From contig NZ_JAPYRE010000005.1 of assembly GCF_029936995.1 (NCBI RefSeq), forward strand, positions 1-64,000: a DNA stretch of 64,000 nt, read 5' to 3'. Of the stretch, positions 1-64,000 are shown in pieces. The notes below the pieces were generated by a model. It was given only the letters and a program-made list of their open reading frames with translations. It searched no databases and was not told the origin of the DNA. Position 1 is the first letter of the stretch, and every line of letters begins with the position of its first letter. A program made the position numbers and the translations under genes. This DNA is from Henriciella sp. (lineage in GTDB: Bacteria > Pseudomonadota > Alphaproteobacteria > Caulobacterales > Hyphomonadaceae).

Positions 1-36
1 GACCAGTCCTTTCGCCTTGAGCGATGCAATATCCAT
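1..36 (-). CDS. possible 5' end of a gene running off the window
   Basis: An open minus-strand frame beginning with ATG at 36 (MDIASLKAKGLV) continues off the left edge. The same frame is open upstream to about 150, with another ATG at 78, so the true start is unclear and no good ribosome-binding site is visible. Too little is present to name a family. A GTTC-N7-GTTC direct repeat lies 4 bases upstream of the ATG at 36. Confidence 0.2.
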   Translation of the reverse strand, partial: MDIASLKAKGLV

Positions 37-39
37 AAT

Positions 40-54
40 GTTCTTATTTTGTTC
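40..54. promoter_or_regulatory. possible LexA-type box (GTTC-N7-GTTC)
   Basis: GTTC at 40-43 and GTTC at 51-54 are separated by seven T/A-rich bases. GTTC-N7-GTTC is the known alphaproteobacterial SOS box. An eight-base match is expected about once or twice by chance in a window of this size, so only the AT-rich, start-proximal position supports it. Confidence 0.2.
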
Positions 55-363
55 TTGTGCCCGAGAGTCAAGAGGCATGCTTTGATGACAGATACAGATT
101 CCGCGCTCGGGAAGGACTTCGACTTTCCGAAGCGAGAGCGGGGAAGTGCACATACGTCACCCGCGCAAGCTGGACGATCTCAGCTGACGTTTTTGGTAAA
201 GCGAAATGGATTTTGGGCCATGAGGAACGCTAGCGAACCTGACATACCCGCTCAATCGTTAGGTTCCGCTGACAATGCCCTCCTGAGGATACAGCAGGAG
301 ATTCCATGGGCGTTTGAGCCATTGGTGACCATCAAAACGGCAGTGTGGGAACAAACAAAGTCC
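55..363. other. no supported gene
   Basis: I see no convincing gene here. A long plus-strand frame across 49-855 is mostly antisense to the secreted protein at 364-870 and has no family resemblance. No repeat, RNA or terminator was recognised. Confidence 0.5.
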
Positions 364-870
364 TTATTCGACCGGCCCGAGCGTGACGTCAAAACGCCCG
401 CTTACTTCAACCGGGTTACTCAGGTCGACATCTCGCCCGTAGTTTTTGCTCGTCCCCATCTGGGTGGTGAAAGTTCCAGCGATCTTGAGCTCATCTCCAT
501 CCACGGACTTGCTCTCCAAGACCAGGTCGATTCCGCCTTCATCTTCATCTGTGCCAGCGTACAGTTTTTGCCGATCGCCGTCGACAAGTCGGGTCAATGT
601 GATTTCACCCGAGTTCAGGTTGCTCCCCATGGTTTCGAACCCAAGCGTAAATGTTTGGAATTTTGCCTTGGTTTGTTTGTCACCCGGCCGGGCGAAAATG
701 TTGACGCTTGTGTAGCTTTCGGACCCCGACCAGTCGCTTTGGCTCTTCCAAAGTGGAAAGGCATAGGTCGTTTCATCGATCTCCAGGGTGACCTCTCCAG
801 CTTCTTCGGCCGATGCAGTCACGATTGTCGACGCGGCCATCAAAGCGACGGCTAAGTATCGGATTTTCAT
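364..870 (-). CDS. hypothetical secreted protein
   Basis: A 168-residue protein that I cannot assign to a family. It starts with a typical Sec signal peptide (basic MKIR, hydrophobic core, cleavage near TASA-EE at about residue 22), so it should be exported. The mature part is acidic, rich in Thr, Ser, Asp and Gly, and alternates polar and hydrophobic residues, as in a small beta-sandwich; there are no cysteines and no catalytic motif. An AAGGAA ribosome-binding site precedes the ATG. It stands alone, pointing off the left side of the window. Function unknown. Confidence 0.6.
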   Translation of the reverse strand: MKIRYLAVALMAASTIVTASAEEAGEVTLEIDETTYAFPLWKSQSDWSGSESYTSVNIFARPGDKQTKAKFQTFTLGFETMGSNLNSGEITLTRLVDGDRQKLYAGTDEDEGGIDLVLESKSVDGDELKIAGTFTTQMGTSKNYGRDVDLSNPVEVSGRFDVTLGPVE

Positions 871-1135
871 CTTGAATTCCTTCAGCTCAATCCATTGTCT
901 GTCGAATAGGTTAGCAGCCGCCGGGGCGGCTTGGACATAGGCCGGTTGCCCTAATAATATTGCTCAGGATGCATGTCCGTCCTCCAGAGCCACTATATTG
1001 CGGTGACGCTCGCATGCATGTTCCGACCAGAAGACGACCTGTTCTGAACGCCTGGACGGGTGAGGGCCAAATACGAACGCGCCGATCTGCTGCCCGTACA
1101 CCACACGTATGCAGGCGGCCGACCCAGCGCCTGCG

Positions 1136-1294
1136 CTACCGGCATTCGCGCTCCAAGTCTTCGACATCGACGCGCATCGCCTTGGCAATCCGGTCTAGGG
1201 CGAGCGCCAACGGATTGCGAGCCCCGCCCTCAACACCGCCAAGATAGGTCTGATGGATATGCGCGCGGTTCCTCTGATAATTCTTTAGTCCCTT
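1136..1294 (-). pseudogene. remnant of an XRE-family DNA-binding regulator (C-terminal half of the HTH)
   Basis: In one minus-strand frame the translation contains HIHQTYLGGVEGGARNP, followed by LDRIAKAMRVDVEDLE and a stop at 1136-1138. This matches the recognition-helix half and final helices of XRE/Cro helix-turn-helix domains (pattern: Ser/His-Gln-Thr-Tyr-Leu, acidic, Gly-x-x-Arg-Asn-Pro, then Leu-x-x-Ile-Ala-x-Ala-Leu). The first two helices and a start codon are missing: a stop lies at 1295-1297, about a dozen codons upstream of the homology. I interpret it as a decayed gene fragment; its 5' part overlaps the end of the 100-residue frame at 1285-1587. Confidence 0.55.
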
Positions 1295-1587
1295 TCACTT
1301 TCGCGGTAAAAAAGAGTTTCCGTGCAAAGCGAATGGAACAGGGAGCGATCACTCAAAACCCCATGTAGCCTGGAATCATGGATTTCCTCGAGTACAGCTT
1401 TAACCCGATATGAGTTTTCGATAGCCGAGATATTAAGGCTTACAACAACAGAGCAGCAATCTGAGAGTTGGTCGACAAGCCGTCTGGCTGTCGTCCAGTC
1501 ATGGGTTTGAAACTCCACCAGCTTTCGCCGCTTAAGTCCAGGGAGTTCGAAATCAGTCTGATCCAAATCTGAACGTGTTTGCCGCAT
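1285..1587 (-). CDS. small hypothetical protein, 100 aa
   Basis: A 100-residue frame of unknown function. The ATG at 1587 (a GTG lies one codon upstream) is preceded by AGGAGC at a normal distance, which argues for translation. Residues about 25-75 alternate hydrophobic and charged stretches (VEFQTHDWTTARRL, then SVVVSLNIS) in a pattern like small alpha/beta folds. The final residues overlap the upstream edge of the XRE remnant in another frame, so it could itself be the product of a rearrangement. It lies downstream of the luxR-type gene on the same strand, about 220 bases away. Confidence 0.4.
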   Translation of the reverse strand: MRQTRSDLDQTDFELPGLKRRKLVEFQTHDWTTARRLVDQLSDCCSVVVSLNISAIENSYRVKAVLEEIHDSRLHGVLSDRSLFHSLCTETLFYRESERD

Positions 1588-1718
1588 CACGAAAAGCTCC
1601 TGTTCTGGAGCCGATCCTTGATCGCATGGCTTGCGGGTAAGCGGCCGGTCAACGGCAACCGCTTTAGCTGTATTTATAATGCGCCCGCAAGCTGGGTCTC
1701 AAATCGGCGCCTCAATTA

Positions 1719-1732
1719 GTTGCATTTGCAAC
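1719..1732. promoter_or_regulatory. inverted repeat GTTGCA-TT-TGCAAC
   Basis: A perfect 6-base dyad with a 2-base spacer between the luxR-type gene and the 100-residue frame, about 130 bases upstream of the latter. It could be an operator, but nothing identifies the protein that would bind. Confidence 0.25.
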
Positions 1733-1804
1733 CACATGCCCGGACTTTCGTCAAGTGTAAAATCGGAGCCCATGATTTTGGAGAGTTTTTCTCCGGAATT
1801 CGCC

Positions 1805-2596
1805 TCAGATAGAACCTATGCTTCGCAAAAACCTCTCGAACAGATGAGCTTGCGAATGGATACCGAGCTTGGCGTAAATGTGACGCTTGTGGTTCGTGAC
1901 CGTGCCTACCTCGATCGATAGCCTGTACGCGATCGACTTGGTTGCATGCCCCCGCAGCAGGAGCTCGACAACCTGGCATTCGCGGTCGGTCAGGTTGCCC
2001 ATCGCTTCAATCCGCGTGCGCAGATCAATCGGCACGCGGGTCCTGCCGTCGTCACGTTGCATCCTGTCGAGCCGTCTTATCCTGTGGCGAACGAACAGGT
2101 CGATGATCGGCCAAAAGCTCCTGAGAAGCCCGAATTCCTGATCGGAAAAGGCTGGCGACTTCATCTCGCGTTCTACAAATACGTGAACGACCCTTGCGTG
2201 GCTTATCGGTACGATGAAGCGAACTTCGTCGCGAACATCCGTATGAATGTAGTGGTAGCGGTAGAACTCGCTCTCAAAGAAGTCATCAGGCATGATATCC
2301 TGAAGCCGGAGTACTCCCGATATTGATTTCTGGGCTTCGATGACAAATGGATCAAGCAGGAACAGACCATCAGTGAAGTCCTGCATTTGCTCCCGCAGTC
2401 TTTTTTCTTGGAGGTTTGAGCCAAGCAGTTCAGGCGGCGTTGTGCCATCGAAGGCGTAGACGATCAGGTTGTCGAATGGGCAGAGCCTGCCAAGCTCGGT
2501 CTGAAGGCTCTTGTAGTCCTGTTCATTCTCTGCAGAAGAGATCAGCCGGGCAATCGACTCCATCGATTGACCAAAGGATTGGATGTCAACGCTCAA
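1805..2596 (-). CDS. LuxR-family transcriptional regulator
   Basis: A 263-residue regulator with a C-terminal LuxR/FixJ helix-turn-helix at about residues 199-258 (LTDRECQVVELLLRGHATKSIA, then VTNHKRHIYAKLGI). The first 190 residues are a soluble sensing domain with DGLFLLDPF and a late FSDQEFGLLRSFWPII segment, a pattern I associate with LuxR-type regulators next to catabolic genes; I do not see the full set of conserved autoinducer-domain residues. It is divergent from the TonB receptor gene across about 140 bases containing a perfect dyad. By position it is the likely regulator of the peptide-utilisation genes to its right, with the imported peptide or a product as plausible signal (inference). 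Confidence 0.85.
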   Translation of the reverse strand: MSVDIQSFGQSMESIARLISSAENEQDYKSLQTELGRLCPFDNLIVYAFDGTTPPELLGSNLQEKRLREQMQDFTDGLFLLDPFVIEAQKSISGVLRLQDIMPDDFFESEFYRYHYIHTDVRDEVRFIVPISHARVVHVFVEREMKSPAFSDQEFGLLRSFWPIIDLFVRHRIRRLDRMQRDDGRTRVPIDLRTRIEAMGNLTDRECQVVELLLRGHATKSIAYRLSIEVGTVTNHKRHIYAKLGIHSQAHLFERFLRSIGSI

Positions 2597-2648
2597 GGTG
2601 AAGTCTCGATGTGTCCATGGAATGCCCTCCGTGTGCTCAAACCCGGCC

Positions 2649-2664
2649 TGTCATGTTTATGACA
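2649..2664. promoter_or_regulatory. candidate operator, TGTCAT-GTTT-ATGACA
   Basis: A perfect inverted repeat (6-base arms, 4-base spacer) in the divergent intergenic region between the LuxR-type regulator and the TonB receptor. Its size and symmetry fit a lux-box-like site. The right half TTATGACAT (2657-2665) recurs on the opposite strand at 11585-11593, in the divergent region between the two serine hydrolases of the same cluster. Confidence 0.45.
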
Positions 2665-2734
2665 TATGCAAGCCCGGTCTGATGTCTTTTCCTCGCTAGA
2701 CAAGCAGCAGGTGATCCATAGCGGGGTAAGACGC

Positions 2735-4906
2735 ATGAAAAACGAAGCGATGAAAGCTAGTCAAGTTAGGTTGCGCGCTTTGTTGCTGGCAACGGTAGCA
2801 TTGAGCGGGCAGCATGCACTGGCCCAGGAAGCAACGGAGCCTCCCTCCGAGCCGGAACGTGCAGAGGCAAACAAGCTGGACACCATTTTTGTCACTGCTC
2901 GCCGGCGAGCTGAGCAGGTCAGTGAAGTGCCGACGAGTCTGGACGTGTTCTCCGGGGACTCGCTTGAGGAGCTCGGTGTCACCTCGCTTGAGACACTTCA
3001 ATATCAAACTCCGGGCCTCAACATCGCGGTCGGCGGAGAAAGTACGCGGGTCTCACTGCGGGGTGTCGGAACCAATATCGCTTCCGGAGCCCCTTCTGTC
3101 GCTGTGCATATTGATGGCGTTTATATTCCCAACACACAGTTCGCGCTAACCGAATTGTTCGATCTTGCACGTGTAGAGGTCCTGAAAGGGCCACAGGGGA
3201 CCCTGTACGGCCGCAACGCTACTGGCGGTGTCATCAACCTGGTCACAGAAGAACCGGGGTCTGAGTTCAGCGCTGACGGCTGGCTCGGATATGGAAGCTT
3301 CGACCTCGTAACCGCGCAGGCGGGTGCTTCAATCCCGCTTGGAGACCGCGGTGGAATTCGGGTCAGTGGCGCGTTCGCCGATGATGAGGGCTATACTGAG
3401 AACCTCAATCCGGCGGGCGGTGAAATTGACAGCCGTGGCTATGCCGGCGCACGCCTGAGAGGCCAGTACGACCTGTCAGAGTCCCTGAGTGCGGACTTCA
3501 CGGTCCAGTATTCGGAGGACGATGGAACACTCGGTTACGGTGGCTCCAACAATCCTGCGTCGCCCGTATTCGCCAGTGTGCCGGAGGCTCAGCGCAGATC
3601 ACCGGGCGAAATCAACGTCGACACGGCACCTGACTCATACAAGGAGGGTTTGCTGCTCTCGGGAACGCTGACCTGGGATGTTGGCAATATGACCCTGAAG
3701 TCGATTACCGGATATGGCGAGTACGAGTTCAACAAGCGTGAAGATGTCGACGGTTCAGGTGGCTTCATTGCTTTTGCCACAACGGATTTTCAGACCGAGT
3801 TTTTTTCGCAGGAGCTCCAGATCCTCGGCGAAGAGCCGGGTGGCCTGAGCTGGACGGCCGGTCTGTATTATGCAAGCGAAAGCAATCGTGGCCGGGGCAT
3901 TGAAACCGATGCGGATTTCCCTGACCCGACACCCTTTATTTTTACGGATGTCTCGCAAAGCATCGACAGTGAAACTGTCGCTGCATTCGGCGAATTGACA
4001 GTGCCCCTGACGTCAAAACTCTCCGCAACAGTTGGCGGACGCTACACATCTGCCGAGCAAACCGGCAATGGTGTCTTCGCCGCTCCCCTTTTTCTGCCAG
4101 AGCCTATTCCCACCAGCGCTTCGACCGATGACGAAGGTTTCGCTCCCAAGCTGCTCCTGGAGTATCGCCCATATGATGGCGGACATCTCTATGCGAGCGT
4201 GACAAGAGGTTTCAAGAGCGGTGGTGTGAACATTGGTTTCGAGGGTGACACCTTCGATCCGGAGAAAATCTGGGCCTATGAAATCGGTTCGAAGAACCGG
4301 CTGGCCAATGGCCGGGTCGAACTCGACCTCGCCGGGTTCTATTACGACTATACCGACCTCCAGCTCAGGACAGCGCTCTTCACCGATAATGGCATCGATA
4401 TTCGCGTCACCAACGCGACAAAGGCCAAGATTGCAGGGGTTGAGCTATCGTCACTATTCCAGGTCACGCCTGACCTGTCCGTTGACCTGAGCGGGGCATA
4501 CATCGACTCGGAGCTTGAGAATTTCATCTCTCCGGTCACGCTGACGGAGCTCCAGGGGCAACCTACGCCGTTGACGCCGGAAGTCAGCTATACCCTTGGC
4601 GCGCAGTACGAAACCCAGGCTTTTGGCCAAGGTACACTCACAGCGCGGGTAGAGGCGAACCATCAGTCATCCATAACCTTCCCCCAGTTCACGGATCTGC
4701 AACGGGAACGACGGGATGCAATCACACTCGTCAATGCGAATCTGCGATATGACTTTCCCGGCGAGCAGTACTACCTCGCCCTGATCGGCAGGAATCTCAC
4801 GGACGAGCAGTACCTGACACAACGCTTCTTCTACGAGGGCTTTGCCGACACGGAATACTATGCCGCGCCTCGCACGATCGAGGCCCGTATCGGCTTCCGG
4901 TTCTAA
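2735..4906 (+). CDS. TonB-dependent outer-membrane receptor
   Basis: A 723-residue outer-membrane transporter. The signal peptide ends near ALAQ-E (about residue 31), followed by a TonB-box-like DTIFVTARR, a plug domain (LQYQTPGLN, VSLRGVG, PQGTLYGRNATGGVINL at about residues 90-180) and a long beta-barrel ending in aromatic FRF, as required for barrel assembly. I chose ATG 2735; ATG 2750 and a longer frame from 2666 are alternatives, but the signal peptide fits best here. It is the first gene of a plus-strand unit with an amidase, an epimerase and an MFS carrier; the next gene's AAGGAGGT overlaps its stop codon. The ligand is probably a peptide-derived compound rather than iron, judged only from the neighbours. 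Confidence 0.92.
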   Translation: MKNEAMKASQVRLRALLLATVALSGQHALAQEATEPPSEPERAEANKLDTIFVTARRRAEQVSEVPTSLDVFSGDSLEELGVTSLETLQYQTPGLNIAVGGESTRVSLRGVGTNIASGAPSVAVHIDGVYIPNTQFALTELFDLARVEVLKGPQGTLYGRNATGGVINLVTEEPGSEFSADGWLGYGSFDLVTAQAGASIPLGDRGGIRVSGAFADDEGYTENLNPAGGEIDSRGYAGARLRGQYDLSESLSADFTVQYSEDDGTLGYGGSNNPASPVFASVPEAQRRSPGEINVDTAPDSYKEGLLLSGTLTWDVGNMTLKSITGYGEYEFNKREDVDGSGGFIAFATTDFQTEFFSQELQILGEEPGGLSWTAGLYYASESNRGRGIETDADFPDPTPFIFTDVSQSIDSETVAAFGELTVPLTSKLSATVGGRYTSAEQTGNGVFAAPLFLPEPIPTSASTDDEGFAPKLLLEYRPYDGGHLYASVTRGFKSGGVNIGFEGDTFDPEKIWAYEIGSKNRLANGRVELDLAGFYYDYTDLQLRTALFTDNGIDIRVTNATKAKIAGVELSSLFQVTPDLSVDLSGAYIDSELENFISPVTLTELQGQPTPLTPEVSYTLGAQYETQAFGQGTLTARVEANHQSSITFPQFTDLQRERRDAITLVNANLRYDFPGEQYYLALIGRNLTDEQYLTQRFFYEGFADTEYYAAPRTIEARIGFRF

Positions 4907-4917
4907 GGAGGTCGATA

Positions 4918-5649
4918 ATGGTTTCAATTTCCGCCCGGCCATTCGACTGGCCCTATGACGACAATCTGGATCCGGCGACTACAGCCATTCTGGTGATTGA
5001 CATGCAGAAAGGGTTCTTCGCCTCCGATGGATATCTTGCAGGCAAGGGCTATGACACATCGCCAATGCAGACAGTCATCGGCACCGTTTCACGGCTGGTC
5101 AAAGGTGCGCGCGATACAGGGTGCAAGGTCATCTGGACCCGGCAAGGGTTTCGTGCTGACGCGGCTGATGCCTCACCATACGACAAATGGCGAGCGTCCC
5201 GTGCAGGTATTCAACTCGACGATGCTTCCCAGACTTCGCTCAGCCGGGGTACGCCGGGCCATCAGATACTTCCCGAGCTTGCCCCTCATCCATCAGACAT
5301 AATCGTCGACAAGACCGCAAACGGGGCATTTTACCAGACCGATCTGGAAATGATCCTGAGGTCGCAGTCCATCACCAATCTTATCTTTTGCGGTGTGACG
5401 ACGGATGTATGTGTTCACACAACTCTACGCGAAGCCGTCGACCGCAAGTATCAGTGCATGCTGGTTGAAGACGCATGCGCGAGTGGCGACCAATATGCGC
5501 ATGATGCGGGGGTGCACATGGTAACTGTAGAGGATGGAATATTCGGTGTGGTCGCGTCGACAGATGCCGTTCTGGATGGTTTTTCCAAACTTGGATCTTC
5601 GTCAGCGGACTACAGACGGTCAGGTGTCGTCGCAGGTCGTCGCTCATGA
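4918..5649 (+). CDS. isochorismatase-fold cysteine hydrolase (amidase)
   Basis: A 243-residue member of the isochorismatase-like hydrolases, which cleave amide or ureido bonds (N-carbamoylsarcosine amidase, ureidoacrylate hydrolase RutB, nicotinamidase). The triad is visible: Asp28 in ILVIDMQKGF, Lys132 in VDKTANGAF, and Cys165 in GVTTDVC, with the preceding Gly-Val-Thr-Thr of the cis-peptide loop. A strong AAGGAGGT precedes the ATG, and the stop overlaps the following epimerase start by 4 bases (ATGA), so the two are translationally coupled. The substrate is not predictable from sequence; in this setting it could release ammonia from a carbamoyl or amide group on an amino acid or dipeptide. 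Confidence 0.85.
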   Translation: MVSISARPFDWPYDDNLDPATTAILVIDMQKGFFASDGYLAGKGYDTSPMQTVIGTVSRLVKGARDTGCKVIWTRQGFRADAADASPYDKWRASRAGIQLDDASQTSLSRGTPGHQILPELAPHPSDIIVDKTANGAFYQTDLEMILRSQSITNLIFCGVTTDVCVHTTLREAVDRKYQCMLVEDACASGDQYAHDAGVHMVTVEDGIFGVVASTDAVLDGFSKLGSSSADYRRSGVVAGRRS

Positions 5650-6650
5650 CTCTTTCAGTTTACGCCACCATGGAGCGCTGGCCCCTCAAAGAGCCATTCT
5701 CAATTGCGCGATACACCTTCGTGGAGAGCCTTGTTGTAACAATCCGTGTGCGCGACTCCGAGGGCTATGAAGGCGTAGGCGAATGTGAACCCCATGAGTG
5801 GGATGAGCAGGCTAGCCTGGGAATGCTCAAATCTGCAGGTCTTGAGCCGGACAAATGGCTGGAGCCGCAATGGGCAACGCGCCGTATCGATCGGGAGCGA
5901 TTGATCCAGGAGTTGCCACGTTCGCCAATCCGTAATGCCATTGACTGTGCGCTCTGGGACCTGGCGTGCAAACGCGAAGGCAAAAGGGCCAGTCATTTCG
6001 CCGATACTGAATGGTCTCCGCTGACCGTCATCCCCACGATCGGAATCGACACCCCGGAAAAAATGGAAACGATCGCCAGATCCTTCGGGCCAGTCTCGAT
6101 GATCAAGGTCAAGCTCGGCGCGTCGGACGGGCTGGATGCAGACCGCATGGAAGCCGTCTCTCATGCCATGCCCGGTGTGCCCCTCCTAATAGACGTCAAT
6201 ACGGGTTGGTCGCCCGAAATGTTGACGTCGATGCTACCTGTTGCCCGCCGGTGCAATGTCCGCATCATCGAGCAACCCATGCTTCCTGAAATGGACGAAC
6301 ACATGCTGGCCCCGGTGAACGACATGCTGTATTGCGCCGATGAGAGTTGTCTGGATCGCGCGTCTCTTCCGCGAATCCAGCCCTACTTCCAGTACATCAA
6401 CATCAAACTCGACAAGACGGGGGGGCTTACCGAAGCCTCGGCGCTTCGGAAAGAAGCTGAACGTCTCGGTATGGGCGTGATGGTTGGCATGATGAGCGGC
6501 ACATCGCTCGCTGTCGCACCTGCCTCTCTCCTCGCGCAGGGGCTGGAGGTGGTGGACCTCGAGCTTGGCTTCCTCAAGCAGGATCGCGATCCGGCCATGA
6601 AAATTGATAGTGATCAGCTGCTTCCGCCCAAGTCCAGTCTCTGGGGATAG
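5646..6650 (+). CDS. dipeptide epimerase, enolase superfamily (copy 1)
   Basis: A 334-residue member of the muconate-lactonizing subgroup, closest in motifs to L-Ala-D/L-Glu and other dipeptide epimerases, which invert the second residue of a dipeptide. The N-terminal capping domain is followed by the barrel: Lys154-x-Lys156 (KVK) and Lys257 (KLDK) as the two opposed bases, Asp183, Glu209 and Asp232 (IDVN, IIEQP, ADES) as Mg2+ ligands. The motif that holds the dipeptide amino group is usually Asp-x-Asp; here it is Asp304-Leu-Glu306, a conservative change that may alter specificity. Its start overlaps the amidase stop. A second epimerase lies at 8063-9052. Confidence 0.88.
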   Translation: MTLSVYATMERWPLKEPFSIARYTFVESLVVTIRVRDSEGYEGVGECEPHEWDEQASLGMLKSAGLEPDKWLEPQWATRRIDRERLIQELPRSPIRNAIDCALWDLACKREGKRASHFADTEWSPLTVIPTIGIDTPEKMETIARSFGPVSMIKVKLGASDGLDADRMEAVSHAMPGVPLLIDVNTGWSPEMLTSMLPVARRCNVRIIEQPMLPEMDEHMLAPVNDMLYCADESCLDRASLPRIQPYFQYINIKLDKTGGLTEASALRKEAERLGMGVMVGMMSGTSLAVAPASLLAQGLEVVDLELGFLKQDRDPAMKIDSDQLLPPKSSLWG

Positions 6651-6651
6651 G

Positions 6652-8016
6652 ATGGTAATGGGACACGACAACGAGAACAGTAACCCAGAGATAGCACGGA
6701 CGAGCCTTCGATATGGCATATCAGTCCTGCTGGTGGTGGCGCTGGTCAGCATTACCTTGAACCTCGTCACATTGCCGTTTGCGCAGGTCGCCAACGAGAT
6801 CAGTGAGACGTATGCGATTGACGATGTGAAGTTCAGCCTCCTGATAGGGGTGTTTTTCGCGATCCCGATCACATTGATGAGCGTGGCGGGAGGCTGGCTA
6901 TCCGACCGCCTCTCCCGTCGGAACCTGCTGATGATTGCCATAGTTGCCTGGACGGTGGGCGGCATCTGGACTGCGCTGGCTCCCAGTTATGAACAGATGG
7001 CAGCCGCCAGGATGCTCGTGGCTGCTGCAGTGGGGATAAAGTTTCCGCTGACAATGACGTGGATCAATGACGCGTTTCCTGCTCACCAGAGAGCAAGGGC
7101 GATTGGCGCGCTCTTCGTCGTCCTGAACATCGGGCCAGCCACAAGCGCCGCGATTGCGGGAATGGTCCTGCAAGGCGCCGAAGAAAACGTTTTTTCGTGG
7201 CTGCCAATGGTTCCGGGCCTGGCTCCCTGGAGAACGGGCCTGCTTGTGCTCGCCTTGTTGGCTGTAGTGCCCCTTCCTTTTCTGGCTCTGCTGAAAGACG
7301 CACGACGCGGACAGGCCGAAGGGCCGGCAAACGGCAAAACGGCAGCTACGCGCTCCTACCCGATCTGGATCATCGGCGCTCTTGTGGTCAGTGCAGCATT
7401 GCTTGGGCTGGCAGACACCGCCACGCTTGGTTGGTTGCCGGCCGTGTTGAAGAGGCAGTATGATTACAGTGCCGAACAGGTTGGCTTCACTTTCGCACTC
7501 ATCGTCATGACTGCGGGTATAGCAGGCCCTCTGCTTGCGGGCTTCCTCGATGACCGTCTGCATAAACGGTATGGCCTCATCGCCAGTCTTGTAACTTGCG
7601 GTATTGCTTGTGCGCTATGCGCTCCGCTGATTGCGGCGTTTGCTCAGCCCAGCGCCTACATCCTGGTGGGCGCCCTACTGGTCAGCGGGGTTATTTCAGT
7701 AATGGCCATGACAGTGGCCTACGTCGCAATCCAGTCATTGCTGTCCGCCGATACCCGGGGGGCCGGGACTGGCCTTGCCCACGCGCTGGAAAACCTGTCG
7801 CGTGCGGCGGCCCCAACGATCGTGGCATCGGTCGCACTGCTGTATACTCAGGCCCCTGGCGATGGCCTCGGTATGGGCGTTGCCACTGTTTGCGTCGCAA
7901 TCTATCTGGTCAACTGTGTCCTCTATGCCGGGCTGACCCTTAACCTGGTCCGTCGCAAGCGCAGAACGGCAATGGCGGGGGCGCCAGAGCCAGCTGGAAG
8001 CTCAGGTATCCAGTAG
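6652..8016 (+). CDS. MFS transporter
   Basis: A major facilitator of about 454 residues with roughly 12 membrane helices and the motif-A loop GGWLSDRLSRRNLL between helices 2 and 3. Either ATG 6652 or ATG 6658 can be the start: GGGGA and AGGA lie just upstream, and the preceding epimerase stops at 6650. It is the last gene of the receptor-amidase-epimerase unit and most likely carries the peptide or amino-acid substrate across the inner membrane. MFS families transport very varied molecules, so the substrate rests on context alone. The gene ends 46 bases from the convergent epimerase copy 2. Confidence 0.88.
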   Translation: MVMGHDNENSNPEIARTSLRYGISVLLVVALVSITLNLVTLPFAQVANEISETYAIDDVKFSLLIGVFFAIPITLMSVAGGWLSDRLSRRNLLMIAIVAWTVGGIWTALAPSYEQMAAARMLVAAAVGIKFPLTMTWINDAFPAHQRARAIGALFVVLNIGPATSAAIAGMVLQGAEENVFSWLPMVPGLAPWRTGLLVLALLAVVPLPFLALLKDARRGQAEGPANGKTAATRSYPIWIIGALVVSAALLGLADTATLGWLPAVLKRQYDYSAEQVGFTFALIVMTAGIAGPLLAGFLDDRLHKRYGLIASLVTCGIACALCAPLIAAFAQPSAYILVGALLVSGVISVMAMTVAYVAIQSLLSADTRGAGTGLAHALENLSRAAAPTIVASVALLYTQAPGDGLGMGVATVCVAIYLVNCVLYAGLTLNLVRRKRRTAMAGAPEPAGSSGIQ

Positions 8017-8062
8017 TTGCCAAGTTCCGGTACCCCGCGATGGCTCCGGTACAGATAAGGCT

Positions 8063-9052
8063 TTACCCCCAAAGCTGACGGGAGGGGGGCTGGACCATCG
8101 GCCCCTCGTAGATGAGCGCATGCTCACGATCCTGCTGGCAGAGCAGCGGCGCGTCCAGATCCACATATGTGCATTTCTGACCGATAACGAAGTGTGGCGC
8201 CATTGCGAGCGATGTGCCGCCCATATTGCCGGCCATCAGGCCAAAACCTGCCTGCCTGGCCAGACCGGCGAGAGACAAGGCTTCTGTCAGCCCGCCGGTC
8301 TTGTCCAGCTTGATGTTGACGAAGTCATACAAGCCGCGAAGGCCTGTCAGCGAAGAGCTGTCGGTGCAGGATTCATCTGCGGCAAGCCGAACAGGACCAG
8401 CATAGCCTTCCAGCGTGCCATCCTCACCTACAGGAACAGGCTGCTCGATAAGTTCCACGCCAAGCTTGTGAAGCGGCCCGGCCAGGGCGTCCAGCAGGTC
8501 GCGGTCCCATGAGCCATTCGCATCAATGAGAATTCGCGCGGCCGGGTGAGCCTCGCGCGCCGCCTCCACATTTGCCAAGTGGTGCTCCCGGTCGACTTTG
8601 AGCTTGATGATCGGCATGTGCCGGACTGCATCGACAGCGTTATATATTGCGTCGCTTTCCATGATGCCGAAGGTCAGTGCGGTTTGACGAGGCTGCATAT
8701 CGTCTTCGCCGAAAAGCGCCCAGATGCGCCGCCCTGCTTGTTTGCAGCGTAAATCCCACAAAGCGCAGTCGAGCGCATTTCGAGCGCCCCCCCGCGGCAT
8801 CAAACGAAGCAGATCAGCTGGCTTGATGGTCTGGCCGAGCAAAGGCGTCATTTCGCGCAATTGCTGCAGCATGCCCTCTATTGTTTCGCCTTCATACGGC
8901 AGCCCGGCCGCCTCACCCCGCCCTGTTACGCCATTCTGGTCAGATAACTCGGCTACGATAACTTCCATGGCATAATAGGTTTGCCGTGCAATCCGAACGG
9001 GCGCCTTCAAGTCCCACGCCTCAGCGCGAGCTATAAGCTTTAACTCGCTCAT
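8063..9052 (-). CDS. dipeptide epimerase, enolase superfamily (copy 2)
   Basis: A 329-residue paralog of the epimerase at 5646-6650, with a canonical active site: Lys150-x-Lys152, Lys251 (KLDKTGG), metal ligands Asp177, Glu203 and Asp226, and the Asp298-Leu-Asp300 pair that binds the dipeptide amino group in L-Ala-D/L-Glu epimerases. It is the last gene of a minus-strand unit: its ATG overlaps the stop of the M55 D-aminopeptidase by 4 bases. Two epimerases in one locus, differing at the substrate-binding Asp/Glu, suggest two related dipeptide substrates or two steps. Confidence 0.88.
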   Translation of the reverse strand: MSELKLIARAEAWDLKAPVRIARQTYYAMEVIVAELSDQNGVTGRGEAAGLPYEGETIEGMLQQLREMTPLLGQTIKPADLLRLMPRGGARNALDCALWDLRCKQAGRRIWALFGEDDMQPRQTALTFGIMESDAIYNAVDAVRHMPIIKLKVDREHHLANVEAAREAHPAARILIDANGSWDRDLLDALAGPLHKLGVELIEQPVPVGEDGTLEGYAGPVRLAADESCTDSSSLTGLRGLYDFVNIKLDKTGGLTEALSLAGLARQAGFGLMAGNMGGTSLAMAPHFVIGQKCTYVDLDAPLLCQQDREHALIYEGPMVQPPSRQLWG

Positions 9053-9871
9053 GAGTATTTCGACGCAAACCGGAGAAAGGTGAGAATGGCGAGGTAATCG
9101 TCGCTCTCCAGTTCCACCTCGGTATCAGATATTAGTTTCGCGCCGGGATAGAATGACCGGGCATAAGCCTCGGCCCCATGCCGAAACTCCACGTTGAGCT
9201 TGAAATGGTCCGGCAGGGCAAGCGGAAGTGGCCTGTCGCTGGCGACTGCCCGGCAAACAGCTTCTTCAATGAGTTGAACAGACGAAGATGGTGCGATGGA
9301 CCTGACGGATGGCCCATGCCCACTCAGTGTGTGCACTGTCATGACACCTGGGATCAGTTTCTCAGCTTCAGCGCACACTGTGCTGTCGCCGGTTACGGCA
9401 ATGACCGGGACATCAACTGTTGCAGCGGCGAGGGCATAAAGGCGCAGTTCGGATGCGGTTTCGCCATTGAGTTCGATCCCGGCAAACAGCCGGCCATTTA
9501 TTGTGTGGGGCGAGCGGATTACCGGCCTGGCCGGCCGCGCAGTGGAACCCTATAAAAACAGCTCCGGAAAAGCTCTCATCAATTTCCTGAACCATTCCCA
9601 GCGGATGACCGCTCCAGCCGCGAATAAGCTCGAAAGACTTGCCCTCAGGTACCTGGAAATCAGACAGGACGAGATTTCGACCGGACCCATGGGCATCCTT
9701 TGTCAGGATTTCAGTCGCGCCAGCCGTAAACGCTCCACGACTTGCCGCCATGACTTCGGCGGCCATCTGCTGGCGAAAAGGCGCGTAGTCTCCGGGCATC
9801 GCCATATTGGCTTCACTCGCGGATGCAATGCCAGCAACACCTTCGATATCTGCGCTGATGTAAATCTTCAT
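9049..9871 (-). pseudogene. M55 D-aminopeptidase (DppA family), interrupted by a one-base frameshift
   Basis: The first part (9871 to about 9510) gives MKIYISADIEGVAG, with Asp8, Glu10, His61 (TKDAHG) and His110 (GFHC) matching the zinc ligands of Bacillus DppA, then NPLAP followed by nonsense to 9413. Removing one C from the minus-strand run of four (plus-strand GGGG at 9507-9510) restores NPLAHTINGRLFAGIELNGE and joins the frame that ends at 9049 (CAEAEKLIPG to FASKYS). The repaired product would be about 273 residues, the normal DppA length. DppA removes N-terminal D-residues. Both ends overlap neighbours by 4 bases, so the operon is otherwise intact. Either a real recent mutation or a homopolymer sequencing error. 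Confidence 0.85.
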
Positions 9872-11538
9872 GTCCGGTCACCATCCCTTCTATCGAACCG
9901 CACCCGGCGAGCCCGGTGGGTGTCTATCCACAATCCCCAGCTTATGCCGTCAGCGGCGACGTCAATTTCCATCGAGTAACGTTCAGCGCCGTCTTCGGAC
10001 ACGAGTCCAAGATGGCGGTCAGAGATAGCGAAGGCAGAAAACCGGCGCACGCCGCTATAATCGCCCTGGATCGCAACCTGGCAGTCTTCACTGGCGGATA
10101 TGGCAACCGTGGCATCAAGTTCTTCACTGAAATACGCGCCCGCTGCTGCCTGTAGGATGGCCGTACATGGACGGGCTGGTTTTTCCAGCAAGTTCATCTG
10201 GTGCTTTTTACCCGCGATGGTGACAGGCAAACCGGCGTCGGGGTCATTCTCAAAGTTTGCGAGATCAGACTTTAGCCAGACCAGTGGGCCGAAGCCTATC
10301 TCTTCGAACAGGGCAAAGACCGACTGTTCGTCCTCGTAGAGGACGGGCGCAGGCAGCATGTGCATTTGCGACAGGCCTAGCAGTCCGTTCACGTCTCCGA
10401 ATGAAAGCAACACCCCTGAGGAGTGCGCGAAATGATGGCCGGGCAGATAACCGAAATCGGCCGTTCTTGCGCGCCTACGCGCCGCTTCGGAGAACTTGCC
10501 GGATAGACAATTATCCAAGGCAGAGAAAGCAAGCTGCGTCGCGCTCGCAGCAGCACCATTCACAGCAATTACGATGTCGGTTTCATGTTCCGGCACGCTG
10601 ATGATTTGGGCATTCAGTCCGAACAGACCGCCAGAATGCTGGAAAACTTCCACACCGCGATAGGAGTGAGGTTTGATGCCCATGGCATATGTCGTCTCGA
10701 AACCGCTCGCGAGTGTGGCAGGCGCAAGAAGCTCCTCCCATGTCGTATCCGTGCCAACATTCTTTGTGCCTCGCAGGTGCGCAAGCCAGCGAAGCATGTC
10801 GTCGACTGTGCTTACAATGCCGCCATCCCCGCGGATCTCCGTATCGACGGGTGGCCGTTCCCAGCGCTCTCCATTTCTGACATGCGCTGATGCCAGGCCC
10901 GGCACCATCTCGTGGTCATTCTCGACGATATCTGTGTCGAACATGGCCAGCGGCTCGAAAATGCGCCGTCTGGTAAAGTCGGGAAATGTTTCACCGGAAA
11001 TCTTTTCGATCACATCGGAAATCGCAACGAATGTTCCGTTGCAATAGAGCTGCTCCGCGCCGGGGTCATACTGGAGACCTTTCTGCCGACTCTGGGCTTG
11101 CTCTTGCCAGTCCCGCGGCTGAGGCGCGTAGCCATTGGCAATACTTCCCAGTTCCAGCGTGCACCGCAGCCCGCTTGTATGGGTCATGAATTGCCGGAGC
11201 GTTGCCTCTCCAGCAGGGCCTCGAAACCTGGGAAGGTAAGTCGACACTGGCGCGTCAATATCGACCTTGCTTTCTTCGGCGAGCAACATCAGCGCAAGAC
11301 ACGTGAACTGCTTGGTAATGGAGGCGAAACGGATACGGGTCTGGGGTGTATTGGCGAGGCCATGCTGGACGCTCGCCAGCCCGAAGCCACGTCGGTAGAT
11401 GAATTCCGGACCCGATCTCACAGCCACGATCATTCCTGGCGCATTGCTGTCATTGAACCCCGAAAACAGGTGATCGAGGGCCTCTGCCTGCCTTGTTTCT
11501 GGTCGCTGTGGTATCGTCACCAAGAGAATTTGCCTCAC
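9868..11538 (-). CDS. S12 serine hydrolase, D-aminopeptidase-like (copy 1)
   Basis: A 556-residue penicillin-binding-protein-fold hydrolase. The N-terminal 340 residues carry the class C signature: Ser73-x-x-Lys76 (SITK), Tyr165-x-Asn167 (YCN) and His301-Ser-Gly. The remaining 200 residues form the extra beta-rich domains found in D-aminopeptidase DAP (EC 3.4.11.19), which separate it from plain beta-lactamases. There is no obvious signal peptide, so it is probably cytoplasmic. It heads a minus-strand unit, overlapping the M55 D-aminopeptidase start, and is divergent from its paralog at 11654. An esterase or amidase role cannot be excluded, but M55 and epimerase neighbours support D-peptide cleavage. 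Confidence 0.8.
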   Translation of the reverse strand: MRQILLVTIPQRPETRQAEALDHLFSGFNDSNAPGMIVAVRSGPEFIYRRGFGLASVQHGLANTPQTRIRFASITKQFTCLALMLLAEESKVDIDAPVSTYLPRFRGPAGEATLRQFMTHTSGLRCTLELGSIANGYAPQPRDWQEQAQSRQKGLQYDPGAEQLYCNGTFVAISDVIEKISGETFPDFTRRRIFEPLAMFDTDIVENDHEMVPGLASAHVRNGERWERPPVDTEIRGDGGIVSTVDDMLRWLAHLRGTKNVGTDTTWEELLAPATLASGFETTYAMGIKPHSYRGVEVFQHSGGLFGLNAQIISVPEHETDIVIAVNGAAASATQLAFSALDNCLSGKFSEAARRRARTADFGYLPGHHFAHSSGVLLSFGDVNGLLGLSQMHMLPAPVLYEDEQSVFALFEEIGFGPLVWLKSDLANFENDPDAGLPVTIAGKKHQMNLLEKPARPCTAILQAAAGAYFSEELDATVAISASEDCQVAIQGDYSGVRRFSAFAISDRHLGLVSEDGAERYSMEIDVAADGISWGLWIDTHRARRVRFDRRDGDRT

Positions 11539-11653
11539 ACTTCGATGGTCTGCCTATACCCTAAGGAAAGGGGACGCGCGCACCATGTCATAACCTTGCT
11601 ATCCAAGACGTTTGCGACCGCGGCTACACAGGTAGCCCAATTCGAGGTTCAGG
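11539..11653. promoter_or_regulatory. divergent promoter region with a shared half-site
   Basis: A 115-base region between the two divergent serine hydrolases. ATGTCATAA at 11585-11593 is the reverse complement of the TTATGACAT half of the dyad at 2649-2665 upstream of the TonB receptor. Only a half-site is present, so regulator binding is a suggestion. I did not find clear -35/-10 pairs. Confidence 0.3.
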
Positions 11654-13246
11654 ATGGACACACAGAAGATCAGGAAAATCGACGCGCTGTTTGATGCGTT
11701 TAACTGCGCTGATGAGCCGGGATGCGCTGTCGCTGTCAGTGTTGATGGACAACCGGTATATAGGCAGGCTTTTGGCATGGCTGACCTGAAGCAGGGCGTT
11801 GCGAACCAAGTTTCAACGCCCATGCCGGTCGGGTCAATCGCCAAGCAGTTCACGTCCGCGGCCGTCCTGCTGCTCGAGGCTCAAGGCCGCCTCGCGCTCG
11901 ACGACACTCTTGGAAAATGGCTTCCCGAGTTATCTTCCGAACATGAAGAGGTTACGATTGAGCAACTGATGCGCCATCAGGGCGGGGTCAGATGCTATCT
12001 CGATCACTGGATGTTCAATGCTTACCGCACTTTAAGTGCAGACACGCCCTGGATGATCCAGAGCCGTCAGCAGAGCCTGAATTTCAAGCCTGGCACGCGG
12101 AGCGCTTACAGCAATGGCGGATACCTGCTGCTGACAGCTATTATAGAACGGGCCAGAGGCATCCCCTTCGATCCGTTTGTCGCCCAAAATCTTTTTGGAC
12201 CGGCCGGCATGTACGCCTCATGCATCGCGCCATGGAACGAAATAACCTCTGGCGCGGCGTCTGCTTACCTCTTCGATCAGGATGCCAGCATATGGCGCCC
12301 CGCTCCAAAGCTGACAGAAAGAGCCTTTGGGGATGGCGGTCTTATCTCGAGTGTCGACGATTTGCTTCGCTGGGCCAGCTTCCTCCGAACGTCTTCAGGG
12401 CCGGTGCAGCTGGATAATTTGCTAGCGCCAAACGTTTCTCGCGCAGTGGGGCCCTCTGACTATCGTTATGGTGTGATTGAACAGGATTGGCGTGGCGTGC
12501 GCCTCGTACATCATGCTGGTGGGATGCCCGGAGCCAACAGCATTCTTGCAATGCTTCCAGATGAAGGCATTGACGTCGCCATCCTTTTCAATCGTCCGGC
12601 ATCTGCAATGACGTACGCTTTCGATGTACTTGAGATCATTCTGGGAGACCGGCTGGAGGCTACATCCGATACCCCACTGACCGAGGACTTTGAAGACCTT
12701 CTGGGGACTTACTGGGCGCCCGAAAGCGGGTTTATGTTTGCGTTGTGCGACCTGGGCGGCCAGCTCGGTTTGAGCTTTTTTGGAGATAGTGCCTTTCCAC
12801 TCGAGAGCTGGCATGGCGATCCCGACGCCTTGCCATTCTGGGCCGATGCAGGCGCATCGCAAATCCGGTTTCGACAAAACGATGTTTCGGGTGCTCTGGA
12901 TTACTTTGATGGCAGGAGCTGGCTCCAGACTGAAAGACTGGAACCGTCCACGCCTGATCCTGAACGGATTGTCGCGCTCACGCCTGGACGGTTTCATTCA
13001 GTGGCTGCCGACGCACAACTGGAGCTGAAGGTGAAAGCAGGCCGGCTGGTTGTGGAGATTGAGGGAAGCGCCGGACTTAGCCGTTACGATGCAGAAGCCC
13101 TGACAGAAAATCTTGTGCGTTTCTGGCCGCCTTTGTTTCCGGCTGGGAAGCTGGCACGGATTATTCGTCATGATGGGGCCGTGGAGGCAATTGCCGTGAG
13201 CACGCCTCGCACCTGTGAAACGCTTTTCAAGAACATCGATACATAA
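11654..13246 (+). CDS. S12 serine hydrolase, D-aminopeptidase-like (copy 2)
   Basis: A 530-residue paralog of the hydrolase at 9868-11538. Catalytic motifs: Ser61-x-x-Lys64 (SIAK), Tyr152-Ser-Asn154 (YSN) and His287-Ala-Gly. A C-terminal beta-rich part of about 190 residues again resembles D-aminopeptidase DAP rather than a beta-lactamase. No signal peptide is evident. It starts a plus-strand unit with a D-amino-acid dehydrogenase-like flavoprotein 17 bases downstream and an AstB homolog. It is well diverged from copy 1, so two specificities are more likely than a recent duplication. Confidence 0.8.
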   Translation: MDTQKIRKIDALFDAFNCADEPGCAVAVSVDGQPVYRQAFGMADLKQGVANQVSTPMPVGSIAKQFTSAAVLLLEAQGRLALDDTLGKWLPELSSEHEEVTIEQLMRHQGGVRCYLDHWMFNAYRTLSADTPWMIQSRQQSLNFKPGTRSAYSNGGYLLLTAIIERARGIPFDPFVAQNLFGPAGMYASCIAPWNEITSGAASAYLFDQDASIWRPAPKLTERAFGDGGLISSVDDLLRWASFLRTSSGPVQLDNLLAPNVSRAVGPSDYRYGVIEQDWRGVRLVHHAGGMPGANSILAMLPDEGIDVAILFNRPASAMTYAFDVLEIILGDRLEATSDTPLTEDFEDLLGTYWAPESGFMFALCDLGGQLGLSFFGDSAFPLESWHGDPDALPFWADAGASQIRFRQNDVSGALDYFDGRSWLQTERLEPSTPDPERIVALTPGRFHSVAADAQLELKVKAGRLVVEIEGSAGLSRYDAEALTENLVRFWPPLFPAGKLARIIRHDGAVEAIAVSTPRTCETLFKNIDT

Positions 13247-13263
13247 CTGTCAGGGAGGCTGTT

Positions 13264-14442
13264 TTGATAACCGCCGATTTTTTAGTCGTGGGAGGTGGCA
13301 TCGCCGGATCATCTGCCGCAGCCGGGCTTGCTCCACATGGGCGAACAATCATGCTCGAGGCGGAAGACGCCTTTGGTTACCACTCGAGTGGACGAAGCGC
13401 GACCTATTATCACTTCGGTATAGGCAATTCGACCGTGCGCGGACTGACGGCATTTTCCAGGCGGCACTTCGAGAGCAAAACCTTGAAGGGGGTCGCCCGT
13501 TCCCATCTGTCACCAGCCCTGTTTGTTGCGACCTCGGACATGCTCACGGAAATGGATGCACTGCGGCGAGAAATGGGACGATTTACAGATAGTCTCGAGC
13601 ATATTGATGAGGTCGCTCTGCGTAAAATTGTGCCCGTCCTCAAAAGCGGAGACGAAGGCCTGCTGGCAGGCATCATGGACCATTCTGCCCGGCGTCTCGA
13701 CAGTGATGCACTTCTGCAGGATTACCGAGCGGCGCTCAGTCAGGAAGGTGGAAAATCGGTCACCAATGCCCGCGTTGCCAGCATTGAACGTAAGGACGGA
13801 AGCTGGGTGATAACGACAACCAGGAACGAATGCTACGCAGCACCCGTACTCGTCAATGCAGCGGGGGCCTGGTGTGATCACGTCGCAGGCATGGCTGGTG
13901 TCGAACCATTGGAGCTTAAGTCCCTGCGCCGGACGATAATCTCGATTGACGCCCCGCCCGAGCACGATGCCAGGTCCTGGCCCTTCACCAAGACAGTTGT
14001 CGACGACTTCTACATGCTGCCGGAATCCGGCAGACTGCTCGCCTGTCCGGTCGACGAAGTTCCAAGCGACCCAACAGACGCTCAGCCCGAAGATTATGAC
14101 ATTGCGCTGGCGGCGGCAAAGGTTGAAGAATACACGAGCATACCCGTCCGCCGTATCGCTCATAAATGGGCCGGATTGCGCACCTTTACGCGTGACCGTG
14201 TGCCGGTCGCAGGTTTCGCGCCCGATGCGGCCGGCTTTTTCTGGCTCGCGGGGCAGGGCGGCTATGGATTGCAAACCGCCCCGGCGATGAGCGCCATAAC
14301 CGAGGCGTTGATTACCGGAGCACCCTGGCCGGATGACCTGGAACAGCTCGGCGTTACAGAAAGCGCACTCAGCGTTGAACGACTGAAGCAGGCGGACAAG
14401 AATACTGAGGTTGCGCCCCCGGAGGCACGTGGCAATGCGTGA
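13264..14442 (+). CDS. FAD-dependent D-amino-acid dehydrogenase, DauA (D-arginine dehydrogenase)-like
   Basis: A 392-residue DAO-family flavoprotein. The start is a TTG: GGGAGG lies 5 bases upstream, and the next Met is past the FAD-binding motif (VVGGGIAGS, residues 8-16). Compared from memory with Pseudomonas DauA it aligns almost without gaps over its length (GYHSSGRSA, VLVNAAGAWCD, WAGLRTF, QGGYGLQT). The carboxylate-binding Arg223, Tyr250 and the Arg of WAGLR are kept. However, residue 87, Glu in DauA where it selects cationic D-amino acids, is Phe here, and His48 and Tyr53 are Tyr and Ile. It probably oxidises a D-amino acid to a 2-oxo acid and ammonia, perhaps not D-arginine. The ATG of the next gene overlaps its stop region. 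Confidence 0.82.
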   Translation: MITADFLVVGGGIAGSSAAAGLAPHGRTIMLEAEDAFGYHSSGRSATYYHFGIGNSTVRGLTAFSRRHFESKTLKGVARSHLSPALFVATSDMLTEMDALRREMGRFTDSLEHIDEVALRKIVPVLKSGDEGLLAGIMDHSARRLDSDALLQDYRAALSQEGGKSVTNARVASIERKDGSWVITTTRNECYAAPVLVNAAGAWCDHVAGMAGVEPLELKSLRRTIISIDAPPEHDARSWPFTKTVVDDFYMLPESGRLLACPVDEVPSDPTDAQPEDYDIALAAAKVEEYTSIPVRRIAHKWAGLRTFTRDRVPVAGFAPDAAGFFWLAGQGGYGLQTAPAMSAITEALITGAPWPDDLEQLGVTESALSVERLKQADKNTEVAPPEARGNA

Positions 14443-15724
14443 GGTCAATTTCGATGGCCTCATAGGGCCCAGTCATAATTATGCAGGCCTTTCGCTTGGC
14501 AACATCGCTTCATCCAGCAATGCCGGGGACGTCTCTCATCCACGCAAGGCTGCGTTGCAGGGCGTTGCAAAGATGCGTCGGATGATCGAGCTCGGTCTTC
14601 TTCAGGGTATTTTACTTCCACATGATCGCCCAAACGTCGCCTGGCTTCGCAAGCTTGGGTTTTCCGGGAACGATGAGGATGTTCTTGCCAGAGCCTGGCG
14701 CGAAGAAAAGCACCTGTTCGTAAACGCATTCTCGGCTTCACCGATGTGGACTGCGAACGCGGCAACGGTCTCTCCTTCGCCTGATACGTCTGATGGGCGG
14801 TGTCACCTGTCCGTCGCGAACCTCTCAACCATGCTTCATCGCAGCAACGAACCCGCGCAGACGGAGCGTCAGTTGCTACTGGCCTTTTCTGAAAGTGCAC
14901 ACTTTGCGGTACATGGTCCGCTACCCGGTCATATTGGTGATGAAGGGGCCGCAAATTTCATGCGTGTTGGCCCTTCCCATGGAGCGGCATCATTGGAGAT
15001 TTTCGTCTATGGCTTGCAGGGTGATAACGCATTCCCGGCGCGTCAGAGCGATGCCGCAGGCCGTGCAATCGCCAGGAGGCACGGTCTCGCAGATCTCCGG
15101 CAGCTCCATGTGCAGCAAAGCTCTGCGGCGATCGCGGCGGGCGCTTTCCACAACGATGTCGTCGCCGTCGCAAACGAAAATGTGCTCTTTACCCACGAAC
15201 AAGCCTTCGAGAAGCAGAACGAAGTATATGCCGAAATCCGCGAGTGCGCGCGAGATACGATCATTCTCGAAGTTCCCACCACAGCGGTCAGCCTCGATGA
15301 GGCGATAAAGTCCTATCTTTTCAACTCGAAGCTAGTAACGCTACCGGATGGAGCGATGATCCTGGTCGTGCCCGGCGAATGTCGTGAGAGCCCCTCGGTC
15401 TGGCAGTGGCTTTGCGACAATACAGGCGGCGACCATCCGGTCTCAGATGTGGAAGTCGTAGAGGTGCGTGAATCCATGAGAAATGGTGGCGGCCCTGCCT
15501 GTCTCAGGCTGCGCGTGGCCGCTAGCGAAGCTGCCATAGCCGCAATTGATTCTCGCTTCCTTATTGATGAACGCAAGTGCGACCTGCTTGCTCATATAAT
15601 CGAAACGCAATGGCCAGAACGCATTTCACCCACTGATCTCAGCAGTCCTGATCTCTGGGCAGAATGTAGGCACGCACGATTATCGCTGCTTGATGCTCTG
15701 AACTTCGCGTCTGACGAACTTTGA
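14435..15724 (+). CDS. astB: N-succinylarginine dihydrolase homolog (AstB)
   Basis: A 429-residue protein matching AstB throughout (EVNFDGLIGPSHNYAGLS, ASPMWTANAATVSPS, NGGGPACLRLRV). AstB turns N2-succinylarginine into succinylornithine, CO2 and two ammonia in the AST arginine pathway. Catalytic Glu170 (GDEGAAN), His239 (FHND) and Cys356 correspond to E. coli Glu174, His248 and Cys365. I chose ATG 14435, with GGAGG at 14421-14425; a TTG at 14411 is less likely. It overlaps the preceding flavoenzyme by 8 bases. astA, astC, astD and astE are not next to it, so it may complete an AST pathway encoded elsewhere or act on another N-acyl-arginine from this cluster. Confidence 0.9.
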   Translation: MREVNFDGLIGPSHNYAGLSLGNIASSSNAGDVSHPRKAALQGVAKMRRMIELGLLQGILLPHDRPNVAWLRKLGFSGNDEDVLARAWREEKHLFVNAFSASPMWTANAATVSPSPDTSDGRCHLSVANLSTMLHRSNEPAQTERQLLLAFSESAHFAVHGPLPGHIGDEGAANFMRVGPSHGAASLEIFVYGLQGDNAFPARQSDAAGRAIARRHGLADLRQLHVQQSSAAIAAGAFHNDVVAVANENVLFTHEQAFEKQNEVYAEIRECARDTIILEVPTTAVSLDEAIKSYLFNSKLVTLPDGAMILVVPGECRESPSVWQWLCDNTGGDHPVSDVEVVEVRESMRNGGGPACLRLRVAASEAAIAAIDSRFLIDERKCDLLAHIIETQWPERISPTDLSSPDLWAECRHARLSLLDALNFASDEL

Positions 15725-15788
15725 CGGCCCACAATGTCCATTCGAAGTTGTAATCATCAGGCTGACGCTACAGCCATAGGGAAGAAAG

Positions 15789-16505
15789 ATGGCATCGGAG
15801 GTTCATCGCATGTCTCACACTGAGCATCCCGGAAATCCGGTTTCGAAACGGATCCGGCAGCGGCTTGAAGCGTCAGGAAAGCGCTATTTCGCAAACGATA
15901 ATATCGCCGATTTTATTGAGCCGGGAGAGCTGGAAGCTCTGCACGCAGAAGCAGAGAAAGCGGTGGAACATCTTCTGGATGCCCTGGTGATTGACCGCAC
16001 ATACGATCACAATACGCGTGACACGGCACCCCGGGTCGCGAAAATGTACCTGACGGAAGTCTTCGCCGGACGGTACGTGAACCCGCCAGAGACGACGGAA
16101 TTCCCGAATGCGGAATCCCTGAACGAACTGATGATCGTCGGCCCTGTAACCGTGCGGAGTGCCTGCAGCCATCACCTTTGTCCGATCATTGGCCGCGTCT
16201 GGCTCGGCATCCTGCCGAATGCGAAATCGAACCTCATCGGGCTGTCGAAATACTCGCGGCTGACCAACTGGATCATGTCTCGTCCGCAGATCCAGGAAGA
16301 AGCGATCGTCCAGCTTGCCGACATGCTGGAAACGATGATCGTGCCGGACGGCATCGCCGTTGTCATGGAGGCAGATCATTTCTGCATGCACTGGCGGGGT
16401 GTGAAGGATGACGACACCCAGATGATCAACAGCGTCATGCGCGGCGAGTTTCTGGAAAACGCCTCGCTCCGGCGCGAATTTCTCACGCTCATACGTCTGC
16501 GATGA
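15789..16505 (+). CDS. folE: GTP cyclohydrolase I
   Basis: A 238-residue GTP cyclohydrolase I, the first enzyme of folate/pterin synthesis (GTP to 7,8-dihydroneopterin triphosphate). Diagnostic segments: SACSHHLCP with zinc ligand Cys126 and His129, HFCMHWRGV with the second zinc Cys, and GLSKYSRL. The N-terminal 50 residues are variable, as usual. A purine-rich GGGAAGAAAG precedes the ATG. It marks the return to housekeeping genes after the peptide-utilisation cluster. Confidence 0.95.
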   Translation: MASEVHRMSHTEHPGNPVSKRIRQRLEASGKRYFANDNIADFIEPGELEALHAEAEKAVEHLLDALVIDRTYDHNTRDTAPRVAKMYLTEVFAGRYVNPPETTEFPNAESLNELMIVGPVTVRSACSHHLCPIIGRVWLGILPNAKSNLIGLSKYSRLTNWIMSRPQIQEEAIVQLADMLETMIVPDGIAVVMEADHFCMHWRGVKDDDTQMINSVMRGEFLENASLRREFLTLIRLR

Positions 16506-16599
16506 GAGTGAACTTACCCGCCAAGGAGTCGTTAGAGACGACTGACGAATTTTGCGGGAAGAGCAGGGAAAATCGTGCGGGGAGAGACCGCAGCCCAAG

Positions 16600-16621
16600 A
16601 AAAAGCCCGCCAGTGGCGGGC
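16600..16621 (-). terminator. intrinsic terminator downstream of tRNA-Ser
   Basis: Perfect 7-base stem GCCCGCC/GGCGGGC with a 3-base loop (16605-16621), followed on the minus strand by TTTTT (16600-16604). It lies about 45 bases past the 3' end of the minus-strand tRNA-Ser. Confidence 0.75.
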
Positions 16622-16665
16622 GATTTGCGGAAGTCCCAGATCTGGGCTCTGAAATTGGGTCTCGG

Positions 16666-16756
16666 TGGCGGAGAGGGAGGGATTCGAACCCTCGGAACGC
16701 GAAAAGCGCTCAACGGTTTTCGAGACCGCCCCGTTCGACCACTCCGGCACCTCTCC
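16666..16756 (-). tRNA. tRNA-Ser(CGA)
   Basis: Class II tRNA on the minus strand. The acceptor stem GGAGAGG (16750-16756) pairs with CCTCTCC, then discriminator G and an encoded CCA (16666-16668). The anticodon loop CTCGAAA gives CGA, reading UCG serine codons; a long variable arm (GAGCGCTTTTCGCGTTC) and a TTCGAAT T-loop are present. Confidence 0.95.
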
Positions 16757-16822
16757 TACGGGGCGCGGACATAGCGTGCGGGGGCTGTATGCGCAAGCCC
16801 TTCATCTCATGCAGGACAGGGT

Positions 16823-16851
16823 TTGACATGCAGGCTTTGATAGTGTTTATC
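16823..16851 (+). promoter_or_regulatory. candidate promoter for rplU-rpmA
   Basis: TTGACA at 16823-16828 is a perfect -35 hexamer; 17 bases on, TTTATC (16846-16851) is a weak -10. It lies about 75 bases before the rplU start, in the only gap between tRNA-Ser and rplU. Confidence 0.4.
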
Positions 16852-16926
16852 CGCGCCTTCATGTCCGGCGCTGGGCGCGTGCGGACACCTAGTTTATGAA
16901 TTTTACCCTGCCGGAAGGACGAGGCC

Positions 16927-17667
16927 ATGTTCGCGGTCATCAAGACGGGTGGCAAACAGTATAAAGTCGCCGAAGGCGATGAGATTGTCGTCGAAAAACT
17001 CGCAGCCGACGCTGGTGCTGACGTCACGTTTGACGTGATGATGCTTGGCGACGGCAAGACTGTCACGGCCGGTACGCCGCTGGTCAAAGGCGCAAGCGTT
17101 GTTGGTGAAGTCGCCACGCAGCGCAAGGGTGACAAGGTCACCATCATGAAGAAGCGCCAGCGCAATACCTATCGCCGCAAGAAAGGCCATCGCCAGCTTG
17201 AGACGGTCGTGACGATCACGTCCATCCTCAAGGACGGTGAAAAGGCCCCTGCGAAGAAGGCTGCTGCGCCGAAAAAGGCCGAAGCGCCAAAGGCCAAGGA
17301 AGAGGCTCCCAAGAAAGAAGCCAAGGCCGCACCGAAGAAGGCCGAGGCGAAAGCTGAAGCTCCGGCTGCCAAGAAAGAGGCTGCTCCCAAGAAGGAAGCG
17401 GCTGCAAAGGCAGACGCAAAGCCGAAGACGGATGAGCGCGGCCGCCTGGCGAAAGCCGAAGGCAAGAAGGATGATCTCAAGAAGATCACCGGCGTCGGCC
17501 CCGCCATGGAGAAAAAGCTCAACGAGGCAGGTGTCTTCCACTTCTGGCAGATCGCCGACCTCAAGAAGGCCCAGATCACCGAACTCGATGATGAAGCCGG
17601 TCTCGGCGGACGCATTGAGCGTGACGAATGGGTCAAGCAGGCCAAGCAACTGGCAAAGGACGCCTGA
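16927..17667 (+). CDS. rplU: 50S ribosomal protein L21 with long C-terminal extension
   Basis: A 246-residue protein. Residues 1-102 are an ordinary L21 ([30 protein letters not shown]), which binds 23S rRNA. Residues about 105-177 are a low-complexity Lys/Ala/Glu/Pro linker. The last 70 residues ([20 protein letters not shown], then FHFWQIADL) look like a helix-hairpin-helix nucleic-acid-binding module. Such tails occur on L21 of some alphaproteobacteria, to my knowledge; their role is unknown. It is followed 42 bases later by rpmA. Confidence 0.95.
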
Positions 17668-17709
17668 AGTCTGTTATAAGGCTTCAAGACGAGTTGAAGG
17701 AGCGCCACG

Positions 17710-17979
17710 ATGGCACATAAGAAATCAGGCGGTTCATCCCGTAACGGCCGCGACTCAAACCCGAAATATCTCGGTGTGAAGAAGTTCGGCGGCCAGCATG
17801 TTGTCCCGGGCAACATCATTATCCGCCAGCGCGGCACGAAGACCTATGCAGGCAAAGGCGTCGGCATGGGCAAGGACCACACGCTGTACGCACTTGAAGA
17901 AGGCCGTGTGGACTTCAAGCGCTCGCGCGGCAACCGGCAGTATGTTTCTGTCGTGCCAGCGGCTGACGCTGCAGAATAG
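17710..17979 (+). CDS. rpmA: 50S ribosomal protein L27
   Basis: An 89-residue L27 ([43 protein letters not shown]). Its N-terminal tail reaches the peptidyl-transferase centre. GAAGGAG precedes the ATG. It forms the usual rplU-rpmA pair; the strong terminator at 18033 separates the pair from the acetyltransferase and obgE that follow. Confidence 0.97.
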
Positions 17980-18032
17980 ACAGGCGAGGTCCTCCGGCCT
18001 CGACCGCCGGAAGATCAAACCGATTATCGTTC

Positions 18033-18063
18033 AAGGGGAGACAGCCGGCTGTCTCCCCTTTTT
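18033..18063 (+). terminator. intrinsic terminator after rpmA
   Basis: A perfect 28-base palindrome (AAGGGGAGACAGCC and its complement, 18033-18060) runs into a run of T. It ends the rplU-rpmA transcript 54 bases after the rpmA stop. Confidence 0.85.
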
Positions 18064-18105
18064 CGTTGCGCGCTCACCGACTGGCGCAAAGCCCGGACCG
18101 TCAAG

Positions 18106-18630
18106 ATGACAGAAATCAGAACAGAGCGTTTTCTCATGCGCCCGCCCGTGATTGACGATGCAGCAGCCATAGCCGACATCATTAGTGACAGGCGCATCTA
18201 TGAAAACGTCGCCTCGATAGAGCCATCTCAGGGTATGGAGAAAACAGGCCGCTGGATTCTCAATGCCGAGCGCGGGGCGCAGCTTGGCACTGATCATGTC
18301 TTTCTGGTTGTCGAAGAAGGGGTGGTTATCGCCACAGCGGCGGCCCACCGCCGGGCAACGAGCGAACCTTTTGAGATCGGCTACTGGGTGGCGCCCGCAC
18401 ACTGGGGGCGTGGCGTGGCCACTGAAGCTGCTCGTGCGCTCGTCACCTGGCTGGAGGCACGCGGGCAGGCAGCAAAACTTGTCTCCGGTCATTTCAAGGA
18501 TAATCCGGCGTCGGGCCGTGTCCTGGAGAAGCTTGGTTTTATAGTCACGCATGAGGCCCCGGTTTATTGCGTCGGACGGGGATGTGACGTCGATCACATC
18601 TTCATGGTCCGGAAAGCCGGAACAGAGTAG
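18106..18630 (+). CDS. GNAT-family N-acetyltransferase (RimJ-like)
   Basis: A 174-residue acetyltransferase of the ribosomal-protein-alanine type. It has the opening IRTERFLMRPPVIDDA, the acetyl-CoA motif A in GYWVAPAHWGRGVATEAARALV, and the terminal GRVLEKLGF. Substrate unknown. It lies between rpmA and obgE, 9 bases before obgE, and is probably transcribed with obgE-proB after the rpmA terminator. Confidence 0.85.
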   Translation: MTEIRTERFLMRPPVIDDAAAIADIISDRRIYENVASIEPSQGMEKTGRWILNAERGAQLGTDHVFLVVEEGVVIATAAAHRRATSEPFEIGYWVAPAHWGRGVATEAARALVTWLEARGQAAKLVSGHFKDNPASGRVLEKLGFIVTHEAPVYCVGRGCDVDHIFMVRKAGTE

Positions 18631-19682
<1,052 letters not shown>

Positions 19683-19683
<1 letters not shown>

Positions 19684-20798
19684 TGTCGAGCCCGCTGGCT
19701 TCCGCGCGCCGGATTGTCATCAAGACCGGTTCTGCGCTGATCGCCGCGAAGGGTGAGGCCCGGCGCGACTGGCTGGCCGGCCTGGCTGCGGATATGGCGG
19801 CGCTGAAAGCCGAAGGCCGGGAAGTCGTCTGGGTATCCTCCGGGGCCGTCGCACTTGGGCGCAACCATCTGGGCAAGACCAGGCCACGCAAGCTGGAAGA
19901 GAAACAGGCCGCCGCCGCGCTTGGCCAGCCACTGCTGATGTCAGCGATTGCCGAAGCTTTTGCGCCTCACGGCATCAAGGCCGCCCAGGCCCTGCTGACG
20001 CTGGAGGATACTGAACGCCGCCGCCGCTGGATCAATGCACGCGCGACGCTGGATACCCTGCTGGCCGCCGGTGCCGTGCCTGTCATCAATGAGAATGACA
20101 CAGTCGCGACCGAGGAAATCCGTTACGGGGACAATGACCGGCTGGCCGCGCGTGTTGCCCAGATGCTGAGTGCAGACGTGCTGGTCCTGTTATCTGATGT
20201 CGACGGGCTGTACACCGCAGACCCGCGCAAGGATGCAACGGCTGTCCATATCCCTGAGCTCTATGAGCTAACAGCCGAACACGAAGCGATGGCAGGCGCT
20301 GCGAACGCCGCTGAAGGCGTCGGCTCTGGCGGGATGGCGACCAAGCTTGCCGCCGCCCGTATTGCTTATGGGGCGGGCTGTGCGACAGCCATAACGCTGG
20401 GCGAGCATGACCGTCCGCTGTCTGTTGTGAGGGCAGGGGGACGCGCGACATGGATCATACCGCCTGTTTCGCCCGCCACAGCACGCCAGACCTGGCTGAA
20501 GGGGCACCTCACACCGGAAGGCGCAGTAATCGTGGATTCCGGGGCAGTGAAAGCCCTGGCACACGGCTCAAGCCTGCTCGCGGTCGGTGTGACAGGGGTT
20601 GATGGCCGGTTCGAGAAGGGCGCGGCTGTCGCCATCAAGGGACCGGATGGAGCAACGGTTGCAAAAGGGGTTACGGCTTATGATGCCGCCGATGTGCAGC
20701 GTATTGCGGGCGCGCACACCGATGATATCGAGGCCCGGCTTGGCTATCGTGGACGCCCGGCCGTCATCCACCGTGATGATCTTGTGCTCGAGCGCTAG
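19683..20798 (+). CDS. proB: glutamate 5-kinase
   Basis: A 371-residue glutamate 5-kinase, first step of proline synthesis. The amino-acid-kinase domain ([46 protein letters not shown]) is followed by a PUA domain from about residue 280. It overlaps obgE by one base; the obgE-proB pairing is common in alphaproteobacteria. proA is not in the window. Confidence 0.96.
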
Positions 20799-20865
20799 CC
20801 TCCTCGTGCTTGCTACACCGAAAACAACTTGACCTTAAGTCCCCCGGCTGGCCCATTGCGCCGCC

Positions 20866-22317
20866 ATGGGAGGAAGAACAATTTCATCGAGAATGATCGG
20901 ACTGGTGCTCGGCCCGGCGCTGGCGCTTGTCATGTTGCTGTCAGGTACGCCCGAGGGACTGAGCTTCGCCGCCTGGGGGACAGGGTGCCTGCTGGCCTGG
21001 ATGGCGGTCTGGTGGGCGACTGAAGCCATACCTATTCCAGCGACCTCCCTGCTACCGCTTGTCGTGCTTCCGCTGATCGACGCGGGTAGTCCACGTGAAG
21101 TTGGCGGCGATTATATGCATCACATCGTGGTCCTGCTGCTGGGCGGGTTCATCATCGCGATGGGAATCGAGCGGTGGGGGCTGCACAAGCGGATCGCATT
21201 GAATGTTGTCACGCGGGTGGGCACCTCGCCGCGCGTACTGATCTTCGGCTTCATGGTCGCCACTGCGCTGCTCTCGATGTGGATTTCGAATACTGCGACG
21301 ACCCTAATGATGGTGCCAATTGCCTTGTCAGCGGCCGGCGCGATAGGCGGCGACTCGCGTGTCTTCACGACCGCCCTCCTGCTGGGTGTTTGCTATGCCG
21401 CGTCGATTGGCGGGGTCGGAACGCCCATCGGGACGCCGACCAATCTCATCGCGATCAACTGGCTTCAGGCTGAAGCTGGCGCGACCATCGGCTTTCCGCA
21501 ATGGATGGCGTTTGGCATTCCTGCAGCGATGCTGCTTGTGCCGGTGGCATGGTGGAGCGTGACGCGCGGCCTTCCGGCTGTTGAAGGCGGCGCATCGATA
21601 CGTGAAGATATCCGCCAGCAGCTTCGCGCCCTCGGCCGGGTGACGACGCCGGAAGCGCGTTGCGCAAGTGTTTTCGGGCTGATCGCGTTTCTCTGGGTGA
21701 TGCGGCTCATCATCGTGAATGCGCTGGATGCGGCCGGATGGGACCTGCTCTCGACCTATAGCGGCGCGCAGGTCGACATGATGATCGCGATTTTTGGTGC
21801 GGTGCTGATGTTCATCGTTCCGGCCGACGCAGGAGAGCGCCGCGCGCTTCTCAACTGGGAAGAAGCCGAACGCCTGCCCTGGGGGGTGCTGATCCTTTTT
21901 GGCGGCGGCATCGCGCTCGGGAATGCAGTTTCGCGGACCGGGCTTTCAGCCTGGATTGGCGAGCAGCTGAGCGTGCTTCAGGTCCTGCCGCCGCTCTTTT
22001 TTATCTGCGCGGTCGTCCTGCTCGTCATCTTCCTAACGGAGCTCACCTCCAATGTCGCGACGATGACGACGCTTGCGCCGATTCTCGGGGCGCTGTCAGT
22101 TGGCATTGGCGCGGCGCCGGAAAGCCTGCTGGCACCGGCTGCCGTGGCGGCGTCCTGTGCTTTCATGCTGCCCGTCGCGACGGCACCGAACGCAATCATT
22201 TATGCCAGCGGCGAAGTCACCATCGGCCAGATGATGCGCCGCGGCCTGCGCGTAAACCTGATCGGGGTCGTGATCATATCTGCGATCGGCTACTGGATCG
22301 CACCGCTTGTTCTCTAG
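20866..22317 (+). CDS. DASS/SLC13-family anion symporter
   Basis: A 483-residue membrane protein of the divalent-anion:Na+ symporter family (dicarboxylates, citrate or sulfate). It has many hydrophobic helices and the two inverted-repeat signatures, WISNTATTLMMVPIA (about residues 141-155) and LTSNVATMTTLAPI (about 389-402), corresponding to the SNT motifs that bind substrate carboxylate and sodium. The second is Ser-Asn-Val. ATG 20866 is the longest start; GGAGGAAG lies just inside the frame, so ATG 20893 is possible. Substrate not predictable. Confidence 0.88.
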   Translation: MGGRTISSRMIGLVLGPALALVMLLSGTPEGLSFAAWGTGCLLAWMAVWWATEAIPIPATSLLPLVVLPLIDAGSPREVGGDYMHHIVVLLLGGFIIAMGIERWGLHKRIALNVVTRVGTSPRVLIFGFMVATALLSMWISNTATTLMMVPIALSAAGAIGGDSRVFTTALLLGVCYAASIGGVGTPIGTPTNLIAINWLQAEAGATIGFPQWMAFGIPAAMLLVPVAWWSVTRGLPAVEGGASIREDIRQQLRALGRVTTPEARCASVFGLIAFLWVMRLIIVNALDAAGWDLLSTYSGAQVDMMIAIFGAVLMFIVPADAGERRALLNWEEAERLPWGVLILFGGGIALGNAVSRTGLSAWIGEQLSVLQVLPPLFFICAVVLLVIFLTELTSNVATMTTLAPILGALSVGIGAAPESLLAPAAVAASCAFMLPVATAPNAIIYASGEVTIGQMMRRGLRVNLIGVVIISAIGYWIAPLVL

Positions 22318-22322
22318 GCGGT

Positions 22323-22619
22323 CTAGTCGTCTTCGTCGTTTTCCCCAAAGCCGTTCTCGATGAGTTCGGCGACAGCTTCGACAGAGCTTTCAGCGTCCGG
22401 CCCGGTTGCCTTGACGGTGATGTTGCTGCCCTGATGGGCGGCCAGCATCAAGAGGTCCATGATGGAGTGGGCATTGGCCACGTCATCATCGCGGACCAGG
22501 AAAACCTGCGCCGGCAGTGTGGCCGCCAAACGGGCAAGCTTCGCCGAGGCGCGTGCATGTAGGCCCTTCCGGTTGACGATCCTGACGTCTTTCTCGACGG
22601 ATGTTCCTGTATCGCTCAC
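22323..22619 (-). CDS. HPr-family phosphocarrier
   Basis: A 98-residue HPr-like protein: phospho-acceptor His21 in NRKGLHARASAKL, and a regulatory-serine region NAHSIMDLLML with Ser52 in the place of HPr Ser46. It overlaps the EIIA gene by 4 bases. No sugar permease is nearby, so this is probably the regulatory PTS of alphaproteobacteria rather than a sugar uptake route. HPr kinase, usually near this pair, is not in the window. Confidence 0.9.
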   Translation of the reverse strand: MSDTGTSVEKDVRIVNRKGLHARASAKLARLAATLPAQVFLVRDDDVANAHSIMDLLMLAAHQGSNITVKATGPDAESSVEAVAELIENGFGENDEDD

Positions 22620-23020
22620 GCAGTGCGGTCCATGACTTCTGAAGCCACCCTGATATATTTCTGGCCAGCGTCACGTCCAACGCGTACCGCCTCATCGAAC
22701 TTCACATCTTCGCGAACCTCGATCAGCTTGATGAGCATGGGAAGGTTCACCCCGGCAATCACGTCGATCCGGGCATCCGGCATGACAGAGATCGCCAGAT
22801 TGGACGGCGTGCCTCCGAACATGTCGGTCGCGATGATCACGCCCTTGCCGGTATTACACGCAGCAACAGTCTCGCGGATCTGCTCGCGCCGGGCGTCGAT
22901 GTCATCTTCGGCTTCTATCGAGATGGAGCGGAAATATTCCTGCTCGCCGACGACATGCTCTGTCGCACGCACAAGTTCGCGAGCCAGTTTACCATGGCTG
23001 ACAACAACTATTCCGATCAT
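22616..23020 (-). CDS. mannose-type PTS EIIA component
   Basis: A 134-residue EIIA of the Man family with phosphorylated His9 (VVVSHGK) and DMFGGTPSN, the typical second motif. It accepts phosphate from HPr; alphaproteobacterial homologs act in regulation. It is co-transcribed with the HPr gene through an overlapping start/stop. About 80 bases upstream is the ChvG-like kinase on the same strand; hprK, often present at this point, is absent. Confidence 0.9.
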   Translation of the reverse strand: MIGIVVVSHGKLARELVRATEHVVGEQEYFRSISIEAEDDIDARREQIRETVAACNTGKGVIIATDMFGGTPSNLAISVMPDARIDVIAGVNLPMLIKLIEVREDVKFDEAVRVGRDAGQKYIRVASEVMDRTA

Positions 23021-23099
23021 TCCGGTCCTACCGCTGCTCCGTGAACTGAAATGCTGACAGACCGGGCAGGGAGGTCAAGTTGTTTCCACGCACAGGCGG

Positions 23100-24719
23100 T
23101 TAATTTGCTGGAAGTTCAACGATGAAGCAGGCCCCGCCGCCATCCCGGTTCTCGGCCCATACCCGGCCCATATGGGTTGTCGCGATCTGCCGGACGATCG
23201 ACAGGCCAAGACCTGAATTCTTGCCGAAGGCAGAACCTTTGGGCCGGTCTGTATAAAAGCGGTCGAAGATTTTCTCGAGCTTGTCTTCGGGAAGGCCTGG
23301 CCCTTCGTCCTCGATCATGATGCGGGCAGTGGTCTGAGGCCCTATGCGGCCCTGCTCGATGCGCACGCGGACCGTGCCGGCTTCGGGTGAAAAGGACAGT
23401 GCATTGTCGATAAGGTTGCGGATCACCTGGCCAAGCGGGCCTTCGCGCCCGCGCACACGCAGGCCCGCCCCCATGGTTGCATCGTCATAGACGACTTTCG
23501 CCCTGTCGTCGCGGACTGCCAGATGCTCGTAAGTCGAGACGATATCCTCCACAAAGCGTGCGATATTGAGCGTCTCGGTCGGCACACGCGTAATTTCGGC
23601 TTCAAGGCGCGAAGCGTTGGAGATGTCGGTTATCAGCCGGTCCAGACGGCCGACATCCTGCGCAATCACCTTGTGCAGCTTCTGCATCGCTTCGGGATTG
23701 TCCTGCACACGTTCTGCCGTCTCGACCGCCGAGCGGATGGAGGTCAGCGGGTTCTTGAGCTCATGTGCGACGTCGGCGGCAAAGCGCTCGTTCGATGTAA
23801 TCCGCTCAAACAGCGCTTCAGTCATCGACTGCATGGAATTTGCCAGCGCGCCGATCTCGTCCCGCCGCCGGGTGATATTGGGCAGGTCGAGTTGCTGGGT
23901 TGACCCGGTTCGTACCTCGTCGGCGGCCCGTGAGAGGCGCCGGAGCGGCCTGGCGATGCCGATTGTGAGCAGGCCGGAGGTTATCATGGCGACCAGGACC
24001 GCCACACCGATGAACGGGATCAGGGCCGCGCGCTCTGCCCGGATGATCTCGTCAATGTCATTGGATTCGAGCGTCAGGACGCCCACGACGGCAGAGACGT
24101 GCTGGACGGGGACGGAAACAGAGATAATCCGCTGGCCGCGGTCATTGAAACGCTGGCTGGCAGCTTCCCCTCCGCCGATGGCCACGTTGAACTCCTGCTC
24201 GAAAGTCTGTGTGCGCACCGCATCGCCGCCGCGATTGGGCACGAGCGCACCAAAGGTCGAAACCGCCCATTCCGAGAGAGACCGGCTCCAGCGTGAAAGC
24301 TGGCTTGGTTCCTGGATTGGCGGAAGTGAGGATACGATGACGCGGTCGGATAGGAAGTAGCTGTCACCGACAAGTTCGCCGCCATCGGTATAGACCTTGC
24401 CGCGCACGGAAACAGGAAGCGAAAGGTCTGCCAGCGTGGCGCGGGCCAGGTTCTCGTCCATGACGGGCGACGGCTGGCCGAACGTCGCCCCCTCGGCCAG
24501 AAGGTTGGAAAACACCTGCGCCTGGGCAACGAGATCCTGTTTCTTGGCGACCACAAAGCTCGCCCGCATCTCGTTGAGCACCATTGCGCCGATAATCAGG
24601 ATGGCCAGCCCGGCCAGGTTGGAAGCGAAGATCAGCCGGGCGATACGCGAGCCGAAAAGGTGCCGGCCGCGCGGTCCTTCCGCCTTTCTGCGTTCGCTGT
24701 CCTGCCGCGTCATGGCCAT
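23100..24719 (-). CDS. chvG: sensor histidine kinase, ChvG/ExoS-like
   Basis: A 539-residue membrane kinase: transmembrane helix at about 29-48, a periplasmic sensing region (50-230), second helix at about 232-254, HAMP, the HisKA box with phospho-His319 (FAADVAHELKNPLTS), and HATPase motifs (NLIDNALSFSP, DEGPGLP, GLGLSIVRQI). ChvG kinases with ChvI control envelope and acid responses. The matching regulator is not adjacent: a cyclophilin gene and a plus-strand DUF1993 gene lie between it and the ChvI-like gene at 25888. Identity as ChvG rests on architecture and the EIIA/HPr neighbours. Confidence 0.85.
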   Translation of the reverse strand: MAMTRQDSERRKAEGPRGRHLFGSRIARLIFASNLAGLAILIIGAMVLNEMRASFVVAKKQDLVAQAQVFSNLLAEGATFGQPSPVMDENLARATLADLSLPVSVRGKVYTDGGELVGDSYFLSDRVIVSSLPPIQEPSQLSRWSRSLSEWAVSTFGALVPNRGGDAVRTQTFEQEFNVAIGGGEAASQRFNDRGQRIISVSVPVQHVSAVVGVLTLESNDIDEIIRAERAALIPFIGVAVLVAMITSGLLTIGIARPLRRLSRAADEVRTGSTQQLDLPNITRRRDEIGALANSMQSMTEALFERITSNERFAADVAHELKNPLTSIRSAVETAERVQDNPEAMQKLHKVIAQDVGRLDRLITDISNASRLEAEITRVPTETLNIARFVEDIVSTYEHLAVRDDRAKVVYDDATMGAGLRVRGREGPLGQVIRNLIDNALSFSPEAGTVRVRIEQGRIGPQTTARIMIEDEGPGLPEDKLEKIFDRFYTDRPKGSAFGKNSGLGLSIVRQIATTHMGRVWAENRDGGGACFIVELPAN

Positions 24720-24747
24720 CCTGTATTACATGCAGGCCTCAGCCAGA

Positions 24748-25212
24748 TCAGGCGTCAGCGGCGACTTTCATGGAAACGATGGAATCGGGATTGCGCACCG
24801 GTTCGCCCCGCTTGAGCTGGTCGATGTTTTCCATACCTTCCGTCACCTTGCCCCAGACCGTGTACTGGTTGTCGAGGAAACGGGCATCATCGAACACGAT
24901 GAAAAACTGCGAATTGGCCGAGTCGGGATTGTTGGTCCGGGCCATGGAGCATGTGCCGCGCGTATGCGGCTCCGCGTTGAATTCGGCCTTGAGGTCGGGC
25001 TTGTCCGAGCCGCCCGTGCCTGTCCCGTTCGGGCAGCCGGCCTGGGCCATGAAGCCGTCGATCACGCGATGAAAGACGATACCGTCATAAAAGCCCTCGC
25101 GCGCCAGCTCCTTGATGCGGGCCACGTGATTGGGGGCAAGATCCGGGCGAAGTTCGATTTTTACTTCGCCTTTGGTGGTTTCGAGAAGGATCGTGTTTTC
25201 AGCGTCTGCCAT
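24748..25212 (-). CDS. cyclophilin-type peptidyl-prolyl isomerase
   Basis: A 154-residue single-domain cyclophilin, probably cytoplasmic (no signal peptide): VEIELRPDLAPNHV-type opening, FYDGIVFHRVIDGFMAQAGCPNGTGTGG with the catalytic Arg of FHRV, and SQFFIVFDDARFLDNQYTVWGKV. It catalyses cis-trans isomerisation of proline peptide bonds. It lies 28 bases upstream of the chvG-like gene on the same strand. Confidence 0.93.
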   Translation of the reverse strand: MADAENTILLETTKGEVKIELRPDLAPNHVARIKELAREGFYDGIVFHRVIDGFMAQAGCPNGTGTGGSDKPDLKAEFNAEPHTRGTCSMARTNNPDSANSQFFIVFDDARFLDNQYTVWGKVTEGMENIDQLKRGEPVRNPDSIVSMKVAADA

Positions 25213-25351
25213 GTCTTGTCTCCATGAATGATTTCACCTCCCGGCATAAGCCGGGCAGGCGCACGAGCAAAGCCCCCAACGCACCCTATTGCCCGGCGTC
25301 GCGACAGACGTTAGCGCTTTTCATACAACACGAACGAGTAGGAAACACGCC

Positions 25352-25873
25352 ATGACGCTTTCGCTTTACGACACGGTCATCCCGCCATTCAAGCAATTGG
25401 TGGGCAGTATGCAAGGCGTCCTCGAGAAAGGCGCCCAGCACTATGAAGCGAAAGGCCGCAGCCCGGACGACCTCCTGCGCGAGCGGATCTTTGATGACAT
25501 GCTGCCGCTTACCTTCCAGATCGATTCAGTCGTGCACCATTCGATCGAGGCGATAGAAGAAGTGAAGGCCGGTGTCTCCCATGCCAGGTCCAGCATTCCA
25601 GAAAAAGACTATGCCGGTTTTCAGGCGATGGTGGCCGAGGCCAGGCAGAAGTTGGACGCACTGAGCCGTGACGAAGTCGATGCGCTCGCTGGCAAGGATG
25701 TGGTCTTCAAGTTCAAGGACCTGGAAATGCCGTTCAAGGCAGAAGGGTTCCTGCTCTCATTCTCGAAACCCAACCTCTATTTTCACGCGACCACGGCTTA
25801 TGACATCCTTCGCATGAAAGGTGTGCCGCTCGGCAAGCAGGATTTCCTGGGGCAGCTTCAGCTCAAGACCTGA
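25352..25873 (+). CDS. DUF1993-family protein
   Basis: A 173-residue protein of the DUF1993 family, related to the DinB four-helix fold (SLYDTVIPPFKQLVGSM, LPLTFQIDSVVHHS, FSKPNLYFHATTAYDILR, GVPLGKQDFLG). No enzymatic role is established. I chose ATG 25352 with AGGAAA upstream rather than the longer frame from 25289. It interrupts the chvG-chvI neighbourhood on the opposite strand and converges with the ChvI-like gene. Confidence 0.8.
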   Translation: MTLSLYDTVIPPFKQLVGSMQGVLEKGAQHYEAKGRSPDDLLRERIFDDMLPLTFQIDSVVHHSIEAIEEVKAGVSHARSSIPEKDYAGFQAMVAEARQKLDALSRDEVDALAGKDVVFKFKDLEMPFKAEGFLLSFSKPNLYFHATTAYDILRMKGVPLGKQDFLGQLQLKT

Positions 25874-25887
25874 AGGAGGCGGCTGGC

Positions 25888-26583
25888 TCAGCTCTCATTG
25901 TAGCGGTAGCCGACCCCGTAAAGTGTCTCGATCGCGTCGAATTCCTTGTCGGTTTCGCGGAATTTCTTGCGCAGGCGTTTGATGTGGCTGTCGATGGTGC
26001 GGTCGTCGACATAGATCTGGTCGTCATAGGCGGCATCCATCAGCTGGTCGCGGGATTTCACATAACCCGGCCGCTGGGCCAGCGATTGCAAGATCAGGAA
26101 TTCAGTCACCGTCAGGCGCACCGGCTCGCCATCCCAGGAGCAGGCGTGGCGGTTCGGGTCCAGCGTCAGGCGTCCGCGCACGATCGGCTTCTGGTCGCCT
26201 TCTTCTTCGCCGGGCTCTCCAGCGCGTGCACGGCGCAGAACAGCTTTCACGCGTTCTGACAGAAGCCGGTTGGAGCAGGGCTTGCGGACAAAATCGTCCG
26301 CGCCGATATTGAAGCCGATGACCTCGTCGATCTCTTCATCCTTGGACGTCAGGAAGATGACCGGCATTTCTGAGGTCTGGCGAAGGCGGCGCAGGAGTTC
26401 CATGCCGTCCATCTTGGGCATCTTGACGTCAAGTATGGCAAGATCGGGCGGCGTTTCCGTCAGCCCCGAAAGGGCGGCAAGACCGTCATAATAGGTCTTT
26501 ACGGTATAGCCCTCCGCCTCGAAGAACATTTTCAGCGATGCGACGATATTTTCATCGTCATCAACAAGTGCAAGCGTCGCCAT
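25888..26583 (-). CDS. chvI: OmpR-family response regulator, ChvI-like
   Basis: A 231-residue regulator: receiver domain with phospho-acceptor Asp52 ([13 protein letters not shown]) and a C-terminal winged helix ([44 protein letters not shown]). It matches ChvI in length and motifs and is the likely partner of the kinase at 23100-24719, about 1.2 kb away with a gene on each strand between. Its start faces a 250-base intergenic region shared with the acyltransferase gene. Confidence 0.9.
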
Positions 26584-26832
26584 GGTGCCTCCTTCAAACC
26601 CTAGTGCCAGCGGGGCCGGCCCGGTGCGCAGCGTTCAAACACGGTTTGCCTCACACCGGAAGCCCTCGGCCCGCGATTACTGAACCGTCATGATGTGGCA
26701 GCCCTTGGCTCGAACCAAGACAATTTGAGGGCCTGTCTGTTCTGATGTGTCACAATCGTGCACACTCTGCACCGGGGAATTGAGCATGATTCTTGCTTCT
26801 CGCCTCTCAGGCTAGTTCCGGAGGATCGGAAA

Positions 26833-27873
26833 ATGGGTGCAGAACGGGTCAACTGGGTCGATTACGGCAAGGGTATTTGCATCATCCTGGTGGTAATGAT
26901 GCATTCCACTTTGAATTATGGCGATATGGTCGGTGGCACTGGCTGGATGCATGATGTGGTCGCCTTCGCCAAACCTTTCCGGATGCCGGACTTTTTTCTG
27001 ATCGCGGGCCTTTTTCTTTCCCGGTCGATACATGGGCCGTTGCGAGACTATATTGACCGCAAGGTCATTCATTTCGCCTATTTCTACATTCTCTGGCTCG
27101 CGCTCCAGACGCTGGCCTTCGAAGCAGACCAGATCCTGACAGATCCGGCTGCGGTCGTCATTATCTTCCTGAAACAGCTCGTTTTTCCAGCTTCGAGCCT
27201 GTGGTTCATTCACCAGCTGCTCGTTTTCTACGTGGTGACACGTCTGGTGCGGAACATTCCTGCTGTCGGTGTCTTCGCGGGGGCCTGCCTGCTGCATGTG
27301 GCTTTCTATGCCGGGGCAATCGAGACCGGCTGGTCGGTCACCGACCGGTTTGCCAACTGGTATGTCTTCTTCTTCGCCGGGTATGCCTTTGCCCCAGCTG
27401 TCTTCGCCTTTGCGCGCCGTGCAACAGAGCGCTGGCAGATCGCGTTGGCAGCGCTCCTCGCCTGGGCGCTCTGGAACCATGCCATTGTCAGCTTCGGCTG
27501 GGGTGAGCTGCCCGGCGTCAGTCTGATGCTCGGGTTTGCGGGGGCCTTTGCCATCGTGACAGCGGCCGCCCTTCTTTCGCATTTCAATCTTGGCAATGCC
27601 CTGCGCTATGCGGGCAAGCACTCGATCGTGATCTATCTGACCTTCTTCATACCAATGAAAGTGGCGCAGAAAGGGCTCGCCCAGACAGGGCTCATTCCGG
27701 ATATCGGGACAGCAAGCCTTGTCGTGCTGACTGTGGCGGTCGTCTCGCCGCTGATCCTGCACCGCCTGATCAAGGGCACGCCGCTGATCGCGATCTATGA
27801 GCGTCCGGCCATGTTCCGCCTGCGCAAGGAGAGCCCGGCCAAGGCGAAGATTGCCAACCCGGCTGAAGCCTGA
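26833..27873 (+). CDS. acyltransferase 3 family membrane protein
   Basis: A 346-residue integral membrane protein of the acyltransferase-3 (OafB/WecH) type, with about ten hydrophobic helices and the opening RVNWVDYGKGICIILVVMMHS containing the conserved early His. Members transfer acetyl or succinyl groups to sugars or envelope polymers. ATG 26833, with GGAGG 8 bases upstream, is preferred over a longer frame from 26758. No polysaccharide cluster is adjacent, so the acceptor is unknown. Confidence 0.85.
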   Translation: MGAERVNWVDYGKGICIILVVMMHSTLNYGDMVGGTGWMHDVVAFAKPFRMPDFFLIAGLFLSRSIHGPLRDYIDRKVIHFAYFYILWLALQTLAFEADQILTDPAAVVIIFLKQLVFPASSLWFIHQLLVFYVVTRLVRNIPAVGVFAGACLLHVAFYAGAIETGWSVTDRFANWYVFFFAGYAFAPAVFAFARRATERWQIALAALLAWALWNHAIVSFGWGELPGVSLMLGFAGAFAIVTAAALLSHFNLGNALRYAGKHSIVIYLTFFIPMKVAQKGLAQTGLIPDIGTASLVVLTVAVVSPLILHRLIKGTPLIAIYERPAMFRLRKESPAKAKIANPAEA

Positions 27874-28000
27874 GAGCGGGGCGAAACGTCCCGCAAGCGT
27901 CCACGGTCCATAGAGCAGATTCTGTCGGATTTCATGGTGTGACAGGGGTCTGGTGGCGGTGTGGGAGCGGTCCGGAAATCAGCTGTCTACAGAGACTGTC

Positions 28001-28492
28001 TCACACCCGCCGGACATAATAGGCGACGGCATAGTCGGTAGCGTAGCGCGCCTCGCCGGCAAGTTCGAAACCGAGGCGGCGATGGAAGCGGTGTGAGCCC
28101 GGATTGTCCGGATCGGTGTTGATCTCGCAGCCGAGATAGTCGTGGTCTGCGGCCTGCCTGAAGGCAGCTTCATAGAGCTGCTGGCCAAGCCGCTGCCCAC
28201 GCCCGCGCGCGGCAATCGCGATCCGGTCGACATAGTGAAGGCTCGCCCCCTTTTCGGCCTGCCAGCGCTCGAACCAGCGCAGATTATCGCTCGGATAGGC
28301 CTCAGTGCCCGGTGCGACGAGATTGATGAAGCCGAGCGGGCTGTCGTCTTCATCTGCCGCGACAAGGCAGGTGCCGAGCCCGATGAGCTTGCCGAGGCTT
28401 GCCTCTGTCTCGTCGGAGACGCCGGGTGTGGACTGAGCATTGATCGCAGAGAGGGCGGGCAAGTCGGCAGGGGTGTAGTCGCGTATGGGCAT
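28001..28492 (-). CDS. GNAT-family N-acetyltransferase
   Basis: A 163-residue GNAT protein: opening MPIRDYTPADLPALSAIN, acetyl-CoA loop IAARGRGQRLGQQLYEAA, and NPGSHRFHRRLGFELAGE. It resembles the group whose members acetylate small amines or protein N-termini; the substrate is unknown. Single gene; the 127 bases before it (27874-28000) hold nothing I recognise. Confidence 0.82.
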   Translation of the reverse strand: MPIRDYTPADLPALSAINAQSTPGVSDETEASLGKLIGLGTCLVAADEDDSPLGFINLVAPGTEAYPSDNLRWFERWQAEKGASLHYVDRIAIAARGRGQRLGQQLYEAAFRQAADHDYLGCEINTDPDNPGSHRFHRRLGFELAGEARYATDYAVAYYVRRV

Positions 28493-28553
28493 AGGCCGGG
28501 TTTAGCCGGGCCGGGAGGTGCTGCCTAGTCTCGGGCGTGACCGATGCACACGG

Positions 28554-29654
28554 CTATTCCAGCACGACCTCTTTCAGCCATTCTGCTTGTACGTCGTAAT
28601 AGCCGTCTACCTTTGAGCGGCTCTCCATGGCCTGCATCTCTCTTATGCTGCCGGTCTCGGCAGTATCGAGATTGTGGTTGGCGTCCGGAAAGGTCTCGAC
28701 GCGAAGGCTCGCCTCGGGGTTCTGGCCGATGGTCTCTTCATAGAGCGCGCGCGTCTTGCGCCAGTCGACATTGAGGTCCTTCTCGCCAAACACGGCCAGC
28801 ACATCGATATCGAGCCCGGAGAGCATCTTGCCGAAGTCCTGGATATTGACCGACATGCCGGTCTCGGGATCGAAATTCTGCCGGCGCATTTCGGGCGGCA
28901 TGGAGAGAAAGCCCTGCTGCTCCATCTCGTAAGCTTCGCGTGTATAGTTCGGCCCCATCATGCGGGTGACATACTCATTGGCCCGCAATGCCGGCGTGGC
29001 AGCCTCATAGGCCTCGAAAGAGCCGCCGCTGCTGAACACCTCGAAGCCGGCCCGCCATTCGGCGTCGATGGTGCGCGCCTCGTCTTCGCTATAGCCTTCA
29101 TGCGGCAGGTTGGAGATGATGAGATACTGGTAGTTATCCTCTGCCGTGACACCGCCAACCGAAATCCAGAAATCCATTTCCGGGTCCTGCGACAGCGCAA
29201 TAGGCGCGATCCAGCCGCCACGGCTCAAGCCCCAGAGGCCGATCCGCCCTGCGCCGGGTACCGCCTGCTCGCGTAGCCAGGCTGCCGCATCGAGGACTTC
29301 CTGCGCGCTGTCATGGACCGGCTGGTTGATGTCGAACGTCCCCTCGCTCTCGCCCTGGCCCGGCTTGTCCCATGTCACCGTGGTGATGCCGAGCCCGGTA
29401 AACCGCTCGCGCAGGCCGGCATACTTGTTCTGGCCGCGAATATCGGTGCCGCCATAGCCGTGGATAAAGATGACGAGCGCCTTGGCCTCGCCGCTTGCGG
29501 GCACATCCATGACGCCGGACAGCGTCTTGCCGCCGCTCTCGAAGGTGAAATCGCTTGTCGTGGCGGCGTCTCCAGCCTGGCCGCTGGCCGGGCTGGAGGC
29601 GAACAGGATGGCGGCAAGCATGACAGCCAGCAGGCCGCGCGACGTATGAAGCAT
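28554..29654 (-). CDS. secreted alpha/beta hydrolase
   Basis: A 366-residue exported hydrolase. ATG 29654, preceded by GAGGGGAC, gives a clear signal peptide (LLAVMLAAILFASSPASGQA); an upstream frame to 29711 does not. Alpha/beta-hydrolase features: oxyanion region FIHGYGGTDIRG, nucleophile elbow GLWGLSRGGW with Ser in G-x-S-x-G context, Asp in VFGEKDLNVDW, and His in FPDANHNLD. It resembles periplasmic acyl esterases or acyl-peptidases with a prolyl-oligopeptidase-like core. Substrate unknown. Confidence 0.85.
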   Translation of the reverse strand: MLHTSRGLLAVMLAAILFASSPASGQAGDAATTSDFTFESGGKTLSGVMDVPASGEAKALVIFIHGYGGTDIRGQNKYAGLRERFTGLGITTVTWDKPGQGESEGTFDINQPVHDSAQEVLDAAAWLREQAVPGAGRIGLWGLSRGGWIAPIALSQDPEMDFWISVGGVTAEDNYQYLIISNLPHEGYSEDEARTIDAEWRAGFEVFSSGGSFEAYEAATPALRANEYVTRMMGPNYTREAYEMEQQGFLSMPPEMRRQNFDPETGMSVNIQDFGKMLSGLDIDVLAVFGEKDLNVDWRKTRALYEETIGQNPEASLRVETFPDANHNLDTAETGSIREMQAMESRSKVDGYYDVQAEWLKEVVLE

Positions 29655-29717
29655 AGTGTCCCCTCGGAGCTTGGTCTGCGGGAACTTTAGGCGATCGCCG
29701 GACTGGCGCAACTGCGG

Positions 29718-29879
29718 ATGTCAAAGTGCGATATCGCGGCCGGTAAGAAGTGCGCGGTGTCCGATCTGCTCGACATGATCAAGGATGAAAACCGCCGAGT
29801 ATGGCGCTCGGCATATTCAAAAGGTCGTGGAGAAACCAATTTCACTATTGTGCGCACGCCTCCTTTAAGTTCTTTTTGA
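29718..29879 (+). CDS. possible small protein, 53 aa
   Basis: An open frame (MSKCDIAAGKKCAV, VSDLLDMIKDENRRVW, TIVRTPPLSSF) in an otherwise empty 250-base gap, just before the AT-richer lipoprotein gene. Composition is plausible for a soluble, basic small protein, but no ribosome-binding site is evident and I know no homolog. It may be chance. Confidence 0.25.
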   Translation: MSKCDIAAGKKCAVSDLLDMIKDENRRVWRSAYSKGRGETNFTIVRTPPLSSF

Positions 29880-29904
29880 GGCGAAAAATATACTGGAGGG
29901 TGAT

Positions 29905-30603
29905 TTGAGAGGATTGGCTATTACAGCAACGAGCATGTTCGTGATTGGATGTGCTACGCCGAGTTACAACTATGTTCCTACGACCGAGTCATTTAGTAGG
30001 CCTCCGATTGGTGACAGAACTGTTGCCACAGTTGGGGACCGTATGTTGGCGCAAGGACAAGTTACGGAACGCGATGCGCTTAAAGTGAGCGAATCTTTCA
30101 AGATATCAGGGTATTCTCTAACTCCTGGTTTTTTTCCAAAAACTGGCGAAGACGAGAATTCGGTGTTCTTTTCTTTCCTTCCATCGCCAATGAATACCGG
30201 AGATGGGAATACGCTAGGCGGATTACAAAAAGGGGTGCTAATGGATCCCGCCGCGAGTCTTGAGTTCGAAAAGGAAACAGGAAAGATTTGTGTAGTAACT
30301 GTTTTCAATCTGCACACTTGTCGGGACCGGTCCGAGCGCTTCGAGATTACAAAGTTTGTGCAGGCTGGGGACTCTTCTTTTCAGCAGACTTTATATTACA
30401 ATGGCCGTGTAGCTAATAAGATTAACATAGGTTATCGCGAGTATTCCGGGTCGATGGCCCGCCCTGCGTTTAGTAATGAGGTCGAATATGACCTTTCGGT
30501 ATCAGATGAGTTTTCCTATCGCGGCGCAAAGATAAAAGTATTTAATGCCAATAACAATCAAATCGAGTACGAAGTTCTTAAGAACTTTAGGGGCGTGAAC
30601 TAA
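29905..30603 (+). CDS. lipoprotein of unknown function
   Basis: A 232-residue protein with a short lipoprotein signal: MRGLAITATSMFVIGC, with Cys16 the likely lipidated residue. The start is TTG 29905 with GGAGGG immediately upstream. The mature part is rich in Phe, Tyr, Asn and Ser, with no domain I recognise. Codon use is visibly AT-richer than all neighbours (many ATT, TTT, AGT, AAT codons), which suggests horizontal acquisition. It ends 18 bases from the convergent argG. Confidence 0.65.
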   Translation: MRGLAITATSMFVIGCATPSYNYVPTTESFSRPPIGDRTVATVGDRMLAQGQVTERDALKVSESFKISGYSLTPGFFPKTGEDENSVFFSFLPSPMNTGDGNTLGGLQKGVLMDPAASLEFEKETGKICVVTVFNLHTCRDRSERFEITKFVQAGDSSFQQTLYYNGRVANKINIGYREYSGSMARPAFSNEVEYDLSVSDEFSYRGAKIKVFNANNNQIEYEVLKNFRGVN

Positions 30604-30621
30604 TATGTCTTAAAGGGTCCC

Positions 30622-31863
30622 CTAATTCCGCCCCGCCTCTTTATCTCGCCCGGCCAGCAGCCTCAGCCTCAGCGCATTCAGTTTGATGAAGCCTTCGGCG
30701 TCTTTCTGGTCGTAGGCGCCGCGGTCGTCCTCGAAGGTGACGATCTTTTCGCTGTAGAGCGAGTAGGGCGATGAGCGGCCGACGAGGTGGGTGGCGCCCT
30801 TGTAGAGCTTCAGGGTGACTTCGCCGGTGACATAGCGCTGCGAATGGTCGATGGCGGCCTGCAGCATTTCGCGCTCCGGGCTCCACCAGAAGCCATTATA
30901 GATGAGCTCGGCATATTTCGGCATCAGCTCGTCCTTGAGGTGGGCTGCACCCCGGTCGAGCGTGGACTGTTCGATGCCGCGATGCGCCGTCAGCAGGATG
31001 GTGCCGCCGGGCGTCTCGTAGATGCCGCGCGACTTCATGCCGACAAAGCGGTTTTCCAGAAGGTCCAGCCGGCCGATGCCGTGCTTGCGGCCATATTCGT
31101 TGAGCGCGGTGAGCAGGGTGGCCGGGCTCATCGCCTCATTGTTGATGGCGACGGGATCGCCTTTCTCGAACTGGATGGTGATGATTTCCGGCGTATCGGG
31201 CGCGTCTTCCGGCGGGATGGTGCGCATATGGACGAATTCCGGCGCGGGTTCTGCCGGGTCTTCCAGAACCTTGCCCTCCGAGGAGGAGTGGAGCAGGTTC
31301 GCATCGACCGAGAAGGGCGCTTCGCCGCGCTTGTCCTTGGTGATCTCGATGCCCTGGTCCTCCGCGAACTGGAGCAGGTCTGTGCGGGACTTGAAAGCCC
31401 AGTCGCGCCACGGCGCGATGACACGGATGTCCGGGTTCAATGCATAATAGCCAAGCTCGAAGCGGACCTGGTCATTGCCCTTGCCGGTCGCGCCATGACA
31501 GACCGCGTCTGCGCCGACCTGTTCGGCAATCTCGATCTGGCGCTTGGCGATCAGCGGCCGCGCGATGGAGGTGCCGAGCAGGTAGACGCCTTCATAGACG
31601 GCATTGGCGCGGAACATCGGGAAGACATAATCGCGCACGAAGTCCTCGCGCAGGTCCTCAATGAAGATGTTCTTTTCCGGAATACCCATCTTCAGCGCCT
31701 TGTCGCGCGCGGGCCCGAGCTCCTCGCCCTGGCCGAGATCGGCGGTGAAGGTGACAACCTCGCAGCCGAACTCTGTCTCGAGCCATTTCAGGATGATGGA
31801 GGTGTCGAGGCCGCCGGAATAGGCGAGGACGACTTTCTTCGGCGGGGTCTCAGGGCTGGCCAT
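30622..31863 (-). CDS. argG: argininosuccinate synthase
   Basis: A 413-residue argininosuccinate synthase, joining citrulline and aspartate with ATP in arginine synthesis. The ATP-pyrophosphatase P-loop AYSGGLDTS is at residues 14-22; further signatures are [22 protein letters not shown] and the conserved C-terminal [12 protein letters not shown] chose ATG 31863; a longer frame reaches 31950 but adds a low-complexity tail not usual in the family. It stands alone; no other arginine gene is adjacent. Confidence 0.96.
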
Positions 31864-31984
31864 GGCTTCCGGGCTCCGTGCTGGCGGTGGTCTGGTTTCG
31901 CGGCGCACCATATTCAGAAGCGCTGGCGGGGCAAGCGGGATTTCCGGCACGGCGAAGGCTGCGATGTCGCGGGCAGATGTGCAA

Positions 31985-32010
31985 ACGCCCCGGCGGAAGG
32001 GCCGGGGCGT
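31985..32010 (-). terminator. terminator-like hairpin after glsB-type gene
   Basis: A perfect 10-base stem (ACGCCCCGGC/GCCGGGGCGT) with a 6-base loop, 26 bases past the stop of the minus-strand membrane protein and followed by TTTGC on that strand. The T-run is short, so termination may be partial, but it separates that gene from argG. Confidence 0.55.
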
Positions 32011-32035
32011 CAGGGTTCTGGTCTGCTGTCAGGCC

Positions 32036-32287
32036 TCAGGCGCGTTTCACGAGGCTGATCAGGAAGAGCAGGATGCAGGCACCCAGGAAGGCGCCGAGCA
32101 GGCTGCCCAGTATGCCGCCGAAGGTGATGCCGAGCGCGCCGAAGATGGCCCCGCCGAGCACGGCCCCGATAATACCGACAATGATGTTGCCAACGAGGCC
32201 GAAGCCTGCGCCGCGCATGACCTGTCCGGCGAGCCAGCCAGCGATACCGCCGATGACGAGCCAGATGAGAATTGCAACTGGATCCAT
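32036..32287 (-). CDS. GlsB/YeaQ/YmgE-family membrane protein
   Basis: An 83-residue, three-helix, glycine-rich hydrophobic protein (AILIWLVIGGIAGWLAGQVM, IIVGIIGAVLGGAIFG) of the transglycosylase-associated/GlsB stress family. Function is not established; members are often induced by stress. I chose ATG 32287; longer frames to 32626 lack family similarity. Confidence 0.85.
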   Translation of the reverse strand: MDPVAILIWLVIGGIAGWLAGQVMRGAGFGLVGNIIVGIIGAVLGGAIFGALGITFGGILGSLLGAFLGACILLFLISLVKRA

Positions 32288-32506
32288 GATGAAAGTCCTT
32301 CCGTGCTGTCTATTGCAGATAGAACAGCGTCCGGGGTGACGGAGTTCCGGCCCCGGCCAATTTAATCGGGCAGGTCTGCCCGAAGATGACCTTCCTGTTA
32401 TCCGGAAGCTGCCGCCTCGTGGCCGCATTTCACGCGCAGCCTTGTCTCCATCGAGGCTCCTAGGGTGGGGCTTCCAGAGGAGAACAAGGAAGAAGAGGAG
32501 ATCATC

Positions 32507-33268
32507 ATGTTCCGGACCATCACATTTACCATCGCAGCGGCAGCCGCCGCTTTCAGCGCCGCGGCCGCGCCGGCTGTGCCGGGCGAAGACAAACCCGCCT
32601 GCACGCCGTGCGGGGAGGGCGTGCATTCCTACATCCTGCTCGACCGGACAGGCTCCATGTCGGGTATCTGGTCTGAGGCGCTGTCGTCGGTGAATGCCTA
32701 TGCCGCAGAAGTGGGCCGGGCCGGAGAGGGCGAGACAGAAGCGCTGGAAACAGCCGTGACACTCGCCGTCTTCGATGCGCAGGAGGGGTTGCAGTTCGAC
32801 GTGCTGCGCAAGGGCGTGGCAGCGGAAAGCTGGACGGCGGTGACGGATGACGAGGTCAGCCCGCGCGGCATGACCCCGTTGTTCGATGCGATCGGGCGGA
32901 TCGTTGCCACAGCCGAAGCCGACAATCCGGACAAGGCCGTTCTCGTTATCATGACCGACGGGATGGAGAATTCATCTCGCGAGATCACGCAGGAAGGCGC
33001 GCGGGCCGCGCTCGACCGGGCCGAGGCGAAGGGCTGGGAAGTTGTCTTCCTGGGGGCGGAATTCGCGAAGTTCGATGATGCCGATGCGGTCGGCGTGGAT
33101 GCCGCCAAGCAAATGGCGATCGGGCAGGGCGCGATGCAGGAGTCGATGTCGCGTCTGGCGCGGAAGTCGCGTGACTATGGCTACAATGCGGAAGCCGGGA
33201 TCACCTTCGATGCGGAGGACCGCGCGGTGGCGGAAGAAGAAGATGTGAAACGGCGCAAGGGCGACTGA
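32507..33268 (+). CDS. secreted von Willebrand factor A domain protein
   Basis: A 253-residue exported protein. ATG 32507, with AAGAGGAG upstream, begins a signal peptide (MFRTITFTIAAAAAAFSAAA-APA). The VWA fold follows: metal-site motif Asp46-Arg-Thr-Gly-Ser50 (ILLDRTGSMSG, Thr in place of the usual Ser), LFDAIGR and VLVIMTDGMENSS. A short Cys pair (CTPC) precedes the domain, and the C-terminus is charged. Such proteins bind partners through Mg2+; the partner is unknown. A strong terminator follows. Confidence 0.82.
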   Translation: MFRTITFTIAAAAAAFSAAAAPAVPGEDKPACTPCGEGVHSYILLDRTGSMSGIWSEALSSVNAYAAEVGRAGEGETEALETAVTLAVFDAQEGLQFDVLRKGVAAESWTAVTDDEVSPRGMTPLFDAIGRIVATAEADNPDKAVLVIMTDGMENSSREITQEGARAALDRAEAKGWEVVFLGAEFAKFDDADAVGVDAAKQMAIGQGAMQESMSRLARKSRDYGYNAEAGITFDAEDRAVAEEEDVKRRKGD

Positions 33269-33302
33269 CGGCAGGCTCCCCGTTAGAGGCTCTCATGCGC
33301 TG

Positions 33303-33336
33303 AACCCCCGTCCCTCTGCGAGAGGCGGGGGTTTTT
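33303..33336 (+). terminator. intrinsic terminator after VWA gene
   Basis: AACCCCCG (33303-33310) pairs with CGGGGGTT (33326-33333), with an inner CCTCT/AGAGG stem, then TTTTT-type tail (33332-33336). It ends the VWA transcript before the HAD gene. Confidence 0.8.
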
Positions 33337-33373
33337 ATTGCGCAGGAGAAGTTGCGGAGTTAGGACGCGGCGC

Positions 33374-34081
33374 ATGTCGTCCACGATCACCACCATCGGC
33401 TTCGATGCCGACGATACGCTCTGGCACAATGAGTCCATCTTCAAGCTGACCGAGGAACAGTTCCGCGGGATGCTGAGCGACTATGCCGACCCGGAAACGG
33501 TCGGCGACAAGCTGCTGGCAGCGGAGAAGCGCAATCTCGGTCATTACGGGTTCGGGGTGAAGGGGTTCACCCTGTCGATGATCGAGACCGCGATCGAGGT
33601 GACGGGCGGCAAGGTCCCTGCTGCGACAATCAAGGAGATCATGGAAGCCGGCCGTGCGATGCTGACCCATCCGGTCGAGACGCTGCCCGGTGTACATGAC
33701 ACACTGGATACACTCGCGCCGGATTATTCCCTTATCCTGATTACCAAGGGCGACCTGTTCGACCAGGAGCGAAAGCTCGCCCAATCCGGGCTTGGCGACT
33801 ATTTCGACGGGGTAGAGATTGTCAGCGACAAGACGCCGGAGGTCTATTCCCGCATCTTCGGGCGAACCGATGGCGGGCCGGACGCCGCGATGATGGTTGG
33901 CAATTCCATGAAGTCGGATGTGCTCCCGGCCATCGAGGCGGGCAGTACCGGCGTGCATGTGCCGCATGAACTGAGCTGGGCACTGGAGCATGCCGAGGCG
34001 CCGGTCGGGTCAGACAGGTTCCACCAGATCGAGACGCTGGATGGCCTGCCCGACCTGCTGGCGCAGCTTCACACCACGTAA
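33374..34081 (+). CDS. HAD-superfamily hydrolase
   Basis: A 235-residue haloacid-dehalogenase-type phosphatase. Motif I is Asp11-Ala-Asp13 in GFDADDTLWHNE, motif II Thr in LILITKGD, motif III a Lys before the VGNSMKSDVLPA stretch that gives the motif IV acidic residues. It resembles the YjjG/2-haloacid-like group; the substrate is a small phosphorylated compound, not predictable. ATG 33374 is preferred. Its 3' end overlaps the convergent SdpI-like gene by 13 bases. Confidence 0.85.
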   Translation: MSSTITTIGFDADDTLWHNESIFKLTEEQFRGMLSDYADPETVGDKLLAAEKRNLGHYGFGVKGFTLSMIETAIEVTGGKVPAATIKEIMEAGRAMLTHPVETLPGVHDTLDTLAPDYSLILITKGDLFDQERKLAQSGLGDYFDGVEIVSDKTPEVYSRIFGRTDGGPDAAMMVGNSMKSDVLPAIEAGSTGVHVPHELSWALEHAEAPVGSDRFHQIETLDGLPDLLAQLHTT

Positions 34082-34767
34082 TCGGCGCTTTCGGTGCGGT
34101 CCGAGGCGCGGCGCCAGACCCACCAGGAATAGGCGACGCCGAACAGGGTGACGCTCATCACGGTGCCGACGAAGCTGAAGACCATCCAGATGCCAGGCAG
34201 CGTGAAGGCGATGACGATGCCCACCGCACCTGCAAGCATGTAGAGCGGGCCGACGAGGCGGTGGGTCTTCTCCCAGGCGTAATCGCTGGTCAGCGTCCAC
34301 GGTGTACGGATGCCGAGGAAGAAGGTCTTTCGCGTTTTCGGCAGATAGTTGCCGATGATGATGAACAGCAGGCCGCATCCGGCCATGACGAAGCGGACGA
34401 ATTCATTGGATTCTGCCCCTGCCGCCCCGCGTGCCATCATCAGGGCGATCCCGCCATTGAGCGCAGCGAGCAGCACCATTGTGGCCGCCCAGATCGCGAC
34501 ATAGGCCTTGTGGCTCCTGCGCAGATTTTCCCTGAAGGGGTCGATGGCCGGCGCGATGGCGAGCAGCAGGGAAACAAAGACTGCCAAAGCCGGAAGAATA
34601 AGCAGGTAGAGCAGGGCTTCCCCGCGTGGGGCAAAGGCATCAGCGACGCCTTCAGCGTTCCAGTGAACCGGAATATCCCCGGTCGGGAGGGCGCTCCAGG
34701 CCCAGTAGAGTGTGCCCAGCATTACGGCGATGGCGCCGGCTGACCAGATGAGTCCTGTTCTTATCAT
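34069..34767 (-). CDS. SdpI-like DUF1648 membrane protein
   Basis: A 232-residue integral membrane protein with about six helices. The start has the DUF1648 pattern (WSALPTGDIPVHWNAEGVADAF) and the second half the SdpI signature (GNYLPKTRKTFFLGIRTPWTL, KTHRL). In Bacillus SdpI confers immunity to the SdpC toxin and sequesters the SdpR repressor at the membrane; here no SdpC-like gene is visible. Its start overlaps the ArsR-family gene by 4 bases, the same arrangement as Bacillus sdpRI. Confidence 0.88.
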   Translation of the reverse strand: MIRTGLIWSAGAIAVMLGTLYWAWSALPTGDIPVHWNAEGVADAFAPRGEALLYLLILPALAVFVSLLLAIAPAIDPFRENLRRSHKAYVAIWAATMVLLAALNGGIALMMARGAAGAESNEFVRFVMAGCGLLFIIIGNYLPKTRKTFFLGIRTPWTLTSDYAWEKTHRLVGPLYMLAGAVGIVIAFTLPGIWMVFSFVGTVMSVTLFGVAYSWWVWRRASDRTESADYVV

Positions 34768-35060
34768 TCTGCTGCCTCCTTGATGTCATCGTCGCCTGTA
34801 TCCTTGCCGGTGAGGGCAAGAAGCGCGGCTGCGGCGTCTTCCAGTACGCTCGTATTGGCGCGGTAGAGTATGCTCGTGCCCTTGCGTTCAGCCGTAATCA
34901 GCCCGGCGTCTTTCAGGACGCCGAGATGCCGGCTGACAGTGGGCCAGCTGGCGTCAAATGCTTCTGCCAGCTCGCCGGATGTCAGTGGGCCTTTGCGCAG
35001 GTGCGTCATGACCTGACGGCGCAGCGGATGGCCAAGGGCGGTGAAAACACTACTTGTCAT
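34764..35060 (-). CDS. ArsR/SdpR-family repressor
   Basis: A 98-residue winged-helix regulator: ALGHPLRRQVMTHLRKGPLTSGELAEAF, recognition helix SWPTVSRHLGVLKDAGLI, and wing AERKGTSILYR. There are no metal-binding cysteines, as in SdpR. It heads a two-gene unit with the SdpI-like protein, and the region immediately upstream contains several GCTAATTAGC-like palindromes, so autorepression is likely. Confidence 0.88.
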   Translation of the reverse strand: MTSSVFTALGHPLRRQVMTHLRKGPLTSGELAEAFDASWPTVSRHLGVLKDAGLITAERKGTSILYRANTSVLEDAAAALLALTGKDTGDDDIKEAAE

Positions 35061-35063
35061 ATT

Positions 35064-35105
35064 TGCTAATTAGCACGATTCAAAATTAGCGGTCAAGCTA
35101 ATTAG
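35064..35105. promoter_or_regulatory. palindrome cluster upstream of the SdpR-like repressor
   Basis: TGCTAATTAGCA (35064-35075) is a perfect 12-base palindrome 4 bases before the repressor start. AATTAGC (35084-35090) and GCTAATT (35097-35103) form an inverted repeat with a 6-base spacer, and CTAATTAG (35098-35105) is itself palindromic. This gives related sites in 42 bases, spaced by one to two helical turns, a good candidate for the autoregulatory operator; it probably overlaps the promoter. Confidence 0.6.
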
Positions 35106-35117
35106 TTTGCAGGTCAC

Positions 35118-35152
35118 AAAAAAGAAGCGCCCCCCATTCTGGGAGGCGCTTC
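35118..35152 (-). terminator. intrinsic terminator after the DJ-1/PfpI gene
   Basis: On the minus strand GAAGCGCC (35145-35152) pairs with GGCGCTTC (35124-35131), extended by inner C/G pairs, followed by TTTTTT (35118-35123). It lies 28 bases past the stop of the DJ-1-like gene. Confidence 0.8.
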
Positions 35153-35179
35153 ATCGGCCGCTGGTGCGAGGGGATGAGG

Positions 35180-35755
35180 TTACGCGGCGACCGAGTCCCT
35201 TTGACCGTCGTGTTTGCCTTCGCAGATTTCTTCGGCGATCTTCTTGTTGAAGGCATCGAGGTCACCCGGGTGACGGGATGTGACGAGGCCCTTGTCCACG
35301 ACAACTTCCTCGTCCGAGACAACGGCGCCTGCATTCTTTAGATCCTGCTGGATCGCCTTGAAGCCTGTCATCTTGCGACCGCTTACCAGCCCTGCTGAAA
35401 TAAGGACCTGCGGCCCGTGACAGATGGAGAAGACAGGCTTCTTCTGCTCGAAGAAGGCGGAGACAAAATCGAGTGCCTTGTCTTCAACGCGAAGCGCATC
35501 AGGATTGAACAGGCCGCCCGGAATGAGAACGGCATCGAAATCGTCTGCCTTCACATCGCCAAGCGTCTTGTCGACCTTGATCTTGATGCCATGTTCACGG
35601 TGCTGGTTAGCCTGGATTTCGCCTGGCTTCAGCGAGACGATCACCGTCTTGCCGCCAGCATTTTCGATCGCTTCTTTCGGGGAGGTCAGTTCTGACTCCT
35701 CAAACCCGTCGGTTGCGAGAATTGCGAGTGTCTTACCTTCTGCTCTCTTAGTCAT
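35180..35755 (-). CDS. DJ-1/PfpI-family protein
   Basis: A 191-residue member of the PfpI/YhbO group: ILATDGFEESELTSP with the conserved Glu near residue 19, and the nucleophile elbow with Cys112 in FSICHGPQVLIS. Homologs are stress-protective and have been described as proteases, deglycases or glyoxalases; the exact activity is debated. No signal peptide. It has its own terminator and stands between the SdpR-like gene and typA. Confidence 0.9.
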   Translation of the reverse strand: MTKRAEGKTLAILATDGFEESELTSPKEAIENAGGKTVIVSLKPGEIQANQHREHGIKIKVDKTLGDVKADDFDAVLIPGGLFNPDALRVEDKALDFVSAFFEQKKPVFSICHGPQVLISAGLVSGRKMTGFKAIQQDLKNAGAVVSDEEVVVDKGLVTSRHPGDLDAFNKKIAEEICEGKHDGQRDSVAA

Positions 35756-36049
35756 CGAAATCTCCTTCTGAGCTTTCTGAAAATTATTCTGGTCACGAGC
35801 TTTCGTGCCATTTGCCGACTCAACGGCGCCTGTCGCCGCGCGTTCCCGCGTGACGGGCTTTTAATAAGGGGCTCACGTGGGGTGGGCATCTGGCTTCTCG
35901 TTTTCCGGCTGGCAGACATCATTGCATGCACACGAGAAACACCTCAGCCGTGCAAGGCGTTCCCTGCCCATGCGCACAAGCCCTCGCTTTTGGGGCCGGT
36001 CCGGTGTAAACGCGCGCCAGACAAGACTTTGCCGAAAGCATTCCCTCCC

Positions 36050-37879
36050 ATGACCGAGCCTACAGCGCTTCGCAACATTGCGATCATCGCCCACGTTGAC
36101 CATGGCAAGACCACGTTGGTGGACTGCCTTCTCAAGCAATCCGGTACCTTCCAGGAGCATGAGCAGACCAGCGACCGGATGATGGATTCCAACGACCTGG
36201 AGCGTGAGCGGGGCATCACCATCCTCGCCAAGACCACATCGGTCGTCTGGGGCGATACGCGTATCAACATTGTCGACACGCCCGGTCATGCCGACTTTGG
36301 CGGCGAGGTGGAGCGTATCCTGCACATGGTCGATGGCGCGATCGTGCTGGTCGATGCCGCAGAAGGTCCGATGCCGCAGACCAAGTTCGTGGTCGGCAAG
36401 GCGCTGAAGGTTGGCCTGCGCCCCATCGTGGCGGTCAACAAGATCGACAAGCCGGATTCGCGGCCTGACTATGTCATCAACGAGGTGTTCGACCTCTTCG
36501 CCGACCTCGGGGCCGATGACGACCAGCTCGATTTCCCGATCCTTTATGGCTCGGCCAAGAATGGCTGGATGTCGGACGATCATGAGAAGCCGACGCAGGA
36601 CATGTCCTCGCTGTTCGATCTTGTGACCGAGCATGTCCCTGAGCCGAAGACCGAGGACGGGGCGTTCCGGATGCTGGCGACGACAATCTCGGCGGACAAT
36701 TTCCTTGGCCGCATCCTGACCGGCCGGATCACGTCCGGCACGGTGAAGCCGAACCAGACGGTAAAAGTGCTCTCACGCGAGGGCGAACTGATCGAGCAGG
36801 GGCGGGTGTCCAAGGTGCTGGCATTCCGCGGGCTCGGGCGCGAACCGATCGAGGAAGGCCATGCTGGCGACATCGTCTCGCTGGCCGGGCTCGCCAAGGC
36901 GAACGTTGCCGATACTTTTGTGGACCCATCTGTCAGCGAGCCGATCGAGGCCCAGCCCATCGACCCGCCAACCCTGTCCATGACCTTCCGCGTCAACGAC
37001 TCTCCTCTGGCCGGCACCGAAGGTGAGAAGGTCACTTCACGCCTGATCTGGGACCGGCTGGTCAAAGAGGCTGAAGGCAATGTCGCGCTGAAGGTCGAGC
37101 GCTCGACCGAAGCCGAGGCATTCACCGTCTCTGGCCGGGGCGAGCTTCAGCTGGCCGTGCTGATCGAGACGATGCGCCGGGAAGGCTTCGAGCTTGGCGT
37201 GATGCGGCCCAAGGTCGTGATGAAGGAAGACGAGGCAACGGGCGAGAAACTGGAGCCGGTGGAAGAGGTCGTCATTGATGTCGATGACGAGCATTCCGGC
37301 GTGATCGTGCAGAAGCTGCAGGAGCGCAAGGCCGACCTGATGGAGATGAAGCCGTCAGGCGCCGGGCGCACGCGGCTTGTCTTCCATGCCCCGACACGCG
37401 GGCTGATCGGCTATCAGGGCGAACTGCTGTCCGATACGCGCGGCACCGCCATCATGAACCGCGTCTTCCTCGAATACGCGCCCTATAAAGGCGCTATCAA
37501 GGGCCGCCATACCGGCGTGCTGGTCTCCATGGATCAGGGCGAAGCTGTCGCCTTCGCGCTGTTCAACCTGGAGGATCGCGGGCCGATGATGATCCATCCC
37601 GGCGACAGGGTCTATCAGGGCATGATCATCGGCGAGCACACGCGCGACAATGACCTTGAGGTCAATGTCATGAAGGGCAAGAAGCTGACCAACGTGCGCG
37701 CTTCCGGCACCGACGAAGCGGTGCGCCTGACGCCCCCGCTCCAGATGACGCTGGAGCGCTCGCTGGCCTATATTGCCGATGATGAGCTGGTCGAGGTGAC
37801 GCCGAAATCAATCCGCCTGCGCAAGATCCATCTCGATCCGCATGAGCGCAAGCGCGCAGCGAAGGCGGCGAACGCCTAG
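36050..37879 (+). CDS. typA: ribosome-associated GTPase TypA/BipA
   Basis: A 609-residue translational GTPase: G1 AHVDHGKTT (residues 14-22), G2 ERERGITI, G3 [15 protein letters not shown]4 NKID, then the EF-G-like domains and the TypA-specific C-terminal domain ([27 protein letters not shown]). It acts in ribosome assembly and stress or low-temperature growth. ATG 36050 is the family start; the frame upstream to 35882 is unlikely to be translated. Its stop codon overlaps that of the convergent SRPBCC gene. Confidence 0.97.
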
Positions 37880-38406
37880 TCGGACGGGGCGTCAGGCGTG
37901 ACCTGCCTGGCTGTAAGTCGCTGCATGGCTTCGGATTTCACGCTATCGACAGCCGGGGCGATCTGGCCGAGCGCGCTTGAGACCGAGCCGTTGGCAACTT
38001 CCTTGAAAGTGGCGCGGGCCCCCTCGCCGTCAGGTTCAATGGTGATTGTCCAGCTGACCTTTACCGCCATCCCCTGCAGGGGCCCGAAAGGCGCGTCGAG
38101 GCGAAGCTGTTCGCCTTCGCGCACCATGAGGACGCTCCCGTGGCTGACCGAGCCGCCGTCCCAGTCTTCCCGCCACAGGCCACCCGCCTGCAGGTCGAGG
38201 GAGAGATTGGCGGCATCACCTGAATAGGTGTGCGCCGGGGCCCACCAGTCCTCAGGATGGATGAGCCGCTCCCACAGCTCTTCAGGGGTAAGGCTGGAAG
38301 TTGCCTCGTGGTGCAGTTCGTAATGTTCCGGGCTGGCCGCGACGATCTCTGCGCCAGCTGGTGCGGCCGTGGCGGCAAGAAACATCATGCATATGCGGGA
38401 TTTCAT
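37876..38406 (-). CDS. exported SRPBCC (START-like) domain protein
   Basis: A 176-residue protein. ATG 38406, with AGGAGGAAA upstream, gives a signal peptide (MMFLAATAAPAGA-E). The rest matches the SRPBCC/polyketide-cyclase-like fold (YELHHEATSSLTPEELWERLIHPEDWW, WTITIEPDGEGARATFKEV). Export is unusual for this ligand-binding fold. Ligand unknown. It converges with typA with overlapping stop codons. Confidence 0.78.
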   Translation of the reverse strand: MKSRICMMFLAATAAPAGAEIVAASPEHYELHHEATSSLTPEELWERLIHPEDWWAPAHTYSGDAANLSLDLQAGGLWREDWDGGSVSHGSVLMVREGEQLRLDAPFGPLQGMAVKVSWTITIEPDGEGARATFKEVANGSVSSALGQIAPAVDSVKSEAMQRLTARQVTPDAPSD

Positions 38407-38441
38407 GGAAGATTTCCTCCTGTCAGTAAGTATCTGCCGGG

Positions 38442-38999
38442 ATGAAACTGCTGGCAATACCCGCGCCCGAGAAAGCTTTCGCCTTATTGCAGCATGTACG
38501 TGCAATGGACATATCGACGCATCCAATGGTTCGGTTTACAGTTTTGTCCATGGAGCTGATGTCTCACCGTGCGGCGGGCTGGAAGATCCGCTTGCGTCTA
38601 TCGTCGGACAATCCCGGCGTGGAAGCGCTGTTCGAGACATGCCTGGCACACTTCCCGTGGCGCAGCTCCACTGCCGACGAAATCGTCCGCCTGCGCCAGG
38701 CCTTGAATGTTGGCGACTGCCTGATTGCCCATGAGGGGAATGCCGGAGTGATCGGTTTCCTGATCCTGGATCGTCCAAAAGCCTATGTCTCGCACCTTTT
38801 CGTGCACGATGACTGGCGTTTCTGCGGCGTTGGTTCAGGCTTGCTGGGTGTCGCGCGGGACATGGCGCGTTCGCCCCTGCAGCTCGATGTCGATGCGCAG
38901 AACGAACCTGCCATGAGAGCCTACAAGGCGATGGGCTGGGTCGAGAAGGTCGGCCCGGATCCGATGCGCAGCAACCAGCGGCGCCTGTCCGGGCCGTAA
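38442..38999 (+). CDS. GNAT-family N-acetyltransferase
   Basis: A 185-residue acetyltransferase; the catalytic part is at about residues 65-180 (YVSHLFVHDDWRFCGVGSGLLGVARDMA, then AMRAYKAMGWVEK). The start is uncertain: ATG 38442 gives a variable N-terminus, and ATG 38505 (MDISTH) also fits. Divergent from the SRPBCC gene by only about 36 bases and nearly abutting the S9 peptidase gene at its 3' end. Substrate unknown. Confidence 0.75.
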   Translation: MKLLAIPAPEKAFALLQHVRAMDISTHPMVRFTVLSMELMSHRAAGWKIRLRLSSDNPGVEALFETCLAHFPWRSSTADEIVRLRQALNVGDCLIAHEGNAGVIGFLILDRPKAYVSHLFVHDDWRFCGVGSGLLGVARDMARSPLQLDVDAQNEPAMRAYKAMGWVEKVGPDPMRSNQRRLSGP

Positions 39000-39006
39000 A
39001 CAGTCC

Positions 39007-41364
39007 TCAGGTCTCTTCAGACTCGATTTCCGGTTTTTCCTCATCATTGTCTTCGGCTTCCGGCGTGTCAGCTTCCTCGCCGGACGGTTCGTCTGCGTCG
39101 GTTGCAGCGTTACCGCCTGTCGCCTGTCCTGACTGTTGAGCCGGCGTCTCGGCGTCTTCTGCCGGGCTGTCGCCAGCAGCAGACTCTTCAGACGTTTTCT
39201 TGCGCTCGTCCTTCCGGTCGCGCTTGAACCAGTTGGCCGCTTCTGAAGAGGTCTTTTCCGGGGCCGTGTCTGCCTTGCCGCCGGAGTCTTCATCCTGCTT
39301 GGCGGGATCGTATTTCGCGAACCAGCCCATGATGTTGTCGGTCTTGGCAATCAGGCGGCTTGGGCGTCCGGCAATATAGTGCGGGGATTCCGGCACGCGG
39401 ATGAGCGCACTGTCGATCCCGCGCAGTTTCAGAGCAGTGTAGAACTGCTCGGCTTCCCAGGTCGGGGTACGCCAGTCTTCCTCGCCCACCATGACAAGTG
39501 TCGGGGTGACGACGTTGCCAACCAGGCTGATCGGGGAAAGCTCCCAGTAGGCTTGCGGGTTTTCCCACGGATCTTCACGGATCCAGTGGCGCCAGACGGT
39601 TGGCGCGATGTCACCAGCGAGCGCCTCGGTGAACCAGTTGATGACAGGCTTGATGGTCGCGGCGGCCGCGAAGCGGTCTGTCTTGCCGACAATCCATGCG
39701 GTGAGGACGCCGCCGCCGGAACCGCCGGTGACGAACAGGCGGTCGGGATCGGCATAGTTGTTTTCGACGATGGCGTCGACGACGCTCATAAGGTCGTCAT
39801 AGTCATTGCCGGGATAGGCCTGGTCGATCAGCTGGGCGAATTCCTCGCCATAGCCTGTCGAGCCGCGCGGATTGGCCCAGACGGTGACATAGCCTTCGGC
39901 GGCATAGCGCTGGATTTCCGCAGCGAAGAAAGGCCCGTACATGGAGAACGGCCCGCCATGGATTTCCAGGATCATCGGATAGCTGCCATCCGCCTCAAAG
40001 CCGGGTGGAAGGGCAACCCACGCCTCGATCTCGCGTCCGTCATGGCTTGAGGTGACCTTGATCTCCTCGACGGTTGCCATGTCCAGGTGAGGCAGGATGT
40101 CGTCATTCAGCGCAGTGAGTTCGCGTGCATCGACGGTTTCGCCTGCAACGGCGATGTCCGCGGGCTTGTTGGGTGAGCCCTGCGTGTAGGCAAAGACAGG
40201 TTCCCCGGTTTTCGAAACGCTTACCCCTGCACCGGCATAGGGCCGCCCGATTGAGGTGCCGCCCAGCCCGGAAAGCGCCTTGGAGACCCCGCCTGTGCGG
40301 CTCACCTCGAAGACGTCCATATTGCCCTTGTTCTCGGCCAGGACATAAACGCTCTCGCCATCGGGGGCCCACATCGTCTCGCCCATGGAGCGGTCAAAGC
40401 TGGCGGCGAGTTCGCGCACATTCGTGCCGTCGGCATCCATGAGATAGAGATTGGACTGCTCATAGGAGAGCACATTGTCGTCATGGCCGCGAAAGGCGAT
40501 GGTCTGACCATCCGGAGAGACGACGGGGGAGTGGTCCGGTCCGTCACGGTCGGTCAGCGCCTTCATGGACATGTCGGAAAGCTCGAGCGTGTAGATCTCG
40601 CTCTCGATGCGGTCGATGTGGCGGTCATCGGCCTTGTTGCCGGTGACGAGAAGTGTGTCCTCATCCAGCCAGACCGGGTTCGACATGTCTGCCTCGCCGG
40701 AGGTCAACTGGCGGGGAGAGCCGCCATCGGTGGAGAGCACGAAGACCTGCTCGACACCTTCCTCGAGATAACCCTGTCCGTCGAACCGGAAGGTCAGGTC
40801 ATCGAAGACCTTGACCGGCTCGTTCCATTCTGCGCCTTCGGGCTTTTCTGGTGCTTCGGCAAAGCTTGGCGTTTCACCGGGGACGAACTTTGAGAAGGCG
40901 ATCATGCTGCCATCAGGCGACCATGACGCGCCGGAGGGGCCTTCCTCGAACTGGGCAAGTGAAAAGCTGTCGCCGCTATCGAGATAGAGCAGGCGCAGTT
41001 CAGGCTTTTCGTCTTTCGTGGTCGAGTAGATCAGTTTTTCGCCATCAGGCGACCAGCGCGGATTGCTGGCGGACATGCCACCAACGACAAGCGGGCGCTG
41101 CTCGCCGCTCTCGACGTCGATGATCCAGAGGTCGCCACGATCCTGGTCTGTGCGGATATCCATGGAGTGGCGGACATATACGATTTTCGAACCGTCTGGC
41201 GAAACACGCGGTGATGTGGCGTATTCAAGGTCGAAGACGCGTTCGGCGGTGAAGCGGTTGCTGTCCTGCTTGCTGTCATCCTGCGCGCTTGCATCCTGGG
41301 CGAGTGCTGGCATGGCGACCAGCAGGGCAGCGGCACCTGCGCCGATTAAGCGGGCATGTCTCAT
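39007..41364 (-). CDS. S9-family peptidase (acylaminoacyl-peptidase-like) with acidic tail
   Basis: A 785-residue exported serine peptidase. Signal peptide MRHARLIGAGAAALLVAMPALAQ from ATG 41364 (ATG 41391 also possible); a beta-propeller with repeated S-P-D-G-type turns (residues about 50-380); then the catalytic alpha/beta domain with nucleophile Ser in VTGGSGGGVLTAWIVG, Asp in VMVGEEDWRTP and His in VPESPHYIAGRPS. It releases acylated or plain N-terminal residues from peptides in the periplasm. The last 100 residues are an Asp/Glu/Ser/Lys-rich low-complexity tail that is not part of the family fold. Confidence 0.92.
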   Translation of the reverse strand: MRHARLIGAGAAALLVAMPALAQDASAQDDSKQDSNRFTAERVFDLEYATSPRVSPDGSKIVYVRHSMDIRTDQDRGDLWIIDVESGEQRPLVVGGMSASNPRWSPDGEKLIYSTTKDEKPELRLLYLDSGDSFSLAQFEEGPSGASWSPDGSMIAFSKFVPGETPSFAEAPEKPEGAEWNEPVKVFDDLTFRFDGQGYLEEGVEQVFVLSTDGGSPRQLTSGEADMSNPVWLDEDTLLVTGNKADDRHIDRIESEIYTLELSDMSMKALTDRDGPDHSPVVSPDGQTIAFRGHDDNVLSYEQSNLYLMDADGTNVRELAASFDRSMGETMWAPDGESVYVLAENKGNMDVFEVSRTGGVSKALSGLGGTSIGRPYAGAGVSVSKTGEPVFAYTQGSPNKPADIAVAGETVDARELTALNDDILPHLDMATVEEIKVTSSHDGREIEAWVALPPGFEADGSYPMILEIHGGPFSMYGPFFAAEIQRYAAEGYVTVWANPRGSTGYGEEFAQLIDQAYPGNDYDDLMSVVDAIVENNYADPDRLFVTGGSGGGVLTAWIVGKTDRFAAAATIKPVINWFTEALAGDIAPTVWRHWIREDPWENPQAYWELSPISLVGNVVTPTLVMVGEEDWRTPTWEAEQFYTALKLRGIDSALIRVPESPHYIAGRPSRLIAKTDNIMGWFAKYDPAKQDEDSGGKADTAPEKTSSEAANWFKRDRKDERKKTSEESAAGDSPAEDAETPAQQSGQATGGNAATDADEPSGEEADTPEAEDNDEEKPEIESEET

Positions 41365-41458
41365 GAGGTCTGAGCCTTTCTGTCTCGTCATGTCCGGGAA
41401 GCTATCACGGGGCTGACCGGGATCAACCGGACTCGCCTGCGACGAGAGGCAAAAATGC

Positions 41459-41911
41459 TCAGGCGCGTTCATCCTTGGGAGAATCCATGACGATATAGGA
41501 TGTAATGCTGCGGACCTGCTCCAGCGTGCCGAGCACGTCGGTGTGGAAATGCTTGTAGGCATCAAGATCGGCGACCTCGATGCGCAGGAGGTATTCGATC
41601 GACCCGGTCACATTATGGCATTCACTCACCTGTGAGGCGCGGGCCATGGCGCGCTCGAACTCCCGTGATTCCGCCTTTGTATGCTTGGACAGGCCAACGC
41701 AGACATATACGACGAAACCACTGTCGAGGGCTGCCGGATTGAGCCGTGCGCGATAGCCGAGGATGACGCCGGCGCGCTCAAGCTCCTGCACGCGGCGCAA
41801 GCAGGCTGAAGGTGAGAGGCCGATCCGGTCTGCCAGCTCGGCATTGCTCAAACGTCCGTTGGCGGACAGTTCCTGCAATATTCTTCGGTTGATGTCGTCT
41901 ATCTTGGCCAT
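41459..41911 (-). CDS. Lrp/AsnC-family transcriptional regulator
   Basis: A 150-residue regulator: N-terminal HTH (DDINRRILQELSANGRLSNAELADRIGLSPSACLRRVQELE) and the RAM ligand domain with GSIEYLLRIEVADLDAYKHF. It binds amino acids. It is divergent from a LysE/RhtB exporter across 73 bases, the classical pairing in which the regulator senses an amino acid and controls its export. Confidence 0.93.
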   Translation of the reverse strand: MAKIDDINRRILQELSANGRLSNAELADRIGLSPSACLRRVQELERAGVILGYRARLNPAALDSGFVVYVCVGLSKHTKAESREFERAMARASQVSECHNVTGSIEYLLRIEVADLDAYKHFHTDVLGTLEQVRSITSYIVMDSPKDERA

Positions 41912-41984
41912 TCGTTGATGAAATAATGGGCAAGGGGGTGAAAACGCAAGGAAATTAATTCACAGTCACACTATTGTTGTGTTC

Positions 41985-42614
41985 ATGACGATCGAGCACC
42001 TCCTTGCCTTTGCGGCTTTCGCTTTCGTGTCTTCTGTCACGCCGGGACCGAATACCCTGATGCTGATGGCTTCAGGCACCAACTACGGCGTCTCGCGCAC
42101 TGTCCCGCATGCGCTCGGCGTGAGCATCGGCTTCGTGATCATGGTGGTGCTGGTGGGCCTCGGACTCGTACGGGTCTTCGAGATGTTCCCGGCCAGCTAT
42201 GACGTGCTGAAGACGGTGAGCGTGCTCTATCTTGTCTATCTCGCCTGGAAGATTGCCAGTGCGCCTCCGCCAGCCGGCGACGCGAAAGAAGGCGAGGCCT
42301 CAGGTGGGCGGCCGCTGACTTTTCTTCAGGCGGCCCTGTTCCAGTGGGTCAACCCGAAGGGCTGGACAATGGCGCTGACGGCGGTCACGGCCTACACCCT
42401 GCCGGGCGCACCGATCTACAGCCTGCTGATTATTGCGCTCCTGTTCGGGCTGATAAACTTCCCGTCCGTGTCGAGCTGGGCGGTGATGGGCCGTCAGCTG
42501 CGCCGTGCGCTGGAGCATCCGGCCCGGCTGAGGACATTCAATATAATCGCGGCGCTTCTGCTGCTCGGGTCGCTCTGGCCGATCCTGACGGCAGGTGGGC
42601 TGGATATGGCGTGA
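41985..42614 (+). CDS. LysE/RhtB-family amino-acid exporter
   Basis: A 209-residue membrane protein with six helices and the family hallmark SSVTPGPNTLMLMASGTNYG near the N-terminus and AALFQWVNPKGWTMAL in the middle. It exports an amino acid or related metabolite. I chose ATG 41985; a GTG two codons earlier is possible, and no strong ribosome-binding site is seen. Probably controlled by the divergent Lrp-type regulator. Confidence 0.92.
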   Translation: MTIEHLLAFAAFAFVSSVTPGPNTLMLMASGTNYGVSRTVPHALGVSIGFVIMVVLVGLGLVRVFEMFPASYDVLKTVSVLYLVYLAWKIASAPPPAGDAKEGEASGGRPLTFLQAALFQWVNPKGWTMALTAVTAYTLPGAPIYSLLIIALLFGLINFPSVSSWAVMGRQLRRALEHPARLRTFNIIAALLLLGSLWPILTAGGLDMA

Positions 42615-42639
42615 ATTGTCGCACAGGGCTCACTGAAGG

Positions 42640-42667
42640 TTGACGATAGTGGGCTATCGTAAGATAT
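42640..42667 (+). promoter_or_regulatory. candidate promoter with a dyad operator in its spacer
   Basis: TTGACG (42640-42645) and AGATAT (42662-42667) are separated by 16 bases. A perfect inverted repeat, ACGATAG-TGGG-CTATCGT (42643-42660), fills the space between them, the position of a repressor operator. The predicted transcript begins near 42674, just before the first stem of the candidate small RNA. An alternative is that the dyad is a weak processing or termination hairpin after the exporter gene. Confidence 0.45.
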
Positions 42668-42671
42668 GCGC

Positions 42672-42782
42672 CTCACTGGCTTTTTCAGCGTCCTCCCAGA
42701 CCAAAGCCAGTCTGACGCTTCCACATCGTGTCCGGAAGCGTAGCAACTTCTGGCGGGGCATCTGGCCCCGCTATTTTTTTTG
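42672..42782 (+). ncRNA. candidate small RNA, three stem-loops, CCUCCC loop
   Basis: The gap between the LysE-type gene and the next gene contains three perfect stems in series. Stem 1: ACTGGCTTT (42675-42683) with AAAGCCAGT (42703-42711), enclosing a 19-base loop with TCCTCCC (42691-42697). Stem 2: ACGCTTCC (42715-42722) with GGAAGCGT (42734-42741). Stem 3: GCGGGGC (42753-42759) with GCCCCGC (42765-42771), then TATTTTTTTT, a Rho-independent terminator on the plus strand. No reading frame fits. A CCUCC loop complementary to ribosome-binding sites is typical of trans-acting sRNAs, including CCUCC-loop sRNAs of alphaproteobacteria. Length about 110 nt. A long 3' UTR of the exporter mRNA is the alternative. 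Confidence 0.65.
42753..42782 (+). terminator. intrinsic terminator of the candidate small RNA
   Basis: Perfect 7-base G/C stem with a 5-base ATCTG loop followed by TA and eight T. It is one of the strongest terminators in the window, yet lies 139 bases past the preceding stop codon, which supports a separate transcript. Confidence 0.88.
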
Positions 42783-42946
42783 TTCAGACCTTACATGAAA
42801 CCGTGTTGGCGCGGAGCGGGTTGAGCGATGCATCACCTGCAACCAGTACGTTTCCGGCCTGTCTTGCACTCAGGCTTTTGGTAAAACGCGCTAGTAGGGT
42901 ACACCTGTAAGCTGGGCAGGTGAGGCGACGAGATTTCGGGAGAGAC

Positions 42947-43648
42947 ATGGGACTGATCTGGTGGATTTTACCGGCGCTTGCAGGCGTAATCGGCCTGATG
43001 CTGACCTTTGCCGGGCTGGGCCGTTTGATGAAGCTTCGCCTTGCTGCAGGCGGCGCGCGCTTCCTGTTCGGTGTCGGCTTCCTCGGCGCAGCGGGTGTTG
43101 GCACCTTCGCAGGGCTCAACCTCCAGACCTATATGCGCCTCACCCATGAGCGCCCGGTCGCGCAGGTCAGCTTCAATGCGGTGTCCGGCGAGGAAAATGC
43201 TTACAGTGTCGAGGTGAAGCTGGCGGAAGGCGGCAATTTCCGGTGTGATGATGGTGTGGGCGGCAAGGCCGACTGCATTGTGAGCGGAGATGAGTTTTCC
43301 ATGGGCGCGCGTGTCATCACGTTCAAACCCATGGCCAACATGCTCGGCTATGACAGTGTCTACCGCCTGGAATATCTCGAAGGCCGTGTGAACCGGCGTT
43401 ACGGCACTGGCGCTGTCAGCGAGGCGACGAGCAATGGCGTTGCGCTTTCCGAAAACCCCGGCCTCGATGTCTATGCCCTGGCCAAGGAACAGGGGACGCG
43501 TTTCGGCATGAAGGGCACACAGTTCGGCTCTGCCTTCTATGTACCGATGGCTGATGGCCTCTCCTATGATATCATGATCACGCAGGATGCACTTGTGCCG
43601 AAACCTGCCAATCAGGCGACCGAACGGCGCCTCAACTCGAAAGGCTGA
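42947..43648 (+). CDS. hypothetical membrane protein
   Basis: A 233-residue protein of unknown function. Two N-terminal hydrophobic helices (IWWILPALAGVIGLMLTFAGL and FLFGVGFLGAAGVGTFAGL) are followed by about 175 polar residues, predicted extracytoplasmic and beta-rich, with two Cys (FRCDDGVGGKADC) that may form a disulfide. I chose ATG 42947, with GGGAGAG upstream, over a longer frame from 42920. The methyltransferase gene follows 7 bases later and is likely in the same operon. Confidence 0.7.
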   Translation: MGLIWWILPALAGVIGLMLTFAGLGRLMKLRLAAGGARFLFGVGFLGAAGVGTFAGLNLQTYMRLTHERPVAQVSFNAVSGEENAYSVEVKLAEGGNFRCDDGVGGKADCIVSGDEFSMGARVITFKPMANMLGYDSVYRLEYLEGRVNRRYGTGAVSEATSNGVALSENPGLDVYALAKEQGTRFGMKGTQFGSAFYVPMADGLSYDIMITQDALVPKPANQATERRLNSKG

Positions 43649-43655
43649 CAGCTGT

Positions 43656-44282
43656 ATGGGTCTCTGGGAAAAATATGTCGTTCCGCCGCTGATCTCATGT
43701 GCCTGCTCGACAAAACCGATCCTGAAACAGCGCGAAAAAGTCGTCCCGCTGGCATTCGGCAGGGTGCTCGAGATCGGCGCCGGGTCTGGCACGAACTTCG
43801 ATTACTACACGCATGCCGATATCGAGACGCTCTTCGCACTTGAGCCGTCTGAAGGCATGATGAAGCGCGCCCGCCAGAAAGCAGCAGGACTTGGCTGGGG
43901 CAACAGGATCGAGTTTCTCCAGACGGGCGCAGAATCCCTGCCGCTGGAAGACAAGTCCATCGACACGGTCATCATCACATTCGTCCTGTGCACCATACCG
44001 GACTGGCAAGCCGCGCTGAGCGAGGCCAGACGTGTGCTGAAGCCTGGCGGACAGGTTCTCTTTTCCGAGCATGGGCTGGCCCCGGATGAAGGGGTGGCGA
44101 AGTGGCAGCGCCGGATCGAGCCGGTCTGGCGCCCGCTGGCGGGGGGGTGTCACCTGACGCGCGACACCGGCTTGATGCTTGCAAAGGCCGGCTTCGCGCT
44201 GGACGGTATGGAGACGATGTACCTGCCCAATACGCCGAAGATTGCCGGTTTCGTCAGCTGGGGGGCGGCGCGTGTCGCCTAG
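43656..44282 (+). CDS. class I SAM-dependent methyltransferase
   Basis: A 208-residue methyltransferase of the UbiE/thiol-methyltransferase-like type: SAM motif I VLEIGAGSGTNFDYY, acidic FALEPS, and TVIITFVLCTIPDWQAALSEARRVLKPGGQVLFSEHG. The N-terminus contains SCACSTKPI. Substrate unknown; homologs have been annotated as phospholipid, thiopurine or generic small-molecule methylases. ATG 43656 is preferred. It lies in a run of closely spaced plus-strand genes from 42947 to 45581. Confidence 0.87.
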   Translation: MGLWEKYVVPPLISCACSTKPILKQREKVVPLAFGRVLEIGAGSGTNFDYYTHADIETLFALEPSEGMMKRARQKAAGLGWGNRIEFLQTGAESLPLEDKSIDTVIITFVLCTIPDWQAALSEARRVLKPGGQVLFSEHGLAPDEGVAKWQRRIEPVWRPLAGGCHLTRDTGLMLAKAGFALDGMETMYLPNTPKIAGFVSWGAARVA

Positions 44283-44295
44283 ACGGCCCCCATAT

Positions 44296-45090
44296 ATGCC
44301 TTTCCTCAATGGTCCGCCCGAGGTTGCGCCGGGTCTGCGTCCAATCCCGGAAAGCAAGTGGCTGGTCCCGGATACAGAGAATGAGGAGTGGCTGCCGGGC
44401 AAACGCATCGTCATGGCAACCCGGCCCGATGAAACCGTTCTCGGCGATGTGAATGGCCTGCCCGCCCGTGAGCTTCTGTCCCTGGTCGGTGAGGCCGTTG
44501 GCGGATCACCGCATCACAGCTGGGAGACGGCACTGGAAGCGGCGGCCTCAATTGTGTCCGACGATCTGTGCCTGCTGGAGCGGGACACGGATGGGGCCTG
44601 GGTGCTCACGGCGGCGGTGGTCGCTGCGCCGACCTACTGGTGGCCGGAAGATCAGCTGGGCCTGTCCCTGGCCGACCTGCATGATCCCGTTCCCGGCGGC
44701 AATCCACAGCTGGCGGCGCGCATCAACCGCATCTTCGACAATCTGGCCAGTGACAGGGTACTCGAACGGTTTAACTGGACGGTACAGGCCGAGGGCACGC
44801 GCCATACGCCGGACCGCCCGCGTGCCGATGGTGTCGCGCCGGAGCAGCTTTTCCTGCGGGTCGAGCGCCAGACCATACGGAAGCTGCCGGAAACCGGCGC
44901 GATCTGTTTCACGATCCGGGTATGCATGGATCCGCTCCTGCCCATTCTCGCCGATGCAGACCTGCGTGAAACCTTCGAGGATGCCTGGCTTGGGGCGGCC
45001 CCGGAAATCCGCGCTTACAAGGGCTGGGACGAGCTGGAGCCGCTCGTCAGGCAGGCGTGCCGGCAGTCGGCTGGCGCCCCGTGGTCGTAA
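44296..45090 (+). CDS. DUF3445 / heme-dependent oxidative N-demethylase-like protein
   Basis: A 264-residue protein with the DUF3445 signature: EEAASIV-type segment ALEAAASIVSDDLCLLERD, then FLRVERQTIRKLPETGAICFTIRVCMDPL. In this family a heme protein (HODM) oxidatively demethylates dimethylamine-like substrates; many homologs are uncharacterised. I chose ATG 44296, 13 bases after the methyltransferase stop. Pairing with a methyltransferase may indicate methylamine or methylated-metabolite handling, but that is inference. Confidence 0.75.
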   Translation: MPFLNGPPEVAPGLRPIPESKWLVPDTENEEWLPGKRIVMATRPDETVLGDVNGLPARELLSLVGEAVGGSPHHSWETALEAAASIVSDDLCLLERDTDGAWVLTAAVVAAPTYWWPEDQLGLSLADLHDPVPGGNPQLAARINRIFDNLASDRVLERFNWTVQAEGTRHTPDRPRADGVAPEQLFLRVERQTIRKLPETGAICFTIRVCMDPLLPILADADLRETFEDAWLGAAPEIRAYKGWDELEPLVRQACRQSAGAPWS

Positions 45091-45143
45091 TCGCGGCGAA
45101 CTGCTTTATGTAGGCTGCGTGTAAGGATTCGACGGAGGAAAAC

Positions 45144-45581
45144 ATGGCATACTGGCTGTTCAAGTCCGAGCCGTTCAAATGGGGCTGGGACGCGCAGAAA
45201 GAAGCAGGCGAGAAAGGCACCGAATGGGATGGCGTGCGGAATTACCAGGCGCGCAACTTCATGCGGGACATGAAGAAAGGCGACCTCGCTTTCTTCTATC
45301 ATTCCAACAAGGGTCTCGAAGTTGTCGGTATCGCCGAGATCTGCGCCGAGAGCCATCCGGACTCCACGACCGATGACGAGCGCTGGGACTGCGTGGATAT
45401 CCGCGCCGTCTGCGACATGCCCGAGCCGGTGACGCTGAAAGACGTGAAAGCCAATGAGAAGCTGGAGGACATGGCGCTGGTGACGTCTTTCCGGTTGTCG
45501 GTCCAGCCGGTGAAGGAAGATGAGTGGATGGAAGTCTGCCGCATGGGCGGGCTGAACGGAAAGACGCTGAAGCCGCTCTAG
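45144..45581 (+). CDS. EVE-domain protein
   Basis: A 145-residue EVE/PUA-like protein (MAYWLFKSEPFKWGWD, WDGVRNYQARNFMRDMKKGDLAFFYHSN, AVCDMPEPVTLKDVKAN), homologous to thymocyte nuclear protein 1. EVE domains bind modified bases in DNA or RNA. It is preceded by GGAGGA. Its stop codon overlaps that of the convergent racemase gene by 3 bases. No restriction genes are nearby, so a defence role is not supported here. Confidence 0.93.
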   Translation: MAYWLFKSEPFKWGWDAQKEAGEKGTEWDGVRNYQARNFMRDMKKGDLAFFYHSNKGLEVVGIAEICAESHPDSTTDDERWDCVDIRAVCDMPEPVTLKDVKANEKLEDMALVTSFRLSVQPVKEDEWMEVCRMGGLNGKTLKPL

Positions 45582-46270
45582 GCCAGGGCTGTTTCCAGCG
45601 CGACCGCGCAATGGATCGCGGCTGTGTCATAAACCGGCAGGGGCGAGTTGCCGTCATCGAGCAGCATGCCGATTTCCGTACAGCCGAGGATCACGCTGTC
45701 TGCCCTTTCGGCGGCATGGCGTGCGACGATGGCGAGATAGGCGCTGCGGCTTTCCTCCCGTACGACGCCGTTGACCAGCTCGTCGAAGATGATGCTGTGA
45801 ATGAGGGCGCGTTCGGCAGGTGCGGGGATCATGGCGTGAATGCCATGCGCGCGGCTGAGCCTGCCTTTGTAGAAATCCTGCTCCATTGTGTAGGCGGTGC
45901 CGAGCAGGAGCGGTTTGTTCCGTCCCTCTGCCGTCAGACGCGCGGCAGTAGCATCCGCAATATGGAGAAATGGCACCTGCAGGGCGGTCTCGATGGCCGG
46001 GGCGCACTGGTGCATCGTATTGGTCGCGAGGATGATGAGGTCGGCGCCTGCTGCCTCAAGCCCCTTTGCAGCGCGGGCGAGGTGGTCTCCGGCGCGATCC
46101 CACTCGCCGGCTTTCTGCATGGCCTGGATCTCGCCAAAGTTCATCGACGCGATCAGGCAGTCGGCGGTGGAAAGCGGGCCGAGCGCCTTGCGTGCTCCTT
46201 CATTGAGGAGGCGATAATAGATCACGGTGCTTTCCGGGCTCATCCCGCCAAGGATGCCGATACGTTTCAT
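45578..46270 (-). CDS. aspartate/glutamate racemase (YgeA-like)
   Basis: A 230-residue member of the Asp/Glu racemase superfamily (MKRIGILGGMSPESTVIYYRLLNEG). The two catalytic positions are Thr83 (ILATNTMH) and Cys197 (VILGCTEIG). The same Thr83/Cys197 pair, with the same numbering, is known from the atypical E. coli L-Asp/L-Glu racemase YgeA, which favours the L-to-D direction. I chose ATG 46270 (MKRIG); ATG 46285 is also possible. It belongs to a minus-strand run with a GNAT and gmhB, though a link to them is not obvious. Confidence 0.87.
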   Translation of the reverse strand: MKRIGILGGMSPESTVIYYRLLNEGARKALGPLSTADCLIASMNFGEIQAMQKAGEWDRAGDHLARAAKGLEAAGADLIILATNTMHQCAPAIETALQVPFLHIADATAARLTAEGRNKPLLLGTAYTMEQDFYKGRLSRAHGIHAMIPAPAERALIHSIIFDELVNGVVREESRSAYLAIVARHAAERADSVILGCTEIGMLLDDGNSPLPVYDTAAIHCAVALETALA

Positions 46271-46281
46271 GGCCCCGTCCA

Positions 46282-46725
46282 TCATCTCTGGTATTTGATG
46301 AAGGGTGTGCGGCTGGCGACCTGATCGTAGAGCATCCGGCCACGATAGTTGAATTCCTGGGTCATCCAGTAGACTGAAGGCGTGCCCTTCCGGTCCGCGG
46401 CATCGTAGACCGCCTCGATCAGGGCGCGGCCGACCCCGCCGCCGCGTATGCCGGGATTAACGTAGAGATCCTGAAGGTAGCAGACCTCTTCCAGCTTCCA
46501 GCAATGTTCGTGGAAGATGTAATGGACGAGGCCGCAGGGTTGCTCGCCGGAGACTGCAAGAAACGCGTTCATTGAAGGGCGTTTCGGGTCGATGAGCCGG
46601 GCGAATGTGAAATCGTAGACCTCATCGCTGACGGTGGTTTCATAATAGTCGAGGTATCCGCGCCAGAGGTCACGCCAGGCTGGTTTGTCTTCTGCTTCCA
46701 GCGGTCTTGTCGTGATTTTGCTCAT
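46282..46725 (-). CDS. GNAT-family N-acetyltransferase
   Basis: A 147-residue GNAT protein: opening ITTRPLEAEDKPAWRDLWRGYLDYYE, acetyl-CoA loop NPGIRGGGVGRALIEAVY, and VYWMTQEFNYRGRMLYDQVA. It resembles small-molecule acetyltransferases of the AAC/diamine type. ATG 46725 overlaps the gmhB stop by 4 bases, so the two are co-translated. Substrate unknown. Confidence 0.87.
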   Translation of the reverse strand: MSKITTRPLEAEDKPAWRDLWRGYLDYYETTVSDEVYDFTFARLIDPKRPSMNAFLAVSGEQPCGLVHYIFHEHCWKLEEVCYLQDLYVNPGIRGGGVGRALIEAVYDAADRKGTPSVYWMTQEFNYRGRMLYDQVASRTPFIKYQR

Positions 46726-47261
46726 CCCCGCACCCCGTCCTCGAAACTCGCCAGCGACCACTCCGCGAAAGTATCCAGACGGCCGCCCTTGAAAAGGAAG
46801 GCCCCGACGCCCGCAGCTTTCGCAGCTTCCATATCGGTCTGCTTGTCACCAATCAGGAAGCTCTGCTCACGGATGACCGGGAAATCTGCCATGGCCCGGA
46901 GCAGCATGCCCGGACCGGGTTTGCGGTCGATACTGGCCTTGCGGTAATAGGCGACTTCGCCCTCTTCATGCCAGGGCGCATGGTAAAAACGATCGATCGC
47001 AGTGCCGTGCGCGGCAAGTTCTTCGATCATGTGCTCATGCAGCGCCTGCATCTCGGCTTCCGTATAGAGCCCGCGTGCGATGCCTGACTGGTTGGTAACG
47101 ACAAAGACGAACCATCCACGCGCCTTGAAATTTGCGACGCATTCTATCGCGCCTTCAATCCATTCAAAGTCTGCCGTCTGGCTGACATAGCCACGGTCGA
47201 CGTTGAGAACGCCGTCACGGTCAAGGAAGAGGGCGGGACGTCTTTGTGTCATCATTACCAT
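46722..47261 (-). CDS. gmhB: D,D-heptose 1,7-bisphosphate phosphatase-like HAD protein
   Basis: A 179-residue HAD-IIIA phosphatase with the histidinol-phosphatase/GmhB pattern: ALFLDRDGVLNVDRGYV, FVVTNQSGIARGLYTEAEM, and SFLIGDKQTDMEAAKAAG. GmhB removes the 1-phosphate from heptose bisphosphate for LPS core synthesis. The zinc-loop cysteines typical of some GmhB are not evident (HAPWHEEGEVAYYRKASID), so specificity is uncertain. Several Met codons lie close together at the start (47261, 47255, 47252). Confidence 0.82.
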   Translation of the reverse strand: MVMMTQRRPALFLDRDGVLNVDRGYVSQTADFEWIEGAIECVANFKARGWFVFVVTNQSGIARGLYTEAEMQALHEHMIEELAAHGTAIDRFYHAPWHEEGEVAYYRKASIDRKPGPGMLLRAMADFPVIREQSFLIGDKQTDMEAAKAAGVGAFLFKGGRLDTFAEWSLASFEDGVRG

Positions 47262-47294
47262 CTGTAAAGGAGACTGTTGGCCCGGACCAGTGAC

Positions 47295-48569
47295 CTAGGC
47301 CGGGGTCTGACCGGTATCTGGAGCCAGCTTGGCGACTTCCCTGCGGTTTGCCCGCACGCCAAGCACGAACGGGATGATGGCCAGGGCCGTGATCATGGCG
47401 GCCAGCAGGAAAGCGGCGCCCGGGAACCTGACAGGTGCATCCGGTGCCGAGAAGGTATGCAGGGTCTGCGTCATGAGGATCGGGCTGAAGGCCATGGTGA
47501 GTGCTTGCAGGCTGGAGACAGCACTGTGAAGCTCGCCCTGCGCGTTGCGGGGAGTAAGCCCGGATGTGACCTGATTGATGGCAGGGATCATGACCCCGCC
47601 GAGCGAGCTGATGGGGATGATGGCATAGGCCATCCAAGGCATGTCGGCATAGGCGAATGCGGCAAATGTCACCATGTTCACGGCAAGCCCGAAGGCGGCC
47701 GTGCGCAACGGTCCAAACCGCTTGATGAAGGGGCCAATCAGCGCAGCCTGGACAATGGCCGACCCGATGCCGACAAAGGCCAGTGACAGGCCGATTTCCC
47801 CATCATCCCAGCCATAGCGTATCACGCCATGAAAGCTCCAGGTCGATGGAAACACGGAATGGGCGATGCTGAAGAGGCCGATTGCCGCGATGAACCATGC
47901 AACCTTCGGCAGTTTCGAGAAGTGCATGAATGTGCCGAAGGGGTTCGCCCGGCTTAGCTTGAAGGGGCGGCGCTCGTCTTCTGCCAGTGACTCCGGCAGG
48001 ACGAAATAGCCATAGAGGAAATTCATGAAACACAGGGCTCCGGCGGCAAAGAAGGGCAGGCGTGTATCGATATCGCCGAGAAAGCCACCGATGGCCGGGC
48101 CAATGACAAAGCCGAAGCCAAAGGCCGCCCCGATCATGCCGAAAGCCCTGCCGCGTTCATCAGGGTCTGTCGTATCGGCGATATAGGCATTGGCGGTGGA
48201 AAAGGTGGCTGCTGAAACGCCGGACAGCGCCCGGCCGATGAAAAGCAGCCAGAGCGAATGCGCAAATCCCATGATCAGGAAGTCGATGCCGAGTGTTGCG
48301 ATAGAAGCCAGCAGCACTGGCCGGCGGCCATAACGGTCTGACAGGTTGCCGAGAACCGGCATGGCAAGGAAGTTCAGGAAGCCAAATGTTGCAGCGATCA
48401 GCCCGCCGACCTCGACCGCCTCGGACGCAGGTTGGCCGGTCAGCTCCATCAGGAGCGACGGCATGACGGGGATGATGATGCCGAAGCCGAGCATGTCTAT
48501 CGCCACGCAGACGATGACAAACAGGAAAGCGTTTTTCCCATGCTTGCGGGTGGCGGGAGCCTCGGTCAT
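47295..48569 (-). CDS. MFS drug/metabolite exporter, TCR/Tet type
   Basis: A 424-residue, 12-helix major facilitator with motif A LGNLSDRYGRRPVLL, GALCFMNFLYGYFVLPESLAEDERRPF between helices 6 and 7, and TPRNAQGELHSAVSSLQALT late, all typical of the tetracycline-resistance-protein-like family. Chromosomal members often export unknown metabolites; resistance is not implied. It lies 33 bases upstream of gmhB on the same strand. Confidence 0.9.
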   Translation of the reverse strand: MTEAPATRKHGKNAFLFVIVCVAIDMLGFGIIIPVMPSLLMELTGQPASEAVEVGGLIAATFGFLNFLAMPVLGNLSDRYGRRPVLLASIATLGIDFLIMGFAHSLWLLFIGRALSGVSAATFSTANAYIADTTDPDERGRAFGMIGAAFGFGFVIGPAIGGFLGDIDTRLPFFAAGALCFMNFLYGYFVLPESLAEDERRPFKLSRANPFGTFMHFSKLPKVAWFIAAIGLFSIAHSVFPSTWSFHGVIRYGWDDGEIGLSLAFVGIGSAIVQAALIGPFIKRFGPLRTAAFGLAVNMVTFAAFAYADMPWMAYAIIPISSLGGVMIPAINQVTSGLTPRNAQGELHSAVSSLQALTMAFSPILMTQTLHTFSAPDAPVRFPGAAFLLAAMITALAIIPFVLGVRANRREVAKLAPDTGQTPA

Positions 48570-48602
48570 CGCGGGAGGGTTTGGCCGCGATTGCCCCGCG
48601 CG

Positions 48603-49466
48603 TCAATTCGCCTTTTTGCGACGGTCGTTCAGAAGGCTTGCAATCGCGACGCCGGACAGGATGAGGGCGGTTGCAAGCAGGAAGCGCGGCGTAAGCGGTT
48701 CAGCGAGGAATACGACGCCACCCAGGGCCGCGATGGCCGGCACGCTGAGCTGTGCAATCCCGGCAAGGCTCGCGCTGAGGCCCTTGAGCGCGGTGTACCA
48801 GATCGCATAGCCGAGCCCGGAGGTAACCGCCCCGGAGAGGAGCGCGTAGACCAGACCCTCGATGTCGGGCGTGGCTTCAGGGGCGATGAGGAAGACCGGC
48901 AGGCTCATGGCGGTGGCCATGATCCCCGCCCGCAGGAAGTTGCCCGCCGTGCTGGCGGTTGGCTTCGTCCCACCGCGTCCGCGCAGGGAGTAGACCCCCC
49001 ACGCAATGCCTGCGCTTGCCATCAGCGCTGCGCCTGCCAGGGGCGGGGCATCGAGACCCGGCAGCATCAGCCAGACCAGACCGCCGAAGGCCATGGCCAG
49101 CCCGATCCAGCGCGCCGGGCCGGGCCGTTCGCCTGACACAAGCCCCCAGCCGATCATGGTAAGCTGGACGAGCGCGAACAGGATCAGCGCGCCCGTGCCG
49201 GTGGCGAGGGTGAGATAGGCAATCGAGAAAGCCCCGGCATAGACTGTGAGGGCGAGGCCAGACAGCCAGCTGCCTGTTCGCACGGCCTGTCGTGGGGAAA
49301 CGATCAGGGCGAGCATGAGTGCGCCAGAAACCAGTCTGATGAGCGTGAACGTCCACGGGCCGGTCTCGCTCTCGACCATGGCGAGGCGCGCCAGTACGGA
49401 ATTGGCGGCAAAGGCCGTCATGGCGAGTGCAGTCAGCAGGAAGGTGCGAAGCGGCAGGCTCATCAA
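48603..49466 (-). CDS. EamA-family (DMT) transporter
   Basis: A 287-residue membrane protein with ten helices in two EamA repeats (VLARLAMVESETGPWTFTLIRLVSGALML in the first; GAVTSGLGYAIWYTALKGLSASLAGIAQLSVPAIAALGG in the second). It probably exports a metabolite or amino acid. It precedes the Tet-type MFS gene by 33 bases on the same strand, so two exporters may share a transcript. Confidence 0.9.
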   Translation of the reverse strand: MMSLPLRTFLLTALAMTAFAANSVLARLAMVESETGPWTFTLIRLVSGALMLALIVSPRQAVRTGSWLSGLALTVYAGAFSIAYLTLATGTGALILFALVQLTMIGWGLVSGERPGPARWIGLAMAFGGLVWLMLPGLDAPPLAGAALMASAGIAWGVYSLRGRGGTKPTASTAGNFLRAGIMATAMSLPVFLIAPEATPDIEGLVYALLSGAVTSGLGYAIWYTALKGLSASLAGIAQLSVPAIAALGGVVFLAEPLTPRFLLATALILSGVAIASLLNDRRKKAN

Positions 49467-49573
49467 GAATATCCCTGATCTTGCCCTGCAACAGGGCGGG
49501 AACGACTAGGCCCTTAACAGGCCATCCGGTTTGCCCGATAGTCCCATGAGCAAATTATGGAGGAAGGGGACGT

Positions 49574-50143
49574 ATGGAGATGGGGCTGCTGATCCTGCTG
49601 GCGCTTGGCGCTGTGCTCGTCATTGGGCTGGTGATCATCTACAACCGGCTTGTTGCGAAACGACAGATGGTTCGCAATGGCTGGGCGGATATTGACGTCC
49701 AGCTCAAGCGGCGGGCCGACCTGCTTCCCAACCTGGTCGAGGCGGTCAGGGGCTATGCCGCCCATGAGCGCCAGCTGTTCGAGGAAATCACGGAGAAACG
49801 CAATCGAGCTGCCCAGGCAGGCGACGATGCTGCAGAACGTGGCGCGGCAGAGAGCCAGCTGTCGCGCCCGATCAGTCGGCTGTTCGCCGTGGCCGAAGAT
49901 TATCCGGACCTGAAGGCGAGTGTAAACTTCGCTCATTTGCAGGCCGAGCTTTCCGATACTGAAAACAAGATCGAGATGGCGCGCCGCTTTTATAACGGGG
50001 CCGTGCGGGAGCTGAACACACTGGTCGAGAGCTTCCCATCAAGCCTTGTGGCAGCGCCTTTCGGATTTGAGCAGGCCCAGTATTTCGAAATCGAGACATC
50101 CGACCGCGCCTTGCCGCAGGTCGGTTTCGGGAGTGAGACCTGA
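49574..50143 (+). CDS. lemA: LemA-family protein
   Basis: A 189-residue LemA protein: an N-terminal membrane helix (LLILLALGAVLVIGLVIIYNRLV), then a helical bundle with NGWADIDVQLKRRADLLPNLVEAVRGYA and FNGAVRELNTLVESFPS-type sequence. Function unclear; frequently paired with DUF2207 membrane proteins. GGAGGAAGGGGA precedes the start. Its stop codon TGA overlaps the DUF2207 start (ATG at 50143) by one base. Confidence 0.93.
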   Translation: MEMGLLILLALGAVLVIGLVIIYNRLVAKRQMVRNGWADIDVQLKRRADLLPNLVEAVRGYAAHERQLFEEITEKRNRAAQAGDDAAERGAAESQLSRPISRLFAVAEDYPDLKASVNFAHLQAELSDTENKIEMARRFYNGAVRELNTLVESFPSSLVAAPFGFEQAQYFEIETSDRALPQVGFGSET

Positions 50144-51837
50144 TGCTAAGGCTGTTCTATGTCTGTCTCGTTGCGGCTGTCCTGACCCTCACAGCGGCCG
50201 GTGAGGAAGCCATCAAACGCTATGAAGCCGCCATCAAGGTCGAGACGGATGGCGACATTGTAGTCAAGGAGACGATCAGCCTGACCTCGGAGGGGCGCGA
50301 GATCAGGCGCGGTATCTTCCGCGATCTGCCGCGCTTCTTTGAAAGTGAAGGCGACAAGCTGCGCTATGACTATGATGTGATTTCGGTCTGGCGCAACGGA
50401 ACGCGTGAGCCTTACGAAACCATGAGCGAAGGCAATGCCTTTCGTATCCGCATAGGCGATGCAGAAAGACTCCTGCCGCGGGGCGAACATACTTACGAGA
50501 TCCGGTATCGCGTTTCCAACCAGGTCCGCTATTTCGAGGGGTATGACGAACTTTACTGGAATGTGACCGGCAGTTACTGGAGCTTCCCCATCCGCAAGGC
50601 AGTGGCGCTGGTACAGCTGCCGAAAGGGGCAGGGCTGGTCGAGCAGAACGCCTATACGGGCAGGCAGGGCCGCAGCGAAAACGCCTACAGTTTCAGCCGT
50701 GATGGAAACCTCTACACGTTCGAGACCACACAGCGGCTCGGCCCGCAGGAAGGGCTGACCATTTCGCTCGCTTTCGAGAAGGGGGCAGTTGATCCGCCAA
50801 GCCTCAGCGACAGGAGCAGTCTCTGGTGGCAGCGCAGGGGCGCGTTGGTGATCCTCGGCGTTTCCCTGCTCGGGGTCTTCGTCTTTCTCTACCGGTCCTG
50901 GCGGCTGGTTGGCGTCGATCCGCCCAAGGGGCCTGTTTTTGCACGCTATGAGCCGCCGAAAGGGTATTCGCCGGCCGCCGTCCACCACATCTATCATCGT
51001 GGGTTCAACAAGCATGACGCACTGATCGCCACGCTCGTCAATCTTGGCATCAAGGATGTGATCGAGATTGATGCCCGCGAGAAGAAGAAGACGGTGCTGA
51101 CGCCGAAACAGTCCGGGCATGAGAAACTTTCGGGCGAGGAGGGCGTATTGGTCAGCAAGCTCCTTTCCGGCGCGCCGGTTACGCTCGGCGGCGAAGAAAA
51201 TGAAGGCTTCACCAGCGCATACACGAAGTTTCGAAAGCGTGTCTCCCGCCGCTTTGGTGAACCGTATTTCAAGTGGAATCTGGGCTATACCCTGTTTGCG
51301 GTAGGGCTTTCCATCGTGGCTGTGATCTGGGCTGTCGCCCACGCGACCAGCTGGTCCTGGTGGCTTATGGGCCTGATCGGTGCGATCGTGCTGATGAACG
51401 GCATTTTCATGTACCTGATGCCATCACCGACGCCGAAGGGGCAAAAGGTGCGCACCGCCATAGAGGGCTTCCGGCTTTACATGGACAAGGCGGAGAAGCT
51501 CCAGCTGAATGCTGCCGAGCCCGGCTCGGGTGAGCCACCACCAATGACGAAAGAGCGTTATGAGCGCTTCCTGCCTTATGCCATCGCGCTTGGCGTGGAA
51601 AAACCGTGGACGAAGTATTTCGAGAAAACGCTTCCCCGTGAGGCCGCGGACTATGATCCGGCCTGGAGCCATATGGGCTATGGCCACGCTTCATTGGCGA
51701 GCCTCAATGACAGCCTTGTCAGCAATATCAGTTCGGGTGTGACCAGCTCCATGCCGCAGAGCTCCGGCTCCTCGGGCATAGGTGGTGGTGGCTTCTCCGG
51801 TGGGGGCGGCGGCGGCGGAGGCGGTGGAGGCTGGTAG
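50143..51837 (+). CDS. DUF2207-family membrane protein
   Basis: A 564-residue protein: signal peptide (FYVCLVAAVLTLTAAG), an extracytoplasmic DUF2207 domain (KETISLTSEGREIRRGIFRDLPRF, YEIRYRVSNQVRYFEGYDELYWNVTG), a membrane helix near residue 230, a cytoplasmic part, two further helices near 385-425, and a Gly-rich C-terminus (GGGGFSGGGG-type run). It forms the standard LemA-DUF2207 pair. Role unknown, possibly an envelope complex. Confidence 0.9.
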   Translation: MLRLFYVCLVAAVLTLTAAGEEAIKRYEAAIKVETDGDIVVKETISLTSEGREIRRGIFRDLPRFFESEGDKLRYDYDVISVWRNGTREPYETMSEGNAFRIRIGDAERLLPRGEHTYEIRYRVSNQVRYFEGYDELYWNVTGSYWSFPIRKAVALVQLPKGAGLVEQNAYTGRQGRSENAYSFSRDGNLYTFETTQRLGPQEGLTISLAFEKGAVDPPSLSDRSSLWWQRRGALVILGVSLLGVFVFLYRSWRLVGVDPPKGPVFARYEPPKGYSPAAVHHIYHRGFNKHDALIATLVNLGIKDVIEIDAREKKKTVLTPKQSGHEKLSGEEGVLVSKLLSGAPVTLGGEENEGFTSAYTKFRKRVSRRFGEPYFKWNLGYTLFAVGLSIVAVIWAVAHATSWSWWLMGLIGAIVLMNGIFMYLMPSPTPKGQKVRTAIEGFRLYMDKAEKLQLNAAEPGSGEPPPMTKERYERFLPYAIALGVEKPWTKYFEKTLPREAADYDPAWSHMGYGHASLASLNDSLVSNISSGVTSSMPQSSGSSGIGGGGFSGGGGGGGGGGGW

Positions 51838-51839
51838 CC

Positions 51840-52616
51840 CTAGAACGCCCCGTGGCGCCCTTTGCCGGACTTGAACTCGGTCGCGCCTGCCTCGGTCTCT
51901 CCTGAGCGTATGACATCCAGTCCACCGCTGGTTTCGGCCAGCAAGGCAGTTTCCTCGTCGAGACTCCATTGCGATAGGACGGAAGACCGGTCCTTGCGCA
52001 TGCAGAGCTGGGGAAATGCGGCGATCTCATGAGCGAGTGCCTGCGCGGTTTCCAGCGCGCCGCCTTCCGGCACGTGGCGATTGGCGAGCCCGATCTGCAT
52101 GGCCTCGTCCGGGCCAACCTCCCGGCCTGTCAGGATCAGGTCCATGGCATGAGACTGACCGATCAGACGGGGCAGGCGGATCGTGCCGCCGTCAATCAGC
52201 GGCACGCCGAAACGCCGGCAGAACACACCGAAGCGCGCTGTTTCTGAGGCCACACGCAGGTCGCACCACAGCGCCAGTTCCAGTCCGCCGGCGACGGCAT
52301 AGCCCTCGACGGCGGCGATAACAGGTTTGGAGAGCCTCAGCCGGGATGGTCCCATCGGGCCGAAATCTCCCGATGGTTTGGTGACGTTGCCCCGACCTTC
52401 GGACACGGCTTTCAGGTCGGCCCCGGCACAGAAATTGCCGTTCGCGCCTGTCAGGATGGCGACCGACAGGCTTTCATCGCTATCGAATGCCTTGAAGGCA
52501 TCGTAGAGGGCCTGGGCGGTATCACGGTCAACTGCATTGCGGGCCTGTGGCCGGTTGATGGTGACGGTAAAGACCGGGCCGTCTGTCTGCGTGAGGACGT
52601 TCTCGCCTGTGCTCAT
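51840..52616 (-). CDS. enoyl-CoA hydratase/isomerase family protein
   Basis: A 258-residue crotonase-fold protein: INRPQARNAVDRDTAQALYDAF, the oxyanion-hole segment LTGANGNFCAGADLKAV, and GYAVAGGLELALWCDLRVAS, where Glu of GLEL is a candidate catalytic residue. Crotonase members catalyse hydration, isomerisation or hydrolysis of acyl-CoAs; this one is not assignable further. ATG 52616 is preferred. It lies 10 bases after the alpha/beta hydrolase gene (same strand) and converges with the DUF2207 gene. Confidence 0.88.
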   Translation of the reverse strand: MSTGENVLTQTDGPVFTVTINRPQARNAVDRDTAQALYDAFKAFDSDESLSVAILTGANGNFCAGADLKAVSEGRGNVTKPSGDFGPMGPSRLRLSKPVIAAVEGYAVAGGLELALWCDLRVASETARFGVFCRRFGVPLIDGGTIRLPRLIGQSHAMDLILTGREVGPDEAMQIGLANRHVPEGGALETAQALAHEIAAFPQLCMRKDRSSVLSQWSLDEETALLAETSGGLDVIRSGETEAGATEFKSGKGRHGAF

Positions 52617-52626
52617 GGCTGTGGCC

Positions 52627-53523
52627 CTATGTATGGCGCTTGAGGAAAGGCACGACCAGGTCGAGCAGCACGGGCACCATCTTTTCAGGCAGGTCATGGC
52701 CCCACTTGTCGACGATCTCGATCTCTGCGCCGGGAATGCGTTCGGCCACATCGCGACCGCAATCGGCCTTGATGAGCGGATCCATCGCCCCGTGAAGGAC
52801 AAGCGTCGGATGGGAGACGCCGGACAGGCGCTCATGCCAGCGCGGCTGGGCCAGGATGGCAGCGTATTGTCGGGCTACACCCATTGGCCGGTCTGAACGT
52901 TCGAAATCGGCAATCGACTGGCGGCGGGTCTGATCATCGCTGTTGCGGATGTCGGCATGGGAGCCGATGGCCTTGCGCGACTGGACGGCAATATCAGCGA
53001 CGGCCTCGGCGGTGCGTATCTCCGGCACGGCTGTGAGCGCGGCCTGTGCTTCCTTGTCAGCAGGCGGCAGGCCCGGCGCACCTGAGGTCGTCATGACGGG
53101 TATAAGGGAGCGCACCCGGTCCGGGTGGTTGAGCGCCATGAGCTGCACGATCATGCCCCCCATGGAGGCACCGAGTACATCGGCCTTGTCGGCACCAAGC
53201 GCCTCGATCAGCCCGGCCGCATCTGCCGCCATGTCGTCGAGGAGGTAAGGCACCATGCCCGTCGGGTCCTTGCCCTCGGAGATTGCGGTGACGATGTCGC
53301 GCGGGGCTGCTGGAACTTCATTTGTGAATTCTGTCGACAGGCCGATGTCGCGATTGTCGAAAACAACGACCCGGCGCCCGGCATCAACCAGACCCTGCAC
53401 AAAGCCTTCCGGCCAGCGCGTCATCTGGCCGGAAAAGCCGGAGACGAGCAGGATCAGCGGATCGTCCTTTGATCCGTATTCCTGATATTCGATCTCGATT
53501 CCGTTGGCGTTCGCGCGTGGCAT
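52627..53523 (-). CDS. alpha/beta hydrolase
   Basis: A 298-residue alpha/beta hydrolase without signal peptide: ILLVSGFSGQMTRW with the oxyanion loop, elbow VLGASMGGMIVQLMALNHPDRV with catalytic Ser, LVLHGAMDPLIKADCG with Asp, and VDKWGHDLPEKM with His. It resembles haloperoxidase or lactonase-type esterases. ATG 53523 (MPRANANGIEIEYQEYG) is chosen; a longer frame to 53580 looks untranslated. It is coupled to the crotonase gene, so a shared acyl substrate is possible. Confidence 0.88.
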   Translation of the reverse strand: MPRANANGIEIEYQEYGSKDDPLILLVSGFSGQMTRWPEGFVQGLVDAGRRVVVFDNRDIGLSTEFTNEVPAAPRDIVTAISEGKDPTGMVPYLLDDMAADAAGLIEALGADKADVLGASMGGMIVQLMALNHPDRVRSLIPVMTTSGAPGLPPADKEAQAALTAVPEIRTAEAVADIAVQSRKAIGSHADIRNSDDQTRRQSIADFERSDRPMGVARQYAAILAQPRWHERLSGVSHPTLVLHGAMDPLIKADCGRDVAERIPGAEIEIVDKWGHDLPEKMVPVLLDLVVPFLKRHT

Positions 53524-53626
53524 GTCCTGTCTCCCATGATGGTCTTTTGCGGGAGAATAGAGGGCATGCCGCAGGGGCATGTAAATGGGTCCCGTGAATT
53601 GATTTATTCAGCGGGCCGGTGGGGCG

Positions 53627-54808
53627 CTACCGCCCCAGCTCCTTCATTGCGTCTTCGAGACCCTGAATCGTCATTTCAAACATGCGGCCCGGACCGATCA
53701 GCTCGTTTATGAGCTTGATGGAGCCGGTATAGTCCCATGCGCCGGACTTGACCGGGTTGAGCCAGACAAAGTTCGGGAACTGCTGGACGAACCGCTGGAG
53801 CCAGACACCACCGGCTTCCTCGTTCCAGTGCTCGACGGAGCCGCCGGGATAGGTGATTTCGTAAGGGCTCATCGTGGCATCCCCAACGACAATGACCTTG
53901 TAGTCCGACGGGTACTTGTGAAGCACGTCCCAGGTGGGAATACGCTCATTGTGGCGACGGCGGTTATCCTTCCACAGGCCTTCATAGGGGCAGTTGTGGA
54001 AGTAATAGTATTCGAGGTTCTTGATTTCCGAACGGGCTGCAGAAAACAGCTCCTCGCAAACGCGCACGTGCGGGTCCATCGAGCCGCCGACATCGAGGAG
54101 GAGTAGGACCGAGACCGTGTTGCGCTTTTCAGGCCGCATCTCGATATCGAGATAGCCCTGCTTGGCGGTCTTGTGGATCGTCGAATCGAGATCCAGCTCT
54201 TCCTCGGCGCCCTCGCGTGCCCACTTGCGCAGGCGTTTCAGGGCAACCTTGATGTTGCGGGTACCAAGCTCGACACTATCGTCGAGGTTCTTGAACTCAC
54301 GCTTGTCCCAGACCTTGACCGCACGGCGGTGACGGGACTTTTCCTGCCCGATACGTACGCCTTCCGGGTTGTAACCATTGGCGCCAAACGGCGAAGTGCC
54401 GCCCGTGCCGATCCATTTATTGCCACCTTCATGGCGTTCTTTCTGTTCCTCGAGGCGTTCTTTGAGGGTCTCCATGAGCTTTTCGAAACCGCCCATCGCC
54501 TCGATCTCGTCCATCTCTTCCTGGGTAAGGAATTTCTCCGTCATCTTGCGCAGCCATTCCTCGGGAATGTCCTGCACGTCGACAGCGTCCTGCAACGTGT
54601 CCAGGCCCTTGAAGACATGGGAGAAGACACGGTCGAACTTGTCGAGATTACGCTCGTCCTTCACCAGCGCGGAGCGGGAAAGATAGTAGAAATCCTCGAC
54701 CTGCATGCCGATAACGTCTGCGTCCATCGCGTCTAGCAGGGTGAGATATTCGCGCAGCGTTACCGGGACCTTGGCTTCGCGCAATTCATTGAAAAAGTTC
54801 AGAAACAT
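53627..54808 (-). CDS. CoxE-like VWA-domain protein
   Basis: A 393-residue cytoplasmic VWA protein of the CoxE type: an N-terminal helical part (MFLNFFNELREAKVPVTLREYLTLL), then the metal-site motif VLLLLDVGGSMDPHVRVCEELFSAAR and VIVVGDATMSPYEIT. Such proteins usually work with a MoxR-type AAA+ ATPase as metal-insertion or remodelling chaperones; no MoxR gene is in this neighbourhood, so it may be encoded upstream or elsewhere. Confidence 0.87.
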   Translation of the reverse strand: MFLNFFNELREAKVPVTLREYLTLLDAMDADVIGMQVEDFYYLSRSALVKDERNLDKFDRVFSHVFKGLDTLQDAVDVQDIPEEWLRKMTEKFLTQEEMDEIEAMGGFEKLMETLKERLEEQKERHEGGNKWIGTGGTSPFGANGYNPEGVRIGQEKSRHRRAVKVWDKREFKNLDDSVELGTRNIKVALKRLRKWAREGAEEELDLDSTIHKTAKQGYLDIEMRPEKRNTVSVLLLLDVGGSMDPHVRVCEELFSAARSEIKNLEYYYFHNCPYEGLWKDNRRRHNERIPTWDVLHKYPSDYKVIVVGDATMSPYEITYPGGSVEHWNEEAGGVWLQRFVQQFPNFVWLNPVKSGAWDYTGSIKLINELIGPGRMFEMTIQGLEDAMKELGR

Positions 54809-54888
54809 GGGGCGGACTCTCTTATGTCTGCCTCCAAGGTAACGCGCGCGCCAGCCAAGTCCAAGGGCTGACGCGGCGCAATAGTGCC

Positions 54889-55974
54889 CTACCAGCGCAA
54901 ATCGGCGCGGATTTCGGCAACGGCATTGTGCTTGTGAGCGGCATACCAGTTGATATCTGCACCGTTCTCAAGCGCAAGATAGGCCGTACGGTTATGGCCC
55001 GCTTCGCTGCTGTCATGGGCAAATTCACGGAACTTCACATGCTCATCGGCCTGTTCGTGCATTTCTTCCAGCAAGGCGTGCTCAACAGGCAGGTAGAGCG
55101 TGTCGATCTGTCCGGCCTTGGCGGCATCGTTCAGGTCCGGAAGATTCTTGCCTTCCGGCAGTTTGCCTTCCGTGGCTGATTCATCGCCAAATGCTTCTTT
55201 GATGTGCTGCTCGACCTCGTTTGGTCCGCCAGCATGGTGCTGGACGAGATCAAAGCGGCCATGCTCCATGACCTGGGCGAAGTGGCCAACCGTGCCTTCC
55301 TCGCCGATCACATGAAGGGTCTTGGTCTGCGGGGGCAGGGCCTGGTCAGCTGCATTGGCAACGTCTTCATAGAAGGCGCGGTCTGTCTTGTCGCGCTCTT
55401 CATCCTGGCCTGTGCCGAGGGCATGGAAAGCCGACTCGCCTTCACCAGCGCTTGCCGATCCGCGGGAAACGGAATGGAAAAACACATCGTCATGCACGTG
55501 GCGGCGTGCCTCGACCGAACGGTATTTAGGCGCGTCCAGCCGGTCCGTCATGTCCTTCACATGGCCGCCCGAATAGAGGAAGAGTTTCGGCTCATCGCGC
55601 GTAACGAACAGCACCCAGTGGGTTTCACGGTTCTGGTAGTCGGCCAGAAGCGGGAGAATGAAAGGCGGCTCGCCTGTCGTGATGGAGGCGACAGGGCGCG
55701 AATTCAGGTGCGCCATGCGATAATGTTCGCCATCCTGGAAAAGGACGATGCCATTGGCGCGAAAATTGGGCAGCTCGAAATTCTGCAGCCGTTCGATAAT
55801 CCGATCAGCGTTTGGGGCGTGATTCTGTACGGCATCGACAACATTCTTGCGCAGGATACGCCACTTTTCACCACCAATCTCGACGGCAGGGCGGGGTACA
55901 TAAACCGTCACAGTCTTGTCGGAGAAATCTGCGAAGGCGTGGCGGATCGTCTCGAGGGAGAAATGCTCATTCAT
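54889..55974 (-). CDS. eRF1-like protein (bacterial baeRF family)
   Basis: A 361-residue protein with the layout of bacterial homologs of archaeal/eukaryotic release factor eRF1: central domain with THWVLFVTRDEPKLFLYSGG, HALGTGQDEERDKTDRAFYEDV, and LHVIGEEGTVGHFAQVM, and a C-terminal domain with TAYLALENGADINWY. These baeRF proteins lack an established function but are thought to act at ribosomes. No signal peptide. Assignment is by recognisable pattern only, not by a full alignment. Confidence 0.6.
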   Translation of the reverse strand: MNEHFSLETIRHAFADFSDKTVTVYVPRPAVEIGGEKWRILRKNVVDAVQNHAPNADRIIERLQNFELPNFRANGIVLFQDGEHYRMAHLNSRPVASITTGEPPFILPLLADYQNRETHWVLFVTRDEPKLFLYSGGHVKDMTDRLDAPKYRSVEARRHVHDDVFFHSVSRGSASAGEGESAFHALGTGQDEERDKTDRAFYEDVANAADQALPPQTKTLHVIGEEGTVGHFAQVMEHGRFDLVQHHAGGPNEVEQHIKEAFGDESATEGKLPEGKNLPDLNDAAKAGQIDTLYLPVEHALLEEMHEQADEHVKFREFAHDSSEAGHNRTAYLALENGADINWYAAHKHNAVAEIRADLRW

Positions 55975-56067
55975 CTTCTTGCTCCTGTTTTGTGGTTAGA
56001 CAGAAAACGGGCAGGAGCAGGGTCGCGTTCCCATTGTATGGATAATCTTGATCAAGTTTGCGAGCGG

Positions 56068-56769
56068 TCACGCGTCGGTATCGACATCTTTCGGCAGGCT
56101 ATCCGGCACGGGGCTCGTGGTATCGCCAGAATGTGACGTGCCCCCGCGGACGAGGAATTTCGGCACTTGCCGGCCCCCGAGGAGCTCGTCGAAGAGTGTG
56201 TTCCCGGCGCCGAGATTGAGGCCGCCGCCTGGCAGGTCGGTGAACGCTGTCTTTGCCACTTCGGCGAGTGTCGCGACGACGGAATTAGAGTTCTGGAACA
56301 GGAAATTATAGTTCAGGTTCGCTTCATTGATAGCTTCGGCCACGATGGCGACACGGCGCCAGTCATCTTCGCTGAACTCTGTGGCGATGATGGCAACACG
56401 CTGATGGGAAGTCTGCCCACGCATCGGGGAGTGTGGGCTTTCATGCCAGGGGGTCGGTCTGGCGACCCTGAGATAGCCATTGCCGGGATAGGCCGTAATG
56501 ATTTCAGGCTCTTCGCCACGCCCGGGTATTCGGACCATGTGCGAATGCTCGCCAATCATGGCGACATCGAACTCGATCTTCAGGAGGGTGTTCTCACCGA
56601 AGACGAGCTGGAAGGCATGATCTTCGTGTTCCAGCAGTGTGACAAAGTCGGACGCACAAATCCCGTCTGCGAAAACGCGCGCACGCAGGGTGCGCAGCTC
56701 GTCGCTGTCGAGCGGCGGCAGTTCGCCGGGATCAAGAATGCAACCGGTCACATCAGGACCAACGCACAA
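56068..56769 (-). CDS. hypothetical protein with NSNS motif
   Basis: A 233-residue protein I cannot assign with confidence. N-terminal Cys residues (CVGPDVTGC) occur before a polar region; the middle contains YNFLFQNSNSVVATLAEVAKTAF, a Tyr-Asn-x-x-x-x-Asn-Ser-Asn-Ser pattern that I have seen in proteins with papain-like or amidase-like folds, so a hydrolase is possible. The C-terminus is Ser/Thr/Pro-rich. There is no obvious membrane segment. It lies beside tRNA-Arg on the same strand. Confidence 0.5.
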   Translation of the reverse strand: MCVGPDVTGCILDPGELPPLDSDELRTLRARVFADGICASDFVTLLEHEDHAFQLVFGENTLLKIEFDVAMIGEHSHMVRIPGRGEEPEIITAYPGNGYLRVARPTPWHESPHSPMRGQTSHQRVAIIATEFSEDDWRRVAIVAEAINEANLNYNFLFQNSNSVVATLAEVAKTAFTDLPGGGLNLGAGNTLFDELLGGRQVPKFLVRGGTSHSGDTTSPVPDSLPKDVDTDA

Positions 56770-56808
56770 AACCCTGAGCGGGTTTCGCTGGATAGATTAT
56801 GAGGGAAA

Positions 56809-56885
56809 TGGCGCACCGGGGAGGACTCGAACCCCCGACCCCGTGATTCGTAGTCACGTGCTCTATCCAACTGAGCTACCGGTGC
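56809..56885 (-). tRNA. tRNA-Arg(ACG)
   Basis: Minus-strand tRNA, 77 nt with the encoded CCA (56809-56811). Acceptor GCACCGG pairs with CCGGTGC; D arm TAGCTCAGTTGGATAGAGCA; anticodon loop CTACGAA with ACG (A34 normally deaminated to inosine, reading CGU, CGC, CGA); T-arm GTTCGAGTC. Confidence 0.97.
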
Positions 56886-56939
56886 CACGCCGAGTTGAGA
56901 GGCGGACACATACAGGCGGGGTGGCGGCGATGCAAGCGC

Positions 56940-57932
56940 TTATGCTGCAACTTTCTGATCGGCTTCATACACCCCACGCGCAATGGCCCTTGCGAGCGTT
57001 GAAGCGGCCAGTTCGCCCATGCGTGTGAGCTGGATCGGTGTTGGCTCTTCCAGCGCGACCTTGCCGGTCGAGAGAACAAAAAGTGCATCCCCATCAAACG
57101 GCGCGAAGACAGGCCTAATGGCGCGTGAAAAACCTGCCAGTGCCATCTGCGCGACACGCTGGGCCTGCGCCGGGGTGAGGATGACGTCCGTGGCGATACA
57201 GGCGATCGTGGTGTTCTGGCCGGGCTGCGGGTTCATCTTGGCATCGCCCCATTCCTCCGGGTCGCACGCATAGTCGGTGGGCGGGCGGTGGCCGCCGAAT
57301 TCGCCACCAAGTTCATGCGGCCAGGCCCAGAAGCAGGTCGTGTCCGGCATGAAGACAGAGCCGAAACAGTTCACGCCAGCCAGCGCCCCGATGGTCACGC
57401 CATCGGCTGTGCGCAGAGACGCCGAGCCGAGACCCCCGGCATGGGCACCGGCATTTGCCCCGAGCCCGCAGCCGACATTGCCAAGCGGAAAGCTGGCGGC
57501 CCGGTTCTCGAAGGCTTCTTCTCCAAGCGCGCGGTAGGGTGGGGTCTCGCCCCAGTTCTTGTTCCCGCCATTGGCGAGATCATAAAGGATGGCGGCCGGC
57601 ACGATGGGGGTTGGCGGCACCCCCGGCAGGTCTTTCAGGCCGAAGCCGCGGCCCATGGCGCCGAGTTTGGCTGCCACACCGTCGGCAGCGGCGAGTCCAT
57701 AGGCGCTGCCGCCCGAGAGTACGATGGAATCAACCTGTTCGACCATTGTGTCGGCGCGCAGCAGGTCTGTCTCGCGTGTGCCCGGTCCGCCGCCGGCGAC
57801 GGCACATGCGGCTGTTGCCGGTTCCTCGGCGAACACGACCGTAGAGCCGGTCATGACGTCCCGGTCTTCGGCATTACCGACCAGCAGGCCGGGGACATCG
57901 GTAATCAGGTTTCGCGGGCCGGGTCGTGACAT
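56940..57932 (-). CDS. P1-family self-processing peptidase (DmpA/NylC-like)
   Basis: A 330-residue Ntn-type aminopeptidase precursor: NLITDVPGLLVGNAEDRDVMTGSTVV, DSIVLSGGSAYGLAAADGV, and the cleavage site Gln-Asn240/Thr241-Thr (GQNTTIACIATD), where autocatalysis frees the Thr nucleophile of the beta subunit. Relatives include DmpA (L-aminopeptidase/D-esterase), BapA (beta-peptides) and nylon-oligomer hydrolase. It adds to the window's set of peptidases with non-standard specificities, but lies 41 kb from the D-peptide cluster. Confidence 0.9.
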   Translation of the reverse strand: MSRPGPRNLITDVPGLLVGNAEDRDVMTGSTVVFAEEPATAACAVAGGGPGTRETDLLRADTMVEQVDSIVLSGGSAYGLAAADGVAAKLGAMGRGFGLKDLPGVPPTPIVPAAILYDLANGGNKNWGETPPYRALGEEAFENRAASFPLGNVGCGLGANAGAHAGGLGSASLRTADGVTIGALAGVNCFGSVFMPDTTCFWAWPHELGGEFGGHRPPTDYACDPEEWGDAKMNPQPGQNTTIACIATDVILTPAQAQRVAQMALAGFSRAIRPVFAPFDGDALFVLSTGKVALEEPTPIQLTRMGELAASTLARAIARGVYEADQKVAA

Positions 57933-58014
57933 GGTCTGAAAACCACCTTTTATCTGAGCTGTGAGTGTTTAGTCTGTGATATGTTGAACCACAGAACAGG
58001 ACCTGCGCCAAAGT

Positions 58015-59808
58015 ATGAAACCGCGTTTTTTATTGCTGCCACTAATGTCTGCACTTCTGGCGACGGCCTGCCAGCCCGCCGGGGAGACACCGCAACCGGT
58101 TGAGCCGGATCCCGAACAGGCCCCGGCCGAAGAAGCTGAGGCCGCGCGGGCCTGGACGAAAGGTGCCATGGTGGCTGCGGCTGACCCGCGTGCGGTAGAA
58201 GCCGGGCTGGATGTGCTGCGTGAAGGCGGGACAGCCGTGGATGCTGCAATCGCAGTTCATGCCGTGCTTGGCCTCGTCGAGCCGCAGAGTTCCGGTATCG
58301 GCGGCGGGGCTTTCGCGGTCTATTATGATTTCGAAGATGATGCGCTGACCGTCTATGACGGGCGTGAGACCGCACCAATGGCGGCGACCGAGGACCTGTT
58401 CATGCAGGATGGGGAGGTTCTGGGGTTTGTTCCCGCCTGGCAGTCCGGGCGCTCTGCGGGTGTGCCGGGCATGATCGCACTTTACAAGGCGATGCACGAA
58501 GCGGAAGGCGAAGCTGACTGGGCCCGGCTTTTCCAGCCAGCCATCGATCTTGCCGCCGACGGGTTCGAGGTGTCTCCACGCCTTGCCGGCCTGCTGGCGA
58601 ATGAGCGCTTGCGCCAGGCAGTGCGGCTGGACGACGAAGACAACGAAGCGAGCGCAGGATACTTCTATCCTGACGGCGAGCCTTTGAAGGCCGGTTTCGT
58701 GCGCGAGAACCCAGCTTATGCAGAGACGTTGCGGGCTGTCGCCGCGAATGGGCCGGATGCGTTCTACACCGGCGCGAATGCCGAAGCCATCGTGGCTGCC
58801 CTTTCGGCTGATCCCATCCCCGGCAGCATGACGCTGGAAGATCTTTCAGGCTATGACGTCGAGACCCGTCCGGCGCTTTGCGGAAAGCATGAAGATATCG
58901 AGATATGTTCCGCGCCGCCGCCCTCTTCAGGAGGCGTGACGCAGAACGCCATCTATGGCCTGTATAACCGGATCCTGCCGTCAAACAGCGGCGACTCGAA
59001 ATCGGACAGGCTGCGGGCCTGGGTTGAGGCCCAGCGCCTCGCCTATGCCGACCGGGACCATTACGTCGCTGACTCCGATTTTGTGCAGGTGCCGAGCGAG
59101 GACCTTATCAATCCGGACTATCTTGATGCGCGCGCGACCCAGGGCGGCGACATGGACGCCGAACCGCAACCCGGCGATCCGGGTGAAGTGCTCGGGCGTG
59201 GTCCCATGATTGACATGTGGGGGCGCGACACAAGCGATGACAAGCCGGGCACGACGCATATTTCCATTGTCGACAGTCAGGGGAATGCCGTCTCTATGAC
59301 GGCAACCGTGGAATCGGCTTTTGGCAATTCGCGCATGGTGAATGGCTATCTTCTCAACAACGAACTGACCGATTTTGCGCGCCAGCCACGTATGGGTGGC
59401 AAGCCGGTCGCGAATGCGCCGGGGCCGGGCAAGCGCCCGCGTTCCTCCATGTCACCGAGCATGGTGTTCGATGAAGCAGGTGATCTCCTGATGGTGACCG
59501 GGTCGCCGGGCGGCAACTCGATCATTGCCTATGTCTCGAAGACGGTCATCGGTGTTCTGGAATGGGGCCTGTCTGCACAGGACGCCATAGACCTGCCCAA
59601 CGTGATCGCACGTGGCCGCACGGTTGGCGTGGAGATTGATGTCCGCAAGGGCGAGGACTGGGCCGCAATGCTGAGCGACATGGGTTATGTCGTCGAGGAG
59701 CGGACCGGTGAGAATTCCGGCCTGCATGTCATCGTTGTGCGCGAGGATGGCCTTGAAGGCGGGGCAGACCCGCGCCGGGAAGGCGTCGCGAAAACGCTGG
59801 AGGAGTAA
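58015..59808 (+). CDS. ggt: gamma-glutamyltransferase
   Basis: A 597-residue GGT, a periplasmic Ntn-hydrolase that cleaves gamma-glutamyl bonds, for example in glutathione. A lipoprotein-type signal (LLATAC, Cys19) suggests membrane anchoring. Signatures: GGTAVDAAIAVHAVLGLVEPQSSGIGGGAF, and the self-cleavage site before Thr413 (DKPGTTHISIVD), the nucleophile of the small subunit; ALGN-type FGNSRMVNGYLLNNELTDF and SPGGNSII follow. Divergent from the P1 peptidase by 82 bases and convergent with the histidine kinase gene. Confidence 0.95.
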   Translation: MKPRFLLLPLMSALLATACQPAGETPQPVEPDPEQAPAEEAEAARAWTKGAMVAAADPRAVEAGLDVLREGGTAVDAAIAVHAVLGLVEPQSSGIGGGAFAVYYDFEDDALTVYDGRETAPMAATEDLFMQDGEVLGFVPAWQSGRSAGVPGMIALYKAMHEAEGEADWARLFQPAIDLAADGFEVSPRLAGLLANERLRQAVRLDDEDNEASAGYFYPDGEPLKAGFVRENPAYAETLRAVAANGPDAFYTGANAEAIVAALSADPIPGSMTLEDLSGYDVETRPALCGKHEDIEICSAPPPSSGGVTQNAIYGLYNRILPSNSGDSKSDRLRAWVEAQRLAYADRDHYVADSDFVQVPSEDLINPDYLDARATQGGDMDAEPQPGDPGEVLGRGPMIDMWGRDTSDDKPGTTHISIVDSQGNAVSMTATVESAFGNSRMVNGYLLNNELTDFARQPRMGGKPVANAPGPGKRPRSSMSPSMVFDEAGDLLMVTGSPGGNSIIAYVSKTVIGVLEWGLSAQDAIDLPNVIARGRTVGVEIDVRKGEDWAAMLSDMGYVVEERTGENSGLHVIVVREDGLEGGADPRREGVAKTLEE

Positions 59809-59814
59809 GAAGGG

Positions 59815-61218
59815 TCAGTCCTGCTCCGCTGGCAGGCTCAGGCGGAAGCAGGTGCCCTCCGGCCCGGTCTCGACAAGTTTCAGATCCCCGCCCATGGAGC
59901 GGGCGAGGTCACGTGAGAGCGCCAGCCCGAGACCGGAGCCATCGCGCCGGGAGGAGGCCGCGAAAGGCTTGAACAGGTTCTCCTGCGCCTTGTCGGGCAG
60001 GCCCGGTCCGGTATCCTGGAAGTCCACGCCGTCAGCTTGCGGGACGAGCCGGATAAGGCCCTCTCCCTGCATGGCTTCGGCGGCGTTGCGGATCAGGTTG
60101 GCGGATATGCGGTGGAAATGGTCAGGATCGGACTGGCCCGTGGCCGTTTCCTCCAGCTCATTCTGTACGTCTATGCCGGGATAGGGCGCGAGTGCTTCAA
60201 TGGCAGCTTCCTCGACAGCCTGTCGTAAATGTATTTTCTGAACCTTGGCGGCGGGTGTATTGGACCGGCCGTATTTCAGCGTTTCGCTGGCCAGGTTGAT
60301 GGCGCGTTCAAGCGCACGCTCCAGCCGCGGGACAGCCCGCTGGACCCTTGGGTCATCAGAGGCCGAGAGAGCATCCGAAGCAATCTGGGCGGTCGCGAGT
60401 GTATTGCGCAGATCGTGATTGATCTTGGCCACGGCTTCTCCAAGCTGGGCAAGGCGTTCACGCTGACGGAAACTGTCGGAGACCGCTGCTTCCATGTCAG
60501 CCAGTGCATTCTGGGCGCGCCCGATTTCGTCGCGCCGGGAGGTTGGCTCGACGCGCTGCTTCCAGCCGCCCGGATTGCGCCGGAAGCGGATGACGGAATC
60601 GGTAACCCTCTGCATCGGACGTACAACCAGACAAAGGAGCAGCAGGTAGATGAGAGTCCCGGCCGTCATCGAGATAATTAGTGACAGGCCGAGAATGCGC
60701 CAGCCGAAAGCCGTCAGGCCTTCTTTCAGCGGGGCTTCGGGCACGATGATCTCAAGGACATGGCCAGGCTCGGAGCCCATGGCACGGACGGTCAGCATAC
60801 GTCCTTCCGGCGCAGTCCATGTCGCAAAGGTCTGGATGATGGCGCCGCTCATGCCTTCTTCCATGAGATCGACCTGCTTCATCGGACCGTCGAGCGGCAT
60901 GGCAGGCGGCAGGATCTGCTCACGCCTGTCAGCGCTGATTTCGGCTACGGCAAGAACTTCGGCACGCTCAAGCAGCTCGTTCGAGAGTTCTTCCGAGACC
61001 ATGCGGCTGGGGGCGGCTTCGAGTGACAGGGCCGCAATGCGCGCGGCCTGAACCCGCTCAGACAGCCAGCTTTGACGGTAATTGGCCGCGCTCGGTACAA
61101 AGACGAGAAACTCGACCAGCAGGATCGCAATTATGGTGAGGGCAAAAAGCCTGAAGGACAGGCTATCCATCCAGCCCGTGTGGCCATTGGCGGCAGAAGG
61201 TGACGGAGCGTCATGCAC
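59815..61218 (-). CDS. orphan sensor histidine kinase
   Basis: A 467-residue membrane kinase: helices at about 22-44 and 172-198 flanking a 125-residue periplasmic domain, HAMP (VVRPMQRVTDSVIRF), phospho-His268 in GEAVAKINHDLRNTLATAQ, and ATPase boxes (ANLIRNAAEAM, VDFQDTGPGLPDKAQ, GSGLGLALSRDLARS). The HDLRN box is a divergent HisKA subtype. No response regulator is adjacent. The signal is unknown. Confidence 0.9.
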   Translation of the reverse strand: MHDAPSPSAANGHTGWMDSLSFRLFALTIIAILLVEFLVFVPSAANYRQSWLSERVQAARIAALSLEAAPSRMVSEELSNELLERAEVLAVAEISADRREQILPPAMPLDGPMKQVDLMEEGMSGAIIQTFATWTAPEGRMLTVRAMGSEPGHVLEIIVPEAPLKEGLTAFGWRILGLSLIISMTAGTLIYLLLLCLVVRPMQRVTDSVIRFRRNPGGWKQRVEPTSRRDEIGRAQNALADMEAAVSDSFRQRERLAQLGEAVAKINHDLRNTLATAQIASDALSASDDPRVQRAVPRLERALERAINLASETLKYGRSNTPAAKVQKIHLRQAVEEAAIEALAPYPGIDVQNELEETATGQSDPDHFHRISANLIRNAAEAMQGEGLIRLVPQADGVDFQDTGPGLPDKAQENLFKPFAASSRRDGSGLGLALSRDLARSMGGDLKLVETGPEGTCFRLSLPAEQD

Positions 61219-61233
61219 ACTTGCCGGAATAGG

Positions 61234-62745
61234 TCAGGGAATGCGTTGAAGCAAGCTTACAAGGATGCGCGCGGGCTTGCCGAAGACCGTATCACTGAAG
61301 TGCGCGCTGGCGGCGCGTTTCACAACCTCTGTCCGGGTCGGGTAGGGCGAAATGAAATTGGTCAGTGAGGTGAGCTTCATCTTGTTGGACATGGCATAGC
61401 CGACAAGCTGGATGATATCGCCCGCGCCCTCACCCACGACAGATGCACCAACGAGCTTCCCCTTCCGGAGGATGAGCTTGCATTCGCCCTCTGTCTTGGC
61501 TTCGGCAATGGCGCGGTCATTCTCGTCAAAGGCAAAGCGGGTAACGGCGACATCCTCGCCATATGTCTCATAGGCCGCTTCCTCGGTGAGGCCGACCTGG
61601 GCGACTTCCGGAGAGGTATAGGTTACGGCAGGCAGGGGCAGGGAAGATGAAGTCGCTCCCTGCTTGAAGAACGCCCGGCGCACCAGAACGGAAGCCTGCC
61701 AGCCGGCGAGGTGCGTGAACTGGCCCTTGCCGGCAACATCACCAAGTGCCCAGACGCGCTTGTTGCTGACGGAACGCAGCTTGTCGGAGACTTTTATGCC
61801 GTGCTTGTCGTAATTAACCTCCCCGGCCTCCAGCGCGAGCCCGTCAGTTACCGGCTGACGGCCGGCTGCAACAAGCAAATGAGTGCCGCGAACAGTCTTC
61901 GTTCCGGCTTCACCTTCGGCTTCGACCGTGACCAGCCCGTCTTCCCGGCTTACCCTTGCAGCCTTGTGGTTTTCGAGCAGGGTGACACCTTCTTCGCAGA
62001 GCTTGCGCGCCGCCAGGGCTGCGTGTTCAGCATCCGAGGCTGCCAGGACCCGTCCCATTTCAATGACGGTGACTTCCGATCCCAGCCGGCGGAAAGCTTG
62101 CGCCATTTCCATACCGATCGGCCCGCCTCCGAGAATTACGAGATGATCGGGCAGTTCCGGCAGGTCGAATATGCTTTCATTGGTCAGATAATCGATATCC
62201 TCCAGTCCGGGCACAGGCGGGGCCACGGCCCTTGAGCCCGTAGCGATGACGATGCGACGCCCGCTCACGATTGTACTCTCGGACGCGACCGTGCGTGGAT
62301 TGGTGAAATGGGCATGTTCGCGGATGACGGTGACGCCAAGCCCCTCGAACCGTTCCTGGCTGTCGACGGGCGCAATCGTGTCGATCGCTTTCCGGATGTG
62401 CGCCTTCACGCCAGACCAGTTGGTCTTCGGCTCACCCGAGATAACGCCGTAATCAGAACTTTCACGCGCCGCGGCAGCATATTTTGCAGCCGTCAGAAGG
62501 GCCTTGGACGGCACGCAGCCGGAATTGAGGCAATCCCCACCCATGTCTCCTTTCTCGAACAGGACAACCTTGAGGCCCAGCATCGCGGCCCCGGCTGCGG
62601 CTGAAAGGCCGCCGGACCCGGCACCAATAACGACGAGGTCAGCCTTCAGTTTACGCGACGGGGCACGTCCTGCCGCCGGCTGCTGCTCATTTGCCTCTGA
62701 CTGAGAAGTCTCTGCATTCGACGTCGGTGCAAGATTGTCTGTCAT
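61234..62745 (-). CDS. FAD/NAD-dependent disulfide oxidoreductase (mercuric reductase/lipoamide dehydrogenase-like)
   Basis: A 503-residue pyridine-nucleotide-disulfide oxidoreductase. After about 34 extra residues comes ADLVVIGAGSGGLSAAAGAAMLG (FAD), then the redox pair Cys72/Cys77 in GGDCLNSGCVPSKALL, a NAD-binding GGGPIGMEMAQAF and FAD motif VWALGDVAG. The C-terminal His-x-x-x-x-Glu of true lipoamide dehydrogenase is not evident (ISPYPTRTEVVKRAA region instead), so it belongs to the mercuric-reductase-like group linked with TVP38 proteins. Its start overlaps the stop of the TVP38 gene. Confidence 0.9.
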   Translation of the reverse strand: MTDNLAPTSNAETSQSEANEQQPAAGRAPSRKLKADLVVIGAGSGGLSAAAGAAMLGLKVVLFEKGDMGGDCLNSGCVPSKALLTAAKYAAAARESSDYGVISGEPKTNWSGVKAHIRKAIDTIAPVDSQERFEGLGVTVIREHAHFTNPRTVASESTIVSGRRIVIATGSRAVAPPVPGLEDIDYLTNESIFDLPELPDHLVILGGGPIGMEMAQAFRRLGSEVTVIEMGRVLAASDAEHAALAARKLCEEGVTLLENHKAARVSREDGLVTVEAEGEAGTKTVRGTHLLVAAGRQPVTDGLALEAGEVNYDKHGIKVSDKLRSVSNKRVWALGDVAGKGQFTHLAGWQASVLVRRAFFKQGATSSSLPLPAVTYTSPEVAQVGLTEEAAYETYGEDVAVTRFAFDENDRAIAEAKTEGECKLILRKGKLVGASVVGEGAGDIIQLVGYAMSNKMKLTSLTNFISPYPTRTEVVKRAASAHFSDTVFGKPARILVSLLQRIP

Positions 62746-63494
62746 TGCGCGGCATCCTCCAGCCGGGCAGCCTTGTTCCCGGCAAACTTGCGGTAGATGA
62801 CCGGCAGGAGCGCAACGACGGCGAGCGCGATAAAGGCGGGGACGAAATTCTTGACCACGTCGAAGAGGGATTCCGTATCGCCAGCATCAAACGTCATGCC
62901 AAGGCTCGCACCGATCCATGTATAGGCAACAACGCCCGGAATGATGCCAAGTGCCGTGGTAAGTACATAATCCCTGAATTTTGCGCCGAGCAGCGCTGGC
63001 GCGATATTGGCGACTGGAAACGGGATGGCGGGCAGCAGGCGCAGGGCAAACATGTAGGAGATGGCGTTTTCCTTGAAGCCGCTTTCCATGCGTTTCACGA
63101 ACTTGCCGGCGCGTTCCTGTAGCGTCTTGCCGATGGAGGTCTTCGCCGCAAGGAACAATATGCTGGCGCCCAGCGTGGCCCCTGTGACAGTGGCGAGTGA
63201 GCCGCCGATGAGGCCGAAACCGAGCCCGCCGGCAATTGTGATCCACAGGGCGCCCGGAATCATGAAAGCGGTCGCGGCGGCATAGATGACGACATAGGCA
63301 ATGATCGCGAGAAGAAGGTGTTCATCCACGAAGCTCTGTAGCGCGGTGTTTTGTTCTTGGAGGGTTTCCAGCGACAGATACTGGAACAAGCCGAATTGCC
63401 AGGCGGCAATCAGGCCGGCAGCGATGATATAGACCGGCCAGAGCCGTATCCAGATAGAGCGATTTTCCGGGGCGCTGTTTTCTTTGTCGGCCAT
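62742..63494 (-). CDS. TVP38/TMEM64-family membrane protein
   Basis: A 250-residue membrane protein of the TVP38/DedA (SNARE-associated/VTT) superfamily: helices at about 14-34 and 60-80, then the conserved GGLGFGLIGGSLATVTGATLGASILFLAAK and FALRLLPAIPFPVANIAPALLGAKFRDYVLTTALGIIPG. Bacterial members are thought to act as lipid scramblases or in export. It overlaps the disulfide oxidoreductase gene by 4 bases, an association that recurs in many bacteria. Confidence 0.92.
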   Translation of the reverse strand: MADKENSAPENRSIWIRLWPVYIIAAGLIAAWQFGLFQYLSLETLQEQNTALQSFVDEHLLLAIIAYVVIYAAATAFMIPGALWITIAGGLGFGLIGGSLATVTGATLGASILFLAAKTSIGKTLQERAGKFVKRMESGFKENAISYMFALRLLPAIPFPVANIAPALLGAKFRDYVLTTALGIIPGVVAYTWIGASLGMTFDAGDTESLFDVVKNFVPAFIALAVVALLPVIYRKFAGNKAARLEDAAQ

Positions 63495-63536
63495 GGGCCT
63501 GTCTTTCTTGCTGGGAGGGGCGCTTTGCGTGCCCTG

Positions 63537-64000
63537 TTATTCGGTATCGTTGAGTGACCAGTCATATTCATGGTCGCGGATATCGAGGTTGGCGCGGATG
63601 TCTTCTGCAAGCGCGGGTTCGGCGTATTGGAGCAGATGCGCGATCACGGCATCCTCGCTGCCGCCGAAATCATCCCGGTACCAGTCATAGATCGAGGAGA
63701 TACGAAGGCCATTGTCCAGCACGGTCACGCCGCGCGGATGATTTACATAAGCGTGTGCGGCAGCTTCCAGGTCAGCTTCCAGCGTCTCTGCCTGCCACGG
63801 CGTCTGTTTCAGGTTGGGGCAGCCATAAGACGCGCAGTTGACGGCGTAGTGGAGGCGCGGATCATCTGACCACTGCTCCCGCAATATATCATGCTCGATC
63901 CCGTGGAGAGAGATTTCACGCCCGTCAGCCGAAACCTTCACCTTTTTCCATGGCCCTGAAGAGTACCACGGCTTGATCGTGCCGGTCGGATACGCCTCTA
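63537..64000 (-). CDS. DUF547-family protein (5' end beyond the window)
   Basis: The minus-strand frame is open to the right edge. The visible 154 residues match the DUF547 C-terminal half: EAYPTGTIKPWYSSGPWKK, SLHGIEHDILREQW, DPRLHYAVNCASYGCPNLKQTPW with the conserved Cys pair, and YDWYRDDFGG. DUF547 proteins are distantly related to papain-like hydrolases; function unknown. It lies 42 bases upstream of the TVP38 gene on the same strand and is probably its operon partner. Confidence 0.88.
   Translation of the reverse strand, partial: EAYPTGTIKPWYSSGPWKKVKVSADGREISLHGIEHDILREQWSDDPRLHYAVNCASYGCPNLKQTPWQAETLEADLEAAAHAYVNHPRGVTVLDNGLRISSIYDWYRDDFGGSEDAVIAHLLQYAEPALAEDIRANLDIRDHEYDWSLNDTE

What the first reader, a model, noticed from the sequence alone, without database searches (positions are those of the whole stretch)
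1805..15724. A compact locus for D-amino-acid-containing dipeptides, possibly arginine-linked
Seen: one regulator, one TonB receptor, one MFS carrier, two dipeptide epimerases, an M55 and two S12 D-aminopeptidase-like hydrolases, an amidase, a DauA-like flavoenzyme and an AstB homolog, tightly coupled (4-8 base overlaps) in three divergent units. Known: the families act on D-residues at peptide ends, on dipeptide stereochemistry, on D-amino acids and on N-acyl-arginine. Inference: the locus imports and dismantles a specific D-containing dipeptide or acyl-peptide, perhaps an arginine-bearing natural product or wall fragment. I do not know a described pathway with this gene set.
Basis: partly seen in the sequence, partly recalled or inferred. 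Interest (0 to 1): 0.82.

Follow-up and report, generated by a model that had tools for sequence, protein, structure and literature searches.

The report
Acquired D-peptide scavenging gene island
A bacterium carries an acquired gene island that probably imports small peptides or acylated amino acids containing mirror-image (D) residues and breaks them down; the kind of system is known in outline, its exact food is not, and the proposed arginine link is weak.

Summary
The gene set is real, with one correction: the M55 gene is split by a frame shift at a CCCC run. The D-residue theme holds: S12a's best solved relative is D-aminopeptidase 1ei5, and both epimerases keep the catalytic residues checked.

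Neighbourhood comparison is mixed. The kinds of genes recur together: S12 lies near 36 of 40 high-scoring epimerase loci, TonB near 29; in 20 lower-scoring controls, 1 and 0. These are family-level likenesses, not orthologs. AstB, M55 and DauA-like genes were near none of the 60. A closer relative of the left unit (regulator 42%, receptor 60%, amidase 63%) sits near a DUF1611 gene and an epimerase.

The arginine link is not supported. AstB looks ordinary and is a second copy; AstA, AstD and AstB lie together on another contig. The DauA-like enzyme lacks Glu87, one of two guanidinium-holding glutamates. Both epimerases keep the Arg24-type residue of Glu-type enzymes.

The locus lies in a lower-GC, species-specific stretch ending beside tRNA-Ser. 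Best reading: an acquired D-peptide/N-acyl-D-amino-acid scavenging island, acidic D residues likelier than arginine. New variant of a known kind.

The parts
1805..2596 (-). LuxR-type (GerE) regulator, divergent from the TonB gene; a 42% identical relative lies in the G991 locus near a related TonB receptor and amidase
   Evidence: Pfam PF00196; tblastn
2666..4906 (+). TonB-dependent receptor
   Evidence: PF00593/PF07715; 60% identical receptor in G991
4918..5649 (+). Isochorismatase-fold cysteine hydrolase (amidase); nearest solved relative biuret hydrolase 6xjm, nearest NCBIfam model BiuH (below cut-off)
   Evidence: 63% identical gene directly after the related receptor in G991
5646..6650 (+). 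Epimerase 1, enolase superfamily, DgcA/AEE-like; catalytic residues checked are kept, Arg24 equivalent kept, DxD motif changed to DxE
6652..8016 (+). MFS carrier (start taken as the ATG just after the epimerase; the ORF opens at a TTG at 6604)
   Evidence: PF07690; start region
8063..9052 (-). Epimerase 2, enolase superfamily, DgcA/AEE-like; catalytic residues checked, Arg24 equivalent and DxD all kept
9049..9871 (-). M55 D-aminopeptidase (DppA-like) gene, broken: two pieces in different frames, shift at or near a CCCC run (9507-9510)
9868..11538 (-). S12 hydrolase a, D-aminopeptidase-like; no signal peptide seen by eye (no predictor run); SxxK, YxN and HxG motifs present
   Evidence: PF00144; best solved relative 1ei5 D-aminopeptidase; motifs
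11654..13246 (+). S12 hydrolase b, D-aminopeptidase-like, motifs present
13264..14442 (+). DAO-family flavoenzyme related to DauA; keeps Arg222/Arg305 equivalents, no Glu at 87, Tyr at 48, Ile at 53, Asp at 246
   Evidence: residue roles PMC11193025 passages
14435..15724 (+). AstB homolog (N-succinylarginine dihydrolase), second copy in the genome; the residues checked are kept
15789..16505 (+). GTP cyclohydrolase I-like gene (name from reading the sequence, not from a family scan), in the same species-specific stretch; related genes in 2 of 20 other genus genomes, not near rplU there
16666..16756 (-). tRNA-Ser(cga), border of the species-specific stretch; present beside rplU in all 12 genus relatives examined

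Best explanation
An acquired island for scavenging small peptides or acylated amino acids that contain D residues. Inferred order: the TonB receptor takes the ligand across the outer membrane and the MFS carrier across the inner membrane. In the cytoplasm the two S12 hydrolases (and M55 where intact) cut D residues from the peptide; the amidase removes an amide or carbamoyl group; the two epimerases invert an acidic residue in a dipeptide or N-acyl-amino acid, so that ordinary L-enzymes can use it; the flavoenzyme oxidises a released, probably non-cationic, D-amino acid to its keto acid. AstB feeds any arginine, as N-succinylarginine, into the host's AST pathway and is an add-on. Shown: gene families, catalytic motifs of the epimerases and S12 pair, recurrence of the core kinds of genes, species-specific stretch. 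Inferred: substrate class, step order, cell compartment, the role of each enzyme.
For: Families and motifs. Core kinds of genes recur: Sphingobium sp. V4 TonB-S12-MFS-epimerase, Variovorax paradoxus VAI-C TonB-epimerase-S12-MFS, G1235 of the same order TonB-S12-MFS-epimerase, and 40 epimerase loci from 33 genomes with S12 near 36 (within 3 kb in 33), TonB 29, DUF1611 34, against S12 1, TonB 0, DUF1611 3 of 20 controls. Regulator-receptor-amidase relative near DUF1611 and epimerase genes and a PRK09061-family amidohydrolase. Arg24 equivalent kept in both epimerases as in 22 of 24 DgcA-side proteins. [quoted passage not shown] S12 plus DauA-like pairing also in L033, L037, L063, L121. Island: GC 0.53-0.59 for eleven genes against 0.57-0.65 for nine hand-picked genes beyond; the stretch past tRNA-Ser diverges from relatives; no cluster gene at this site in 12 relatives, four of which hold only 0.8-3.3 kb there. 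Published precedent for TonB receptors beside D-aminoacylase genes: PMC3400609, passages.
Against: Likeness to the recurring sets is at family level only: the receptor is 26-30% and S12a about 23-41% identical to those in the clusters, and the window's MFS carrier hit the V4 and G1235 carriers (28-34% over part) and a short stretch in L037, but none in L034 or L156-L158 at the cut-off. The window's epimerases lie outside the S12-linked clade of 48 rows (43 of them labelled S12-linked; support 100/97) on long branches whose place is unsure, and that clade has Gly or Asp, never Arg, at Arg24. M55 is broken. No DgcN-like gene lies in the locus; the one found in the genome is on another contig. 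S12a-like genes often stand alone: of 20 fetched places of the class sample none had an epimerase or TonB hit and 1 had a DauA-like gene (11 of the 20 stretches are cut short); of 5 from a phylum sample none had any of these and 1 had a regulator relative. No enzyme here has been assayed.
Confidence: 0.6

Rival explanations
1. Murein-peptide scavenging like Bacillus dpp-ykf: L-Ala-D-Glu and D-Ala peptides from cell-wall turnover are imported, cut and epimerised. This is the most concrete form of the best explanation.
For: M55 DppA-like plus Glu-type epimerase pairing; Arg24 and DxD kept in epimerase 2; ykf genes described in PMC2954226 passages.
Against: No NlpC/P60, MpaA-like or LD-carboxypeptidase among the genes scanned in the locus; M55 broken; no ABC dipeptide transporter in the locus. 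The rest of the genome was not searched for these.
Confidence: 0.25
2. Breakdown of a D-residue natural product (a cyanobacterial or other nonribosomal peptide), with the S12 pair opening it and the rest finishing it.
For: Related loci in Variovorax VAI-C and a lichen betaproteobacterial MAG carry M81 (MlrC-family) peptidases beside S12 and a TonB receptor.
Against: No M81 gene among the window's ten Pfam-scanned genes; S12a resembles an aminopeptidase.
Confidence: 0.12
3. One reading: a specific arginine-bearing D-dipeptide or acyl-peptide, with DauA-like and AstB both acting on its arginine.
For: AstB overlaps the flavoenzyme gene by 8 bases and keeps the residues checked; DauA is the nearest solved relative of the flavoenzyme, and one guanidinium contact remains acidic (Asp at 246).
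Against: Flavoenzyme has no Glu at 87 (roles in PMC11193025 passages); AstB not found beside such genes elsewhere and is a second copy; epimerases keep the Glu-type Arg24.
Confidence: 0.08
4. A decaying or chance assembly of amino-acid genes at a tRNA hotspot, without one shared substrate.
For: Broken M55; site content differs among the genus relatives; exact set not found elsewhere.
Against: 4-8 base overlaps within units; the other ORFs are open; the core kinds of genes recur together elsewhere.
Confidence: 0.1

Closest known systems
S12 - epimerase - TonB - DUF1611 (DgcN-like) clusters on three sphingomonad plasmids (Novosphingobium sp. EMRT-2, Croceicoccus marinus, Sphingobium yanoikuyae), two of them with MFS
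   Same: TonB receptor, S12 hydrolase and enolase-family epimerase together
   Different: Window has two epimerases of another branch, no DgcN-like gene in the locus, and adds amidase, M55, flavoenzyme and AstB; sequence likeness is low
TonB - S12 - MFS - epimerase sets of Sphingobium sp. V4 and G1235 (no DUF1611 hit in those stretches)
   Same: Same four kinds of genes, with close S12a relatives among them (36-41% over part)
   Different: Epimerases belong to the S12-linked clade without Arg24; no amidase next to them, no M55, flavoenzyme or AstB hit (G1235 has a weak amidase hit about 10 kb away)
DgcN-DgcA D-glutamate pathway (N-acetylation, racemisation)
   Same: Nearest curated model of both epimerases is DgcA; the host also has a DUF1611 plus epimerase pair on another contig
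   Different: Scores below the DgcA cut-off; no DgcN in the locus; import and D-peptidase genes added
Bacillus dppA-E / ykfA-D murein-peptide genes
   Same: M55 D-aminopeptidase plus Glu-type dipeptide epimerase plus uptake (M55 part recalled; ykf part PMC2954226 passages)
   Different: TonB/MFS instead of ABC; no YkfA or YkfC; S12 pair, flavoenzyme, AstB added
DauA (D-arginine dehydrogenase, 3nyc/6p9d)
   Same: Nearest solved relative by sequence; Arg222 and Arg305 kept
   Different: Glu87, His48 and Tyr53 replaced, Glu246 to Asp
AstB (1ynf)
   Same: Catalytic Cys/His/Glu and other residues recalled as ligand-binding kept
   Different: Second copy, outside an AST operon
TonB receptors next to D-aminoacylase or peptidoglycan genes (PMC3400609)
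   Same: TonB uptake inferred there for N-acyl-D-amino acids (passages)
   Different: Different enzymes at the locus

Membership tests
DgcA (NF042940) | Score over curated cut-off (400 bits) | tested here: not met
   297.4 (epimerase 1), 371.9 (epimerase 2)
DgcA (NF042940) | DgcN (DUF1611) gene alongside | tested here: not met
   None among the locus genes; the single DUF1611 match in the genome is on C12, next to another epimerase
L-Ala-D/L-Glu epimerase | Score over cut-off (343 bits, NF011708) | tested here: not met
   185.9 and 228.5
L-Ala-D/L-Glu epimerase | Catalytic lysines, metal ligands, Arg24 and DxD (roles of Arg24 and DxD recalled) | tested here: met
   All in epimerase 2; epimerase 1 has DxE
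Enolase-superfamily dipeptide/N-acyl-amino-acid epimerases | Epimerisation of a dipeptide or N-acyl-amino acid | not testable with these tools
   Needs an enzyme assay
DauA D-arginine dehydrogenase | Both guanidinium-contacting glutamates, Glu87 and Glu246 | tested here: not met
   No Glu at 87; Asp at 246 (roles PMC11193025 passages)
DAO-type D-amino acid dehydrogenase/oxidase | DAO domain and carboxylate-binding Arg222/Arg305 | tested here: met
   PF01266 168.7 bits; both Arg kept
AstB N-succinylarginine dihydrolase | Subfamily model PRK13281 over cut-off and catalytic Glu174/His248/Cys365 (roles recalled) | tested here: met
   571.6 against 452; residues kept
AstB N-succinylarginine dihydrolase | Equivalog model TIGR03241 over cut-off (538.3) | tested here: not met
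   490.1; the host's own AST-locus copy also falls short at 528.5, so this is not decisive
AST operon | Other AST genes alongside | tested here: not met
   None among the scanned window genes; AstA, AstD, AstB and a PRK07338 hydrolase are together on C3
D-aminopeptidase DAP (S12) | SxxK, YxN, HxG motifs | tested here: met
   Both S12 proteins, alignment A1
D-aminopeptidase DAP (S12) | NCBIfam NF009622 cut-off (443 bits) | tested here: not met
   148.4 and 135.1
M55 D-aminopeptidase | Intact reading frame | tested here: not met
   Two pieces in different frames
S12-epimerase-TonB-MFS sets | S12, epimerase, TonB receptor, MFS together | tested here: met
   Window gene list
S12-epimerase-TonB-MFS sets | Epimerase inside the S12-linked clade | tested here: not met
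   Both window epimerases fall outside it, on long branches of unsure place; residue 24 agrees
Bacillus dpp-ykf genes | Gamma-D-Glu-diamino-acid endopeptidase and LD-carboxypeptidase in the locus | tested here: not met
   None among the scanned genes
mlr microcystin cluster | MlrC (M81) in the locus | tested here: not met
   No M81 among the ten window genes scanned with Pfam
mlr microcystin cluster | MlrA in the genome | not tested
   No search was made

The most novel reading that the evidence does not exclude
A new D-arginine route: a D-arginine residue freed by the S12 hydrolases is succinylated (AstA or a relative elsewhere), one of the two epimerases acts as an N-succinyl-arginine racemase, and AstB takes N-succinyl-L-arginine straight into the AST pathway, skipping deacylation. 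This would parallel the DgcN-DgcA logic with AstB in place of a deacylase. Epimerase 1, with its unusual DxE motif and very long branch, would be the candidate. A search of the paper library for such a route found none.
Probability: 0.05. Interest if true: 0.75.

Novelty: new variant of a known kind. Interest (0 to 1): 0.4.

Why it matters
D-amino-acid peptides are a long-lived part of dissolved organic matter and cell-wall debris (general knowledge), and I know of few uptake-plus-breakdown loci of Gram-negative bacteria with an assigned substrate. The by-product may matter more than the window: an S12 hydrolase/epimerase/TonB/DUF1611 gene set recurs across one alphaproteobacterial family (S12 near 36 of 40 high-scoring epimerase loci), and its epimerases have lost the Arg24-type residue (0 Arg of 48), which predicts a substrate other than glutamate and can be tested directly. 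The listings of my searches (only 20 of 136 papers were listed) showed no paper that describes it; the library holds only open-licence papers.

Tried and rejected
Arginine link through the flavoenzyme: rejected as main reading after residue mapping. Arginine link through AstB neighbours: none of 16 AstB loci fetched for the purpose (L087-L102, the host's own included) showed any other cluster gene at E<=1e-6, and none of three plasmid AstB loci did; a fourth close plasmid hit (H118) was not examined. A microcystin-like substrate was raised because related loci hold M81 genes, and kept only as a rival. The idea that the window is an ortholog of the sphingomonad cluster was dropped after the epimerase tree. 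The search for TonB orthologs found 0 of 129 at E<=1e-150; for the 20 genomes listed the tool scored 8 of up to 144 first-look candidates, and I did not check that the positive genome G991 was in the sample, so this is uninformative. The genome-contig scan gave 33 loci: 28 had only S12 hits, four had one further gene each (L041, L050, L061, L063) and L037 had two, TonB and DauA-like. The host's name was not obtained; its class is inferred to be Alphaproteobacteria.

How counts were made: the 40 high-scoring epimerase loci are 40 of the first 42 rows (rows 25 and 31 left out to fit two calls); they come from 33 genomes, some close kin, so they are not independent. The 20 controls are hand-picked lower rows of the same list, chosen before their neighbourhoods were seen, not at random. 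'Near' means anywhere in the fetched stretch of up to 20 kb; 6 of the 40 and 4 of the 20 stretches are shorter. Gene detection used HMMs that I built from few seeds, so MFS (16 of 40) is probably undercounted; the M55, AstB and DAO zeros rest on the same kind of models. The tree used 74 rows; L175 was left out because L227 covers the same place. The split into 24 DgcA-side and 48 S12-clade proteins was read off that tree.

Full report
OBSERVATION. The listed genes are at the stated places and on the stated strands. They form a lone regulator (1805-2596, -), a unit TonB-amidase-epimerase 1-MFS (+), a unit S12a-M55-epimerase 2 (-) and a unit S12b-flavoenzyme-AstB (+). Overlaps of 4 and 8 bases fit translational coupling within units. 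One claim is wrong in detail: M55 is split between two frames, at or near a CCCC run at 9507-9510.

ISLAND. Eleven cluster genes (folE included) have GC 0.53-0.59 and GC3 0.56-0.68; nine hand-picked genes further right have GC 0.57-0.65 and GC3 0.68-0.75, so the difference is real but the ranges touch. A tRNA-Ser(cga) gene lies at 16666-16756 and sits beside rplU in all 12 genus relatives examined. Seven of the twelve align with the window for a short stretch beyond the tRNA 3' end, up to 168 bases, and then diverge from it; five show no alignment there. No cluster gene was found at this site in those 12, but in four of them (L136, L137, L138, L144) the contig holds only 0.8-3.3 kb beyond the tRNA. 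S12a matched at E<=1e-60 only in the host among 105 genomes of the family, and in the host plus one genome among 299 of the order. The window begins at a contig end, so the other border is unseen. A folE-like gene (15789-16505) belongs to the same stretch; related genes occur in 2 of the 20 other genus genomes searched, not near rplU.

DO THE GENES TRAVEL TOGETHER? In Sphingobium sp. V4 the order is TonB-S12-MFS-epimerase (S12 41% over 312 residues, epimerase 39% identical to the window's). In Variovorax paradoxus VAI-C it is TonB-epimerase-S12-MFS-M81-aminotransferase-RidA-FAD oxidoreductase. In G1235, of the host's order, tblastn finds TonB, S12, MFS and epimerase in that order. On three sphingomonad plasmids the set is S12-epimerase-(MFS in two)-TonB-DUF1611, with a further S12 gene annotated in two and a dipeptidase in one; the Novosphingobium DUF1611 protein scores 446.1 against DgcN, cut-off 480. 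A search of 249 genomes of one family found epimerases of this wider group in 129 at E<=1e-70. Around 40 of the 42 top rows, S12 was found near 36 (within 3 kb in 33), TonB near 29, DUF1611 near 34, an M19-type dipeptidase near 22, MFS near 16, the isochorismatase-fold amidase near 1 and a LuxR relative near 1 (the same locus); DAO, M55 and AstB near none. Around 20 lower-scoring rows, S12 was near 1 (a weak hit), TonB 0, MFS 0, DUF1611 3. So these kinds of genes do recur together, and AstB, M55 and the flavoenzyme are additions. S12 plus a DauA-like gene recurs separately in L033, L037, L063 and L121.

AGAINST. Likeness is at family level: the window's receptor is 26-30% identical to those in the clusters above, and its MFS carrier hits only those of V4 and G1235 in part and a short stretch in L037, not those of L034 or L156-L158. 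S12a-like genes in a class-wide sample mostly stand alone: of 20 fetched places, 1 had a DauA-like gene and none an epimerase or TonB hit; 11 of these 20 stretches are cut short. Of 5 places from a phylum-wide sample none had these genes; one had a relative of the regulator.

CLOSEST RELATIVE OF THE LEFT UNIT. In G991 a regulator (42%), TonB receptor (60%) and amidase (63%) lie within about 7 kb, near an epimerase and a DUF1611 gene, an amino-acid permease, a Beta-lactamase2-family gene, an esterase-like gene and an amidohydrolase of family PRK09061. I recall PRK09061 under the older name D-glutamate deacylase; the tool now says only amidohydrolase family protein. [quoted passage not shown] This ties the receptor and amidase to D-amino-acid or N-acyl-D-amino-acid use.

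EPIMERASES. Both keep the catalytic lysines, metal ligands and the Arg24 equivalent of E. coli L-Ala-D/L-Glu epimerase; epimerase 2 keeps DxD, epimerase 1 has DxE. That Arg24 binds the Glu side chain and DxD the amino group is recalled (Klenchin 2004, not read). Arg24 is Arg in 22 of 24 DgcA-side proteins and in 0 of 48 of the S12-linked clade (46 Gly, 2 Asp). In the tree both window proteins have long branches, of unsure place, and fall outside the S12-linked clade (48 rows, 43 labelled S12-linked; support 100/97). So the window locus resembles the recurring sets in content but took its epimerases from another branch, with a pocket that looks Glu/Asp-type.

FLAVOENZYME. The nearest solved relative is DauA. 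PMC11193025 (passages seen) says Glu87 and Glu246 interact with the guanidinium and Arg222/Arg305 with the carboxylate. The window protein keeps both arginines, has no Glu at 87, Asp at 246, Tyr at 48 and Ile at 53. A D-amino acid dehydrogenase or oxidase is likely; a D-arginine-specific one is not. The four related S12-linked flavoenzymes keep Glu246 and Tyr53 and also lack Glu87.

ASTB. Catalytic Glu174, His248 and Cys365 and the other residues that I recall as ligand-binding are kept. Of 65 columns invariant in 20 other AstBs, the window differs at 3; five other AstBs tested the same way differ at 0-5. It looks like a working N-succinylarginine dihydrolase. The genome has another, 51% identical, beside AstA, AstD and a PRK07338 hydrolase. 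Of the eight closest other AstBs (54-61% identical), seven were checked for cluster neighbours and had none; in G347 and Sphingomonas parapaucimobilis AstA is next to it. Why AstB sits here is unexplained; co-use of arginine released from the ligand is the simplest guess.

VERDICT. A D-peptide or N-acyl-D-amino-acid scavenging island is the best reading (0.6). An acidic D residue is likelier than arginine. The exact substrate is open. The exact gene set is new to me and was not found elsewhere in the collections searched; the kind of system (TonB uptake of D-amino-acid compounds, PMC3400609 passages; epimerase-based murein-peptide use, PMC2954226 passages) is known.

Noticed in passing
L167-L206, L156-L158: An S12 hydrolase / epimerase / TonB / DUF1611 gene set, often with a Pfam-less protein of about 375 aa (27 of 40) and an M19-type dipeptidase (22 of 40), recurs in one alphaproteobacterial family; its epimerases have Gly or Asp where Glu-type epimerases have Arg24.
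   Followed up: partly
L227 1041-12895: Relatives of the window's regulator, TonB receptor and amidase (42/60/63% identical) lie near an epimerase, a DUF1611 gene, an amino-acid permease, a Beta-lactamase2-family gene and a PRK09061-family amidohydrolase.
   Followed up: partly
window 16505-16756: The stretch beyond tRNA-Ser(cga) next to rplU differs in content among 12 relatives of the same genus: a variable insertion site.
   Followed up: partly
window 15789-16505: A folE-like gene lies inside the species-specific stretch; related genes were found in 2 of 20 other genus genomes, two copies in one of them.
   Followed up: partly
window 9049-9871: M55 gene split by a frame shift at or near a CCCC run, between two tightly overlapping genes, which should also uncouple epimerase 2 from S12a.
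   Followed up: partly
L164 8773-10766: The host genome has a DUF1611 (DgcN-like) gene next to a third epimerase on another contig.
   Followed up: no
L033 and L034: Variovorax paradoxus VAI-C carries two different S12-centred loci on two plasmids, one with a DauA-like flavoenzyme and one with an epimerase and M81.
   Followed up: no
window 16927-17667: The ribosomal protein L21-like gene (named by eye) carries a long alanine/lysine-rich C-terminal extension; in most genus relatives tblastn splits the match around this linker.
   Followed up: no
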